Source: Streptomyces afghaniensis 772 (GTDB taxonomy: Bacteria; Actinomycetota; Actinomycetes; Streptomycetales; Streptomycetaceae). Taken from it: a stretch of 46,854 nt of DNA. Below, one piece after another: positions 1 to 46,854 of this stretch. A program made the translations under genes and the position numbers. Numbering within the stretch: position 1 is the first letter of the stretch; every line of letters starts with the position of its first letter. Where the stretch lies: positions 1 to 46,854 of the forward strand of contig KE354466.1 of the NCBI GenBank assembly GCA_000415505.1, read 5' to 3'. Below the pieces are notes generated by a model. That model ran no database searches, was not told where the DNA came from, and saw only the letters and a list, made by a program, of their open reading frames with translations.

Positions 1-1189
1 GGACGTCGGGCCGGTAGGACAGCCGAACCGCCAGGCTGCGGCCGGGCAGTACGGAGAGGGTCAGCGGGTAGTGGGTGGCGTCACGGCCGGTGAGCTGGGT
101 GACTCGCGAGGCGCCCTTGTCGGCGGGCGCGGGGTAGCTCTCGAACGCCAGCAGGGTGTCGAAGAGATCGCCCGTGCCGGTGGCGCGCCGGATGTCGGCG
201 AGGCCGAGGTATTGATGGGGCAGCAGGCCCGACTGCCGGCTCTGGATGCCGGTGAGCAGATCGGCGACCGAGTCGCCGTCGTCCCAGCGGACGCGCGTGG
301 GGACGGTGTTGATGCAGAAGCCGACCATCGAGGCCACGTTCCGCAGCTCCGGCGGGCGGACCGTCACGGTCTGGCCGAACACGGTGTCGGTGCGGCCGGT
401 CAGCCGGCCCAACAGCACACCCCATGCGCCCTGGACGAGGGTGTTGAGGGTCACGCCGAGCGAGCGAGCCGTCCTCTCGGCGGTGGCGGTCAGCTTCTCG
501 GAGAGCTCGACGACGACTTCGTGCGGCAGGACGGTCGTGGCCGGGGCTCCGGGGACGAGCAAGGTGGGCTCGACCACCCCTGACAGGGTGTCCTGCCAGG
601 CTTCCTCGGCGGCCGTACGGTCCTGCCCGGCGAGCCACGCCAGGTAGTCGCGGTACGGCGGCACGTGCGGCAGGACGGTCGGATGCTCACCCCCGTACAG
701 GGCGGTGAACTCCCGGACGAGCAGCTGCTTGGACCAGCCGTCCAGGAGGATGTGGTGGTTGGTGATCAGCAGCCGGTAGCGGTCCGGGGCCCAGCGGACG
801 AGCAGCTGACGCAGCAGCGGGGGCTTGGCGAGGTCGAAGCGCCGAGCACGCTCCTCGTCGAGCAGCCGCTGCCAGGCCGCCTCCCGCTCCCTCTCCCCGA
901 GTGCCGACACATCGGCCTCGGCCCACGGGAGTACGACGTCCGTCGGCACGATCTGGAGCGGCCGGCCGGCGTCCCGGCGGCGGAAGCACGCCCGCAGGTT
1001 CGGGTGCCGGTCGAGGAGGGCCTGCCCGGCGGCTCGTACGGCGGCGGGGTCGACGTCGCCCGTGAGCTCCAGGATCTGCTGGGCGGCGTACACGTCGGGG
1101 CTCTGGTCGTCGTCGTAGAGGGCGTGGAAGAGGAGCCCCTCCTGCAACGGCGACAGGGGCAGGATGTCGGCGATTCCGGACCGAGTCAC
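1..1189 (-). CDS. Nonribosomal peptide synthetase, N-terminal condensation domain (cut by window edge)
   Basis: The reading frame is open for all 396 codons to the window edge, so this is the start of a larger NRPS. It begins with a GTG at 1189 preceded by a strong GGAGGT ribosome site, a few bases after the stop of the upstream NRPS gene. The protein opens with ADILPLSPLQEGLLFHAL and carries the condensation motif HHILLDGW near residue 135, then a VGFCIN block and an LPHQYLGLADI block, all standard C-domain landmarks. The LPLSPLQEGLLFH opening is typical of C domains that follow an epimerization domain and take a D-configured donor. That fits, because the previous protein ends in an E domain. 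The A and T domains that would define its residue lie outside the window. The call as an NRPS C domain is firm; the DCL subtype is inferred from the opening motif and the context. Confidence 0.93.
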   Translation of the reverse strand, partial: MTRSGIADILPLSPLQEGLLFHALYDDDQSPDVYAAQQILELTGDVDPAAVRAAGQALLDRHPNLRACFRRRDAGRPLQIVPTDVVLPWAEADVSALGEREREAAWQRLLDEERARRFDLAKPPLLRQLLVRWAPDRYRLLITNHHILLDGWSKQLLVREFTALYGGEHPTVLPHVPPYRDYLAWLAGQDRTAAEEAWQDTLSGVVEPTLLVPGAPATTVLPHEVVVELSEKLTATAERTARSLGVTLNTLVQGAWGVLLGRLTGRTDTVFGQTVTVRPPELRNVASMVGFCINTVPTRVRWDDGDSVADLLTGIQSRQSGLLPHQYLGLADIRRATGTGDLFDTLLAFESYPAPADKGASRVTQLTGRDATHYPLTLSVLPGRSLAVRLSYRPDV

Positions 1190-1195
1190 CGTGGG

Positions 1196-4100
1196 TTACC
1201 TCCACTCGCTCGCGAACTCGGCTTCGAGTTCGTCGATCTCTGCTTGGGACAGCGACACCAGTGGCAGATCGGACGGGGTGTGCCCGCCCGCCGACGTGGC
1301 GCCGGTCATGGCGGTCAGCGCGTCGCACCACAGGTCGGCGAGGGCGCGCACGTCGTCCTCGGACCAGATACCGGGCGCCCACGACCAGGTGGCCCGGAGC
1401 CCTTCGTCGCCGGCCACGGCGGTGATCTCCAGGCCGTGGGCGACGGGGAGGGCGGGGTCGTGGGCGGTGCCGCCCAGGTACGGCAGCGGTTCCGGAGCCG
1501 GTGACCAGTCGCCGTCCGCCGTACGCCCCGTACTCGCCGTACGGCCGAGGTAGTTGAAGCCGACCTGCGGAGCCGGGTGGGCGGCGAGTGCCGGACCGGT
1601 GGCGGGGTCGAGGTGCCGGAGCAGACCGTGTCCGATGCCGTTGTCCGGAACCACGCGCAACTGCTCCTTCACACTTCGCAGCACCTGCGCGCAGTCGTCC
1701 GGGTCGAGCCCGGTGAGGTCCAGCCGCGCCGGGACGACGCTGGTGAACCAGCCCACCGTCCGGGAGAGGTCCACACCCTCGGCCACCTCCTCGCGTCCGT
1801 GCCGCTCGATGTCCAGCAGCAGCGCCGGGTGGCCCGTCCACCGGGTGAACGCGAGGGCCAGCCCGGCCAGCAGGACGTCCTCGGGGCCGGCGTGGAAGGC
1901 GGCGGGGACGGTGGTGAGGACGGTGTCGGCGACTGCGGCGGGCAGCGTGCGCGTGAGGTGGCGCATCGTGCCGATGACGTCCCGCCCCGGGTCGGGCCGG
2001 CGCGCGCCCAGCACCGGGTCGGGGGCCTGGAACATCCGCTGCCAGACGTCCAGCTCGGAGGTCCGCGCCCGGGCCTGCCGTTCCAGCAGCAGCGACCAGT
2101 GGCGGAACGACGTGCCGACCGGGGGCAGTTCCTCCCCGCGCCAGGCGGCGGCCAGGTCGGTGCGGAGGATGTGCCAGGAAACGGCGTCGACAGCCAGGTG
2201 GTGCACCGTCAGCAGGAGCCGTCCGGGACGGTCGGGTCCGGCGTCGTACCAGACCGCACGTACCAGTGCGCCCGCCTCCGGCCGCAGTTCGGGCAGCTGT
2301 CCGAAGTCCGGGACGGTCGTGACGCGTTCCAGAAGGGTGTGCGCGTCGACGGAGCCGGGCGGCGGAATGTGGGCTTCCCAGTCGCCGCTCAGGCGCATCC
2401 GCAGTGCGTCATGGTGGTCCAGGATCGTCTGGAGCGCCGTCGCGAGGCGGCTCTCGTCGGCCCCGGCGGGCGTGACCAGCAGCACCGACTGGCTGAACGA
2501 GCTGATGGGACCGCCGCGTTCGCGCAGCCGGTGCATCGCCGGAGTGAGCGGCAGCTCACCGACGGCGGCTCCCGCACCGCGGCCACCGGTGCCGGGGCCG
2601 GCGGGTCACCACCACCGCCGCGAGGCCTGAGACCGTGCGCTGCTCGAACACATCGCGGGGGGTGAGGCGCAGCCCGGCCGCGAGGGCGCGGCTCACGAGG
2701 TGGATGGAGGCGATGCTGTCTCCGCCGAGGTCGAAGAAGCCGTCGTCGACGCCCACACCGTGCCGGTCGAGACCGAGCACCTCGGCGAACAGCTCGCGCA
2801 GGGTCTCCTCCTGCGGTGTGCGCGGGGACCGGCTCTCCGTCTCCACGGCGACGGAGGGGGCCGGCAGCGCGGCCCGGTCCAGTTTGCCGTTGGGCGTCAT
2901 CGGCAGTGCGTCCAGCACCACCAGCGCCTCCGGAACCATGTGGTCGGGAAGATGGCGCGCCGCGTGCGCCCGTACGTCCGCGCCGTCCACCTCGGCCGGC
3001 CCCACGAGGTACCCGACCAGCCGTCGTACGCCCGGCCGGTCCTCGCGCACGGCCACCGCGGCCTGCTCGACGTGGTCGTGCGCGGTGAGCACGCCCTCGA
3101 TCTCGCCGGGCTCGATCCTCAGGCCCCGGATCTTGAGCTGGCCGTCGGCCCGCCCGCGCAACTCCAGCATGCCGTCGGCGCGACGTACGGCCAGGTCGCC
3201 GGTGCGGTACATGCGTTCCCCGGGCGGCCCGAAGGGGTCGGCGACGAACCGCTCCGCGGTCAGGCCTGGCCGGTTCCGGTAACCCCGTGCCACTTGGTCG
3301 CCGGCCACGTACAACTCGCCTTCGACACCGGCCGGTACGGGGTTCAGCCACGCGTCGAGGACGTACGCCCGGGTGTTCCACATCGGGCGCCCGATGGGCA
3401 CCGGGCCGGACGGGAGGTCGTCGCCGGGTTCGATGCGGTGGTCGGTGCAACCGACGGTGAGCTCGGTCGGGCCGTAGTGGTTGATCAGCCGTACGCCGGG
3501 GTGGTCCCGGCGCCAGGAACGCAGCACCTCCCCGACCAGGGCCTCGCCGCCCAGCATGAACTCCTCGGCGGGCGAGATGTCGTGCGGCAGCGCGGGCAGC
3601 AGCGCGAGGTGGCTGGGTGTGGCCTTGAGGAACGTGTAGCCGCCGGACAGCGGCTGCGCGCCCGCCTCGTGGACGGCGGCGATGTGCACTCGTCCGCCCA
3701 CGGCGAGCGCGCCGTGCAGGGTCGTCACGGTGGCGTCGAACGACATGGTGGCGTGCAGCAGCGAGGCACCGCGCAGGCTCGGATACGCCTCCGCGCAGCG
3801 CGCCACGTACGTGGTGAGGTTGCGGTGCTCGACGACGACACCCTTGGGGCGGCCCGTCGTGCCCGAGGTGTAGATCAGGTAGGCCGCATCGGCGGGGCGG
3901 GCCTCGGTGAGCTCGATGCCGGGGGCGTCCGCGTCCGGGCTCACGATCGGGCACGCCACGGCGACGGGCGGCTCCTCCCCGGCGATGACGCACACGGGCT
4001 CGGCGTCGGACAGCAGATACGCGGTCCGCTCGGCCGGATGCTCCGGGTCGAGCGGCAGATAGGCCGCACCCGCCTTGAGGACCGCCAGCACGGCCACCGC

Positions 4101-7100
4101 GAGGTCGACGGACCGTGACAGCGCGAAGGCGACGATCCGGCCCGGCCCGGCGCCGTGCGAGGTCAGTGCCCGGGCCAACCGGTCCGTACGCGCGTCGAGT
4201 TGCCCGTAGGTCAGGTTCGTACGGGCATCCGTCACGGCCACCGCGTCCGGCGTCTCGGCCGCCCGCGCCTGGAACATCCGGTGGAATGCCGTCACCGGCA
4301 CCTCACGAGCGGTGTCGTTGAACTCGACGAGCAGGCGCCGCCGTTCGGTCTCGCCGAGGATGTCGAGCGCGCCGATCGGCCGGTCGGGCTCGTCCACGGC
4401 GGCCCGCAGCAGTCGCTCCAGCCGGGCGGCCAGCTCCTCGGCCGTCTGCCGGTCGAAGAGGTCCGCGCTGTACTGGAGGATGCCCTCGATGCCGTCCGGG
4501 AAGCCGTCGCGGGTGCGGTGCTCGCCGAGGTTGAACGTCAGGTCGATCTTGGTGGCACCGGTCTCCACGGTCAGCGCGCCGGTCGTGAGGCCCGGCAGGT
4601 CGAGCCGGGGTTCCGCGCCGCCGGGGCGGAAGGCGAGCATCACCTGGAACAGCGGGTGCCGGGCGAGCGAGCGCGGCGGGTTGAGGGCCTCGACCAGCTG
4701 CTCGAACGGCAGGTCCTGGTGGGCGTAGGCCGCGAGGTCGGTCTCCCGGACCCGGCCGAGGAGGTCCCGGAAGGTGGGGGCGCCGGAGGTGTCGGTGCGC
4801 AGGACGAGCGTGTTGAGGAAGCAGCCGATCAGGTCATCGAGCACCTCGTCGGCGCGGCCCGCGACCGGTGTGCCGAGCGGGATGTCGGTGCCCGCGCCCA
4901 GCCGGGTGAGCAGCGCGGCGAGGCCAGCCTGTACGGCCATGAACACCGTCGTGCCGGTCTCGCCCGCCAGCTCGCGCAGCCGCCCGTGCAGCGCCGCGTC
5001 CAGCCGTACGGGGATGTCGCCGCCCTGGTGCGTGGCGCGGGTGGGGCGGGGGCGATCGGCGGGCAGGGCGAGTTCGACGGGCAGTCCGGCCAGGGCCTGC
5101 TTCCAGTACGCGAGCTGACGATCCATCAGCTCGTCGTCGGCCAGCAGCTCCCACTGCCGGACGCCGAAGGCGGCGTACTGCACCGGAAGCGGCGCCCACT
5201 GTGGGTCCCGTCCCTCCAGCCGCGCCCGGTACGCCGTGGCCAGATCACGGACGAGGGGCTCCAGGGACCAGCCGTCCGCCGCTATGTGGTGCAGCACCAG
5301 CAGCAGGACGTGGTCCTCGGGACCCAGGGCCAGGAGGTGAGCGCGGAACGGGGCGTCCTCGGTGAGCAGGAACTCGTGGCGCGCCAGCTCAGCGAGGCGG
5401 TCCGGAAGTTCGGTCTCCGTGACGCTCTCGGCGTGCAGCCGTGGCCGGGCCCGCGCCGGGTCGAGGAGCAGCTGGCGCGGTGTGCCGTCGGCGTCCGGGT
5501 AGACCGTGCGCAGGATCTCGTGCCGGGTGACGACGTCGGCCAGGGCGGCGCGCAGAGCGTCCGGATCGAGCGCGGCGCCTGTCAGCCGTACGGCGAGCGG
5601 GATGTGGTACGCCGCACCGGACCCCTCCAGCCGGTCGAGGAACCACAGCCGCCGTTGCGCGGACGACAGCGGAGCCTCGTCGACGACGGTACCCGGCGTG
5701 AACGGCCGGGAGGCGGGCCGTACGACGGTGTCCGTGCCGATCAGGCCGGCCAGGGCCGCCGGAGTGGACGCCCCGAACAGGTCCCGCAGTGTCAGGTCCG
5801 CACCCAGCGTGTCGCGGATCCGGCCGATCAGGCGCAGGGCGAGCAGGGAATGGCCGCCGAGGGCGAAGAAGCTGTCGTCCGGACCGGTGGCGGGCAGGCC
5901 CAGGACCTCTGCGAAGAGGCCGCACAGTGCCTCCTCCCGCGGGGTGCGCGGGGCGCGGCTGCCGCTGCGCACCGACGGAACCGGCAGGGCGGCGCGGTCC
6001 AGCTTGCCGTTGGGGGTCAGGGGCAGTCCGTCCAGCCGTACGACCGCGGAGGGCACCATGTAGTCGGGCAGGCGGCCGGTGAGGTGGGCGCGCAGGGCGT
6101 CCGGGTGCGGTGCCGTGCCCTCGACGGGAACCGCGTACGCGACCAGACGGCGGTCGCCGGGACGGTCCTCACGGACGAGCGCGACCGCCTGGGCGACCTC
6201 CGGGTGCGCGGTAAGGGCCGCCTCGATCTCGCCGGGCTCTATACGGAACCCGCGCAGCTTGACCTGGCCGTCGGTCCGCCCGTGGAACTCCAACTCGCCG
6301 TCCTCGGCCAACCGCACACGGTCCCCGGTGCGGTACATCCGGCTGCCCGGCGGGCCGTACGGGTCCGCGGTGAAGCGTTCGGCGGTGGCGTCGGGGCGGC
6401 CGAGGTAGCCGCGGGCGACACCGGGCCCGGCCACGTGCAACTCGCCGACCGTGCCCGGTGGGACCGGTCGCAGGGCGCTGTCGAGCACGTAGGCGCGCAT
6501 GCCGTCGAGCGGGCGGCCGATGGGCAGTGCGTCGGGCACCGAGGCCGTGTCGGGGCAGGGGCGGCAGGTGGCGAAGGTGGTGGTCTCGGTCGGGCCGTAG
6601 CCGTTGGTGACCGTCAGACCCGGGCAGGCCGCGAGGACCTGGCGAACCGCGGACGCGGGGACGGCCTCGCCACCTGCCCACACCTGGCGCAGCCCGGCGA
6701 AACAGCCGGGGTCCTCCTCGGCGGCCAGCCGGAACAGCCCTGCCGTCAGCCACAGCGCCGTCAGCCCGTGCCGTGAGGTGAGGCGGGCGACCGCGGCGGC
6801 GTTCACCTCCTCGTCCGCCGGTGCGAGCACGGCCGTGCCGCCGCCCAGGAGCGGCACCCACATCTCGTACGTGGACGCGTCGAACGCGGTCGGCGAGTGG
6901 ACCAGGACCCGTGCGTGCGCGCCACCGCCGAACGCCGAGTCGGCGGCGAGGGCGGTGATGTCCCGGTGGGTGACGGCGACACCCTTGGGCGTGCCGGTGG
7001 AACCGGATGTGTAGCTGACGTATGCCAGCCGGTCCGGGTGCAGCGGCACGTCGGGGTCGGTGTCGGGCTCGGCGGCGAGGGACGGGTCGGTCGCCCCCAC

Positions 7101-8825
7101 CACGCGGAGACCGTCGTACGTGCCGTCCGTGTCGCTCGCGTCGCCGGTGGTCAGCAGGACCTCCGCGCCCGTCTCGTCGAGGATCCGCGCGGTGCGCGCG
7201 GCCGGGGCGCGCGGGTCGAGACCGACGTAGGCGCCACCCGCCTTGAGGACGGCCAGCAGAGCCACGATCAGGTCGTCGGAGCGGCGCATCAGGACGGCGA
7301 CCCGGTCCTCGGGGCGGACTCCGAGCCGGAGCAGGCGGTGGGCGAGCCGGTTGGCGCGGGCGCTCACGTCACGGCAGGTGGTCTCACGGTCGCCGTGGAC
7401 GACGGCCGTGGCGCCGGGTTCGGCGGCCGAGCGCGCCGCGAAGACGCCGGGGACGGTACGGCTGCTCCCTGTGGCGGGAACCGGCCCGTCGAGCCGGGCC
7501 CCCTCTCCGGGCGCCACCAGCTCCACCCGGCCCACCACCGTGCCGGGGCCTACCGCCGCCGCCGCGAACCGCTCCACGAAGCGGAGCAGACGCTGGTGGT
7601 GGGCGGTCAGCCCGGCGTCCGTGAAGTGCTCGGGGCTCGCGTCCAGGTCGACCCGGATGCCCTTGCCGTCCGAGCGGTCGTAGACATTGACGGCGAGGTC
7701 CTCGACCGGCCCCGTGGACAGGTTGTGGCGGGTGGTCGGATGCCCTGCGAAACGCAACTCGGGCCCGAAGGCCATGATGTTGACGACCGGGCCGAAGAAG
7801 CGGCGCCCGTCCTGCGGCCAGTCCAGCGCGCGGCGCAGGTCCTCGCCCCGGAAGCGCTGGTGGGCCAGCAGTTCGCGGGTGGCGCGGGCGGCCTGCCGCA
7901 CGAGGTCGACGGCGGGGGTGTCGGGGCGTACGGACAGCCGCAGCGGGAGCACGTTGGACGCCATGCCGGGGGTGGTGAGCTCGGTGTGGCTCTCGCGGCC
8001 GGTGACGGCGAGGCCGAGGACGACGTCCCGGGCGCCGGTGAGCCGGTGCAGACAGGCGGCGGTCGCCGCGAGGACGACCCGCGACCAGCGGGTGCCGGCG
8101 CGTTCGGCGGCCAAGTGCACGAGGTCGCCCGCCGGTCCGGGCAGGTGGCCGGTGCGGCGCAGGAAGCGGTCGGCGACGTGCGGTGGGCGGCCGGCCAGGC
8201 TCACCGGGTCGGGCCGGTCGGCGAGGGCACGCGTCCAGTACGCGCGGTCCTGTTCGTGCCGTTCGCCCGCGCGGTAGGCGCCGTCGGCGGCGACCAGCGG
8301 GGCCAGGGGAGCGGGCGGCGGGGTGTGCGGGGTGCTCTCGGCGAGCGCGGTGTAGGCGTCGGCCACCCGCTGGGCGATCAGTGAGCAGCTGAAGCCGTCG
8401 ACGGCGATGTGGTGGTAGGCCTGGTACCAGATCCAGTGGTCGTCCGCGAGCCGCAGCAGCGTGTACCGGAACAGCGGTCCACGGCCGAGGTCGAAGGGCG
8501 TGGCGAAGTCGGCCGCCATCCACTCCCGCGCGGCCTCGGCTCCGGCGGCGTCGACGACGGGCATGGTCCAGCCGGGACCGCTCCCACCGGGCTCGGCGTC
8601 GACGAGCAGGCGTACGCCGTCGTCGTCGGACGCGAACCGGGACCGCAGCGTCTCGGTCGCGTCCACCACCTGCCGTACGGCCGCGCGGAGCAGCATCGGA
8701 TCGACGGGGCCGTGGATCTCGGTGTACTCGCCGACGTTGTAGGCGCCGCCGGCTCCGTCGAGCCGCTGGCCGAACCACATCGAGCGCTGGGCGGCGGACG
8801 GCGTGAGTGTGCGTGGCACGGTCAT
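1196..8825 (-). CDS. Two-module nonribosomal peptide synthetase C-A-T-C-A-T-E, split by a one-base frameshift
   Basis: The start is the ATG at 8825, overlapping the stop of the upstream gene (ATGA). Domains by approximate residue: C1 1-435 (HHIAVDGF at 138), A1 440-950, T1 980-1045 (LGGHSL), C2 1065-1490 (HHIAADGW), A2 1500-1990, T2 2005-2075 (LGGDSI), then E. C1 resembles the EntF condensation domain, including the FGPVVNI and [14 protein letters not shown] blocks. Pocket residues read by eye against GrsA: A1 D-A-Y-W-W-G-G-T-F-K, close to a valine code; A2 D-A-T-K-M-G-H-V-G-K, close to the aspartate code DLTKVGHIGK. The E domain has [18 protein letters not shown] and FNYLG, so it should be active; T2 also has the GGDS form usual before E. 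The frame of T2 ends at a TGA at 2556, while E continues in another frame to 1196. Removing one C from the run at 2603-2605 joins them. Without the indel the protein would be about 2542 residues. Confidence 0.93.
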
Positions 8826-10120
8826 CGGCCGGCTCCCGACGTGGTGGTGGACAGCTGCCGCCCCACCTGCTCGGCGACCGTCTGCGGGCCCTCGCCCCCG
8901 GGGGACCAGACGGCGCGCAGCCAGGGCTCGGCGGGAACGAGCGCGAGGTCGTCCGCCCGGCGGGCCCGGCCGCCGCCGGTGACGTTGAGGAGGATCAGCT
9001 CGTCGCGGCCGACGCGCCCGGCCCCTACGGCGTCGGCGAGCGCGGCCAGCGCGACACCGGCACCGGGCTCGATGTCTATGCCCTCGATCTCCTCGAACAG
9101 GGCCATGGCGGCGAGAGCGGCTTCGTTGTCCACGCACAGGATCTCCCCGCCGCTCTCGACCAGCACCTCGCGCACACCGCCCCGGAGGCTGAACGGAGGG
9201 CGGCGATTGGTCAGTTCGCGGGCCAGCGGCTCGTGCTCACGGTCGGCGGGGGCCCGCCCGCCCGAGCGCCAGGCCTCGTACAGCGGGGCGAAGGGCGTGT
9301 TCTGACACATCAGCAGACGCGGCAGAGGCTCGTCGCCCGAGCGGATGCGGCGTGCCGCCTCATGGGCGCCGATGGCTCCCGTACCGCTGCCGACGGCCTG
9401 GACGTACGTCTGGGGAAGGCCTCCGATCGCCTCGGCAGCGGCGAGCATCACGGTGCCCAGACCGTCGCGGCGGGCGACGTTGCGGGAGCCGCCCTCGGCC
9501 TGGTGGCCGGGCAGCCGGGCCAGCAGATCGGCGCAGGAGATGGCGTCGCTGTAGGTGGCGTCGCCGTCGAGGACGACGATACGGACGCAGGGGTCGAGCG
9601 GGCCGGCGAAGCGCATGCCGTCCAGGGCGGGAGCGGGCACGACGATGAGGCAGGGCATCTGGTGACGGGTGGCGGCCCAGGCGAACGCGGCGGCGGTGTT
9701 GCCGGCCGAAGGGATCACGAGGACGGGCGGGGCAGCCGGCAGACGGCCGAGGACCGTGTACGCCTCCAGGTCCTTGAACGTGCACGTCGGCAACTGCGCC
9801 CCGCGCTCCGGCCAGTACCCGTTGAACGCGACCCACAGTCGGGTCAGGCCGAGACGTCGGCCGAGCTCCCTCGCGCGGTACACGACAGGGCCGGGTACGC
9901 CGGGGAACGTCCGCGCCACGGGCAGCAGTCGGGCGTGACGGAAGAGCCCGGTGCCGCTGTGCTCCGCGGGGCCGTCGTACTCGGTGCGCAGAAACGCCGG
10001 TTCATGCCGGCGGGAGCAGTCGAGGATGAGGCCGTCGTCCTCGTACCGGGCTCCGCAGGAGGAGCACACGATCGTGTAGTGCCGATTTCCCGGGCGTACT
10101 TGGGGGTGTACTCGGGACAT
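8822..10120 (-). CDS. Cysteate synthase-like PLP enzyme (threonine synthase fold)
   Basis: Predicted to make L-cysteate from O-phosphoserine and sulfite, or a related beta-substituted alanine. The 432-residue protein has an N-terminal CSSCG...C cluster (Cys19, 22, 35) and the PLP lysine Lys116 in TCTFKDLEA. It then has [47 protein letters not shown] and LLNVTGGG. These blocks, in this order, are what I know of the archaeal cysteate synthase family rather than of ordinary threonine synthase (whose lysine sits in SFKDR). The start ATG at 10120 has a GGAAGG site upstream. Its stop overlaps the NRPS start by 4 nt, so the two are probably translated together and the product is probably an NRPS building block. 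It could instead use another nucleophile on O-phosphoserine or O-phosphohomoserine. Family call strong, substrate inferred. Confidence 0.82.
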
Positions 10121-10312
10121 TTTCCATTGCCTTCCGCAGAGCCAGGCTTCGGGGTCAATTCCAGCCGGGGCACTGCGAATTCGAGGCGACTCGGGTATTG
10201 CCGTTGCCCTAACGCCCAGTTGACATTCTGCTCATTCACATGACTAGGTCTATACCAATGGAGTGTTCAGTTCCGCTTCATCTGTCCTTCTCGGGAAGGT
10301 AGTTGAGCTTGC
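10121..10312. promoter_or_regulatory. Divergent promoter region between the NRPS operon and the dehydrogenase genes
   Basis: This 192-bp divergent spacer is clearly richer in A/T than the genes on both sides. On the plus strand TTGACA at 10220-10225 and TAGGTC at 10245-10250 could be -35 and -10 boxes with a 19-nt spacer, facing the E1alpha gene. An imperfect palindrome, AGGTCTATACCA at 10246-10257, overlaps the -10 box and could be an operator. No promoter for the minus-strand operon is clear to me. Inference from pattern only. Confidence 0.35.
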
Positions 10313-11500
10313 ATGAGCCCTGGGCAACGATCCGTGGCGCACATGTCGCGACGAAGGAACGGCGGGGAAATGGGCGAGAAGTCGACACATGAAGTCGTGA
10401 CGGAGCGGGCAGATCCTTCACCTTCGCCATGGCTACCTTCCCATGTTCCGGTCAGCTTTTTCCCAATGAATGGAAAAGTCGGGGGCGGTAATCCTTCCGG
10501 GGAATACAAGGAGCCCGTGCCCGATGAACTTCTCGCCGCATACCGGAAGATGGTCGTCGGGCGCCGCTTCGACGTGCAGGCGACCGCGCTGGCCCGTCAG
10601 GGCAGGCTCGCTGTCCACCCGTCCAGCCTCGGCCAGGAGGCCTGCCAGGTCGGCGCCGCGCTCGCCCTGCGCGACACCGACTGGCTGTTCCCCACGTACC
10701 GCGACTGCACCGCCCTGATCAGCCGTGGCATCGACCCCGTCGAGGCGCTGACCCTGATGCGCGGCGACGCCCACTGCGGCTACGACCCGGTACGGCACCG
10801 CACCGCGCCCCAGTGCACCCCGCTGGCCACCCACGCCGTCCACGCCACCGGCCTCGCCCACGGCGAGCGCCTCAAGGGCACGGACACGGTTGCCCTCGCC
10901 CTCCTCGGCGACGGCGCCACGAGCGAGGGAGACTTCCACGAGGCCCTCAACCTCGCGGGCGTCCTGCGGGCACCGGTGGTCTTCCTCGTGCAGAACAACC
11001 GGTACGCCCTCTCCGTGCCGCTCGCCGACCAGACGGCGGCACCGAGCCTGGCGTACAAGGGCGTCGGCCACGGCGTCCGCTCCGAGCAGGTGGACGGCAA
11101 TGACGCGGCGGCCGTACTCGCCGTCCTGACCACCGCCGTCGAGGACGCGCGGGCGGGCGGCGGCCCCTGGCTGGTCGAGGCGCACACCTACCGCATGGGT
11201 CCGCACACCAGCGCCGACGATCCGTCCCGCTACCGTCCGGCCGAGGAGGCCGGGCACTGGCGAGGGCGCGACCCGATCGACCGACTGGAGGCCCGGCTGC
11301 GCGACCGCGGCCTGCTCACCGAGGACGACATCACCACCACGGCGGCCGAGGCCGAGGAGTACGCGGCCGGCCTGCGCACCCGCCTCGCCGAGGACCCCGC
11401 CCTGGACCCGCTCGCTCTCCTCGACCATGTGTTCAGCGCCCCGACCCCACAACTGACCGAGCAACGGGCCGCCTTGCGCGCCGAGTTGGAAGGACGCTGA
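10313..11500 (+). CDS. 2-oxoacid dehydrogenase E1 component, alpha subunit
   Basis: Thiamine-diphosphate-dependent E1alpha, which would decarboxylate a 2-oxoacid (or take a two-carbon unit from a ketose) and pass the acyl group to a lipoyl domain. The thiamine-binding motif runs from GDGATSEGDFHEALN to QNN about 30 residues later. The blocks RQGRLAVHPSSLGQEA, FPTYRDC and YRMGPHTSADDPSRYR are typical of the branched-chain oxoacid dehydrogenase branch. The partner gene starts 1 nt after this stop. The start is uncertain: ATG codons at 10313, 10343 and 10370 are all in frame, and none has an ideal ribosome site; the 10370 start gives 376 residues and still keeps a normal N terminus. No E3 (lipoamide dehydrogenase) gene is nearby, so it would be shared with primary metabolism if turnover needs it. 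Confidence 0.9.
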   Translation: MSPGQRSVAHMSRRRNGGEMGEKSTHEVVTERADPSPSPWLPSHVPVSFFPMNGKVGGGNPSGEYKEPVPDELLAAYRKMVVGRRFDVQATALARQGRLAVHPSSLGQEACQVGAALALRDTDWLFPTYRDCTALISRGIDPVEALTLMRGDAHCGYDPVRHRTAPQCTPLATHAVHATGLAHGERLKGTDTVALALLGDGATSEGDFHEALNLAGVLRAPVVFLVQNNRYALSVPLADQTAAPSLAYKGVGHGVRSEQVDGNDAAAVLAVLTTAVEDARAGGGPWLVEAHTYRMGPHTSADDPSRYRPAEEAGHWRGRDPIDRLEARLRDRGLLTEDDITTTAAEAEEYAAGLRTRLAEDPALDPLALLDHVFSAPTPQLTEQRAALRAELEGR

Positions 11501-11501
11501 C

Positions 11502-13676
11502 ATGACGGTGACGACTCGGGCGGCGGCCGCGGCCACCACGATGGCGACGGCCACCACGATGGCGAAGGCCCTGAACTCCGCCCTGCGGGACGCGCTCGAC
11601 GCGGACGAACGGGTCGTCGTCTTCGGTGAGGACGTCGGCCGGCTCGGCGGAGTCTTCCGGATCACAGACGGGCTCGCGGACACCTTCGGCGAACGGCGCT
11701 GCTTCGACACCCCGGCCTGCGAGGCGGGCATCGCGGGTCTCGCGGTCGGTATGGCGATGGCCGGGTTCCGGCCCGTCGTGGAGATGCAGTTCGACGCGTT
11801 CGCCTACCCGGCGTTCGAGCAGATCACCTCCCACATCGCCAAGCTCCGCAACCGCACTCGCGGCGCCCTCGCCCTCCCTCTCGTCATACGCGTCCCCTAC
11901 GGTGGCGGAATCGGCGGAGTCGAGCACCACAGCGATTCCAGCGAGGCGTACTACGCGCACACGGCGGGCCTGAAGGTCGTCACGCCAGCGACGGTGGCCG
12001 ACGCGTACTCACTCCTGCGGGAGGCCATCGACGACCCGGACCCTGTGGTCTTCCTGGAACCCAAGCGCCATTACTGGACGAAGGACGACGTCCGGCTACC
12101 GTCACGCACCGAGCCGTTCGGCACCGCGGCGGTCCGCCGCCCCGGCACCGCCGCCACGCTCGTCGCGTACGGCCCGTCGGTCGCCGTCGCCCTGGAGGCC
12201 GCCCGGGAGGCGGCGACCGAGGGCATGGACATCGAGGTACTGGACCTGCGCACCCTCGTCCCGCTCGACGACCACGCCCTCACCGAGTCGGTACGGCGCA
12301 CCGGCCGCTGCCTGGTCGTGCACGAGGCACAGAGCTTCGCCGGGGTCGGCGCAGAGATCGCCGCACGGGTCCAGGAGCGCTGCTTCGACGCTCTGGAGGC
12401 CCCCGTGCTGCGCGTCACGGGCCTCGACATCCCGTACCCGCCACCGCTGCTGGAGAGCGCGCATCTGCCGGGCGTTGGGCGGGTGCTGGACGGGTTGCGG
12501 CGACTGCTGCCCGACGGCGGACAGCCGGGCGTGGGTGTACGGCGGGTGTTTCCGGTACCCGTCGGCGGGGCGGGCACCGACGGCCGGACCGTGCGAACCT
12601 TCCGACTCCCGGACCTGGGTGAAGGGCTGGCGGAGGCCGAGGTACTGGAATGGACGGTCGCCGTGGGCGATCACGTCACCCACGACCAGACCGTGGCCGA
12701 GGTCGAGACGGCCAAGTCCGTCGTCACGCTGCCCAGCCCGTTCGCCGGGACGGTGACCGCCCTGCACTGCGCCGCCGGAGAGATCGTCAAGGTCGGGGCG
12801 CGACTGATGTCGGTGGCGCAGGCTTCCGGGGAGGGCGGGGCGAGTGCCGACTCGTCTCCGGAGGCAGGCTCGGGTGCGGGCACATCTCCCGGGACCGGGT
12901 CGGGGGCGGTGCTCACGGGGTACGGAACCGGAGCGCGCAGCGGCCACGTGGCGAACGAGGCCGGCCCCTCGGAGAACGGTGAGCTCGGCACCTCTCATCA
13001 GCCAGGCATACGCATCCCCCTCGACGCAGCCGCCGAGAAGTTCCACCGCGCCCACCGCGACACACCCGCCGTCACCATCTGGGCGGACGCGGATGCCACG
13101 GGCCTGCTCGCCGCCCGTGACACCCATGGCACGGGTCTGCTTCCCCTGCTGGCCCGCGCATGCCTCTCCGGGCTCGCCGCCTTCCCCGAACTGAACGCCC
13201 GGGTGGACACCGGCCGGGCGGAGATCGTCCGGCTGCCCCACGTGCACCTCGGCTTCGCCGCTCAGACCGGTCAAGGCCTGGTCGTTCCCGTCGTACGGGA
13301 CGCCGACCGGCTGCCGCTCCACGCTCTCGCCGCCGAACTGCGCCGCCTCACCGACTGCGCCCGGCGGGACGCGGTCCCCGCCGGCCACCTCACCGGCGGC
13401 ACCTTCACCCTCAACAACTACGGCCCCCTCGGGGTCGACGGTGCCACCCCGATCCTCAACCACCCCCAGACGGCGATGCTCGGCTTCGGCCGCCTCGTCG
13501 ACCGTCCCTGGGCCGTGGACGGCCGCGTGGAGGTACGCAAGGTCGCTCACCTGTCTCTGACCTTCGACCACCGCGTCTGCGACGGCGGCACCGCGGCCGG
13601 ATTCCTGCGCCATGTGATCGCGCGCATCACCGCCGCCGAACAAGCCAATGGAGGCGAAGACGTCCCAGCTCCATGA
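11502..13676 (+). CDS. Fused 2-oxoacid dehydrogenase E1beta-lipoyl-E2 acyltransferase
   Basis: One 724-residue frame joins two normally separate subunits. Residues 20-345 are E1beta (VFGEDVGRLGGVF, FDTPACEAGIAG, EAQSFAGVGAEIAA). Residues 365-440 are a lipoyl domain (LPDLGEGLAEAEV; lipoyl lysine near residue 404 in VETAKSVV). After a Gly/Ser-rich linker, residues 505-715 are the E2 acyltransferase with the active-site motif DHRVCDG near 689. The linker keeps a VLTGYGTGA-like piece, but I see no peripheral-subunit-binding domain, which in normal E2 docks E1 and E3. Covalent fusion to E1beta would make that domain unnecessary. The arrangement recalls NapB/NapD and QncN/QncL, two-component systems that hand a glycolyl unit from ketose phosphates to an acyl carrier protein for NRPS use. 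It could equally make branched acyl-CoA starters. Confidence 0.92.
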   Translation: MTVTTRAAAAATTMATATTMAKALNSALRDALDADERVVVFGEDVGRLGGVFRITDGLADTFGERRCFDTPACEAGIAGLAVGMAMAGFRPVVEMQFDAFAYPAFEQITSHIAKLRNRTRGALALPLVIRVPYGGGIGGVEHHSDSSEAYYAHTAGLKVVTPATVADAYSLLREAIDDPDPVVFLEPKRHYWTKDDVRLPSRTEPFGTAAVRRPGTAATLVAYGPSVAVALEAAREAATEGMDIEVLDLRTLVPLDDHALTESVRRTGRCLVVHEAQSFAGVGAEIAARVQERCFDALEAPVLRVTGLDIPYPPPLLESAHLPGVGRVLDGLRRLLPDGGQPGVGVRRVFPVPVGGAGTDGRTVRTFRLPDLGEGLAEAEVLEWTVAVGDHVTHDQTVAEVETAKSVVTLPSPFAGTVTALHCAAGEIVKVGARLMSVAQASGEGGASADSSPEAGSGAGTSPGTGSGAVLTGYGTGARSGHVANEAGPSENGELGTSHQPGIRIPLDAAAEKFHRAHRDTPAVTIWADADATGLLAARDTHGTGLLPLLARACLSGLAAFPELNARVDTGRAEIVRLPHVHLGFAAQTGQGLVVPVVRDADRLPLHALAAELRRLTDCARRDAVPAGHLTGGTFTLNNYGPLGVDGATPILNHPQTAMLGFGRLVDRPWAVDGRVEVRKVAHLSLTFDHRVCDGGTAAGFLRHVIARITAAEQANGGEDVPAP

Positions 13677-13773
13677 ACTCACTGTTGCCGCAGCACGACT
13701 CGATCCCTGACGAGGGCTCGGTACCAGTCGCGTGCCGGCGCCGATGCGGTTCCCAGCTTTGACGGTGCGGCCG

Positions 13774-14196
13774 TCATGGCGTCGGTCGGTGCGGCCGCGG
13801 CCCGAACCTGACCTCGGCTTCGGGGGCGAGGCCGAGCTGCGGGCCGGTGAGCCGTTCGGGCGCCGTGATGAGGATGTTGTAGTGGTTCGGGAAATGGCAG
13901 GCGTCGAATCCCAGGACCGTTCCCACCAATCTCCCGCCGGCCCAGACCTCGTCGCCCCGGTCGATGACGCCGGCGCAGCCGATCTCGACGAAGCCCAGGA
14001 ATCCGACCCGGTCGATGCGGGCGCCGGCGGCGGTCTTTGTGTGGTCCGTGGTCACCAGCTCGTGCACCTCCCCATGTCGGACACACCGGCTCGCGAACCC
14101 CTCCAGGGTCATCCCCCGGTCGTCACGCCGGTGGATGAGGACCTTCACCAGCCGTCCGTACACGGCGCGCTTGGCACCGTCCTCTCCGGGTGTCAC
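13774..14196 (-). CDS. Conserved small protein of unknown function (possibly DUF6917)
   Basis: A 140-residue soluble protein with no signal peptide, membrane segment or catalytic motif that I can name. Recognisable blocks are FASRCVRHGEVHELVTTDHT, DRVGFLGFVEIG, WAGGRLVGTVLGFD and CHFPNHYNILI. I associate this pattern with a conserved family of unknown function (DUF6917), but from memory only. The several conserved Cys and His residues (CVRHGEVHE, DACHFPNH) could bind a metal. The start is a GTG at 14196 that overlaps the stop of the oxidoreductase gene (GTGA), so it is co-translated as the last gene of the minus-strand operon. A role in the same pathway as the oxidoreductases is likely by position; nothing more can be said. 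Confidence 0.75.
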   Translation of the reverse strand: MTPGEDGAKRAVYGRLVKVLIHRRDDRGMTLEGFASRCVRHGEVHELVTTDHTKTAAGARIDRVGFLGFVEIGCAGVIDRGDEVWAGGRLVGTVLGFDACHFPNHYNILITAPERLTGPQLGLAPEAEVRFGPRPHRPTP

Positions 14197-15137
14197 GGGT
14201 GGCGTACCTCCTGTCGGGGGTGGGGGCGAGCGGGGCCTTCGCAGGCGTACGTGGCGGCCACCAGCTCCAGGGCGGCCAGACCGTCGGGGCAGTTCGGGCG
14301 GCGGCCGGACAGGACGTCGGTGAAGTCACGTAGTACGCCCACGTATTCGTGCCAGAGGGACCCTTTGAACTCCGGATGGCCCGCGAGCATGTCGGCCTGG
14401 TCGACGGTCCCGTCGGCGAGCCGCACCTCGACCGTCTTGCGTTCGCCGGGCCGGGACCAGTCGAGCACCACCCGGGCCGCCGCGCCGGACGGGGCGGTCA
14501 GCAACACTCGCGCCTGCCGGTCGACGCCGCGCGCGTCGCGGTGCACGGTGGCCTCGGTCACCCGTACGTCTCCGAGGAACAGGCGAACCAGATCGAACGC
14601 GTTGGGCCCGTTGTCGGCGACGCAGCCGCCCCCGCAGCGCTCCGGGTCGAGATACCAGCGGTCCCTACCCGCGTGTTCCTCGATCGTCTCCTCGTAGCGC
14701 ACCGTCAGCGACACGATCGGGGCGCCGGAGGCGATGCGCCGGCGGAGCGCGTCGACCTCCCTGTTGTAACGGCGGTGGAAGGAGGTGAACAGCACGGTGC
14801 CGTTCTGCCGGGAGAGTCGCGCGAGTTGGCGGCCGTCGTACGCATGCGTGGCGAGCGGCTTCTCCACGCACACCGCGCGTCCGGCTGCCAGCGCGTCCCT
14901 GCACACCGGATAGTGCAGGTCGTTGGGCACGTTGACCACCACGGCGTCCAGGTCCGCGGCCCGCAGCAGCTCGCGGTGGTCGCGGAAGCGCGGCACGTGC
15001 GCCGGTGCGGCGGCGAGCCGGCTCTCGTCGGGGTCGCAGACCGCCACCAGCCGCGCGCACGCGGCGCTTTCGAACGCGGCCAGGTAGAAGCGGGAGATGA
15101 CACCGAGGCCGATGAGACCGATGCGGGGGAGTGTCAT
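14193..15137 (-). CDS. Gfo/Idh/MocA-family NAD(P)-dependent oxidoreductase
   Basis: A 314-residue oxidoreductase that would oxidise or reduce a hydroxyl/keto group on a sugar, cyclitol or similar substrate. The N-terminal Rossmann motif is GLIGLGVISRFY, followed by AVCDPD and the family signature EKPLATHAYDG near residue 95, where the lysine normally takes part in catalysis. The C-terminal half is the usual alpha/beta domain, with GGGCVADNGPNAFDLVRLF in the substrate region (this family often has a DxGxH there; here it is DNGPN, so the usual histidine is replaced by asparagine). It overlaps its neighbours by 4 nt on both sides. A second member of the family is the first gene of the same operon, suggesting two redox steps on one intermediate. 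Exact substrate unknown. Confidence 0.9.
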   Translation of the reverse strand: MTLPRIGLIGLGVISRFYLAAFESAACARLVAVCDPDESRLAAAPAHVPRFRDHRELLRAADLDAVVVNVPNDLHYPVCRDALAAGRAVCVEKPLATHAYDGRQLARLSRQNGTVLFTSFHRRYNREVDALRRRIASGAPIVSLTVRYEETIEEHAGRDRWYLDPERCGGGCVADNGPNAFDLVRLFLGDVRVTEATVHRDARGVDRQARVLLTAPSGAAARVVLDWSRPGERKTVEVRLADGTVDQADMLAGHPEFKGSLWHEYVGVLRDFTDVLSGRRPNCPDGLAALELVAATYACEGPARPHPRQEVRHP

Positions 15138-16363
15138 GCCGGGCTCCCCGCCTCTGTGGGCGGGACGGGTTCCGGGAAGCCGAGACCGCTGTTCCGGGCC
15201 AGATCGAGCATCTCCCGGTGCAGGGCCGGCTCCAGCGGGACGCCGTGAGCGCGCCGTTCGCGCGAGCGGGCGTCCTCCGGCCAGCCGGGATAGCTCACCG
15301 GTTCGTCCGCCCGGACCGGCGGGCAGCCGAGGAGGGCGCCGAAGAGGGCGGCCGCGTCGCTGCGGAACTCGGCCTCGGGCCTGAGGCGCCCGGGGGCGAC
15401 GGCCAGCAGGAAACAGCCGATGTCGTCGTCCGGGCCGGCCGGCTCCGCCGCCTCCTCCCGCGGCCCGATCCCGGCACCGGGGACGAGTGCGGACAGTACC
15501 TCGACCAGCAGACCGAGCCCGAAGCCCTTGTAGCCGCCGGTGTCCGGGTCACCGCCGAGCCAGCGCAGGTGCGCCTGGCCGCGGTCGAAGGCGGCCGGAT
15601 CGGTCACCGGCCCGCCGTCGTCGTCCTGGAGCCAGCCCGCGGGCACGCTCTGCCCGGCGCGTGCGGCGGCCCGGACCCTCCCGGTGGGGGCGACCGTGGT
15701 GGCCATGTCCAGGACGAACGGCGGCCGGTCGCCGGCCGGGGCGGCCAGCGCGAGCGGGTTCGTGCCCAGCATGGGGGAGCGTCCGCCGACCGGACGGACG
15801 ATCCGCTGCCGGCCGCAGTTGGCGGTGACCAGGCCCACCATGTGGTGCCGGACCGCGCGCAGGGCGTGGTGGCCCGCGCAGCCGAAGTGGGTGGCTCCCC
15901 GCACCGAGACCATGCCGACCCCGTACCGGCGGGCGCGCTCGACCGCCAGGTCCATCGCCTCGGTGGCGGCCCACAGACCGAGCGCCCGGCGGGCGTCGAG
16001 GAGCACCGAGGCACCGCGGTCGGTGACGATGCGCGGCTCCGCGCGCGGGTCGCAGCGGCCCGAGTCGAGCAGGGGCAGATACAGCCGGGTGAGGTTGGTG
16101 ATGCCGTGGCTGGTGAAGCCCGTCAGGTCGCCGTGGCACAGCGCGTCGGCGGCGGTCCCCGCGCGGTCCTCGGGCAGTCCCCTGGCTCGGAAGACCTGTG
16201 TCACGAACGCGAGGAGGCCCGGGTAAGGCACCCGGACGGCGGCGTCGCCGGTGGTGCCGGGGGCCTGGGGCGGGACGGCGCACGGTCCGGAACGGGGCTG
16301 CGCGGCAGCCTGGGCGGTCGCGTCCGCGGAGGCTGTGGAGATGGGGGAAACGGTAGAGGTCAT
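15134..16363 (-). CDS. Ldh2-family malate/L-lactate/sulfolactate-type dehydrogenase
   Basis: A 409-residue NAD(P)-dependent 2-hydroxyacid or imine reductase of the Ldh2 family. This family includes sulfolactate dehydrogenase ComC, ureidoglycolate dehydrogenase and piperideine-carboxylate reductase. Landmarks: a Ser/Thr/Ala-rich N-terminal extension of about 40 residues, DLTGFTSHGITNL near residue 80, VRGATHFGCAGHH (catalytic-region histidine), SPMLGTNPLALAAPA, and the glycine-rich GGYKGFGLGLLVE. It overlaps its neighbours by 4 nt on both sides. With a cysteate synthase in the same cluster, reduction of sulfopyruvate to sulfolactate (or the reverse) is an attractive role. Reduction of another 2-oxoacid or cyclic imine is just as possible from sequence. 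Confidence 0.88.
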   Translation of the reverse strand: MTSTVSPISTASADATAQAAAQPRSGPCAVPPQAPGTTGDAAVRVPYPGLLAFVTQVFRARGLPEDRAGTAADALCHGDLTGFTSHGITNLTRLYLPLLDSGRCDPRAEPRIVTDRGASVLLDARRALGLWAATEAMDLAVERARRYGVGMVSVRGATHFGCAGHHALRAVRHHMVGLVTANCGRQRIVRPVGGRSPMLGTNPLALAAPAGDRPPFVLDMATTVAPTGRVRAAARAGQSVPAGWLQDDDGGPVTDPAAFDRGQAHLRWLGGDPDTGGYKGFGLGLLVEVLSALVPGAGIGPREEAAEPAGPDDDIGCFLLAVAPGRLRPEAEFRSDAAALFGALLGCPPVRADEPVSYPGWPEDARSRERRAHGVPLEPALHREMLDLARNSGLGFPEPVPPTEAGSPA

Positions 16364-17796
16364 CGAGGAGAGATCCTGTCCGCGGCCGCGCCGGGCACGG
16401 CAGCTGAGTGAGCGTCGGATGGTTCGTCGGCGCCTTCGCCGGGCGGCCCGTGGCGGACCCTGGCGATGAGAACGCGGGCGATCTCGTCGGCGTAGCGGTC
16501 CAGGGCGTCCAGGTCGACGTACTCACCGGGGGCGTGCGCGTGGTTGGTGTCCAGGCCGCCGGGGCCGAAGACCGCCGTGTAGCTGTCGGGTACGTCCGCC
16601 ATCCAGATCGCGTCGCAGGTGAAGGCCGGTTCCTCGTCGGGCCAGCGCGTCAGGCCCGCGTGTCGTTCCAGCAGTTCCTCGGCCCACGGCGCGCGGCCTC
16701 GGCCGTCCAGCGCGGGCAGGCCGCGTTTGTACCAGTGCAGGGAGGTGATCCGTGTCGCGTCGGAGGCCGTCCTGGCCAGGTCAGGGGTGCCGGTGGCCCC
16801 GCAGGTGAAGTCGGCGAGTGCTTCGCGCAGGGCCTGCTCCAGCGCGGCCTCGGCGGCCCGGCCGGCCGGCCGGGATCCGTAGGAGAGGTTGAGCAGCAGG
16901 CGGCCGGTGCCGTAGACCCGGTTGTGCCGTTCGCCGGTGTGCAGGCCGGCCACGCACACCCTGCCGTCGCCGATCCGCGGCGGCAGGGCCCGGGCGAGGT
17001 AGTGGCCGATGTGCCCGAGCAGCACGGTCGCGTTGTGACCGGCTTCGGGGCGGTCGTCCACGGCGTCCTCGCCCGCGACGCGGACCAGGGCCGTCATGGA
17101 GGCCGTCGAACGGGGCAGGAAGCGGTGCCCGGTGGGTTCGCAGAACAGGTTCAGCCCGCCGGTGAACCCGTCCTCCACCAGCGGCCTGGTGCCGAACGTG
17201 CCCATGGCACCGCCTTCTTCCCCGGCCACTGCCTGGACGAGCACACCGACCCGGCTGCCCAGGGCCGGCTCGGCGGCGCGAGCGGCCCGGATCCCGGCGA
17301 GCAGGGCGACGGCGGGGCCCTTGGCGTCGACCGCTCCACGGCCGGTGAAACGCCGGCCGTCGAAGCCGGCCGGCCACCAGCCGGCCACCGTGTCCAGGTG
17401 GACGTTGAACATCACCGTGTCCTGCCGCGGGAGTTCGGGGCCGAGGCGCAGCACCAGACTGGGCTGCGAGGCCAGGAACGTCTCGTCGCGCGCCGCCTCC
17501 CGGACCGTGAGCGGCACGTCGTCCCTGCGCAGCACCGCAGGATCCGGCGGGGCGTGGCGCAGCACCTTCAGACCGAGGGTCGCGGCGGCGGCCGCAAAGG
17601 CCCGGCCGGCCTCCCACAGGCGCACGGGGGGACCATCGGTGCCGGTCTCCAGGGGTCCGGCCGTGGGAGTGCCGAGCAGATCGAGCAGCAGGTCGTGATC
17701 GGCTGGTGTCAGCCGGGCGGGCGGCGACAGCGCCGCGGGGGGCGAGTGGGCGGCGGATCCGGCCGGGGGAGCAGGCCGGGCCGGAACGTCAACCAT
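16360..17796 (-). CDS. M20-family metallopeptidase / deacylase (ArgE/DapE-like)
   Basis: A 478-residue zinc hydrolase likely to cleave an amide, for example removing an acyl group or a dipeptide from an intermediate. Metal and catalytic motifs are in the expected order: HLDTV near residue 133, DAKGPAVALLAG near 155 (bridging Asp), GEEGG near 190 (catalytic Glu pair), and HAPGEYV near the C terminus. The first 35 residues are Pro/Ala-rich and probably disordered. The ATG at 17796 is the chosen start because it overlaps the upstream stop by 8 nt; the frame is open further upstream but only as the antisense or alternate frame of the neighbour. It overlaps the next gene by 4 nt. In pathways of this kind such enzymes often remove a protecting acyl group, but the substrate here is unknown. 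Confidence 0.88.
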   Translation of the reverse strand: MVDVPARPAPPAGSAAHSPPAALSPPARLTPADHDLLLDLLGTPTAGPLETGTDGPPVRLWEAGRAFAAAAATLGLKVLRHAPPDPAVLRRDDVPLTVREAARDETFLASQPSLVLRLGPELPRQDTVMFNVHLDTVAGWWPAGFDGRRFTGRGAVDAKGPAVALLAGIRAARAAEPALGSRVGVLVQAVAGEEGGAMGTFGTRPLVEDGFTGGLNLFCEPTGHRFLPRSTASMTALVRVAGEDAVDDRPEAGHNATVLLGHIGHYLARALPPRIGDGRVCVAGLHTGERHNRVYGTGRLLLNLSYGSRPAGRAAEAALEQALREALADFTCGATGTPDLARTASDATRITSLHWYKRGLPALDGRGRAPWAEELLERHAGLTRWPDEEPAFTCDAIWMADVPDSYTAVFGPGGLDTNHAHAPGEYVDLDALDRYADEIARVLIARVRHGPPGEGADEPSDAHSAAVPGAAADRISPR

Positions 17797-18748
17797 GCCG
17801 ACCCCCACCGGCGGGAACCCGGTCGGAGAGGAATTCCTGCCGCACGAGCCGCGCCAGGCACCGCCCGTAGCGGACGAACTCCGCCACGCCGTCGGCGGCG
17901 GTGGTGTCCTGGCCCTGGTGCGGTTGCAGACGGGTGTGCGGTTCGATGGACCAGGCCCCGGTGTAACCGTGGTCGGCCAGGGCCCTGAGGCAGGAGCGCA
18001 CAGCGGACTCCCCGGCGCCCGGCAGTGTGTACGTGACCTGACCGTCCGGCCCGGTCCGCGCGTCCTTGACGTGCACGTGGGCGACGTGGTCGATGATCTC
18101 GTCCAGCAGCGCGCGGGCGTCGTAGCCGTACGGCACTCCGTTGCCGGTGTCGAACAGCAGCCGCAGCGCGGGACCGCCGGCGCGGTCGAGGAGCTCCCGC
18201 ATCCGGTCGGCCCGGGTGCCGGCCCAACCACTGCAGTTCTCGTGCAGCAGCACCAGGCCCTCCTGCTCGGCCAGCCGGACCAACCGGGCCATCCGGTCCA
18301 GCGCCCGCCTGCCCCACTCCTCTTCGTCCAGGCCGTTGTTGGGGTAGGACATCACCCGGACGAACCGGGTGCCCAGGGTGGCGCAGCGCCGGGCCAGTCG
18401 CCGCAGCTCCCGGACATCGTCCTCGAAGCGCCCGGTGATCGGGCGGCTCCAGTCGGCGATCCGGGAATCGACGCAGACGACGTCGAGACCGGCTGCCGCG
18501 ATCCGGTCGGCCAGGCCGGCGAAGGCACGGTCGTCGAGGTCGGCGACCGCGACGCCGTCGACGGTGCGCAACTCGATCGCCGTCCAGCCGAGCCGGCGCA
18601 GTGCGTCCAGTTGCCCGGTGAGATCCGCCGCGGCCTCGTCCCCGATGCCCGCGAACCGGATACCGGGAGCCGTCCGCCCGCTCGGGGCGTTCTCGGTCGC
18701 GCCGCACCGGGAGTCCTCAGCGCCCGCTCCGGAAAGGTCAACGTCCAT
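17789..18748 (-). CDS. Sugar phosphate isomerase/epimerase-like TIM-barrel protein
   Basis: A 319-residue xylose-isomerase-like (AP endonuclease family 2 fold) protein. Metal-binding residues are visible: Glu in LLHENCSGW, Asp in LLFDTGNGVPYGY, His in HVHVKDA, and Glu in SIEPHTR. Members include sugar and inosose isomerases, epimerases and dehydratases, which often work with Gfo/Idh/MocA enzymes, two of which are in this operon. The ATG at 18748 was chosen because it has an AGGAGG site about 10 nt upstream and overlaps the previous stop by 11 nt. The first 40 residues precede the barrel, which begins around IRFAGIGDEAAADL. The reaction cannot be named; isomerisation or dehydration of a keto-sugar or cyclitol is the natural guess. 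Confidence 0.88.
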   Translation of the reverse strand: MDVDLSGAGAEDSRCGATENAPSGRTAPGIRFAGIGDEAAADLTGQLDALRRLGWTAIELRTVDGVAVADLDDRAFAGLADRIAAAGLDVVCVDSRIADWSRPITGRFEDDVRELRRLARRCATLGTRFVRVMSYPNNGLDEEEWGRRALDRMARLVRLAEQEGLVLLHENCSGWAGTRADRMRELLDRAGGPALRLLFDTGNGVPYGYDARALLDEIIDHVAHVHVKDARTGPDGQVTYTLPGAGESAVRSCLRALADHGYTGAWSIEPHTRLQPHQGQDTTAADGVAEFVRYGRCLARLVRQEFLSDRVPAGGGRHG

Positions 18749-19774
18749 ACGACAGTGCCTCCTTGTGGGGGTGCGTGCCGCCGGCGGGAGACAGGTCCGC
18801 CAGCCGTTTGGCCTCGTCGAGCAGCTCGACCGTCCGCACGTGCAGGCCAAGGTCACCGGCACCGGCTCCGTCGCCGCCCTCGGCGTAGCCGCGATAGGCG
18901 TGGGTCAGACATGCCGTGAGGGAGTCGTCGCGGAAGACCTCGCGGGTGGTGTGGCCGTCACGTGTGATCTCCAACTGTGCGAAGTCGTCGTCCTGGCCGA
19001 CCGCGTAGTGCCCGACGACGCTTCCGTCCGCCATGCCGAGGACGATCCGCCGCTGACGCACCGGGGCGGACAGGTCGGACAGCACCGCGCTGCGGATCCC
19101 GCCCGTGTGCAGCAGTTCGAGGTGTGCACCGCCCATGTTGGGCACCGTCGTCGTTCCCACCCGCAGGTCGGCGCAGCGCGCGCCGCTCAACTGCGCGTCG
19201 CCCAGCAGGCGCAGGAGGAGACCCACCGCGTGCGGCGCCTCCACGTCGAAGGCGGAGGTGTGACTGCCGGTGCTCAGGGTGCGCCGGAACCGGGGCTTGT
19301 GCTGGGTGACGGACACGGAACGAACGGCGCCGAGCCTCCGGCTGCCCACCAGCTGGACGAGACGCCGGGTCAGCGTGCTGTGCAGCCAGGGCGCCACCAC
19401 GGCCAGGCGCAGCTCCTGTTCCCGCGCGAGCCGCAGGACGCGCCGCAGCGTCTCCAGGTCACCGGCCAGCGGCTTCTCCATGAGGATCCGCGAGAACCCG
19501 AGCGCGGCCACCTCGCGGAGCACCTCGGCGCGCACGGCGGGGGAGTGCACAGATGAACGACGGTCCGCGCCGGGTCGAGAAGATCGCGCGCCCGGCGCAG
19601 GGAATCGGCGATCAGCAGATCCTGCCGCTCGGCACGGGCGGTGTCACCCGGATCCACTCCCACGATGGGGTGGTCGGCGAAGGTGCCGGGGACTTGGGAG
19701 CGGGCGCGCGACAGCACCGGCACATGCAGCCCCAGTCCCGAGCGGCCCAGGCCGACGATCAACGTGTACAGCAA
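18738..19774 (-). CDS. Second Gfo/Idh/MocA-like oxidoreductase, split by a one-base frameshift
   Basis: The Rossmann part (LIVGLGRSGLGLHVPVL, then VVGVDPGD-like IVGVDPGD and VVHLCTPP) lies in one frame from a TTG at 19774 with an AAGGGG site upstream. The rest (VRAEVLREVAALGFS, LMEKPLAGD, then the C-terminal domain to 18738) lies in another. Adding one C to the C5 run at 19539-19543 gives VVHLCTPPAVRAEVL and a single protein of about 345 residues, a normal length. The fold is Gfo/Idh/MocA-like with the EKPLAGD signature. It is the first gene of the minus-strand operon. If the indel is real the enzyme is inactive, since the NAD site is separated from the rest. A sequencing error seems more likely. 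Confidence 0.8.
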
Positions 19775-20360
19775 GGCTCGACCCCTTTTTCCGCGCGGCC
19801 TTTCCGGAATTCGCACACCGGTATGATTTCGCGTGCGAATGCGACGTGAAGTGCACCGGGTGCAGGCCGGCGAATGGAATCGAAATTCTTCTGCATACCC
19901 ACCCCTTCCGTCCCTGAAACGCGTGGCAGTCCTCATGGAATGCGCGAAGAAGGATTGGTCACGGCCTCAGCGGATCGTATCCGATAGTGGCGTGCCGTGT
20001 GAGGGGACGCCATTTTCGAGTCCCCGGGGAGTATGGCTGAAATTCACGGCGGAGGTGGCTGTGGCGTCCGGCCGGACCGACCGATGCGGCTCAGGCTGGC
20101 GACTCCGGCTTCCAGGCCGAACCCGTGGACGAAAACAATCGGCCGTGACCCGGTGGCCGACGAGCAGAAAAAATGTTCCTGCGCTCTTTGCGCGGCACTT
20201 CACTCCGTTGACAGGCCCGGAAGGCTGCGAGTACCCATGTATCTAGCAGCGAGGCTGAATCACCCTTGCGGAATCCGAAAAGTCACTTTTTCGGATTCCC
20301 GCTTTTTCGGGGTGCGAGACAGGCGGATCTCTCCGCAGCTTTTCGACGACGAGGAGTCAG
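19775..20360. promoter_or_regulatory. 586-bp divergent intergenic region with two inverted repeats
   Basis: No convincing gene is visible here and the base composition is less G/C-rich than the flanks, as expected for a divergent control region. Two repeats stand out. ATTCGCAC (19809-19816) and GTGCGAAT (19833-19840) are perfect 8-bp arms 35 nt upstream of the minus-strand operon, suiting an operator. GGAATCCGAAAA (20270-20281) and TTTTCGGATTCC (20288-20299) are perfect 12-bp arms with a 6-nt loop, about 60 nt upstream of the first EF-hand gene. The second could be an operator, a transcript leader hairpin or a terminator. Confidence 0.55.
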
Positions 20361-20900
20361 ATGTCCGACAAGACTGCCCAGGCCGAGCGGCTCCGGCAGC
20401 GCTTCGCGCTGTACGACACCGACGGGGACGGGCGTATCGAGCGCGGCGACCTGGAGGCGGAGGCCCGGCGCATCGTCGAGGCCTTCGGCGAGCAGGAGAA
20501 CTCCCCCAAGGCGCAGGCGCTGCTGGATGCGTACCCGAAGATGTGGGACTACATGATGGAGCAGGCCGGCGTCGACGCCGGTGAGGCCCTGACGGTCGAG
20601 CAGTTCGTCGAGATCGCCGACGCCCAGATGCTGAGCAAGGGAGCCGTCGGCTTCAGCACCGTGCTCCGGCCCAGCATCCGCGCGATGGTCGACCTGTGCG
20701 ACATCGACGGCGACGGGCAGGTCGATCCACAGGAGTTCCGGAAGTGGCTCGGGGCCATCGGCGGTGACCAGATCGACGCGGACGCGGCGTTCCGCCAGGT
20801 GGACACCGACGGAAACGGGCGGCTGTCCGTCGACGAACTCGTAGCCGCTGTGGGCAAGTACCACGCGGGTGAGCTCGACGCCCCGCTTCTGGGTGTCTGA
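20361..20900 (+). CDS. Calerythrin-like EF-hand calcium-binding protein (copy 1)
   Basis: A 179-residue soluble protein of the bacterial calerythrin / sarcoplasmic calcium-binding type. It has three full EF-hand loops: DTDGDGRIERGD (19-30), DIDGDGQVDPQE (114-125) and DTDGNGRLSVDE (148-159). The second of four hands (around 70-83, DAGEALTVEQF) is degenerate, the classic 4-hand pattern with hand 2 lost. There is no signal peptide, so it acts in the cytoplasm as a calcium buffer or sensor. The ATG at 20361 has a GAGGAG site. A strong terminator-like hairpin follows, so it is probably its own transcript. A close paralogue lies 680 bp downstream. Why a biosynthetic cluster should hold two of these is not clear; the family call is firm. 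Confidence 0.93.
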   Translation: MSDKTAQAERLRQRFALYDTDGDGRIERGDLEAEARRIVEAFGEQENSPKAQALLDAYPKMWDYMMEQAGVDAGEALTVEQFVEIADAQMLSKGAVGFSTVLRPSIRAMVDLCDIDGDGQVDPQEFRKWLGAIGGDQIDADAAFRQVDTDGNGRLSVDELVAAVGKYHAGELDAPLLGV

Positions 20901-20917
20901 CGCGCGGACCCACGGCA

Positions 20918-20954
20918 GGGCCCGCTGCGAAGGAGGGTCGCCCGCAGCGGGCCC
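20918..20954 (+). terminator. Terminator-like hairpin after EF-hand copy 1
   Basis: GGGCCCGCTGCG (20918-20929) and CGCAGCGGGCCC (20943-20954) are perfect 12-bp arms around a 13-nt loop, 18 nt after the stop. No T-run follows, which is usual in Streptomyces terminators. Its position argues that the downstream membrane-protein gene starts after it, at 21076. Confidence 0.7.
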
Positions 20955-21075
20955 CCGTTCGCCGACACTGATGAGCCCCGCGGGCGCCAAGGACGGGCTC
21001 AGGTCCGCCGAGGCCCGTGGAACCGGCCGACGGGGCGTGTCCGCGGGGCCGGCGCCGGAAACCGGGGGCCTCCTG

Positions 21076-21480
21076 ATGCGCGCCGCACTGGTGCTGCTGT
21101 CCCTGGGGCAGGGGGTGCCCGGCGCATGGGCTCTGTTCGCGCCCCGATCGTTCCACGACGCGTTTCCTCTCCCGGCTTTCGCGTGGCTGACCAAATTCCC
21201 CCCGTACAACGAACACCTCGTGCGTGACCTCGGTGCTCTGTCACTCGGTCTGACGACGGTCCTGCTGTGGGCCGCTGTTCGTCCCGAGCGGTCTCTGGTG
21301 CGGGCGGCGGCCTTCGGGTGCCTCGCCTTCACGGTTCCGCACCTGGTGTTCCACGTGACGCATCTCGGGCGCTTCGAGACCGTGGACGTCGTCGGGCAAC
21401 TCATCTCCCAGGTCGCCCCGATCGTCGTGGCGGGAATGGTCATTTTTCTGTGTCGGCGAAGTAGTGGTGCCGGCATATGA
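21076..21480 (+). CDS. Small four-helix integral membrane protein, unknown function
   Basis: A 134-residue protein with about four hydrophobic segments: ALVLLSLGQGVPGAWALF, DLGALSLGLTTVLLWAAV, AFGCLAFTVPHLVFHV and ISQVAPIVVAGMVIFL. Between the first two lies an aromatic loop, FHDAFPLPAFAWLTKFPPYN. I recognise the general type (small conserved actinobacterial membrane proteins) but cannot assign a function. The frame is open upstream to 20869, but that part overlaps the copy 1 gene and its terminator and has no membrane or domain character, so the ATG at 21076 is preferred despite a weak ribosome site. It lies between two EF-hand genes, which may hint at a calcium-linked membrane role; that is only a guess. 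Confidence 0.65.
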   Translation: MRAALVLLSLGQGVPGAWALFAPRSFHDAFPLPAFAWLTKFPPYNEHLVRDLGALSLGLTTVLLWAAVRPERSLVRAAAFGCLAFTVPHLVFHVTHLGRFETVDVVGQLISQVAPIVVAGMVIFLCRRSSGAGI

Positions 21481-21496
21481 ATACCGCTTTTCTTCT

Positions 21497-21545
21497 CACT
21501 CTTAAGAGTGGGTTGGAGAGGCTGCTTCAGGTAAGTATCTGAAGC
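21497..21545 (+). promoter_or_regulatory. Two palindromes in the leader of EF-hand copy 2
   Basis: CACTCTTAAGAGTG (21497-21510) is a perfect 14-bp palindrome, a good candidate operator. GCTTCAG (21524-21530) and CTGAAGC (21539-21545) form a 7-bp stem with an 8-nt loop, 34 nt before the start codon. Both lie between the membrane-protein gene and EF-hand copy 2. The stretch 21481-21579 is also markedly A/T- and purine-rich. Function inferred from position only. Confidence 0.5.
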
Positions 21546-21579
21546 GCACGTCCCGAAAAGGAAAACGAAAGGAAGAAGC

Positions 21580-22110
21580 GTGAGCACTTCCGTACCGGAG
21601 CAGCGACTGCGTCGCCGTTTCGACATGTGGGACAAGAACGGCGACGGCACCATCGATCGCAGTGACTGGGAAGGCGAGGCAAAGCGCATTCTGCTCTCGT
21701 TCGGGGAAAGCGAGAATTCTCCGAAGGGCCGGGCTCTCACCGACGCCTACCTCGGCATGTGGGATCACCTCGCGGGGCAGGCGGGGGTCGGTGGCGACGG
21801 CGCCCTGGACTTCGACAAGTTCAAGGCCGTGGCGGCGGAGGAGGTGCTCGACCGCGGGCAGGACGGCTTCGACCAGGTGCTGCGTCCGACGATCAGTGCG
21901 ATCGCCGACCTGTGCGACACCGATGGTGACGGCCAGGTCAGCCCTCAGGAATTCCAGCGCTGGATCGTGGCCATCGGCAGTAACGAGACCACGGCGAGCA
22001 CGGCGTTCAAGCTGATCGACACCGACGGCGACGGTCAGCTGTCCGTCGACGAGCTGATCGCGGCCGTACACCGCTACCACTCCGGCGAGCTGGAGTTCTC
22101 CCTGCTCTGA
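21580..22110 (+). CDS. Calerythrin-like EF-hand calcium-binding protein (copy 2)
   Basis: A 176-residue paralogue of the protein encoded at 20361-20900, alignable end to end. It has three intact EF-hand loops, DKNGDGTIDRSD (18-29), DTDGDGQVSPQE (113-124) and DTDGDGQLSVDE (147-158). The second hand is again degenerate (GGDGALDFDKF, 71-81). The shared blocks ENSPK, VLRPSI/VLRPTI, AxxDLCD and the GEL C-terminal region show an old duplication, with clear divergence elsewhere. It starts with a GTG at 21580 after a purine-rich AAAGGAAGAA site. It is cytoplasmic, with no signal or membrane segment. A hairpin follows it. The duplication inside a biosynthetic cluster is unusual. A moonlighting role (for example helping a calcium-dependent product or enzyme) is speculation. 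Confidence 0.93.
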   Translation: MSTSVPEQRLRRRFDMWDKNGDGTIDRSDWEGEAKRILLSFGESENSPKGRALTDAYLGMWDHLAGQAGVGGDGALDFDKFKAVAAEEVLDRGQDGFDQVLRPTISAIADLCDTDGDGQVSPQEFQRWIVAIGSNETTASTAFKLIDTDGDGQLSVDELIAAVHRYHSGELEFSLL

Positions 22111-22136
22111 CCCGTCCGGACCACCGGTCCCCGCGT

Positions 22137-22167
22137 CCGGCGCTCCCCGGCCCACGAGGAGCGCCGG
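22137..22167 (+). terminator. Terminator-like hairpin after EF-hand copy 2
   Basis: CCGGCGCTCC (22137-22146) and GGAGCGCCGG (22158-22167) are perfect 10-bp arms around an 11-nt loop, 27 nt after the stop of EF-hand copy 2 and about 50 nt before the next start. It would separate the EF-hand transcript from the aminotransferase operon, or let it partly read through. Confidence 0.65.
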
Positions 22168-22218
22168 CGTGACCCCCTGGCCGGCCGTCCGATCCGCCGC
22201 GGCGCCACGAAAGGAACC

Positions 22219-23445
22219 ATGTCCAGCGCATCCCCCGGACCGAGGAACGGCAGGCGCGGCCGGGCGACCGGTACCGCGGACGACCCCTCGGTACAGGTGC
22301 CCTTCTTCACCCAGGCCCGGACCTTCGAAGCGCTCTGGCCGGAGATCCGGTCCCGGCTCACCGAAGTCTTCGACGACGGCAAGTTCTCGCACGGCCGTCA
22401 GGTCGCCCGGTTCGAGGAGGCACTGGCCCGGTGGACCGGCGCACGCCACGCGGTCGGCGTGAACAGCGGCACCGACGCCCTGGTGCTGTTGCTGCGCGCC
22501 TGCGGCCTGCGGCCCGGCGACGAAGTCGTCGTCCCCGCCTTCACGTTCGTGGCCTCGGCCTCCTCCGTCGTACTGGCCGGCGGCCGCCCGGTCTTCGCCG
22601 ACATCGACCCCGTCACCTACACGATCGACCCCAAGTCCGTGGCCGCCGCCGTCACTCCACGCACCCGCGTGATCATGCCCGTCCACCTGTTCTGCCAGAT
22701 GGCCGACATGGACGCGCTGCTCGACGTCGCGCACCACCACCGGCTGACCGTGGTGGAGGACAGCGCCGAGGCCGTCGGCATGCGGTGGAACGGCGTCCAT
22801 GCCGGGCTGCTCGGAGCCGGTGGCGTGCTCTCGTTCTTCCCCACCAAGACTCTGGGGGCCATCGGCGATGCCGGGGCGATCCTCACCGACGACCCCGAAC
22901 TCGCCGAGACCGCGGCGGCGTTGCGCCACCACGGGCGCTTCGGCCGGACCCTGGCCCACTTCCCGGGCATCAGCAACGAGACCGCCGTCAACGGCGTCAA
23001 CAGCAAGATGGACGACATCCAGGCGGCCGTCCTCCTCGCCAAACTGACCCGGCTGCACGAGGACATCGCGCGCAGGGCCCGCCTCGTCGCCGCCTACACC
23101 GAACGGCTGGCAGGCACGCCCGGCGTCCTCCGGCTGCCCACCGTGGTGCCCCGCACCGCGCGGACCGACCCCGTCTTCTACGTCTACCTCGTCGAGGTCG
23201 AGCGGCGCGACGAACTGGCCCGGTACCTGGCCGGGCACGGCGTGGGCACCGAGACGTACTATCCGGCTCCGCTGCACCTCCAGGAGTGCTTCGCCCATCT
23301 GGGGTACCGGCGCGGCGACTTCCCCCATGCCGAGAGGGCCTGTGAGCGCACCATCGCCCTCCCGCTCTACCCCGACATGGGCCTCGACGACGTCGACACG
23401 GTGTGCGACCTCGTCCGCCGCTTCACGACGAGGAGGCAGGCGTGA
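22219..23445 (+). CDS. DegT/DnrJ/EryC1/StrS-family PLP aminotransferase (first)
   Basis: A 408-residue PLP enzyme that would aminate a keto-sugar, keto-cyclitol or similar carbonyl, usually with Glu or Gln as donor. Landmarks: VNSGTDALVLLLRACG (PLP phosphate site), GDEVVVPAFTFVASASSV, MPVHLFCQM, VVEDSAEAVG (PLP-binding Asp), and the Schiff-base lysine near residue 210 in FFPTKTLGAIGDAGA. The C terminus has VNSKMDDIQAAVL and YYPAPLHLQ, typical of sugar aminotransferases. The first 28 residues are a low-complexity extension. The ATG at 22219 has an AAAGGA site. It is coupled (GTGA) to a second, different DegT-family gene. The substrate is unknown. Confidence 0.92.
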   Translation: MSSASPGPRNGRRGRATGTADDPSVQVPFFTQARTFEALWPEIRSRLTEVFDDGKFSHGRQVARFEEALARWTGARHAVGVNSGTDALVLLLRACGLRPGDEVVVPAFTFVASASSVVLAGGRPVFADIDPVTYTIDPKSVAAAVTPRTRVIMPVHLFCQMADMDALLDVAHHHRLTVVEDSAEAVGMRWNGVHAGLLGAGGVLSFFPTKTLGAIGDAGAILTDDPELAETAAALRHHGRFGRTLAHFPGISNETAVNGVNSKMDDIQAAVLLAKLTRLHEDIARRARLVAAYTERLAGTPGVLRLPTVVPRTARTDPVFYVYLVEVERRDELARYLAGHGVGTETYYPAPLHLQECFAHLGYRRGDFPHAERACERTIALPLYPDMGLDDVDTVCDLVRRFTTRRQA

Positions 23446-24566
23446 CGGTTCCCTTCTTTGCTCCGGACCTCTTCGAGGACGACCGAGAGCTGTTCATGGA
23501 CCTCGTCCACGACATCGGCACCGCACCGGAGCAGAGGTTCCTGCTCGGCGAGCACACCGCCCGCTTCGAGGAGGCCCTGCGCGACTCGCTCGGCGCCGCC
23601 GACGCCGTGGCCTGCTCCAGCGGCACCTCCGCGCTGACCCTCGTCCTGCACGCCATGGGCGTCGGACCCGGCGACGAGGTCGTCGTGCCGGCCTACGGCT
23701 GTGCTCCGCTGGCCAATACCGTGGCAGGGCTGGGGGCGACACCGGTGTTCGCGGACATCGACCCGTGGACGATGGTGGCCGATCCGGACGAGGTGGAACG
23801 GGCGATCACCGACCGGACCAGGGCGATCATGCCCGCGCACATGTTCTCGGTGATGGCTGACATGCCCCGCATGCGAGAGATCGCCCGGCGTCGCGAAGTG
23901 CGCCTCGTCGAGGACTCGGCGGTCGCCCAGGGCGGTGTCCTCGACGGCCGCCCCGCCGGGACCTGGGGCGAGGCCGGAGTGTTCTCCTTCGTCCAGGTCA
24001 AGACCTTCGGGACAGCCGGCGAGGGCGGCGCCGTCGTCACCATGGATCCCGAACTCGCCCGTACGGTCAGGTCGTTGCGCAACCACGGGCAGAGTGAGCG
24101 GTTCGTCTACCCGCGCACCGGCTACAACAGCCGGTTCGACGAAGTGCTCGCCGCCTTCCAGCTCCACCGGCTCCCCCGCCTCCCCGAGCTGCTGGAGCGC
24201 CGGGCCCGCATCGCCGACCACTACACCGAACGCTTCACGCCGCTCGGCAAGCGTGGTGTGCTGCCCCCTCCGCCAGGCCGCAACGGCCGCTGCTTCTACG
24301 TGTACTCGCTGCTCGTCGAGGAGCGGGACGAACTGCAGCGGTATCTGGCCGACCGGGGCATCGAGAGCCACGTCTACTACCCGCTCCCGCTGCCGCACCA
24401 GGCTGCTTTCACCCGGTTCGCACCCGCGGACCGGAGCTGGCCGCACGCGGAGAGCGCCGCCCGACGCCAACTGGCCATCCCGGTCCACCCCCGCCTCACC
24501 GACGCCCAGGTGGAGCACATCGCGGACACGGTCTGCGCCTACGCCGGGCTGAGCGGCAGCCGCTGA
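23442..24566 (+). CDS. DegT/DnrJ/EryC1/StrS-family PLP aminotransferase (second)
   Basis: A 374-residue PLP enzyme in the same family as its upstream neighbour but clearly diverged, so probably a second amination, or a half reaction, on another position. Landmarks: CSSGTSALTLVLHAMG, GDEVVVPAYGCAPLANTV, MPAHMFSVMADM, LVEDSAVAQGG, and the Schiff-base lysine near 187 in SFVQVKTFGTAGEGGAV. The usual SDDIQAA block is replaced by NSRFDEVLAAFQL. The GTG at 23442 overlaps the upstream stop by 4 nt and was preferred to an upstream frame extension that has no homology. Paired DegT genes can make diamino sugars; one partner may instead be a dehydratase or other variant, though the retained lysine argues for an aminotransferase. 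Confidence 0.9.
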   Translation: MTVPFFAPDLFEDDRELFMDLVHDIGTAPEQRFLLGEHTARFEEALRDSLGAADAVACSSGTSALTLVLHAMGVGPGDEVVVPAYGCAPLANTVAGLGATPVFADIDPWTMVADPDEVERAITDRTRAIMPAHMFSVMADMPRMREIARRREVRLVEDSAVAQGGVLDGRPAGTWGEAGVFSFVQVKTFGTAGEGGAVVTMDPELARTVRSLRNHGQSERFVYPRTGYNSRFDEVLAAFQLHRLPRLPELLERRARIADHYTERFTPLGKRGVLPPPPGRNGRCFYVYSLLVEERDELQRYLADRGIESHVYYPLPLPHQAAFTRFAPADRSWPHAESAARRQLAIPVHPRLTDAQVEHIADTVCAYAGLSGSR

Positions 24567-24593
24567 CCGAACACACTCGAAGGAGCGGAGCAG

Positions 24594-25571
24594 ATGACGA
24601 CCCGCACCGAAGCCGGACCGTTCCCGTCGGGAACGGCACGTCCCGAGAGCAAGCTGCGCAGCTATGCCCGGCTGGGCAAACTCGATGTCTACGACTACTA
24701 CCCGAGCGTCGCCGTGGCACTGTCCGCGGTGCTGCTGCCCGTCTCCGGTCTGCGACCCACGACGATCGTGACGCTCACCCTGTTCCTCTTCGGCGCGGTC
24801 TGCGTCGTCGTGGCGATGGTCGCCCTCGACGACGTGACCGGATATCGCGACGGCAGCGACGCCGCGAACTACGGTCCGGACGACCCGCTGCGCAACAAGC
24901 TGCGCAAGCCGCTGGTGGCGGGGACCCTGACCCTGCGCGAAGCGCTCGGTTTCGCGTGGGCCACCGCCGCTGCCGGCGCCGTCCTGTGGGCCGCCGCCGT
25001 CGCGATCGCACCGCACCCGCCCACCTGGACCGTGGTGCTGGTCGTGGTCCTGTTCGTGGTCTCCGTCCAGTACTCCTACGGGCTGAAGATCAGCTACCAC
25101 GGCTTCCAGGAGATCTTCCTCGCCGGGCTGGGCGCGGCCCTGGTGATGGGCGCGTACGGGCTCGCGGCCGGCCACTTCTCCGGGTTCGTGCTGGTGCAAG
25201 GGGTGCTCTTCGGTTTCGGACCGCTGCTGTTCGGCGTGTACTCCAACACCAACGACATCCCCGGGGACCGGGCCGTCGGGCGTCGCACCGTGGCGTGCCT
25301 GGTGTCACCCAAGGGCAACGCCCTCTTCATCGGGTCGCTCTGCGCGGCGGAGTTCCTGACCGGCGCCGTCGCCTCCGCCACCGGGATCGCCCCGTGGTGG
25401 TTCGTGTTCCTGATGCTGCCCGTCACCGCGCTGCGCGTGCGGCAGTTCCTCACCGGCTTCCGCCAGGGGGACATCATGCGGGCCCGCAAGCTCGGGTTCC
25501 CCGCACACCGCGCCGGCACCGTGCTGCTGATCACGGCGAACCTGATCGTCGGCGCGGGGGCCACCGGATGA
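24594..25571 (+). CDS. UbiA/MenA-like membrane prenyltransferase
   Basis: A 325-residue protein with about eight to nine hydrophobic segments. The second Asp-rich motif, NTNDIPGDRAVGRRT (near 217), matches the MenA form and would bind the prenyl diphosphate. The first motif, LDDVTGYRDGSD (near 80), aligns with the MenA NDxxDxxxGxD motif, but Asn is Asp and the fifth-position Asp is Gly, an odd change at a metal-binding position. The protein would transfer a prenyl chain to an aromatic or other acceptor in the membrane, or may act as a UbiA-type cyclase. The start has an AAGGAG site; its stop overlaps the FAD oxidoreductase gene (ATGA), so the two likely act together. Its place in an NRPS cluster suggests a prenylated or terpenoid part of the product. 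Confidence 0.87.
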   Translation: MTTRTEAGPFPSGTARPESKLRSYARLGKLDVYDYYPSVAVALSAVLLPVSGLRPTTIVTLTLFLFGAVCVVVAMVALDDVTGYRDGSDAANYGPDDPLRNKLRKPLVAGTLTLREALGFAWATAAAGAVLWAAAVAIAPHPPTWTVVLVVVLFVVSVQYSYGLKISYHGFQEIFLAGLGAALVMGAYGLAAGHFSGFVLVQGVLFGFGPLLFGVYSNTNDIPGDRAVGRRTVACLVSPKGNALFIGSLCAAEFLTGAVASATGIAPWWFVFLMLPVTALRVRQFLTGFRQGDIMRARKLGFPAHRAGTVLLITANLIVGAGATG

Positions 25572-26946
25572 GCCCTGATCTCGACGTGGCCGTGGTCGGC
25601 GCGGGCATGGCGGGACTGACCACCGCGCACGAACTGCGGCGCGCGGGCCTCGAGGTACGGGTCTACGAGCAGCACGAGCACGTCGGCGGCAGGATGCGCG
25701 GCTTCCGGCACGACGGATACACCATCGACGAGGGTGCCGAACAGATCTCGGAGCAGGGCTACCGCGCGACCTGGGAACTGCTGTCGCGGCTGGGCGTGCC
25801 CCGCGGAGACGTGCCACGTATCGGCAAGTCGGTCGGTGTGTGGCGCGGCGGACGGGCCCACCCCGGAGTCGCGGACCCCTCCGCGGTGCTCACCGGTGCC
25901 GGGCTCTCGCCCCGGGCCCGGCTCGATCTCGCCCGGATCCTGGCCTGGACGGGTTCGCACCGCCGGGAGTTCGACGCCGACCACCCCGAACGGACCCCGG
26001 CCGGACACCTGACGGTCAGGGAGTTCGCGCGCCGGTACCACAGGGACGTGCACGACTACCTGTTGCAGCCGGTCGCCGGAAGCTTCTTCGGCTGGGACAC
26101 GGCGCGCTCCGCCGTCGCACCGATGCTCAGCCTCCTCCAGGAGGTGGGTCCGGCCACCGGCTGGCGGACGTACCGCGACGGCATGGACCTGCTCGCGCGG
26201 CGACTGGCCGAGGGACTCGACGTGGTCACCGGCCGTCAGGTGCACGAGGTCGTCACCGAGGAAGGCCGCGTGCGGCTGCGCGTCGGGAACGACAGCGTCA
26301 CGGCGCGCTCGGCGGTCCTCTGCGTGCCCGCCCCGGTCGCGGCGCGCCTGCATGTCAACGCCCCGCCGACGAGTTGTCGTTCCTGTCGGCCTGCACCTTC
26401 ACCCCCACGCTCAAGGTCAGCTGCCTGCTGGACCGGCCGCTCGCACCCCCGTCCCGCAAGCCCCTGTACGTCCTGCTGACACCGGACGCGGAGGACGACG
26501 TGCTCTCCGCGATCATCGTGGACCACGCCAAACACCCGGACCGGGCGCCCGCCGGCAAGGGACTGCTGACCCTGATGGCCGACGCCCGCAGCATCCCCGA
26601 ACTGCTGACCGCGCCCGAGCGGCAGACGGCCGAGCGGCTCGTGCGGGCGGCCACCCGGTATGTCCCCGGCCTGGAGAAGAGCGCCGGGCGCCACTTCGTG
26701 CACGCCTTCACCCATGGCCTGCCGGAGGCCACTCCCGACGCCCTGCGCCGACGCGGGCCGTTCATGGGGCGTGCCGTACGGCCGGTCGAGTACGCCGGGG
26801 ACTGGGTGATGCTGCGGCCGGCCAGCGAAGGCGCCGTGCGCTCGGGCGCGCTTGCCGCCTCTCGCGTCCTCAGCCGGCTGCGGCCCCCGCGGTCGGCCGG
26901 ACGGACCCGCCCCGCCTCCCGCCCGACCGAGGAGAACGTCTCGTGA
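25568..26946 (+). CDS. FAD-dependent oxidoreductase (phytoene desaturase/PPOX-like), split by a frameshift
   Basis: The N-terminal dinucleotide site is VAVVGAGMAGLTTAHELRR, followed by VGGRMRGFRHDGYTIDEGAEQ, as in amine oxidase/phytoene desaturase/protoporphyrinogen oxidase enzymes. The first frame ends out of register near 26364 and stops at 26479. The matching continuation (DELSFLSACTFTPTLKVSC, later a C-terminal FAD-region segment, VRPVEYAGDWVMLRPASEGAV) is in another frame, ending at 26946. Adding one C to the C4 run at 26361-26364 gives a single protein of about 459 residues. It overlaps both neighbours by 4 nt. A desaturation or oxidation of the prenylated compound is plausible because of the coupling to the UbiA gene. 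If the indel is real, the enzyme is broken. Confidence 0.82.
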
Positions 26947-28535
26947 AACCGCACGACATGGGCGTCCTGCTCGACGAGTGCGCCGAGCAACAGCTCGGCA
27001 CGCGCGTCCACCTGGACCGGCCGTTCGACATCGACGCGGGCGCCCGGACCCACCACACGCTCCCGCAACTCGCCACGCTCGTACGGGAAGCGGCCGGCTG
27101 GCTGGCCGCCGCCGGGGCCGGTCCCGGCGACCGGGTGGCGATCGTCAAGGACAACCACTGGGACTACGACCTGCTGGCCTGCGCCGCCGTACGCGTCGGC
27201 GCCGTCCCCGCGCAGCTGTCCGCGCACCTGTCCGGGGAGGTGCTGGGCACGCTGCTGGCCAGGCTCGGCCCCGCCCTGCTCGTCACGACGGCACACGTGC
27301 TGGAACGCGGCCGGAAGGAGGGCACCGACCTGGCCTCGACCGCTCGGGCCACCCTGGTGCTGGACGGCGCCGTGCCGGGGACGCTGGGCATGGACGACGT
27401 ACGCGGACACACCGCTCCCGGGCCGCACCGCCGCCACGACGACGAGCCGCTGGTGATCCACCACACGTCGGGCACCACCGGTGTGCCCAAGCTGGTGGTG
27501 CACTCCACCCGCACGATCATCGGGAAGCTGGCGCGGTTCGAGAGCGTGCGGTTGCCGCGGATCGGCCTGCGACGCACGGACGTCCTCGCCAACGCGAGCG
27601 CCTTCGCCCACGGCAGGACGTTCTGCTGGACGGCGAGCGCGCTGTGCATGGGCCCTGCCGCGATCTCGATCATCACCACGCAGGACCCGAACCTCGCCGA
27701 CCCCGTGCTGCGCGCCCGTCCGCCGACCGTCCTGGAGGCGCTGCCCGCCTCGTTCGTGCGCTTCCAGCCGCTGACCGAAGGACTGGACAATCCGTTCCGG
27801 CGCGTCCGCATGGTCATCAGCACGTACGACGCCGTGCATCCCCCCACCGTCCGTGCCTACCTCGGCGCGAGCCGGCACAAGAGGCCCGTGTGGCTGGAGG
27901 GATGGGGGCAGACCGAGACGGGACCGCTGACCTTCCGCTTCCACACCCGGCAATCCGTCCGCCGGGCGTCGGGCGGGGCCGGAACCAGGAACCTCGGACG
28001 TCCGGTGCCCGTCAAGACACGGCTGCGGGTGGTCGACCCCGACACCTTCCGGCCCCTGCCGTCGGGGCAGGCGGGTCTGGTGCTGGCCAGGACCGCCGCC
28101 TGTGCCCTGGGCTACGTCGGAGAGGAGGAGCGCTGGTCGGCCAAGCGCCACGGTGGCTGGTGGAACACCGGCGACATCGGCGCGCGCAACCGCGACGGCA
28201 GCTTCGAGCTCCTCGACCGGGAGGTGGACCGCACCCCGCAGCTCAGCTGCCTGCGCACCGAGGACCTCCTTCAGGCCCGGCTGCCGAACGCCCTGGAGTG
28301 CGTCGTCCTCGCAGAGCCCGGCCGGGATCCGCTGCCCGTCGTGGTCACCGCCGACGGCCGTGTGGACCCGGCCCGCTGGAAGGAAGCGGTGCGTGACCTG
28401 CCGCCGCTGCGCGAACCGGTCGCCCTCACCTGGGACCAGGTGCCGCGCACCGGCACCGGCAAGGTGCGGCGCCGGGAACTGCTGCACCGCCTGACCGGAC
28501 GTACCGGCACCTACGGCTCCGGCCGGTGGACCTGA
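26943..28535 (+). CDS. AMP-dependent acyl/aryl ligase (ANL superfamily), stand-alone
   Basis: A 530-residue adenylating enzyme that would activate a carboxylic acid as an acyl-AMP and pass it to CoA or a carrier protein. The P-loop is HHTSGTTGVPKLVVHS near 185, the aromatic YGxTE-like motif is GWGQTETGP, the ATP-binding Asp is in WWNTGDIG, and the C-terminal catalytic lysine is in GTGKVRRREL. The hinge region reads LLDREVDRTPQLSCLRTEDL in place of the common GRxDxxxKxxGxRI pattern, so the C-terminal subdomain is atypical. The GTG at 26943 overlaps the FAD-enzyme stop by 4 nt; an ATG at 26958 is an alternative start. It is a good candidate to activate the acid that the EntF-like C1 domain uses, but this is inference. 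Confidence 0.87.
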   Translation: MKPHDMGVLLDECAEQQLGTRVHLDRPFDIDAGARTHHTLPQLATLVREAAGWLAAAGAGPGDRVAIVKDNHWDYDLLACAAVRVGAVPAQLSAHLSGEVLGTLLARLGPALLVTTAHVLERGRKEGTDLASTARATLVLDGAVPGTLGMDDVRGHTAPGPHRRHDDEPLVIHHTSGTTGVPKLVVHSTRTIIGKLARFESVRLPRIGLRRTDVLANASAFAHGRTFCWTASALCMGPAAISIITTQDPNLADPVLRARPPTVLEALPASFVRFQPLTEGLDNPFRRVRMVISTYDAVHPPTVRAYLGASRHKRPVWLEGWGQTETGPLTFRFHTRQSVRRASGGAGTRNLGRPVPVKTRLRVVDPDTFRPLPSGQAGLVLARTAACALGYVGEEERWSAKRHGGWWNTGDIGARNRDGSFELLDREVDRTPQLSCLRTEDLLQARLPNALECVVLAEPGRDPLPVVVTADGRVDPARWKEAVRDLPPLREPVALTWDQVPRTGTGKVRRRELLHRLTGRTGTYGSGRWT

Positions 28536-28558
28536 CACCGGGACAAGGGGGAGACGAC

Positions 28559-29410
28559 ATGCGCGACAGCCAGGGCCGGGCCCCGGGCTACGCCTTCGAC
28601 AACGACAGCCTGCACAGCGACGAACTGCACCGCTGCCTCACCGAGGCCTACGACGCCATGACCTTCGCACGGCTCGCCGAGACCGGCGTCACCACCGGCT
28701 GGCGGTGCCTGGATGTCGGCTCCGGGAGCGGCAGCGTGGCCCGGTGGCTCGCCGAACGCGTCGCCCCCACCGGCGAGGTCACGGCCACCGACGTCAAGCC
28801 GCACCACCTCCAGGAAGGGCCGTGCCTGACCGCGGTCGAGCACGACGTGGTGAGCGATCCGCTCCCCGAGGCGGCTTTCGACCTCGTCGTCGCCCGTCTC
28901 GTCCTCCAGCACCTGCCCGAGCGGCTCGCCGTCCTCGGCAAACTGGTGCGCGCCCTCAAGCCCGGAGGGTGGCTGCACATCGAGGAGTTCGACGCCTCCT
29001 ACGAACCGCCTCTGCTCACCCCGGACGAGGCCTCCGCGCGGCTCTACACGGCCTTCCTCGACGCCAAGTGCGCCGTCCTGCGGGCCCGTGGCGGAGACCC
29101 CCACTGGGCCCGGAACGCGCCGGCCGCCATGCGCGCCGCGGGGCTCGTCGACATCGACCCGCGACCCCGCATCGAACTGCGCACCCCGGGGTCGCCGGGC
29201 CTGCGCATGCAGCTCAACCACACGTACCACCTGCGGGACGAACTCCTGGCCGCGGGCCTGACCGAGGCGCAGCTGACGGACGTACGGGCGCTGATGCGGG
29301 ACCCGTCGTTCTGCGCCGCGTCCAGCGTCGTCTACTCGGTACACGGCCGGCGCCCGCAGGCGGACGAGACGGACGACGGCCCGCGGCCGCTACCGGAGGA
29401 CGCCCGATGA
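28559..29410 (+). CDS. SAM-dependent methyltransferase (class I)
   Basis: A 283-residue Rossmann-type methyltransferase. The SAM-binding motif is CLDVGSGSGSVARWL near 45, followed by TATDVKPHHL (acidic residue for the ribose), FDLVVARLVLQHLPE, and LKPGGWLHIEEFD. This is the common UbiE/Coq5-like core, methylating an O, N or C atom of a small molecule. The ATG at 28559 has a GGGGGAG site; the frame is open to 28526 but that overlaps the ligase gene and adds nothing. The stop overlaps the CoA-transferase start (ATGA). It may methylate a product of the prenyltransferase route. Substrate unknown. Confidence 0.9.
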   Translation: MRDSQGRAPGYAFDNDSLHSDELHRCLTEAYDAMTFARLAETGVTTGWRCLDVGSGSGSVARWLAERVAPTGEVTATDVKPHHLQEGPCLTAVEHDVVSDPLPEAAFDLVVARLVLQHLPERLAVLGKLVRALKPGGWLHIEEFDASYEPPLLTPDEASARLYTAFLDAKCAVLRARGGDPHWARNAPAAMRAAGLVDIDPRPRIELRTPGSPGLRMQLNHTYHLRDELLAAGLTEAQLTDVRALMRDPSFCAASSVVYSVHGRRPQADETDDGPRPLPEDAR

Positions 29411-31152
29411 CGCTCTGCGTGCCGCGCGCCGGAGACCCGGCCACGGCCACGGCGCCGGTGGCCGTCGGGGTCGCGGCACACCTCCTCGACCTGGTGGGCG
29501 ACCCGGCCACCGCCACCGTCGGCTGGGAGATCGACTGGCAGGGCCCGCTCTCCGTCCCCTTGGCCGATGAGCGGGCCGTCCAGGCGGCCTGCGGGATCAT
29601 GCACGTCCACGGCCGGGCGGCCGGACGCCCGGCCCCGCTCGCCGTCGACTACGCCTCCACGGTGGCGGGCCTCCTGGCGGCCCAGGGAGTCTGCGCGGCA
29701 CTCCTCGCGCGGGCCGGCGGCGCCGACGTGACGCAGGTGCGGACGTCGGTCGGTCAGGCCGCGCTGCTGGCCCTCGCCCAGTACCTCGCGGCGGCGACCG
29801 CGGACGGCGACGACCCGGCGGAGGGCCTGCCGTCACGCGCCGGCTCGGGGGAGGAGCCCGCGCCTGCCGGCTGCTCCTTCGTCTCCGCCGACGGCGTGCG
29901 CTTCGAACTCGAAGCCCTCGACGCCGGGCGATGGCTGGACTTCTGGCGTTTGCTCGGGGCGGACCGGGCCGACACCGGACGCGGATGGCGGTCGTTCCAG
30001 CAGCGGTTCGCCACCGCCACCTGCATGCTGCCTCCCGCGCTGTCCGCGACCGTGCGGCAAGCCTCGTTCACGACCGTCCGATCGGCGGCGGACCGGTCGG
30101 GCGCCACCGTGCTGCCCGTACGGCAAGATCCCCTCCCACCCACGGTGGCGCCGCCGTGGACCCTTACACCGTTTCCGGAGCCGGGCGGCACCACGACCGC
30201 CAGGGCGTGCAGGGCTGCGGCGCCCCTGGCGGGACTGCGGGTCGTCGAGTCGGCACGACGGGTCCAGGGGCCCATGGCCGGCCACGTCCTGCGGCTCCTG
30301 GGCGCCGACGTCGTACGGATCGAACCGCCCGGCGGTGACCCGATGCGCGGCATCCCCCCGACGGCGGGCACGACGTCGGCCCGCTTCAGCGCCCTCAACG
30401 CCGGCAAAGCCGTCGCGGAGATCGACTTCACCACGGACGCGGGACGGCGGGCCGTCCGCGCACTCGTGTCCGAGGCCGACGTCTTCCTGCACAACTGGGC
30501 GCCGGGCAAGGCGGCCCGGCTCGGGCTGGACGCCGAGGACCTGCGTACGGCGCGCCCCGGGCTGGTGTACGCGTGGGCATCCGGCTGGGGCGACGCCCTG
30601 GGGCCGCAACCACCCGTGGGGACCGACTACCTGGTCCAGGCGCACAGCGGCCTCGCCGCCGCCGTGCGGCCCGCGGACGAGCCGCCTGCGCCCTCCCTGA
30701 TGACGCTCACCGACGTCCTCGGCGGACTGACCTGCGCGCAAGGCGTACTGGCGGCACTGCTGGCACGGCGTCGTACCGGAAGGGGCGTTCGCGTGGACTC
30801 CTCCCTGTACTCCGCCGCCGCCCTCGTTCCCCGCGGGCGGAGACGGCCCGAAGCGCTGGACCGCCCGCTGCGCACACGGGACGGGTACATCTGGCTCGGA
30901 CCGCAGGCCCGGGAGCGGCCGGAGCTCCTCGCGCGAGCGCTCGGCCTCGGCGCCTCGGCGGGCGCGGACGCGATCGCCTCCCGCGCCCGGGTGCGGCCCA
31001 CCGCCGACTGGCTGCCCGGGCTGGCGGCAGCGGGCGTGGCCGCCACGCCGGTGTGCACCAGCCTCGCGGACCTGGCCCGCGACCCACGGTTCGCTCCGGC
31101 GCTGACCGTCGGGGAGTACGCGGCACCCCTCGCACCCTGGGAGTTCTCATGA
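29407..31152 (+). CDS. Class III (CaiB/BaiF-like) CoA transferase, double-domain
   Basis: A 581-residue protein, longer than the usual 400-residue CaiB enzyme. The C-terminal 310 residues are a clear class III CoA transferase: LRVVESARRVQGPMAGHVL, LGADVVRIEPPGGDPMRG, LNAGKAVAEIDF, DVFLHNWAPGKAARLGLD, and the active-site region LTDVLGGLTCAQGVLAALL with the expected catalytic Asp. The N-terminal 270 residues look like a worn copy of the same fold (DYASTVAGLLAAQGVCAALL resembles the active-site block), as in fused tandem CaiB proteins. It would transfer CoA to or from a carboxylic acid. It is coupled by 4-nt overlaps to the methyltransferase before and the ligase after, pointing to one acid being converted to a CoA ester. 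Confidence 0.87.
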   Translation: MTLCVPRAGDPATATAPVAVGVAAHLLDLVGDPATATVGWEIDWQGPLSVPLADERAVQAACGIMHVHGRAAGRPAPLAVDYASTVAGLLAAQGVCAALLARAGGADVTQVRTSVGQAALLALAQYLAAATADGDDPAEGLPSRAGSGEEPAPAGCSFVSADGVRFELEALDAGRWLDFWRLLGADRADTGRGWRSFQQRFATATCMLPPALSATVRQASFTTVRSAADRSGATVLPVRQDPLPPTVAPPWTLTPFPEPGGTTTARACRAAAPLAGLRVVESARRVQGPMAGHVLRLLGADVVRIEPPGGDPMRGIPPTAGTTSARFSALNAGKAVAEIDFTTDAGRRAVRALVSEADVFLHNWAPGKAARLGLDAEDLRTARPGLVYAWASGWGDALGPQPPVGTDYLVQAHSGLAAAVRPADEPPAPSLMTLTDVLGGLTCAQGVLAALLARRRTGRGVRVDSSLYSAAALVPRGRRRPEALDRPLRTRDGYIWLGPQARERPELLARALGLGASAGADAIASRARVRPTADWLPGLAAAGVAATPVCTSLADLARDPRFAPALTVGEYAAPLAPWEFS

Positions 31153-32771
31153 GGGCCGGATGGACATCCAACGCCGGCGTCGAGATCCGTGACCTGGTGC
31201 CGGCCTCGGTGCGGCGCGCCTGGTCCGAAGCGGGCCGGTGCCCCGACCGTGACCTGTACACGCTGTTCTCCGGGCACGTACGGCGTCACCCCGGCCGGAC
31301 CGCCGTCATCGACTCGGCGGGCACAGTGGACTACGCCGAACTCGACGCCCGGGTACGGCACATCGCGGCCCGGCTCGCCGAACGCGGCCTGGGCGAACGG
31401 GACATCATCGCCGTACGGATGCCGAACGGGCGCGACGCGGTGGCCGCGGAACTCGCGGTCGCCGCGATCGGAGCGGTGGCACTGCCCTATCCGCCGGGGC
31501 CCGGCAGCCGGGGGCCGGCGAGCCTGCTCGCCCGCGCCCGTGCCCGCGCGGTCATCGTCGCCGATTTCTCCGACGCGGTCACACACGCTCACCTCCGCCA
31601 CCTCGAGACGGTGTTCACCTTCGGGGAAGGCCATCGGACGGCGCAGTCACTCGTGGCGCCGGCGCTGCGGCCCTTCGTTCCGCGCCCCGTCGACCCCGAG
31701 GCGCCCGCCCGGATTCTGGTCTCCTCCGGCTCGGAGGCCGAACCCAAGATGGTCGCCTACTCCCACAACGCGATGGCCGGCGGCCGCGCCGCCTACGTAC
31801 GCGCCCTGCACGCCGGGGACGGCCCGATGCGCAACCTCGTGCTCGTCCCGCTGGCCTCCTCCTTCGGCTCCTGCGGCACATCCGTCACCCTCGCCGCCCT
31901 CGGCGGAACGCTGCTGGTGCAGGCGTCCTTCGACCCGGCCGCGGCCCTCCGCATGATCGTCGAGCACCGTCCCACGCACGTCTTCGGCGTGCCCACGATG
32001 CTGCACCGCATCGCCGAACAACCCCCCACACCCGGCGAGGACTTCACCGGCCTCCAGGCCGTCGTGTCCAGCGGAGCGGCTCTCCCGGAAGCCACCGCCG
32101 AGGCGTGCCGCGCCCGGTTCGGCCGCCGTGTCATCACCGTCTACGGATCGTCCGACGGCGTGAACTGCCACACCGCCGCCACCGGGCTCCGGCCCGAGGC
32201 GGGCACCGGACGTCCCGACCCGGCCGTGGCGCGGATCCGCATCACCGACGACACCGGTGCACCCCTGCCGGCCGGACAGCCCGGTGAGATCTGCGCCAGA
32301 GGCCCCATGACACCCCTGTGCTACGTCGCCGACCCCGGCCTGGACGCCCGGTACCGCACTGCGACCGGCTGGGTGCGCACCGGTGACCGCGGGTTCCTGG
32401 ACGAACACGGCAGGCTCCACGTACTGGGCCGCATCAAGCAGATCGTCGTGCGAGGCGGCTACAACATCAGCCCGGCGGAGGTGGAACGCGAACTCGCCGC
32501 GCATACCGCCGTGGCCGAGGTGGCCTGCGTCGGTGTGCCCGACCCGGAACTGGGGGAGCGCCTGTGCGCCTGCATCCGAGAGAGGCCGGGCGCGCCCGTG
32601 CCCGACCTGAGCGAACTCGCTGTCTTCCTGGAGTCCCAGCGCGGCCTCGAACGCCGCAAGCTCCCCGAACTCCTGCTGCGCGTCGTGGAGATGCCCCTCG
32701 GGCCCACCGGAAAGATCTGCCGCAGCACCCTCGCGCTCCTGGCCGCCCGCGCGACCTCCGCCGGCCGCTGA
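31149..32771 (+). CDS. Second stand-alone AMP-dependent acyl ligase, atypical P-loop
   Basis: A 540-residue ANL-superfamily ligase. The usual SGTTGxPK loop is replaced by SSGSEAEPKMVAYSHNA (near 193), a variant I associate with cyclohexanecarboxylate-CoA-ligase-like enzymes. Other motifs are intact: TVYGSSDGVN in the YGxTE position, WVRTGDRGFLDEHG, LGRIKQIVVRGGYNISPAEVE, and catalytic lysine in GPTGKICR. It therefore has a normal C-terminal domain, unlike the first ligase. The start overlaps the CoA-transferase stop (ATGA), so the pair probably act on the same acid: one enzyme activating, one moving CoA. The role in starter supply to the NRPS is inferred from the cluster context. Confidence 0.88.
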   Translation: MRAGWTSNAGVEIRDLVPASVRRAWSEAGRCPDRDLYTLFSGHVRRHPGRTAVIDSAGTVDYAELDARVRHIAARLAERGLGERDIIAVRMPNGRDAVAAELAVAAIGAVALPYPPGPGSRGPASLLARARARAVIVADFSDAVTHAHLRHLETVFTFGEGHRTAQSLVAPALRPFVPRPVDPEAPARILVSSGSEAEPKMVAYSHNAMAGGRAAYVRALHAGDGPMRNLVLVPLASSFGSCGTSVTLAALGGTLLVQASFDPAAALRMIVEHRPTHVFGVPTMLHRIAEQPPTPGEDFTGLQAVVSSGAALPEATAEACRARFGRRVITVYGSSDGVNCHTAATGLRPEAGTGRPDPAVARIRITDDTGAPLPAGQPGEICARGPMTPLCYVADPGLDARYRTATGWVRTGDRGFLDEHGRLHVLGRIKQIVVRGGYNISPAEVERELAAHTAVAEVACVGVPDPELGERLCACIRERPGAPVPDLSELAVFLESQRGLERRKLPELLLRVVEMPLGPTGKICRSTLALLAARATSAGR

Positions 32772-32793
32772 CCGCCCACAATCAGGGAGCGAC

Positions 32794-34050
32794 ATGAACA
32801 GCGTTGCCGTCATCGGACTCGGATACACCGGCCTCCCCCTGGCCCGCGAGGCGTGCCGCGCCGGTATGCGTGTCACAGGGATCGATGAGAACCCGTCCGT
32901 CACCGCATCCCTGAACTCGGGCCGCTCACACGTCCCCGACGTCACCGATGCCGACCTCGCCGCCATGCTGGACGACGGTTTCCGGGCCTCCGTCGACGAG
33001 AGTCCGCTGGCGGAGGCCTCGGTCGCCGTGATCTGCGTGCCCACACCACTGGACGACACGGGCGGACCCGATCTCTCCCATGTGCGGCGCGCCGCCTCCG
33101 CTCTCGGGGACCGTCTGAAACCCGGCACCCTCGTCGTCCTGGAGTCCACGTCCTTCCCGGGCACCACGGACGACGTCGTCCGTGACATCGTGGAGCAGGC
33201 CTCCGGACTCAGTGCCGGAACGGACTTCTCCCTCGCCTTCTCACCCGAGCGCATCGACCCGGGCAACCAGACCTTCGGTGTGCGCAACACCCCGCGCGTC
33301 GTGGGTGGCTGCACCCGAAGGTGCACGACGGTCGCGGCCGACTTCTTCCGGCGCTTGTGCGACCGAGTCGTGGAGGCAGGCTCCGCACGCGAGGCCGAAC
33401 TGGCGAAACTCCTGGAGAACACCTACCGCAACGTGAACATCGCCCTGGTCAACGAACTCGCCGTCGCCGCCCGGGCGCTGGGAGTCGATGTGTGGGAGGC
33501 TCTGGACTGCGCGCGTACGAAACCATTCGGTTTCCAGGAGTTCCGGCCGGGACCGGGGGTGGGTGGGCACTGCATCCCGGTCGATCCCGTCTATCTCACG
33601 CACTGGGCGCGCACCGGCGGGACCCCGCTGCGGCTGGTCGAGCTCTCGCAGGAGGTCAATGCCGGGATGCCGGCGCATGTCGTGCGGCGTGCCGAGCACT
33701 TGCTGAAGGAGCGGGGAACCGCCCTGGGGGAGGCGCGGGTGCTGCTCGTCGGAGTGACCTACAAGCGCAACAGCACGGATCTGCGGGCCACCCCGGCCGC
33801 CGCGATCGTCCGGCTGATGCGGCAGAGCGGCACCGACGTCACGTATCACGACCCGTTCGTGGACGCCTGGTCGCCGGACGGCGAACCGGTGCAGCGGTCC
33901 GTCGACGCACTGGCCGCCGCCAAGGACGCCGACCTCACGATTCTGGTGCAGGACCACGACGCCGTTCCGCTCGACCGGTTGCCCGAGTACGCCCGACTGC
34001 TGCTGGACACCCGGGGCCGGCTGCGCGGCACCCGCGCCCATCAGCTCTGA
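32794..34050 (+). CDS. UDP-glucose/GDP-mannose dehydrogenase-family nucleotide-sugar dehydrogenase
   Basis: A 418-residue NAD-dependent enzyme that oxidises the C6 alcohol of a nucleotide sugar to the uronic acid. The NAD motif is VAVIGLGYTGLPLAREA, then VICVPTPLD, ESTSFPGTTDDV, FSPERIDPGN, AELAKLLENTYRNVNIALVNE, the catalytic cysteine near 260 in GVGGHCIPVDP, and GVTYKRNSTDLR. The pattern is nearer to the WecC/WbpA type (N-acetylhexosamine dehydrogenases) than to plain UDP-glucose dehydrogenase. It starts 22 nt after the ligase stop with an AGGGAG site and is the last gene of the long plus-strand operon. Together with Gfo/Idh and DegT enzymes it could build an amino-uronic acid, but no glycosyltransferase is visible. 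Confidence 0.9.
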   Translation: MNSVAVIGLGYTGLPLAREACRAGMRVTGIDENPSVTASLNSGRSHVPDVTDADLAAMLDDGFRASVDESPLAEASVAVICVPTPLDDTGGPDLSHVRRAASALGDRLKPGTLVVLESTSFPGTTDDVVRDIVEQASGLSAGTDFSLAFSPERIDPGNQTFGVRNTPRVVGGCTRRCTTVAADFFRRLCDRVVEAGSAREAELAKLLENTYRNVNIALVNELAVAARALGVDVWEALDCARTKPFGFQEFRPGPGVGGHCIPVDPVYLTHWARTGGTPLRLVELSQEVNAGMPAHVVRRAEHLLKERGTALGEARVLLVGVTYKRNSTDLRATPAAAIVRLMRQSGTDVTYHDPFVDAWSPDGEPVQRSVDALAAAKDADLTILVQDHDAVPLDRLPEYARLLLDTRGRLRGTRAHQL

Positions 34051-34155
34051 CACGGCCCTACAACTCGGGTACCACACACCACTGTTGTGTCATTCCAAGG
34101 GTGGAGAGGAGGTACAGCCCGGCGAGGGATCCGCATGCGCGCCCGGTTCCTGAAA

Positions 34156-34190
34156 GATCCTTCCTGTCCGAACACGCGACCGGAAGGATC
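34156..34190 (+). promoter_or_regulatory. 5' leader hairpin pairing the ribosome site of the hydrolase gene
   Basis: GATCCTTCC (34156-34164) and GGAAGGATC (34182-34190) are perfect 9-bp arms around a 17-nt loop. The second arm contains the only good ribosome-binding sequence before the GTG at 34196, so the hairpin would hide it in RNA. Within 34051-34195 I see nothing else that I can support. Confidence 0.5.
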
Positions 34191-34195
34191 GAATC

Positions 34196-35839
34196 GTGCG
34201 CAGACGACGTCTCGCGCCCCTGTTGGCCGTGAGTGTCACGGCGACGCTGGCTCCCGTATTGGCCACCTCGACGGCCACCGCCGCTCCCGCCACCCCGTCG
34301 ACCGCCTCCTTATCCGCTGCCGAAGGCGGCGCGCTGGACCGGTACGTGAAGCAGAAGCCGCGGTGGAAGCGGTGCGAAGCCGACTCCCCGGCGGAGTTCC
34401 AGTGCGCCACGATCAAGGCCCCGCTGGACTACCGGGTTCCCGGGGGCAAGCGGATCGAGTTGGCCATATCCCGGATCAGGAGCACCGCGCCCGGCAAGCG
34501 GCACGGTGTCCTGTTCTCCAACCCCGGCGGCCCCGGGGGACAGGGGCTCTACATGCCGCTCGACCTGCAGGAGCTGCTCCCCGAGTCCGCACGGCGGAAG
34601 TACGACCTGATCGGCTTCGACCCACGCGGTGTGGGACGGAGCAACCCGGTCTCCTGCGACCTGGAGCCGGAGGAGGAGAACTGGCTGCGGCCGTACAAGG
34701 AGGAGACGTTCGCCAAGGACGTCTCCTGGGCACGCGTCGTCGCGGACAAGTGCCGGGACAAGGCGGGCGACACGCTCGCGCACATCACCACGCGCAACAC
34801 CGCGCGCGACATGGACCTGCTCCGGGCGATCCTCGGTGAGAAGAAGATCTCGTACCTGGGCTACTCGTACGGCACCTACCTGGGCGCCGTTTACACCCAG
34901 CTCTTCCCGGGGCGGGCAGACCGGTTCGTGCTGGACAGCGCGGTCGATCCGGCGCGCGCCTGGCGAGGGATGATCCAGTGGTGGGCGGAGGGCGCCGAAC
35001 CCGCGTTCGACCGGTGGACCGAGTGGGCCGCCGACCGTTCGGAGAAGTACGGCCTCGGCGGCACCCCGAAGGAGGTCGACCGGACGTTCTGGGACCTGGT
35101 CGCGCAGGCCGACGAGAAGCCCATCGAGGTAGACGGGCAGCCGACCACCGGTGATGACATCCGCAGCGGTATGCGCAGGGCGGTCTTCAGCCCGGAGTAC
35201 GCCACCGAGGTGGTCGTGGAACTGATGAAGGCCGCGACCGGCCGGCCCGCCTCCGCGGAGAAGCTCGCGGCGTTCACTGGGCCCGGGCGGACCGGGACAT
35301 CACGCGCCGCCGATGCCGCCGAGGTGCCGGCCGACAACATGACGGCGAGCTTCTGGGCCGTGGTCTGCGGCGACAACTCGGCCGCCTGGTCCCGCGATCC
35401 CGAGAGCTACCGGCGGGACGCCATCGAGGACAAGGGCCGTTACCCGCTCTACGGTGACTTCGCCTCCAGCATCAAGCCCTGTGCGTTCTGGGACAGGTCC
35501 GTGGAACGGGCCACCAAGGTGAACAACAAGGTCGGCTCCCTGGTCGTCCAGAACGAGTGGGACTCGCAGACCCCGCTGCCCAGCGGTCAGGCCCTGCACG
35601 CCGACCTGAAGGGCTCGAAGATGGTCACCGTCCTCGGCGGCGAGGGCCATGGCGTCTATCCGAGCGGCAACGCATGCACGGACGGCACGGTCACGACCTA
35701 CCTGCTCACCGGCAGGCTGCCGGGGAAGGACGTGACCTGTGAGGCGACGGCCGACTCGAACGCGGAGGCACGGAAGAACCAGAAGCAGGACGTGCTGCCA
35801 GGATCTCCGCTCCCGGAGCGTGCACCGGACCGTTTCTGA
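34196..35839 (+). CDS. Secreted tripeptidyl aminopeptidase-like alpha/beta hydrolase
   Basis: A 547-residue exported serine hydrolase of the Streptomyces Tap/SlpD type, which removes short peptides from protein N termini outside the cell. The signal peptide is visible: RRRR charge, a hydrophobic stretch, and cleavage near ATAAP around residue 30. The catalytic triad is in view: Ser in GYSYGTYLG near 226, Asp in QNEWDSQTP near 463, His in GEGHGVY near 492. The oxyanion region is NPGGPGGQG. The start is a GTG at 34196 with GGAAGG in the leader hairpin. It is separated from the biosynthetic operon by 145 bp and looks like a general secreted protease. A role in maturation of a product is possible but not suggested by anything beyond location. 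Confidence 0.92.
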   Translation: MRRRRLAPLLAVSVTATLAPVLATSTATAAPATPSTASLSAAEGGALDRYVKQKPRWKRCEADSPAEFQCATIKAPLDYRVPGGKRIELAISRIRSTAPGKRHGVLFSNPGGPGGQGLYMPLDLQELLPESARRKYDLIGFDPRGVGRSNPVSCDLEPEEENWLRPYKEETFAKDVSWARVVADKCRDKAGDTLAHITTRNTARDMDLLRAILGEKKISYLGYSYGTYLGAVYTQLFPGRADRFVLDSAVDPARAWRGMIQWWAEGAEPAFDRWTEWAADRSEKYGLGGTPKEVDRTFWDLVAQADEKPIEVDGQPTTGDDIRSGMRRAVFSPEYATEVVVELMKAATGRPASAEKLAAFTGPGRTGTSRAADAAEVPADNMTASFWAVVCGDNSAAWSRDPESYRRDAIEDKGRYPLYGDFASSIKPCAFWDRSVERATKVNNKVGSLVVQNEWDSQTPLPSGQALHADLKGSKMVTVLGGEGHGVYPSGNACTDGTVTTYLLTGRLPGKDVTCEATADSNAEARKNQKQDVLPGSPLPERAPDRF

Positions 35840-35845
35840 GCCCGG

Positions 35846-35905
35846 TCGCACGGCCCATCGCCGCATGACCCACGGCCGCATGACCCACGGCCGCACGACC
35901 CATTG
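35846..35905. repeat. Four tandem 15-bp repeats
   Basis: The unit CCGCATGACCCACGG is perfect at 35861-35875 and 35876-35890. Degenerate copies flank it at 35846-35860 and 35891-35905. The array starts 7 bp after the hydrolase stop, in the gap before the SRPBCC gene. Confidence 0.75.
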
Positions 35906-36026
35906 AAGGCGGGGCGGGGCCTCCTGGCGGGGTCCCCCTCGTGCGACGGTCCGGCCTGTCGCAGGCCGCCGAAGCGCGGCATCGGCGGGCGGGGACGCGG
36001 CGCAGGACGTAGCCGGGTGGATACCT

Positions 36027-36473
36027 CTACCGCGCGATGAGCCGCTGTTCGAGGTCGCGCAGGTCCTTGCGGAGGGAGGAGCGCACCTGGCGGGCCAGGA
36101 GCGGCGAGGCCAGCCGGTAGAAGCCGCCTCCGCCGCCCCGGACGCGAATGCGGGCGCACGTGCCCCGGGCGTCCGGCTCGAAGGCGTACGTGACGTGCAT
36201 GGGCATCGGGCCGGCCACGGAGATCATGTCCAGCAGGTGGGGCGGTTCGTACGCGGCCACCCGCAGGACGTAGTCGATGCGCCGGCCGAGGAAGAAGGCC
36301 GTCCGGGTGATCTCGGCGTCCACTCCGAACCCGCCCGCGTCCGCCTCCCGGGTCAGCTCCGCGGTGCGGATGCCCTGCGTCCACTCGGCGTCAGGGCGCC
36401 AGTCCATGGCGTACTCGGCCACCTGTTCGGGCGGGAGCGGGATCACGCGCTCCACGGACACGTCGATCGTCAT
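36027..36473 (-). CDS. SRPBCC (polyketide cyclase/dehydrase-like) small ligand-binding protein
   Basis: A 148-residue START-like helix-grip fold protein, recognisable from VERVIPLPPEQVAEYAMDWR at the N terminus, a central set of beta strands (RIDYVLRVAAYEPP, MHVTYAFEPDARGTCARIRV), and a long C-terminal helix, SSLRKDLRDLEQRLI. These proteins bind or modify small hydrophobic molecules; this one resembles the numerous Streptomyces copies without a known ligand. The start ATG lies at 36473, next to a palindromic divergent promoter region. It is on the opposite strand to its neighbours and not obviously linked to the biosynthetic cluster. Confidence 0.82.
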   Translation of the reverse strand: MTIDVSVERVIPLPPEQVAEYAMDWRPDAEWTQGIRTAELTREADAGGFGVDAEITRTAFFLGRRIDYVLRVAAYEPPHLLDMISVAGPMPMHVTYAFEPDARGTCARIRVRGGGGGFYRLASPLLARQVRSSLRKDLRDLEQRLIAR

Positions 36474-36524
36474 GGCGCTGCCGCCCTTGTCCTCGACTGG
36501 CTGGATCCGGGGGTTGCAGCGACA

Positions 36525-36548
36525 GTGTTAACACATCTTGCGAGATGT
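36525..36548. promoter_or_regulatory. Overlapping palindromes in the divergent SRPBCC/lipoprotein promoter region
   Basis: GTGTTAACAC (36525-36534) is a perfect 10-bp palindrome. ACATCT (36533-36538) and AGATGT (36543-36548) form a second with a 4-nt centre. They overlap by two bases and sit 52 bp upstream of the SRPBCC start, in an A/T-rich patch. This looks like a repressor operator or promoter core, by pattern only. Confidence 0.45.
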
Positions 36549-36658
36549 TTTCCGTCCGGCGCCTGGCACGGCTGCGCTCCCGGCAGTGAGTACGCGTACT
36601 CAGTCACCCCCGCGCACCTACCGATTCGCACGGCCGGCCGCCATGAGAAGGTCCCTCC

Positions 36659-37243
36659 ATGTCCACCTCAACGCCCGTCGGCCGTGGCCCACTTGCCGCT
36701 GTCGCCCTGGTTCTCGTCGCCGCGCTCTCCGCATGCGGTGACCTGCACGCCTCGGGCTCGACGGCCCGGGCCGCCACTCCCGGCGCGTCCGAGGGCGCCG
36801 CCTCGCCGTACGTGGAGCCGGGGGCCGGTGACGGGGCCCCGCACGACAACGAGAACAACGCGTACCGCCGCTCGCGCGAGATGTCCCCCGCCCACGCGAA
36901 GGACGCCGAGCGGGAGGCCGGCCGCATCAGGCCGGTGCTCGAGCGGCTGTGGGAGCAGCGGAAGTGGGACCCCGCGACGGTGCGGGCGGCCCTGCTGCGG
37001 CTCGGATACGAGGAGGAGCGCGTCACGAAGGACGGAAAGCTGCTCGGCGGGACGCTCACCGTCAGCGAGATGCCCTCGCGCTGGAAGGACGACGGTTACG
37101 TGACGCCCGAGGGGACACGGGTGGCGCTGCGCGTGCACCGCGACGCCTGCGTCACGGCGTTCCTGCAGAAGTCGAACTTCGACGTACGGACCAACGGGCC
37201 GTACCTGGAGACCGGTTGCTTCGAGCCGCCCTACGGCCACTGA
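36659..37243 (+). CDS. Putative lipoprotein
   Basis: A 194-residue protein with a lipoprotein signal peptide: a basic start, hydrophobic stretch LAAVALVLVAA and lipobox LSAC with the modified Cys near residue 26. It would be anchored to the outer face of the membrane. The mature part is first Ala/Gly/Ser-rich, then charged, with a helical region around DAEREAGRIRPVLERLWEQ and a C-terminal domain having two cysteines (DACVTAF, TGCFEPPYGH), possibly a disulfide. I do not recognise the domain. The gene ends at a strong hairpin shared with the convergent ABC transporter gene. Confidence 0.8.
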   Translation: MSTSTPVGRGPLAAVALVLVAALSACGDLHASGSTARAATPGASEGAASPYVEPGAGDGAPHDNENNAYRRSREMSPAHAKDAEREAGRIRPVLERLWEQRKWDPATVRAALLRLGYEEERVTKDGKLLGGTLTVSEMPSRWKDDGYVTPEGTRVALRVHRDACVTAFLQKSNFDVRTNGPYLETGCFEPPYGH

Positions 37244-37272
37244 CCAGGGCGTCGCATCGCACCGGGTCCCGG

Positions 37273-37302
37273 GGCCGTCTCCTCAGGGGCGAGGAGACGG
37301 CC
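37273..37302. terminator. Bidirectional terminator hairpin
   Basis: GGCCGTCTCCTC (37273-37284) and GAGGAGACGGCC (37291-37302) are perfect 12-bp arms around a 6-nt loop. They lie between the convergent lipoprotein gene and ABC transporter gene, so the hairpin can end both transcripts. Confidence 0.8.
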
Positions 37303-37320
37303 TCCGGCCCGCGCCGTCGT

Positions 37321-39135
37321 TCAGAGCACCTCGGCCCGCCCCGTCGTGTCGTCGAGGAACCCGCCCGACTGGTGCTGCCACAGCTTCGCGTAGGCGCCGT
37401 CGATCGCGAGCAACTCCTGGTGCGTGCCCTGCTCGACGATCCGTCCGCGGTCGAGGACGACGAGCTGGTCCATGGAGGCGACCGTGCTCAGCCGGTGCGC
37501 CACGACCAGCGCGGTCCGCCCGTCCATGAGCCGCCACAGCGCCTCCTGCACGAGGAGTTCGCTCTCCGAGTCCAGCGCGCTGGTCGCCTCGTCGAGCAGC
37601 AGGATCGGCGCGTCGCGCAGGATCGCCCGGGCGAGAGCGACGCGCTGGCGCTGACCGCCGGACAGCTTGATGCCGCGCTCGCCCACCATGGTGTCGAAGC
37701 CGTCCGGCAGCGCGTCGGCGAACTCCGTGACGTGGGCCGCCTCGGCCGCGCGGCGGATCTCGGCCTCGGTGGCGTCCGGCCGGGCGAACGCGATGTTGTC
37801 CCGCAGGGTGCGGTGGAACATCGCCGGGTCCTGCGGCACGTACGCGATCTGGCCGCGCAGGTCGGCCTGGCGCAGCCGGCTGATGTCCTGACCGCCGACG
37901 AGGATGCGGCCGCCGTCGATGTCCGTCATCCGCAGCAGCAGCCGGGTCAGGGAGGTCTTGCCGCCGCCCGACCGGCCGACCAGGCCGATCCTCGCCCCGC
38001 TCGGCACGTCCAGGTCGAGGCCCTCGAACAGCCGCCTGCCGCCCCGGTGCGCGAAGGTCACCTTCTCGAAGCGGATACCGGCGGACCGGGGCCGCAGCGG
38101 CTCCGGCGACGGCGGGTCGAGCACGGTGGGAGGCGTCAGGAGCAGCTCGGTGAACTGCGCGGCCTCCGTCATCGAGCTCTCCAGCCGGCGGTAGATCTGG
38201 TTGAACTCGAACATGATCCGGGTCGCGTTGCTGTAGTAGGTGAAGGCGACCACGATCGCCTCCACGCCGTTCCCGCCCCCGGCGAGCGTGACCGCGAGCA
38301 ACAGCCCCATCGCGTTGGTCAGCACCGACATCGGCGCCACCAGCGTGTCGATGCGGAGGTTGCCGTAGTCCCACGACCGCAGCGTGAGCCGGCGCGAGGT
38401 GGCGACCCGGGAACGGTGCTCGGCGGCCTCGCGTTCCTCCGCGGCGAACGCCCGCACCGTGTCCATGTTCATCAGGCTGTCGGCGACGTGGCCCGACACC
38501 CGGGCGATCGCCTCCTCACGCAGGTCGACCAGCGCCTGACGGCGCCGGATGAGAGGCACGACCAGTACCCCGGTCAGCGCGATCATCACCAGCAGTCCGA
38601 CCACGAGCAGGGGTTCGTAGCGCCACAGCACCACCGCCCCGAACGCCAGCGGCACGAAGCTGCCCACGATCTGGAACGTCAGCGTGTCCACGAACTGCTC
38701 GAAACGCGAGGCGAAGCTCAGGACGCGCTTGGTCAGCGAACCGGCGAAGTTGTCGTGGAAGAACGCGGCGTCCTTGGCGAACAGCTCGTCCATCCCGATC
38801 ACGTACAAGTGCTCGATGCCCAGGGCGTCGAGGCGGTTGAGGCAGTGCAGGGCGACGCGCCACAGTGCCTCCGCGAACAGCAGGACCCCGGCGAAGCCGA
38901 GGACGTACGGCAGTGTCGAGTCGACCGTGACGTCCCTGTCGTCGGCGATGTCGCCGACGAGCTTGGCGACGATCAGCGGCGCGACGTAGTTGATTCCGAT
39001 GTTGCCCAGCGCCATGAGCAGCATCGCGGGTGCCGTCAGCCGGCGCAGCCGGGCCAACTCCCGTCCGTAGTAACGAAGTGCGAGAAGCACCGAGCGTTTG
39101 CCCGGCTGAACCCTGCGCGTTCCAGGCGTTTCCAT
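37321..39135 (-). CDS. ABC transporter, fused membrane and ATPase domains (exporter type)
   Basis: A 604-residue half-transporter working as a dimer. The first 330 residues hold six membrane helices (for example LTAPAMLLMALGNIGINYV, LVVGLLVMIALTGVLVV). The ATPase has Walker A GRSGGGKTSL, Q-loop YVPQDPAMFH, signature LSGGQRQR, Walker B ILLLDEATSALD and the switch histidine in VVAHRLS. The ATG at 39135 was chosen because it has an AGGGGTGGG site; further upstream the frame has no transporter character. It could export a small molecule or lipid, and could serve the biosynthetic cluster 3 kb away, but it is separated by unrelated genes and faces the other way. Confidence 0.92.
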   Translation of the reverse strand: METPGTRRVQPGKRSVLLALRYYGRELARLRRLTAPAMLLMALGNIGINYVAPLIVAKLVGDIADDRDVTVDSTLPYVLGFAGVLLFAEALWRVALHCLNRLDALGIEHLYVIGMDELFAKDAAFFHDNFAGSLTKRVLSFASRFEQFVDTLTFQIVGSFVPLAFGAVVLWRYEPLLVVGLLVMIALTGVLVVPLIRRRQALVDLREEAIARVSGHVADSLMNMDTVRAFAAEEREAAEHRSRVATSRRLTLRSWDYGNLRIDTLVAPMSVLTNAMGLLLAVTLAGGGNGVEAIVVAFTYYSNATRIMFEFNQIYRRLESSMTEAAQFTELLLTPPTVLDPPSPEPLRPRSAGIRFEKVTFAHRGGRRLFEGLDLDVPSGARIGLVGRSGGGKTSLTRLLLRMTDIDGGRILVGGQDISRLRQADLRGQIAYVPQDPAMFHRTLRDNIAFARPDATEAEIRRAAEAAHVTEFADALPDGFDTMVGERGIKLSGGQRQRVALARAILRDAPILLLDEATSALDSESELLVQEALWRLMDGRTALVVAHRLSTVASMDQLVVLDRGRIVEQGTHQELLAIDGAYAKLWQHQSGGFLDDTTGRAEVL

Positions 39136-39510
39136 CCCACCCCTGTGTCGTTCTGTGGCCGCCCGCCACGCGCTGGTGCGGGCAGGGGCCATCGCCGCAA
39201 CGGATGTGTGGAGATTCGGGTCGAGTCCGGAAGTGTCCCGCGATAGTGCCCGCGGCGTCCAAGTGTTTTCCGGCCCGGCGGTGGTGCGCAGGGAGCGCCA
39301 AGAGGCACGGTCGGCGGACTCGGGGCGGTACGGGGCGGTGGTGCGGGGCCGGCCGGGCGGTTCAGGACGTGAGTGCGCGGGGGTGTCGGTAAGGCCACCC
39401 CCGCATCGGGTGTCCAGGCCCAGGGACGGGCCGTGCCGGGGGCGGCAGCATGTGTGTCGTCGGCGACCGGCCGACGAGCGATCCGCCACCGGACTTCGGG
39501 GGGACCCCCC
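39136..39510. other. 375-bp divergent intergenic region, nothing recognised
   Basis: This spacer separates the start of the ABC transporter gene from that of the membrane protein gene. I see no gene, strong palindrome or clear promoter boxes. A short G-rich purine stretch precedes the membrane protein gene. Confidence 0.5.
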
Positions 39511-40170
39511 ATGAACGAGACCTTCGCCAGGCGCCTGACGGGCCTCGCCGGCATCGCCGCCGCGGCCGCCCTCATCATCGAGGTACCGCTGTACTTCGTC
39601 TACTCCGGTCCGCCGCCGGACGCGAACGTCCTCAGCAGGCTGCTGCTCGCGATCTTCTCGCTGGCGTTCCTGATCGTGTTCGTGACGGCCTTCCGCGAGC
39701 TGGTCAAGCGGGTGAACCCGGCCTACGACTGGGTGGGTTCGCTGGCGTTCGCCGTCGGGCTGGTCTACGTGGCGGTCACCCTGGTCTCCAGCGGGCTGGA
39801 GGCCGGCGCGGTCATCGCCGCCGACCGTGCGATCGATCCGACCATCGCGGTCAGCGGCACCTACGTCCTGTACGGGACGATCGGCAAGGTGCTGATGGCT
39901 CTGTTCCTGACCGTGGTGGGCTTCGGCATCTCCCGCACGAACCTGCTGCCGCGCTGGACCGGCCGCTCCGCCTACGTCCTGGCCGGGGTCAATCTGGCCT
40001 TCGTGCCGTCCTTGTTCTTCGGCAACGACCCGGCGGACTTCTACGCGGCGAACGGCTGGGGCACCACCGCGTCGCTGGGCGCGATCCTCAGCTACTGGCT
40101 GCTCGCGCTGGGCATCACGACGTACCGCAGTGCCACTGCGCGGGCCGGTCTCCCCGCTCAGCCCAGGTAG
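39511..40170 (+). CDS. Multi-pass membrane protein, possibly DUF4386-like
   Basis: A 219-residue integral membrane protein with six hydrophobic segments, including LAGIAAAAALIIEVPLYFVY, LLLAIFSLAFLIVFVTAF, LAFAVGLVYVAVTLVS, IGKVLMALFLTVVGFGI, and a C-terminal LGAILSYWLLALGIT. No catalytic or transport motif is visible. The layout is like small uncharacterised DUF4386-type membrane proteins. The ATG at 39511 follows a GGGGGGACCCCCC patch. The last 13 bp overlap the end of the convergent isomerase-like gene. Confidence 0.75.
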   Translation: MNETFARRLTGLAGIAAAAALIIEVPLYFVYSGPPPDANVLSRLLLAIFSLAFLIVFVTAFRELVKRVNPAYDWVGSLAFAVGLVYVAVTLVSSGLEAGAVIAADRAIDPTIAVSGTYVLYGTIGKVLMALFLTVVGFGISRTNLLPRWTGRSAYVLAGVNLAFVPSLFFGNDPADFYAANGWGTTASLGAILSYWLLALGITTYRSATARAGLPAQPR

Positions 40171-40814
40171 ACCGGCACCGTCGAGGCCAGATCGCCCAGT
40201 TCAGCCCGCTCCGCCTCGGTCGGCGCCCGCCGTCCTGTGCCCACCAGCAGCGCGTCCGCGTCGGAGAACGACGGGGGGAACGCGCTCCCGGCGATCCGCT
40301 CCAGCATCTCGCGGGACCGGGCGAGCCCCTCCGCGGGCGGCGGCGCGGCGTCCGGGAGGTGGGCGATCAGGTCGAGATGGTGCAGCGTCCACTCCATGAC
40401 GTACGTGGAGAGGTAGTCGCCCACGGTGAGAACCTCGTCGCGGGTGCCGACCCGGAGACCGGGGTCGGCGAGCTCCGCCGCGCGGCCCGCGGCGGAGCCG
40501 ACGTCGTCCAGGTGGAACTTGAGCAGGTGCGGTTCCCCGTACGCGGCGGCCAGCCGGACGGTCAGCGCGTCGAGCGGGTCGTCTCCGGTCGGCGGCGTGT
40601 CGGAGACCTCCCAGTAGGTCAGCGCGTCACGGGTCGGTTCCCCGTCGGCGGGGGTGGCGAGGGTGATCAGGACGTCCTGCGCGTCGATGACCAGATGGCA
40701 CACCAGGTCCCGCACCAGCCAGCCGGTACAGCCGGACGGCCGGGCGAAGTCCTCGTCGGCCAGCTCGGCGACCGCCGCGCGCAACGCCGTCCAGGAGCTT
40801 GAGAAGAGATCCAC
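40158..40814 (-). CDS. Maleylpyruvate isomerase/DinB-like metal-binding protein
   Basis: A 218-residue protein of the maleylpyruvate-isomerase N-terminal (mycothiol-linked, DinB-like four-helix) family. Visible features are SGCTGWLVRDLVCHLV near 25-45, with the first metal histidine, and MEWTLHHLDLIAHLPD near 145, with the others. Actinobacteria have many of these; most are thought to use mycothiol as a thiol cofactor, with unknown substrates. The GTG at 40814 fits the usual N terminus (helix 1 starts FSSSWTALRAAVAEL); an antisense shadow extends the open frame further. It is convergent with the membrane protein gene and overlaps it by 13 bp. Confidence 0.8.
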   Translation of the reverse strand: MDLFSSSWTALRAAVAELADEDFARPSGCTGWLVRDLVCHLVIDAQDVLITLATPADGEPTRDALTYWEVSDTPPTGDDPLDALTVRLAAAYGEPHLLKFHLDDVGSAAGRAAELADPGLRVGTRDEVLTVGDYLSTYVMEWTLHHLDLIAHLPDAAPPPAEGLARSREMLERIAGSAFPPSFSDADALLVGTGRRAPTEAERAELGDLASTVPVYLG

Positions 40815-40988
40815 ACCGGCAACGTAGGCCGTGCCCCGCGGGCGGACAAGCGGATTGCGGACGGCAGGACCGCACGAGCGGCAGCGCCGTCGAGCACGAC
40901 TGTTGACGCCGACCCGGCCGCCGCGCCACGGTGAGTGACGTGGCAAGCGCGGTGCATCACCGAAGCCTGACATCCGAAGGTGGTGAGC

Positions 40989-42125
40989 ATGGCCATCATG
41001 GAGAGGCCCGAAACGCCGGCCGCGACGGCCGCGGACGTGGAGCGCCTCGTCTCGCCGGTCAACTCGCACACCGAGTGGGATCCGCTGGAGGAGATCATCG
41101 TCGGGCGTCTCGAGGGCGCGACGATCCCTTCGGACCACCCGGTGGTGAGCTGCAACGTGCCGCCCTGGGCCGGGCGGCTGCAGGGACTCGCCGCCGGCTT
41201 CCGGTACCCGCGCGTGCTCGTCGAGCAGGCGCAGCAGGAGATCGACGGGTTCGTCGCCCTGCTGGAGTCCCTCGGCGTCACGGTCAGGCGGCCGGACGTG
41301 GTCGACCACCGGCGCCGCTTCGCCACCCCCGACTGGTCCTCCCGGGGCTTCTGCAACACCTGTCCGCGGGACAGCATGCTCGTGATCGGCGACGAGATCA
41401 TCGAAACTCCGATGGCCTGGCCGTGCCGGTACTTCGAGACCCACTCCTACCGCCCGCTCCTCAAGGACTACTTCCGCCGCGGCGCGCGCTGGACGGCGGC
41501 ACCCAGGCCGCAGCTCACGGACGAACTGTTCGATCCGGACTTCCAGGTGCCGAAGGACGGCGAGCCCATGCGGTACATCCTCACCGAGTTCGAGCCGGTC
41601 TTCGACGCGGCGGACTTCGTCCGGGCCGGGCGGGACCTTTTCGTCACGCGCAGCAACGTCACCAACCGGATGGGCATCGACTGGCTGCGCCGCCATCTCG
41701 GGCAGGGGTACCGCATCCACGAGATCGAGAGCCGCTGCCGTACGCCCATGCACATCGACACGACCTTCGTCCTCCTCGCGCCCGGAAAGGTGCTGGTCAA
41801 CCCGGAGTACGTCGACGTCGACCGGCTGCCCGGCATCCTGAGCTCCTGGGACGTCCTGGTCGCCCCCGAGCCCGACCCGATCGACGAGACGCTGCTCAAG
41901 GTCACGTCGATGTGCGGCCAGTGGCTCAGCATGAACGTGCTCATGATCGACGAACGGCGGGTGATCGCGGAGCGGCACCACACCGGCATGCTGCGCGCCC
42001 TGGAGAAGTGGGGTTTCGAGCCGATCCCGTGCGACCTGCTGCACTACGCGCCGTTCGGCGGCTCGTTCCACTGCGCGACGCTCGACGTCCGGCGCCGCGG
42101 CTCACTCGAGTCCTACTTCGACTGA
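40989..42125 (+). CDS. Amidinotransferase (glycine/inosamine-phosphate amidinotransferase family)
   Basis: A 378-residue enzyme that would move an amidino group from arginine to an amine, giving a guanidino compound such as guanidinoacetate or a guanidino-cyclitol. Features: EWDPLEEIIVGRL at the N terminus, NTCPRDSMLVIGDEIIETPM (near 120), the catalytic histidine region RTPMHIDTTFVLLAPGK, and the catalytic Cys near 360 in GGSFHCATLDVRR. This is the same layout as human AGAT and StrB of streptomycin producers. The ATG at 40989 follows AAGGTGG; two GTG codons just upstream (40980, 40983) are in frame. It is 7 kb from the cluster and appears alone on its strand. It may be a primary-metabolism gene or a cluster outlier. 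Confidence 0.9.
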   Translation: MAIMERPETPAATAADVERLVSPVNSHTEWDPLEEIIVGRLEGATIPSDHPVVSCNVPPWAGRLQGLAAGFRYPRVLVEQAQQEIDGFVALLESLGVTVRRPDVVDHRRRFATPDWSSRGFCNTCPRDSMLVIGDEIIETPMAWPCRYFETHSYRPLLKDYFRRGARWTAAPRPQLTDELFDPDFQVPKDGEPMRYILTEFEPVFDAADFVRAGRDLFVTRSNVTNRMGIDWLRRHLGQGYRIHEIESRCRTPMHIDTTFVLLAPGKVLVNPEYVDVDRLPGILSSWDVLVAPEPDPIDETLLKVTSMCGQWLSMNVLMIDERRVIAERHHTGMLRALEKWGFEPIPCDLLHYAPFGGSFHCATLDVRRRGSLESYFD

Positions 42126-42145
42126 CCGAGGCCTCCGGGCGCCCC

Positions 42146-43000
42146 TCAGACTCCAGGCGCGCCCAGCCGTCCGGCCGCGAGGGCGGCGAGTTCCGTGGGC
42201 GTTCGCGGCCCCGGCTCCGTGCCCGTCAGCCACCCCTGCGCGCGGAGGAGTTCCGCCGCGGCGGCTCCCCACGGCAGCCGCAGGCCCGCCTCTTGGAGGA
42301 GGTCGGGGCGGGCCAGTGCCACGGGAGCGGGCCCGGTGCGGACTCCGGACGGGGTGAGGAGCGCCGCGTCGTCGGCCCAGCGCAGGGCGAGGTCGACGTC
42401 GTGGGTGGCCATCACCACCGTGGTGCCGGCCGCACGGAGTCCGTCGAGCGTGCTGAGGAGCCGTTCCTGGCCGTCGGGGTCGAGCCCGGCCGTCGGCTCG
42501 TCGAGGATGAGGACACGGGGGCGCATGGCGACCGCGCCCGCGATGGCGGTGCGTTTGCGCTGCCCGTAGGAGAGCAGATGGGTGGGCCGGTCGGCCAGGG
42601 CGGTGATGTCCAGGGCGGCGAGCGCCTCCGCCACCCGCGCCCGCACCTCCGTGTCGTCCAGGCCGAGGTTCAGCGGCCCGAACGACACGTCCTGCTCGAC
42701 GGACGCCGCGAAGAGCTGGTCGTCCGGGTCCTGCACCACCAGCTGGACGGTCGTCCGCAGCCGGGTCAGGCCCTTGCGGTCGTACGTCACCGGCTGCCCG
42801 TCGACCGTCAGCCGGCCCTCGTGGGGCCGCAGTCCGCCGCTGAGGAGCCGCATCAGCGTGGTCTTGCCGCTGCCGTTGCGGCCGAGCAGCGCGAGCGCGC
42901 GACCCTCGCGGATCCCGAAGTCGAGGCCGCTGAGCACGGCCGGGCCGTCCTCGTAGGCGAAGGACGCGCCCCGCAGGGCGACGAGGGCGGGCTCGCTCAT
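42146..43000 (-). CDS. cbiO: Cobalt/nickel ECF transporter ATPase
   Basis: A 284-residue ABC ATPase energising cobalt import. Walker A is GRNGSGKTTLM, the Q-loop QDPDDQLFA is characteristic of energy-coupling-factor (ECF) ATPases, the signature is LSYGQRKR, Walker B VLILDEPTAGLDPDGQ, and the switch histidine in ATHDVDL. The C-terminal part, after about residue 210, is typical of single-ATPase cobalt systems. The start at 43000 overlaps the cbiQ stop by 4 nt (ATGA). It is the last gene of the cbiMNQO operon controlled by the cobalamin riboswitch. Confidence 0.92.
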   Translation of the reverse strand: MSEPALVALRGASFAYEDGPAVLSGLDFGIREGRALALLGRNGSGKTTLMRLLSGGLRPHEGRLTVDGQPVTYDRKGLTRLRTTVQLVVQDPDDQLFAASVEQDVSFGPLNLGLDDTEVRARVAEALAALDITALADRPTHLLSYGQRKRTAIAGAVAMRPRVLILDEPTAGLDPDGQERLLSTLDGLRAAGTTVVMATHDVDLALRWADDAALLTPSGVRTGPAPVALARPDLLQEAGLRLPWGAAAAELLRAQGWLTGTEPGPRTPTELAALAAGRLGAPGV

Positions 43001-43746
43001 GTCAGCGGCCTTTCCAGTACGAAGGTGAGGACGGCCAGCGCCGCGAGGAGTACGCAACTGGCCGTCGTGAAGCGGACGGAGACACGGGCCTCGGGCACCA
43101 GGACGCGCAGGGTGCCGTCGTAGCCGCGCCCGGCGAGACCGGCCTGGAGGCGGACCGCCCGGTCGAAGGCCCGGACGAACGCGGTGGCGCCGAGACCGCC
43201 CAGGGAACGCCAGGCGGCGGCCCGCGTGGTGTGCCCGAGCCGGGCCGCCTGCGCGTCACGGACCCGGCGCACGGAGTCCAGCAGCAGGAAGCTCATCCGG
43301 TACGTCACGAGCGCCACGTCGACGACCGGCGCGGGCACCCCGGCCCGGACCAGCCGCGGCAACAGGTCGGACATGGGCGTGGTGAACGCGAACAGCAGCA
43401 CCCCCAGGGATGCCGCCGAGGTGCGCAGCAGCAACTCCCCGGCCCGGACCGGCCCGTCACCGGCGAGGGAGACGAAGCCGCCCGGCCCGCCGACCTGCAC
43501 GAGCAGCGTCAGCGCGCCGGTCACGCAGAAACCCAGCGGCACCCGGTAGGCCCGCCACAGCCGGCGCCAGGGCACGCCCGCCGGACCCAGCAGCACCACC
43601 AGGGCGGTCAGCAGCACCAGAGCCGCGCCCGGCCAGGGCGGCAGCGAGATCGCCAGCAGGGTCAGACCCAGCCCGAGCACGGCCTTGTCCACGGGATGGC
43701 GGCGGCGCCAGCGACTGCTGTGCGCCGCCGCGTCGATCGGCAGCAC
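42997..43746 (-). CDS. cbiQ: Cobalt ECF transporter transmembrane subunit
   Basis: A 249-residue integral membrane subunit linking the ATPase to the substrate-binding CbiMN. Hydrophobic segments include VLGLGLTLLAISLPPW, ALVLLTALVVLLGPA and VLLAALAVLTFVL. The coupling helices show the conserved charged blocks PMSDLLPRLVRAGVP and AFVRAFDRAVRLQAGLAGRGYDG, the latter matching the AxxxRG-type motif of the family. The GTG start at 43746 lies 5 nt after the cbiN stop. Confidence 0.92.
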   Translation of the reverse strand: MLPIDAAAHSSRWRRRHPVDKAVLGLGLTLLAISLPPWPGAALVLLTALVVLLGPAGVPWRRLWRAYRVPLGFCVTGALTLLVQVGGPGGFVSLAGDGPVRAGELLLRTSAASLGVLLFAFTTPMSDLLPRLVRAGVPAPVVDVALVTYRMSFLLLDSVRRVRDAQAARLGHTTRAAAWRSLGGLGATAFVRAFDRAVRLQAGLAGRGYDGTLRVLVPEARVSVRFTTASCVLLAALAVLTFVLERPLT

Positions 43747-43751
43747 GCGGC

Positions 43752-44123
43752 TCAGGCCCCTTCGGCCGTGGACTCCTCGGCGGCGCCCCCGGCCGCACGG
43801 CTCTCGGAGTCCCGCTCCCGCGCCCGCTGCTCACCCTGCCGCCTGCCCCGGCGCAGGCCGAAGTAGTAGGCGAGGACACCGGAGCCGAGGGCCGCCTGGA
43901 GGGAGAACAGCGCCGACTCGATCTCACCGGACGGCGGTTCGTACAGGGGTGAGAACCAGGGCTTGTAGTCCGGCTCGATCTCGGTGATCGCCGTCTCCGC
44001 CTCGCCGTCGGCGCCCGTGAACGGCTCCTTCTTGTGGTCGCCGAGGCCGAGCGCGAGCGGCAGCACGGCGAGCGCGGCCACGGCGAGCAGCAGCAGAAGG
44101 TTGATCTTCGTGTTCCTGCTCAT
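43752..44123 (-). CDS. cbiN: Cobalt transporter subunit CbiN
   Basis: A 123-residue small membrane protein with two helices: [19 protein letters not shown] at the N terminus and [16 protein letters not shown] near 80. Between them lies the outside loop [14 protein letters not shown] and [22 protein letters not shown], the hallmark of CbiN. It helps CbiM bring in Co(II). The charged C-terminal tail of about 30 residues is somewhat longer than in enteric CbiN. It overlaps cbiM by 4 nt. Confidence 0.92.
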
Positions 44124-44821
44124 CGGGCCACCGCCTCGGTCTCGCTCCGGGACTCCTTCTCGGCCAGGAACACACCCAGCCGGGTCAGTTCGCCCTTGCT
44201 GGACTGCACCAGCAGCCGCATCACGAGCACCGTCAGCAGTCCCTCGCTCACCGCGAGCGGGATCTGGGTGACGGCGAAGATGGAGCCGAACTTGCCGAGC
44301 GCGCCCAGGAACCCGCTGCCCGGGTCGGGGAACGCGAGCGCCAGCTGCACGCTGGTGACGCAGTAGGTGGACAGGTCGGCGACGAACGCGGCGCAGAACA
44401 CGGCGACCATCAGCGGCACGCCGTAGCGGCGCAGCAGTCGGTACACCGCGTAACCGGCCCAGGGCCCGACGATCGCCATGGAGAAGATGTTGGCGCCGAG
44501 CGTCGTCAGACCGCCGTGCGCGAGCAGCAGCGCCTGGAAGAGCAGGGTGATGGTGCCCAGCACCGCCATGACGGGCGGCCGGAACAGGATGGCGCCCAGG
44601 CCCGTGCCGGTGGGGTGGGAGCAGCTGCCGGTGACGGACGGCAGTTTCAGGGCGGACAGGACGAACGTGAAGGCGCCTGAGGCGCCGAGGAGCAGGGTGC
44701 TCTCGGGGTGCTCGCGCACCTCACGGGTGAGCGACCGGACCCCGTGGAGGACGAACGGCGCAGACGCGACGCCCCAGGCGACCGCGTGCGCCGGAGGCAG
44801 GAAACCCTCGGCAATGTGCAT
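44120..44821 (-). CDS. cbiM: Cobalt transporter substrate-binding membrane subunit
   Basis: A 233-residue membrane protein beginning [17 protein letters not shown]. The N-terminal amine and His2 of the MHI start form the metal site, so the start is certain. Other landmarks: [23 protein letters not shown] (with the conserved histidine loop), [24 protein letters not shown], and [14 protein letters not shown]. It is the S-component that binds Co(II). The first gene after the cobalamin riboswitch. Confidence 0.95.
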
Positions 44822-44864
44822 GGCTCAGCAGACCCTCTCCAGCACCTCGTGGATGGTTGACGCG

Positions 44865-45027
44865 CCTTGGCCGGTCTCCTGGCTCACGGGTCCCACCGCC
44901 CGTACTCCGCCTTCCCGGGTCCGTGAGGACCCAGTGGCTGCCCGCTAGGGCTGGAGCCGGACTTCCCGATCACAGTGGCGAGGGCCGCACCGGCATCACA
45001 CCGGATTTCCCGTTCACCAAGGCGTGG
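44865..45027 (-). promoter_or_regulatory. Cobalamin riboswitch upstream of cbiMNQO
   Basis: On the minus strand the leader reads, in order, GGTGAACGGGAAATCCGGTG, then GCCACTGTGATCGGGAAG, and finally the B12 box GCCAGGAGACCGGCC (about 44868-44886). These are the conserved elements of a cobalamin riboswitch. It ends about 45 nt before the cbiM start, as expected for repression of cobalt uptake when cobalamin is plentiful. The ends given are estimates. Confidence 0.9.
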
Positions 45028-45126
45028 TGACAGTAATGCCGAGATAAGGGCCATGACAAGCCAGCCGAGGGGGCGCGCGGAGGGGCGCGTGAGGGGGCGA
45101 CCGCTCACACACCGGCGCAGGACGGC

Positions 45127-46521
45127 TCAGTCGTCACCCTCGTCGTCCTCGTCCTCCCCGTTCCCCCAGGACCGCGGAGCCTGCTCCTGCTTGGGCTTGT
45201 CCGTCTTCTCCGGCGGGCTGCTGTTCGTCTCCTGCGCCGGGCTCTCGGAGGCGGTCGTCGCTTCGGCCGGGGTCGGGGAATCGGGTGCCGTGGCGGAGGG
45301 GGTGACATCGGCCACTGCGCCGGCGGTCGGAGTCGTGGCGGCCGCCGGGGCGGAGGCCAGGGGGTCGGCGGAGGCGGCGGAGCCGCCGGGCGAGGGGGCG
45401 GCCGGGCTGCTCGCGGACGGGGACGCGTCGGGTTCTGTGCCCTCCGTCGCGGTGTTGTCGGGCGAGAACCACAGCATGCCGGCGAGCATCGCGGCGAGGA
45501 AGACGGCCGCCGCGGCCACCACCGCTGCCGTTCTCCGGTGGTCGCCGAGACCGCCTCGGGGCGCGGCGCGACGGGAACGCCCGCCGCGGGCGGTACGAGA
45601 CCCCGTGGGCAGCGCGTACGTGGCCGGGGCGCCGGTGTCGGCTGCCGCGTACGGTCTCGGCCCGGCGGACGGCACCGGGGACGCAGCCTCCGGCAGCGGC
45701 TCGGGCAGCCCTCGCCAGGCGCCGCCGGCGAACCACTCGGCCGCCTGCTGCGCCGTGGGCCGGTCCTCGGGCTGCTTGGCGAGCAGGGCGAGGAGGTAGC
45801 TCTCGAAGGCGGGCGGCAGACCGGCGACACCGAGTTCCCGGGGAGGTACGGGGGCGTTGTCGAGATGCTGGTGGAGGAGCGCGACGGCGGTGTCGGCCTG
45901 GAACGGGGGGCGGCCGCTCAGGAGCTGGTAGAGCACGCACCCCAGGGAGTACATGTCGGAGGCGGGACCGGCGGGCCGGCCCAGGGCCCGTTCGGGCGCG
46001 AGGTAGAGGCCGGTGCCGACGATCTGGCCGGTGGCGGTGAGCGCGGCGCCCGGGTCGTCGAGGAAGCGCGCGATGCCGAAGTCGCCGATCTTCAGTGTGC
46101 CGCCCGCGTCCAGCAGGAGGTTGGCGGGTTTGACGTCCCGGTGCACGATGCCCTGCTGGTGCGCGGCGGCGAGTCCCGCGGCGGCCTGCGCGGCGAGTTG
46201 CGCCACGCGCTCAGCGGGGAGCGCGCCGGAGACGGACAGCACCCGGGCGAGGCTGTCGCCCTCGACCAGCTCCATCACCAGGTACAGCCGGTTGTCGTAC
46301 TCGCCGAAGTCCAGCACCCCTACCAGGTTGGGGTGGTTGAGACGCCCGGCCGTCTGGGCCTCCAGGCGGAACCGGGAGGCCGCCGTGGCGTCGGTGTCCT
46401 GGGGCAGCAGCAGCTTGACGGCCACCGCTCTGGCGAGTGTCTCGTCGTACGCACGCCAGACCTCTCCCATTCCGCCGCGCCCGATCTCAACGTCCAGCCG
46501 GTAGCGGCCCGCTAGCAGCAC
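45127..46521 (-). CDS. Membrane-anchored serine/threonine protein kinase
   Basis: A 464-residue Hanks-type kinase. The Gly-rich loop is EIGRGGMGEV, the ATP lysine is in VAVKLLLP, the catalytic loop is HRDVKPANLLL and the metal motif DFGIARF, with GLYLAPERALG after it, so it should be active. A single membrane helix, VVAAAAVFLAAMLAGMLWF, near 345 is followed by an outside Pro/Ser/Thr/Ala tail and an acidic end, GNGEDEDDEGDD. There are no PASTA repeats. The GTG at 46521 fits the family start (LLAGRYRLDVEIG) with a GGACGAGG site; the frame is open further upstream but has no domain content. Its targets are not shown by the context. Confidence 0.92.
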   Translation of the reverse strand: MLLAGRYRLDVEIGRGGMGEVWRAYDETLARAVAVKLLLPQDTDATAASRFRLEAQTAGRLNHPNLVGVLDFGEYDNRLYLVMELVEGDSLARVLSVSGALPAERVAQLAAQAAAGLAAAHQQGIVHRDVKPANLLLDAGGTLKIGDFGIARFLDDPGAALTATGQIVGTGLYLAPERALGRPAGPASDMYSLGCVLYQLLSGRPPFQADTAVALLHQHLDNAPVPPRELGVAGLPPAFESYLLALLAKQPEDRPTAQQAAEWFAGGAWRGLPEPLPEAASPVPSAGPRPYAAADTGAPATYALPTGSRTARGGRSRRAAPRGGLGDHRRTAAVVAAAAVFLAAMLAGMLWFSPDNTATEGTEPDASPSASSPAAPSPGGSAASADPLASAPAAATTPTAGAVADVTPSATAPDSPTPAEATTASESPAQETNSSPPEKTDKPKQEQAPRSWGNGEDEDDEGDD

Positions 46522-46854
46522 TCGTCCTCGTCCTATGCTCGTGGGAAGGTCCTCGCCGCAGGCCGCAACTCCCCGCGTCGGAGCGGGGGTTGGTGGGGGG
46601 TGCCGCAGCCGACCCAGGATACTGGCGCCGCGTGACCACAGTTCCCCGGTGCGGTGTCGTGGGACGGTACGGTCCCGGAAATCGGGGAGCGGAGGACCGT
46701 CCCGCCGGGGTGAAGCTGCGGCGCGCGGGGTTGCCACGGCTGTGGCTGCCACGCCTTTCCCCGCTGCCGGCGGGCGCCGGATCGGGCCGCCGCGCGCCTG
46801 CCTCCCGCGTCTGCGCGGTCGTCGGGCGCGTGCCGTCGGGCCGTCGCGTGCTCC
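46522..46854. other. Upstream region of the kinase gene, nothing recognised
   Basis: This 333-bp end stretch is very G/C-rich. I see no coding region with recognisable protein content on either strand, although frames are open, which is common in such DNA. It probably holds the kinase promoter. Confidence 0.4.

Follow-up and report, generated by a model that had tools for sequence, protein, structure and literature searches.

The first 13,676 nt of the window, by which we mean the whole 46,854-nt stretch of Streptomyces afghaniensis 772 DNA analyzed here, very probably form the first part of a cysteoamide-type nonribosomal peptide synthetase (NRPS) cluster that would make and incorporate cysteate. 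This reading is based on gene content and order, orthology to a Streptomyces lincolnensis locus, enzyme family, and the codes of the adenylation (A) domains. The features that carry it are as follows.

1..1189, minus strand: start of NRPS2 (C domain), running off the contig end (Pfam; 96% to S. resistomycificus)
1196..2536, minus strand: epimerization (E) domain ORF (TIGR01720)
2537..2605 (about), minus strand: frame change between PCP2 and the E domain (sequence; orthologues are single ORFs)
2556..8825, minus strand: NRPS1, C-A(Val-type code)-PCP-C-A(DATKMGHVG)-PCP (Pfam, codes)
3393..3872, minus strand: A2 core segment, DATKMGHVG, proposed to take cysteate (code reading)
6534..7016, minus strand: A1 core segment, DAYWWGGTF (code reading)
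8822..8825, minus strand: ATGA overlap of the PLP enzyme stop and the NRPS start (sequence)
8822..10120, minus strand: cysteate synthase homologue, a PLP enzyme of 432 aa (TIGR03844 over cut-off, fold match to 9k3c)
10313..11500, plus strand: 2-oxoacid dehydrogenase E1 alpha, proposed acyl-starter role (TIGR03181; linkage)
11502..13676, plus strand: fused E1 beta-E2 with transketolase, lipoyl, and acyltransferase domains (Pfam; linkage)

In the proposed pathway, the PLP enzyme would form L-cysteate from O-phosphoserine and sulfite, and E1 alpha and E1 beta-E2 would help make an acyl-CoA, probably phenylacetyl-CoA, that the first C domain would join to Val. A2 would then add cysteate, which the E domain would presumably turn to the D form. 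NRPS2 and NRPS3, which have counterparts on two other contigs (C616 and C615) of this genome, would add a Thr-type residue and then a residue from a free-standing Thr-type A-PCP protein, and the last residue added would be the counterpart of the beta-Ala of cysteoamide. The predicted product is a sulfonated, phenylacetylated peptide.

The same unit recurs across genomes. A locus scan with one genome per species gave 337 relatives, of which the best 80 were kept as named loci. E1 alpha, E1 beta-E2, the PLP gene, and an NRPS gene with DATKMGHVG stand in one order in 20 of these best 80, and contig ends truncate two further loci of this unit (L093 and L119). In 15 of the 20, the code of the first A domain is DAYWWGGTF, which with its final Lys (DAYWWGGTFK) we take to be Val-type; the code differs in L078, L083, L089, L092, and L107, in some of them perhaps through alignment slips. 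The 4-nt overlap between the PLP gene and the NRPS gene, reported in the preliminary description, reads CCG-ATGA-CCG on the minus strand, and the 20 loci show ATGA in 13, GTGA in 2, and TTGA in 4, with L079 missed by the motif filter.

Among the 20 is the S. lincolnensis locus L084; apart from its PLP gene, no TIGR03844 match over cut-off was found in that genome. The window holds this unit and shares with L084 E1 alpha, E1 beta-E2, the cysteate synthase (81% identity), and an NRPS1 with Val-type and then DATKMGHVG modules, in the same order. The module codes of L084 run DAYWWGGTF, DATKMGHVG, DFWNVGMVH, DAMLIGAVC, and DVFSAGFIY, and after them come a thioesterase motif, a 70-aa ORF of MbtH size, and a P450; DFWNVGMVHK is presumably a Thr code. 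Cysteoamide is the published cysteate peptide of S. lincolnensis (Wang et al. 2018, J Org Chem, as listed among the references of PMC12858407), and a passage of PMC13260306 citing that work gives its monomers as phenylacetic acid, Val, cysteate, Thr, beta-hydroxyleucine, and beta-Ala. The codes and the genes that follow them in L084 fit these monomers, beta-Ala being assigned to the last module only through its match with the cysteoamide monomers. We infer that L084 is the published cysteoamide cluster, the genome being that of strain L4, which may differ from the strain used in the paper.

The A2 code is as first described, DATKMGHVG plus the Lys of an NGK motif, and the suggestion made with it that A2 is a cysteate domain gains support from the presence of exactly this code in the S. 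lincolnensis locus and from an association between code and enzyme. Codes were read by alignment to A2, with position 278 of non-Asp codes left unused (alignment slips), and we assume the residue numbering by GrsA and the code readings to hold. The enzyme was found (E ≤ 1e-60) in 19 of 297 genomes of the family, the window's genome included. NRPS genes with A domains lie in the fetched 20- to 80-kb surroundings of the enzyme gene in 15 of the 18 others, G121, G261, and G179 being those without. Fourteen of these 15 relatives have a linked Asp-like A domain in which position 236 is neither Leu nor Met (Ala in 13, Ser in G211), and the 13 with Ala read DATKMGHVG in 12 cases and DATKIGAVN in one (G293). 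In the fifteenth (G159), a contig end cuts near the PLP gene, and two other contigs hold DATKMGHVG and DATKMGHVA. In G179, three DATKMGHVG domains lie about 4.3 Mb from the enzyme gene, while G121 and G261 gave no A-domain match at E ≤ 1e-25. Two linked domains (in G199 and G211) read DLTKVGEVG, which we take to be an Asn-type code.

Control domains came from 53 of the 82 enzyme-free genomes with A-domain matches, sampled mostly by strongest match; 65 were fetched, and a duplicate pair (L169 and L254) leaves 64 distinct Asp/Asn-like domains. Position 236 is Leu in 56 of them, Met in 7, and Ala in 1. This last genome, G034, has a DATK code and no TIGR03844 match over cut-off in its 95%-complete draft, and is either a true exception or a draft gap. 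Compared at the genome level, with G121 and G261 left out, the association is 17/17 versus 1/53 (Fisher test, p ~ 2e-15), a value to be read as an effect size only, as the domains are related, the search was seeded from a DATK domain, and the test thus overstates independence. At other loci of the enzyme genomes, 11 of 18 A domains have Leu or Met, 5 read DATK (G179 and G159), and 2 read DGTKMGSVA (G066 and G195). Within 10 kb of the enzyme gene, other Asp-like domains among the best 80 loci read DITK (L098 and L100) or DSTK (L112 and L116); several further loci of the 80 have A domains near the enzyme gene, with no Asp-like code in the part covered.

The alternative that A2 takes Asp, alone or equally with cysteate, the PLP product being used elsewhere, draws on the small difference (one or few positions) between DATKMGHVG and Asp-type codes, on DLTKMGHVG in two genomes without the enzyme, and on the mention of substrate promiscuity in the title of the 2017 JBIR-78/-95 paper, as given in the reference list of PMC12858407. 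However, both the shared code of the S. lincolnensis locus and the contrast at position 236 between linked clusters (14/15 relatives) and enzyme-free genomes (1/64 distinct domains) speak against it, and we regard it as improbable.

As a side result, the position-236 pattern may be new. The non-Leu label requires 5 changes across a tree of 111 A-domain segments, of which well-supported branches force only 2; since the DSTK group stands apart and the DATKIGAVN domain of G293 falls among DLTK domains, the replacement of Leu236 probably arose more than once. It is somewhat more likely than not that cysteate A domains are marked by an Asp-type code in which Ala, Ser, or Ile takes the place of Leu236. 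Combined with a cysteate synthase gene, such a mark would reveal several undescribed families of actinomycete sulfonated peptides, including clusters of Kitasatospora and Streptacidiphilus whose predicted products join dihydroxyphenylglycine to two or three cysteates. A one-residue code difference that travels with the cysteate synthase would let sulfonated peptides be recognized from sequence. For discodermin, a passage of PMC12858407 describes a cysteate-taking A domain that was predicted as Asp.

The PLP gene itself was initially described as a cysteate synthase gene, and this family assignment holds: the enzyme scores 366.7 bits against TIGR03844 (curated cut-off, 324.9) in an HMM search, and its predicted fold agrees. 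Other TIGR03844 matches in the window's genome reach at most 45 bits, and across 14 control genomes 12 have a match, Methanosarcina acetivorans among them, with 1 over cut-off. The AlphaFold model (mean pLDDT, 85) matches PDB entry 9k3c, CapA2 of Alistipes finegoldii, which is annotated as cysteate synthase in the sequence search listing, with a TM score of 0.86, E of 4.9e-42, and 37% identity; threonine synthases among the structure matches listed have TMq values of 0.56 to 0.69 and E of 1.1e-17 or weaker. Residues F115-K116, S138, and G140-N141-T142 are invariant in 19 homologues and presumably represent the PLP lysine and the asparagine loop. Archaeal and sulfonolipid cysteate synthases use sulfite and O-phosphoserine. 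In a tree of 62 rows, including 41 loci chosen from the best 80 of 337 relatives (L129 was removed for stop codons), 59 cysteate-synthase-like rows, 5 of them archaeal, are separated by a long, fully supported branch from 3 threonine-synthase-like rows, and the window's enzyme is one of six Streptomyces-type rows that make up a starred group. That the enzyme is instead a threonine synthase, or a beta-replacement enzyme using a nucleophile other than sulfite, is very improbable: threonine synthases share its PLP fold class, but the threonine-synthase models give at most 67 bits (cut-offs, 167 to 421), the threonine-synthase-like matches of this genome lie elsewhere, away from the PLP gene, and the A domain linked to that gene has an acidic-type code.

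NRPS1 contains two C, two A, and two PCP domains by Pfam. The E domain that had been ascribed to this NRPS is present (TIGR01720, 125.9 bits; cut-off, 74.2) but occupies a separate ORF, in which the stretch [10 protein letters not shown] was read, and is not part of the NRPS1 frame. As G089, G210, S. lincolnensis, and S. resistomycificus each encode the NRPS1 orthologue as one protein of 2548 to 2566 aa that keeps PCP2 and the E domain together, this draft carries a frameshift, real or an error; if real, it would cut the E domain off NRPS1.

The draft genome comprises 9.85 Mb in 1724 contigs; the window corresponds to contig C761, and NRPS2 runs past its first base. The nearest named orthologue is in S. 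resistomycificus (PLP enzyme, 91%; NRPS1, 93%; NRPS2 start, 96%; E1 alpha, 97%; E1 beta-E2, 90%), where NRPS1 is followed by an NRPS2 with one A domain, NRPS3, a free-standing A-PCP protein, an SDR, and a thioesterase. The window's own genome gives 90 to 91% matches to NRPS2 on contig C616 and a 90% match to the A-PCP protein on contig C615. The C616 code, DFWNVGMVP, resembles DFWNVGMVH of S. lincolnensis, so that a Thr-type third module is present, and a 909-aa ORF on C615 reads DVFS-GFIY, like the last module of S. lincolnensis (DVFSAGFIY). C615 also has ORFs of 274 and 70 aa, sizes as in S. resistomycificus, and a 182-aa ORF at the place of the 242-aa thioesterase of that species; all four C615 ORFs were placed by size and order only. 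Judged by these matches, the window holds the start of a cysteoamide-type cluster, more of which lies on two other contigs of the same genome.

Within the cysteoamide kind, this cluster appears from its genes to differ in the fourth module. The module-4 A domain is in-line in S. lincolnensis and G089, but the NRPS2 of the window's relatives lacks a second in-line A domain, and C615 instead carries the free-standing Thr-type A-PCP protein. Neither an in-line fourth A domain (DAMLIGAVC) nor a P450 for beta-hydroxyleucine was found for this cluster, C616 holding no second A code; in S. resistomycificus, no P450 was found beside the MbtH-size gene, in contrast to L084. Because NRPS2 has one A domain and a free-standing A-PCP protein is present, the latter probably loads module 4 in trans, and the A-domain order in G210 and NRRL WC-3618 suggests the same. 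This comparison places an orphan cluster beside a published compound and names the one module where the product should differ.

On the other side of the PLP gene, E1 alpha scores 400.9 bits against TIGR03181, slightly below the cut-off of 411.35. The operon that follows at 13774 to 19550, with DUF6917, Gfo/Idh/MocA, Ldh_2, M20, and sugar-isomerase-like genes, was considered as a sulfonate pathway and rejected: none of its genes was matched among the called genes of the best 80 of 337 loci (E ≤ 1e-20, half coverage), for which the gene caller was tuned to high G+C and missed genes in low-G+C loci. Fetched relatives gave only a 30% Gfo/Idh match at a distance, and the Ldh_2 protein scores 174 bits against sulfolactate dehydrogenase (cut-off, 500).

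The comparison supports the cysteate chemistry well but not the supposed rarity of an NRPS system with its own sulfonate supply; the pathway looks real, and its kind is already known. Besides the 20 of 80 loci above, a passage of PMC12858407 refers to cysteate biosynthetic enzymes as previously described, with the 2017 JBIR-78/-95 and 2018 S. lincolnensis papers together as its sources. In JBIR-78/-95 (Kibdelosporangium, Takeda et al. 2017), a starter C domain joins phenylacetyl-CoA to L-Val according to a passage of PMC11546977, which parallels the cap proposed here; that product is a heptapeptide, and the likeness is drawn from citing passages. The sulfonolipid enzyme CapA2, the best structural match of the PLP enzyme, serves lipid synthesis rather than an NRPS, and the Bacteroidota sulfonolipid pathway starts from L-phosphoserine (passage of PMC11211663). 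Stenothricin (passage of PMC10880069) and the discodermins (passage of PMC12858407) also contain cysteic acid in a nonribosomal peptide, with other module orders; for the discodermins, the latter source reports that the genome of the producer yielded no cysteate genes.

Of these results, the code rule and the related dihydroxyphenylglycine clusters most deserve further work. Ten of the 18 relatives have the enzyme gene divergent from genes for an aminotransferase, DpgA, DpgB, DpgC, DpgD, and a large NRPS (families tested in G177 and assigned by similarity in the other nine), and Kitasatospora-type clusters with such genes are among those without Leu or Met at position 236. Among open-licence papers, no literature was found that joins dihydroxyphenylglycine with cysteic acid, which is weak evidence of absence, and no such peptide appeared in the titles listed for dihydroxyphenylglycine with Kitasatospora. 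A cysteine-dioxygenase-like gene was considered as the sulfite source and not adopted, as its YRQ stretch presumably fits Gln-type thiol dioxygenases; none was found in the window. A relative of this CDO_I-family gene lies beside the enzyme gene in 7 of the 10 dihydroxyphenylglycine clusters (family tested in G134), and it keeps the HxH motif and the later His.

The operon for dihydroxyphenylglycine formation, encoding an aminotransferase and DpgA-D, adjoins the cysteate synthase gene in 10 relatives (fetched loci L032-L040 and L042), and the same arrangement is found in named examples (L113, L114, L133, and L142; also L118 and L120). Wherever the locus sequence extends that far, a large nonribosomal peptide synthetase (NRPS) lies beside these genes, and in most of these clusters two or three of its approximately 10 to 11 modules carry DATKMGHVG, the adenylation (A)-domain code of the second module of the window NRPS. 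Seven of the 10 dihydroxyphenylglycine clusters, along with two other named loci (L104 and L105), also have a cysteine-dioxygenase-like gene (L038:8733-9311 and relatives) adjoining that for cysteate synthase; the dioxygenase-like protein is a possible sulfur-oxidation partner.

Other NRPS codes also occur near cysteate synthase genes. Ser, Gly, and other-type codes lie close to the gene in L104, L105, and L030 with L066 (both genome G196). These codes are reminiscent of stenothricin. Stenothricin is named as a known cysteic-acid peptide in an excerpt of PMC10880069. In Nonomuraea and Microtetraspora (L112 and L116), and likewise in L064 with L044 (genome G211), the linked NRPS code is DSTKIGHVG or DSTKVGHVG, and these A domains form a lineage of their own. 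Separately, DGTKMGSVA A domains (L206 and L207) occur in two genomes that encode the enzyme, at loci other than that of the enzyme.

Cyanobacterial relatives of the enzyme, at 40 to 42% identity, are found in Moorena, Symploca, Richelia, and a Nostocaceae MAG (L123, L125, L128, L129, L131, L132, L135, and L139); the fetched parts of these eight loci yielded no A-domain code.

Within the window, an ARAGORN tRNA call of unknown type (8177-8268, forward strand) falls inside the NRPS gene and was taken as a false hit. The genes further along are as follows:

13774-19550, reverse strand: operon encoding DUF6917, Gfo/Idh/MocA, Ldh_2, M20, and sugar-isomerase-like proteins, with unknown genes
20361-22110, forward strand: two adjacent EF-hand proteins, each <180 amino acids
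22219-34050, forward strand: run of genes, among them those for two aminotransferases (DegT/DnrJ), a UbiA-type prenyltransferase, a methyltransferase, and a UDP-glucose/GDP-mannose dehydrogenase
42146-44821, reverse strand: cobalt uptake genes (CbiM, CbiQ, and ABC ATPase)

Conservation of the first operon was not found among the cysteoamide-type loci. The run at 22219-34050 is perhaps another biosynthetic cluster.
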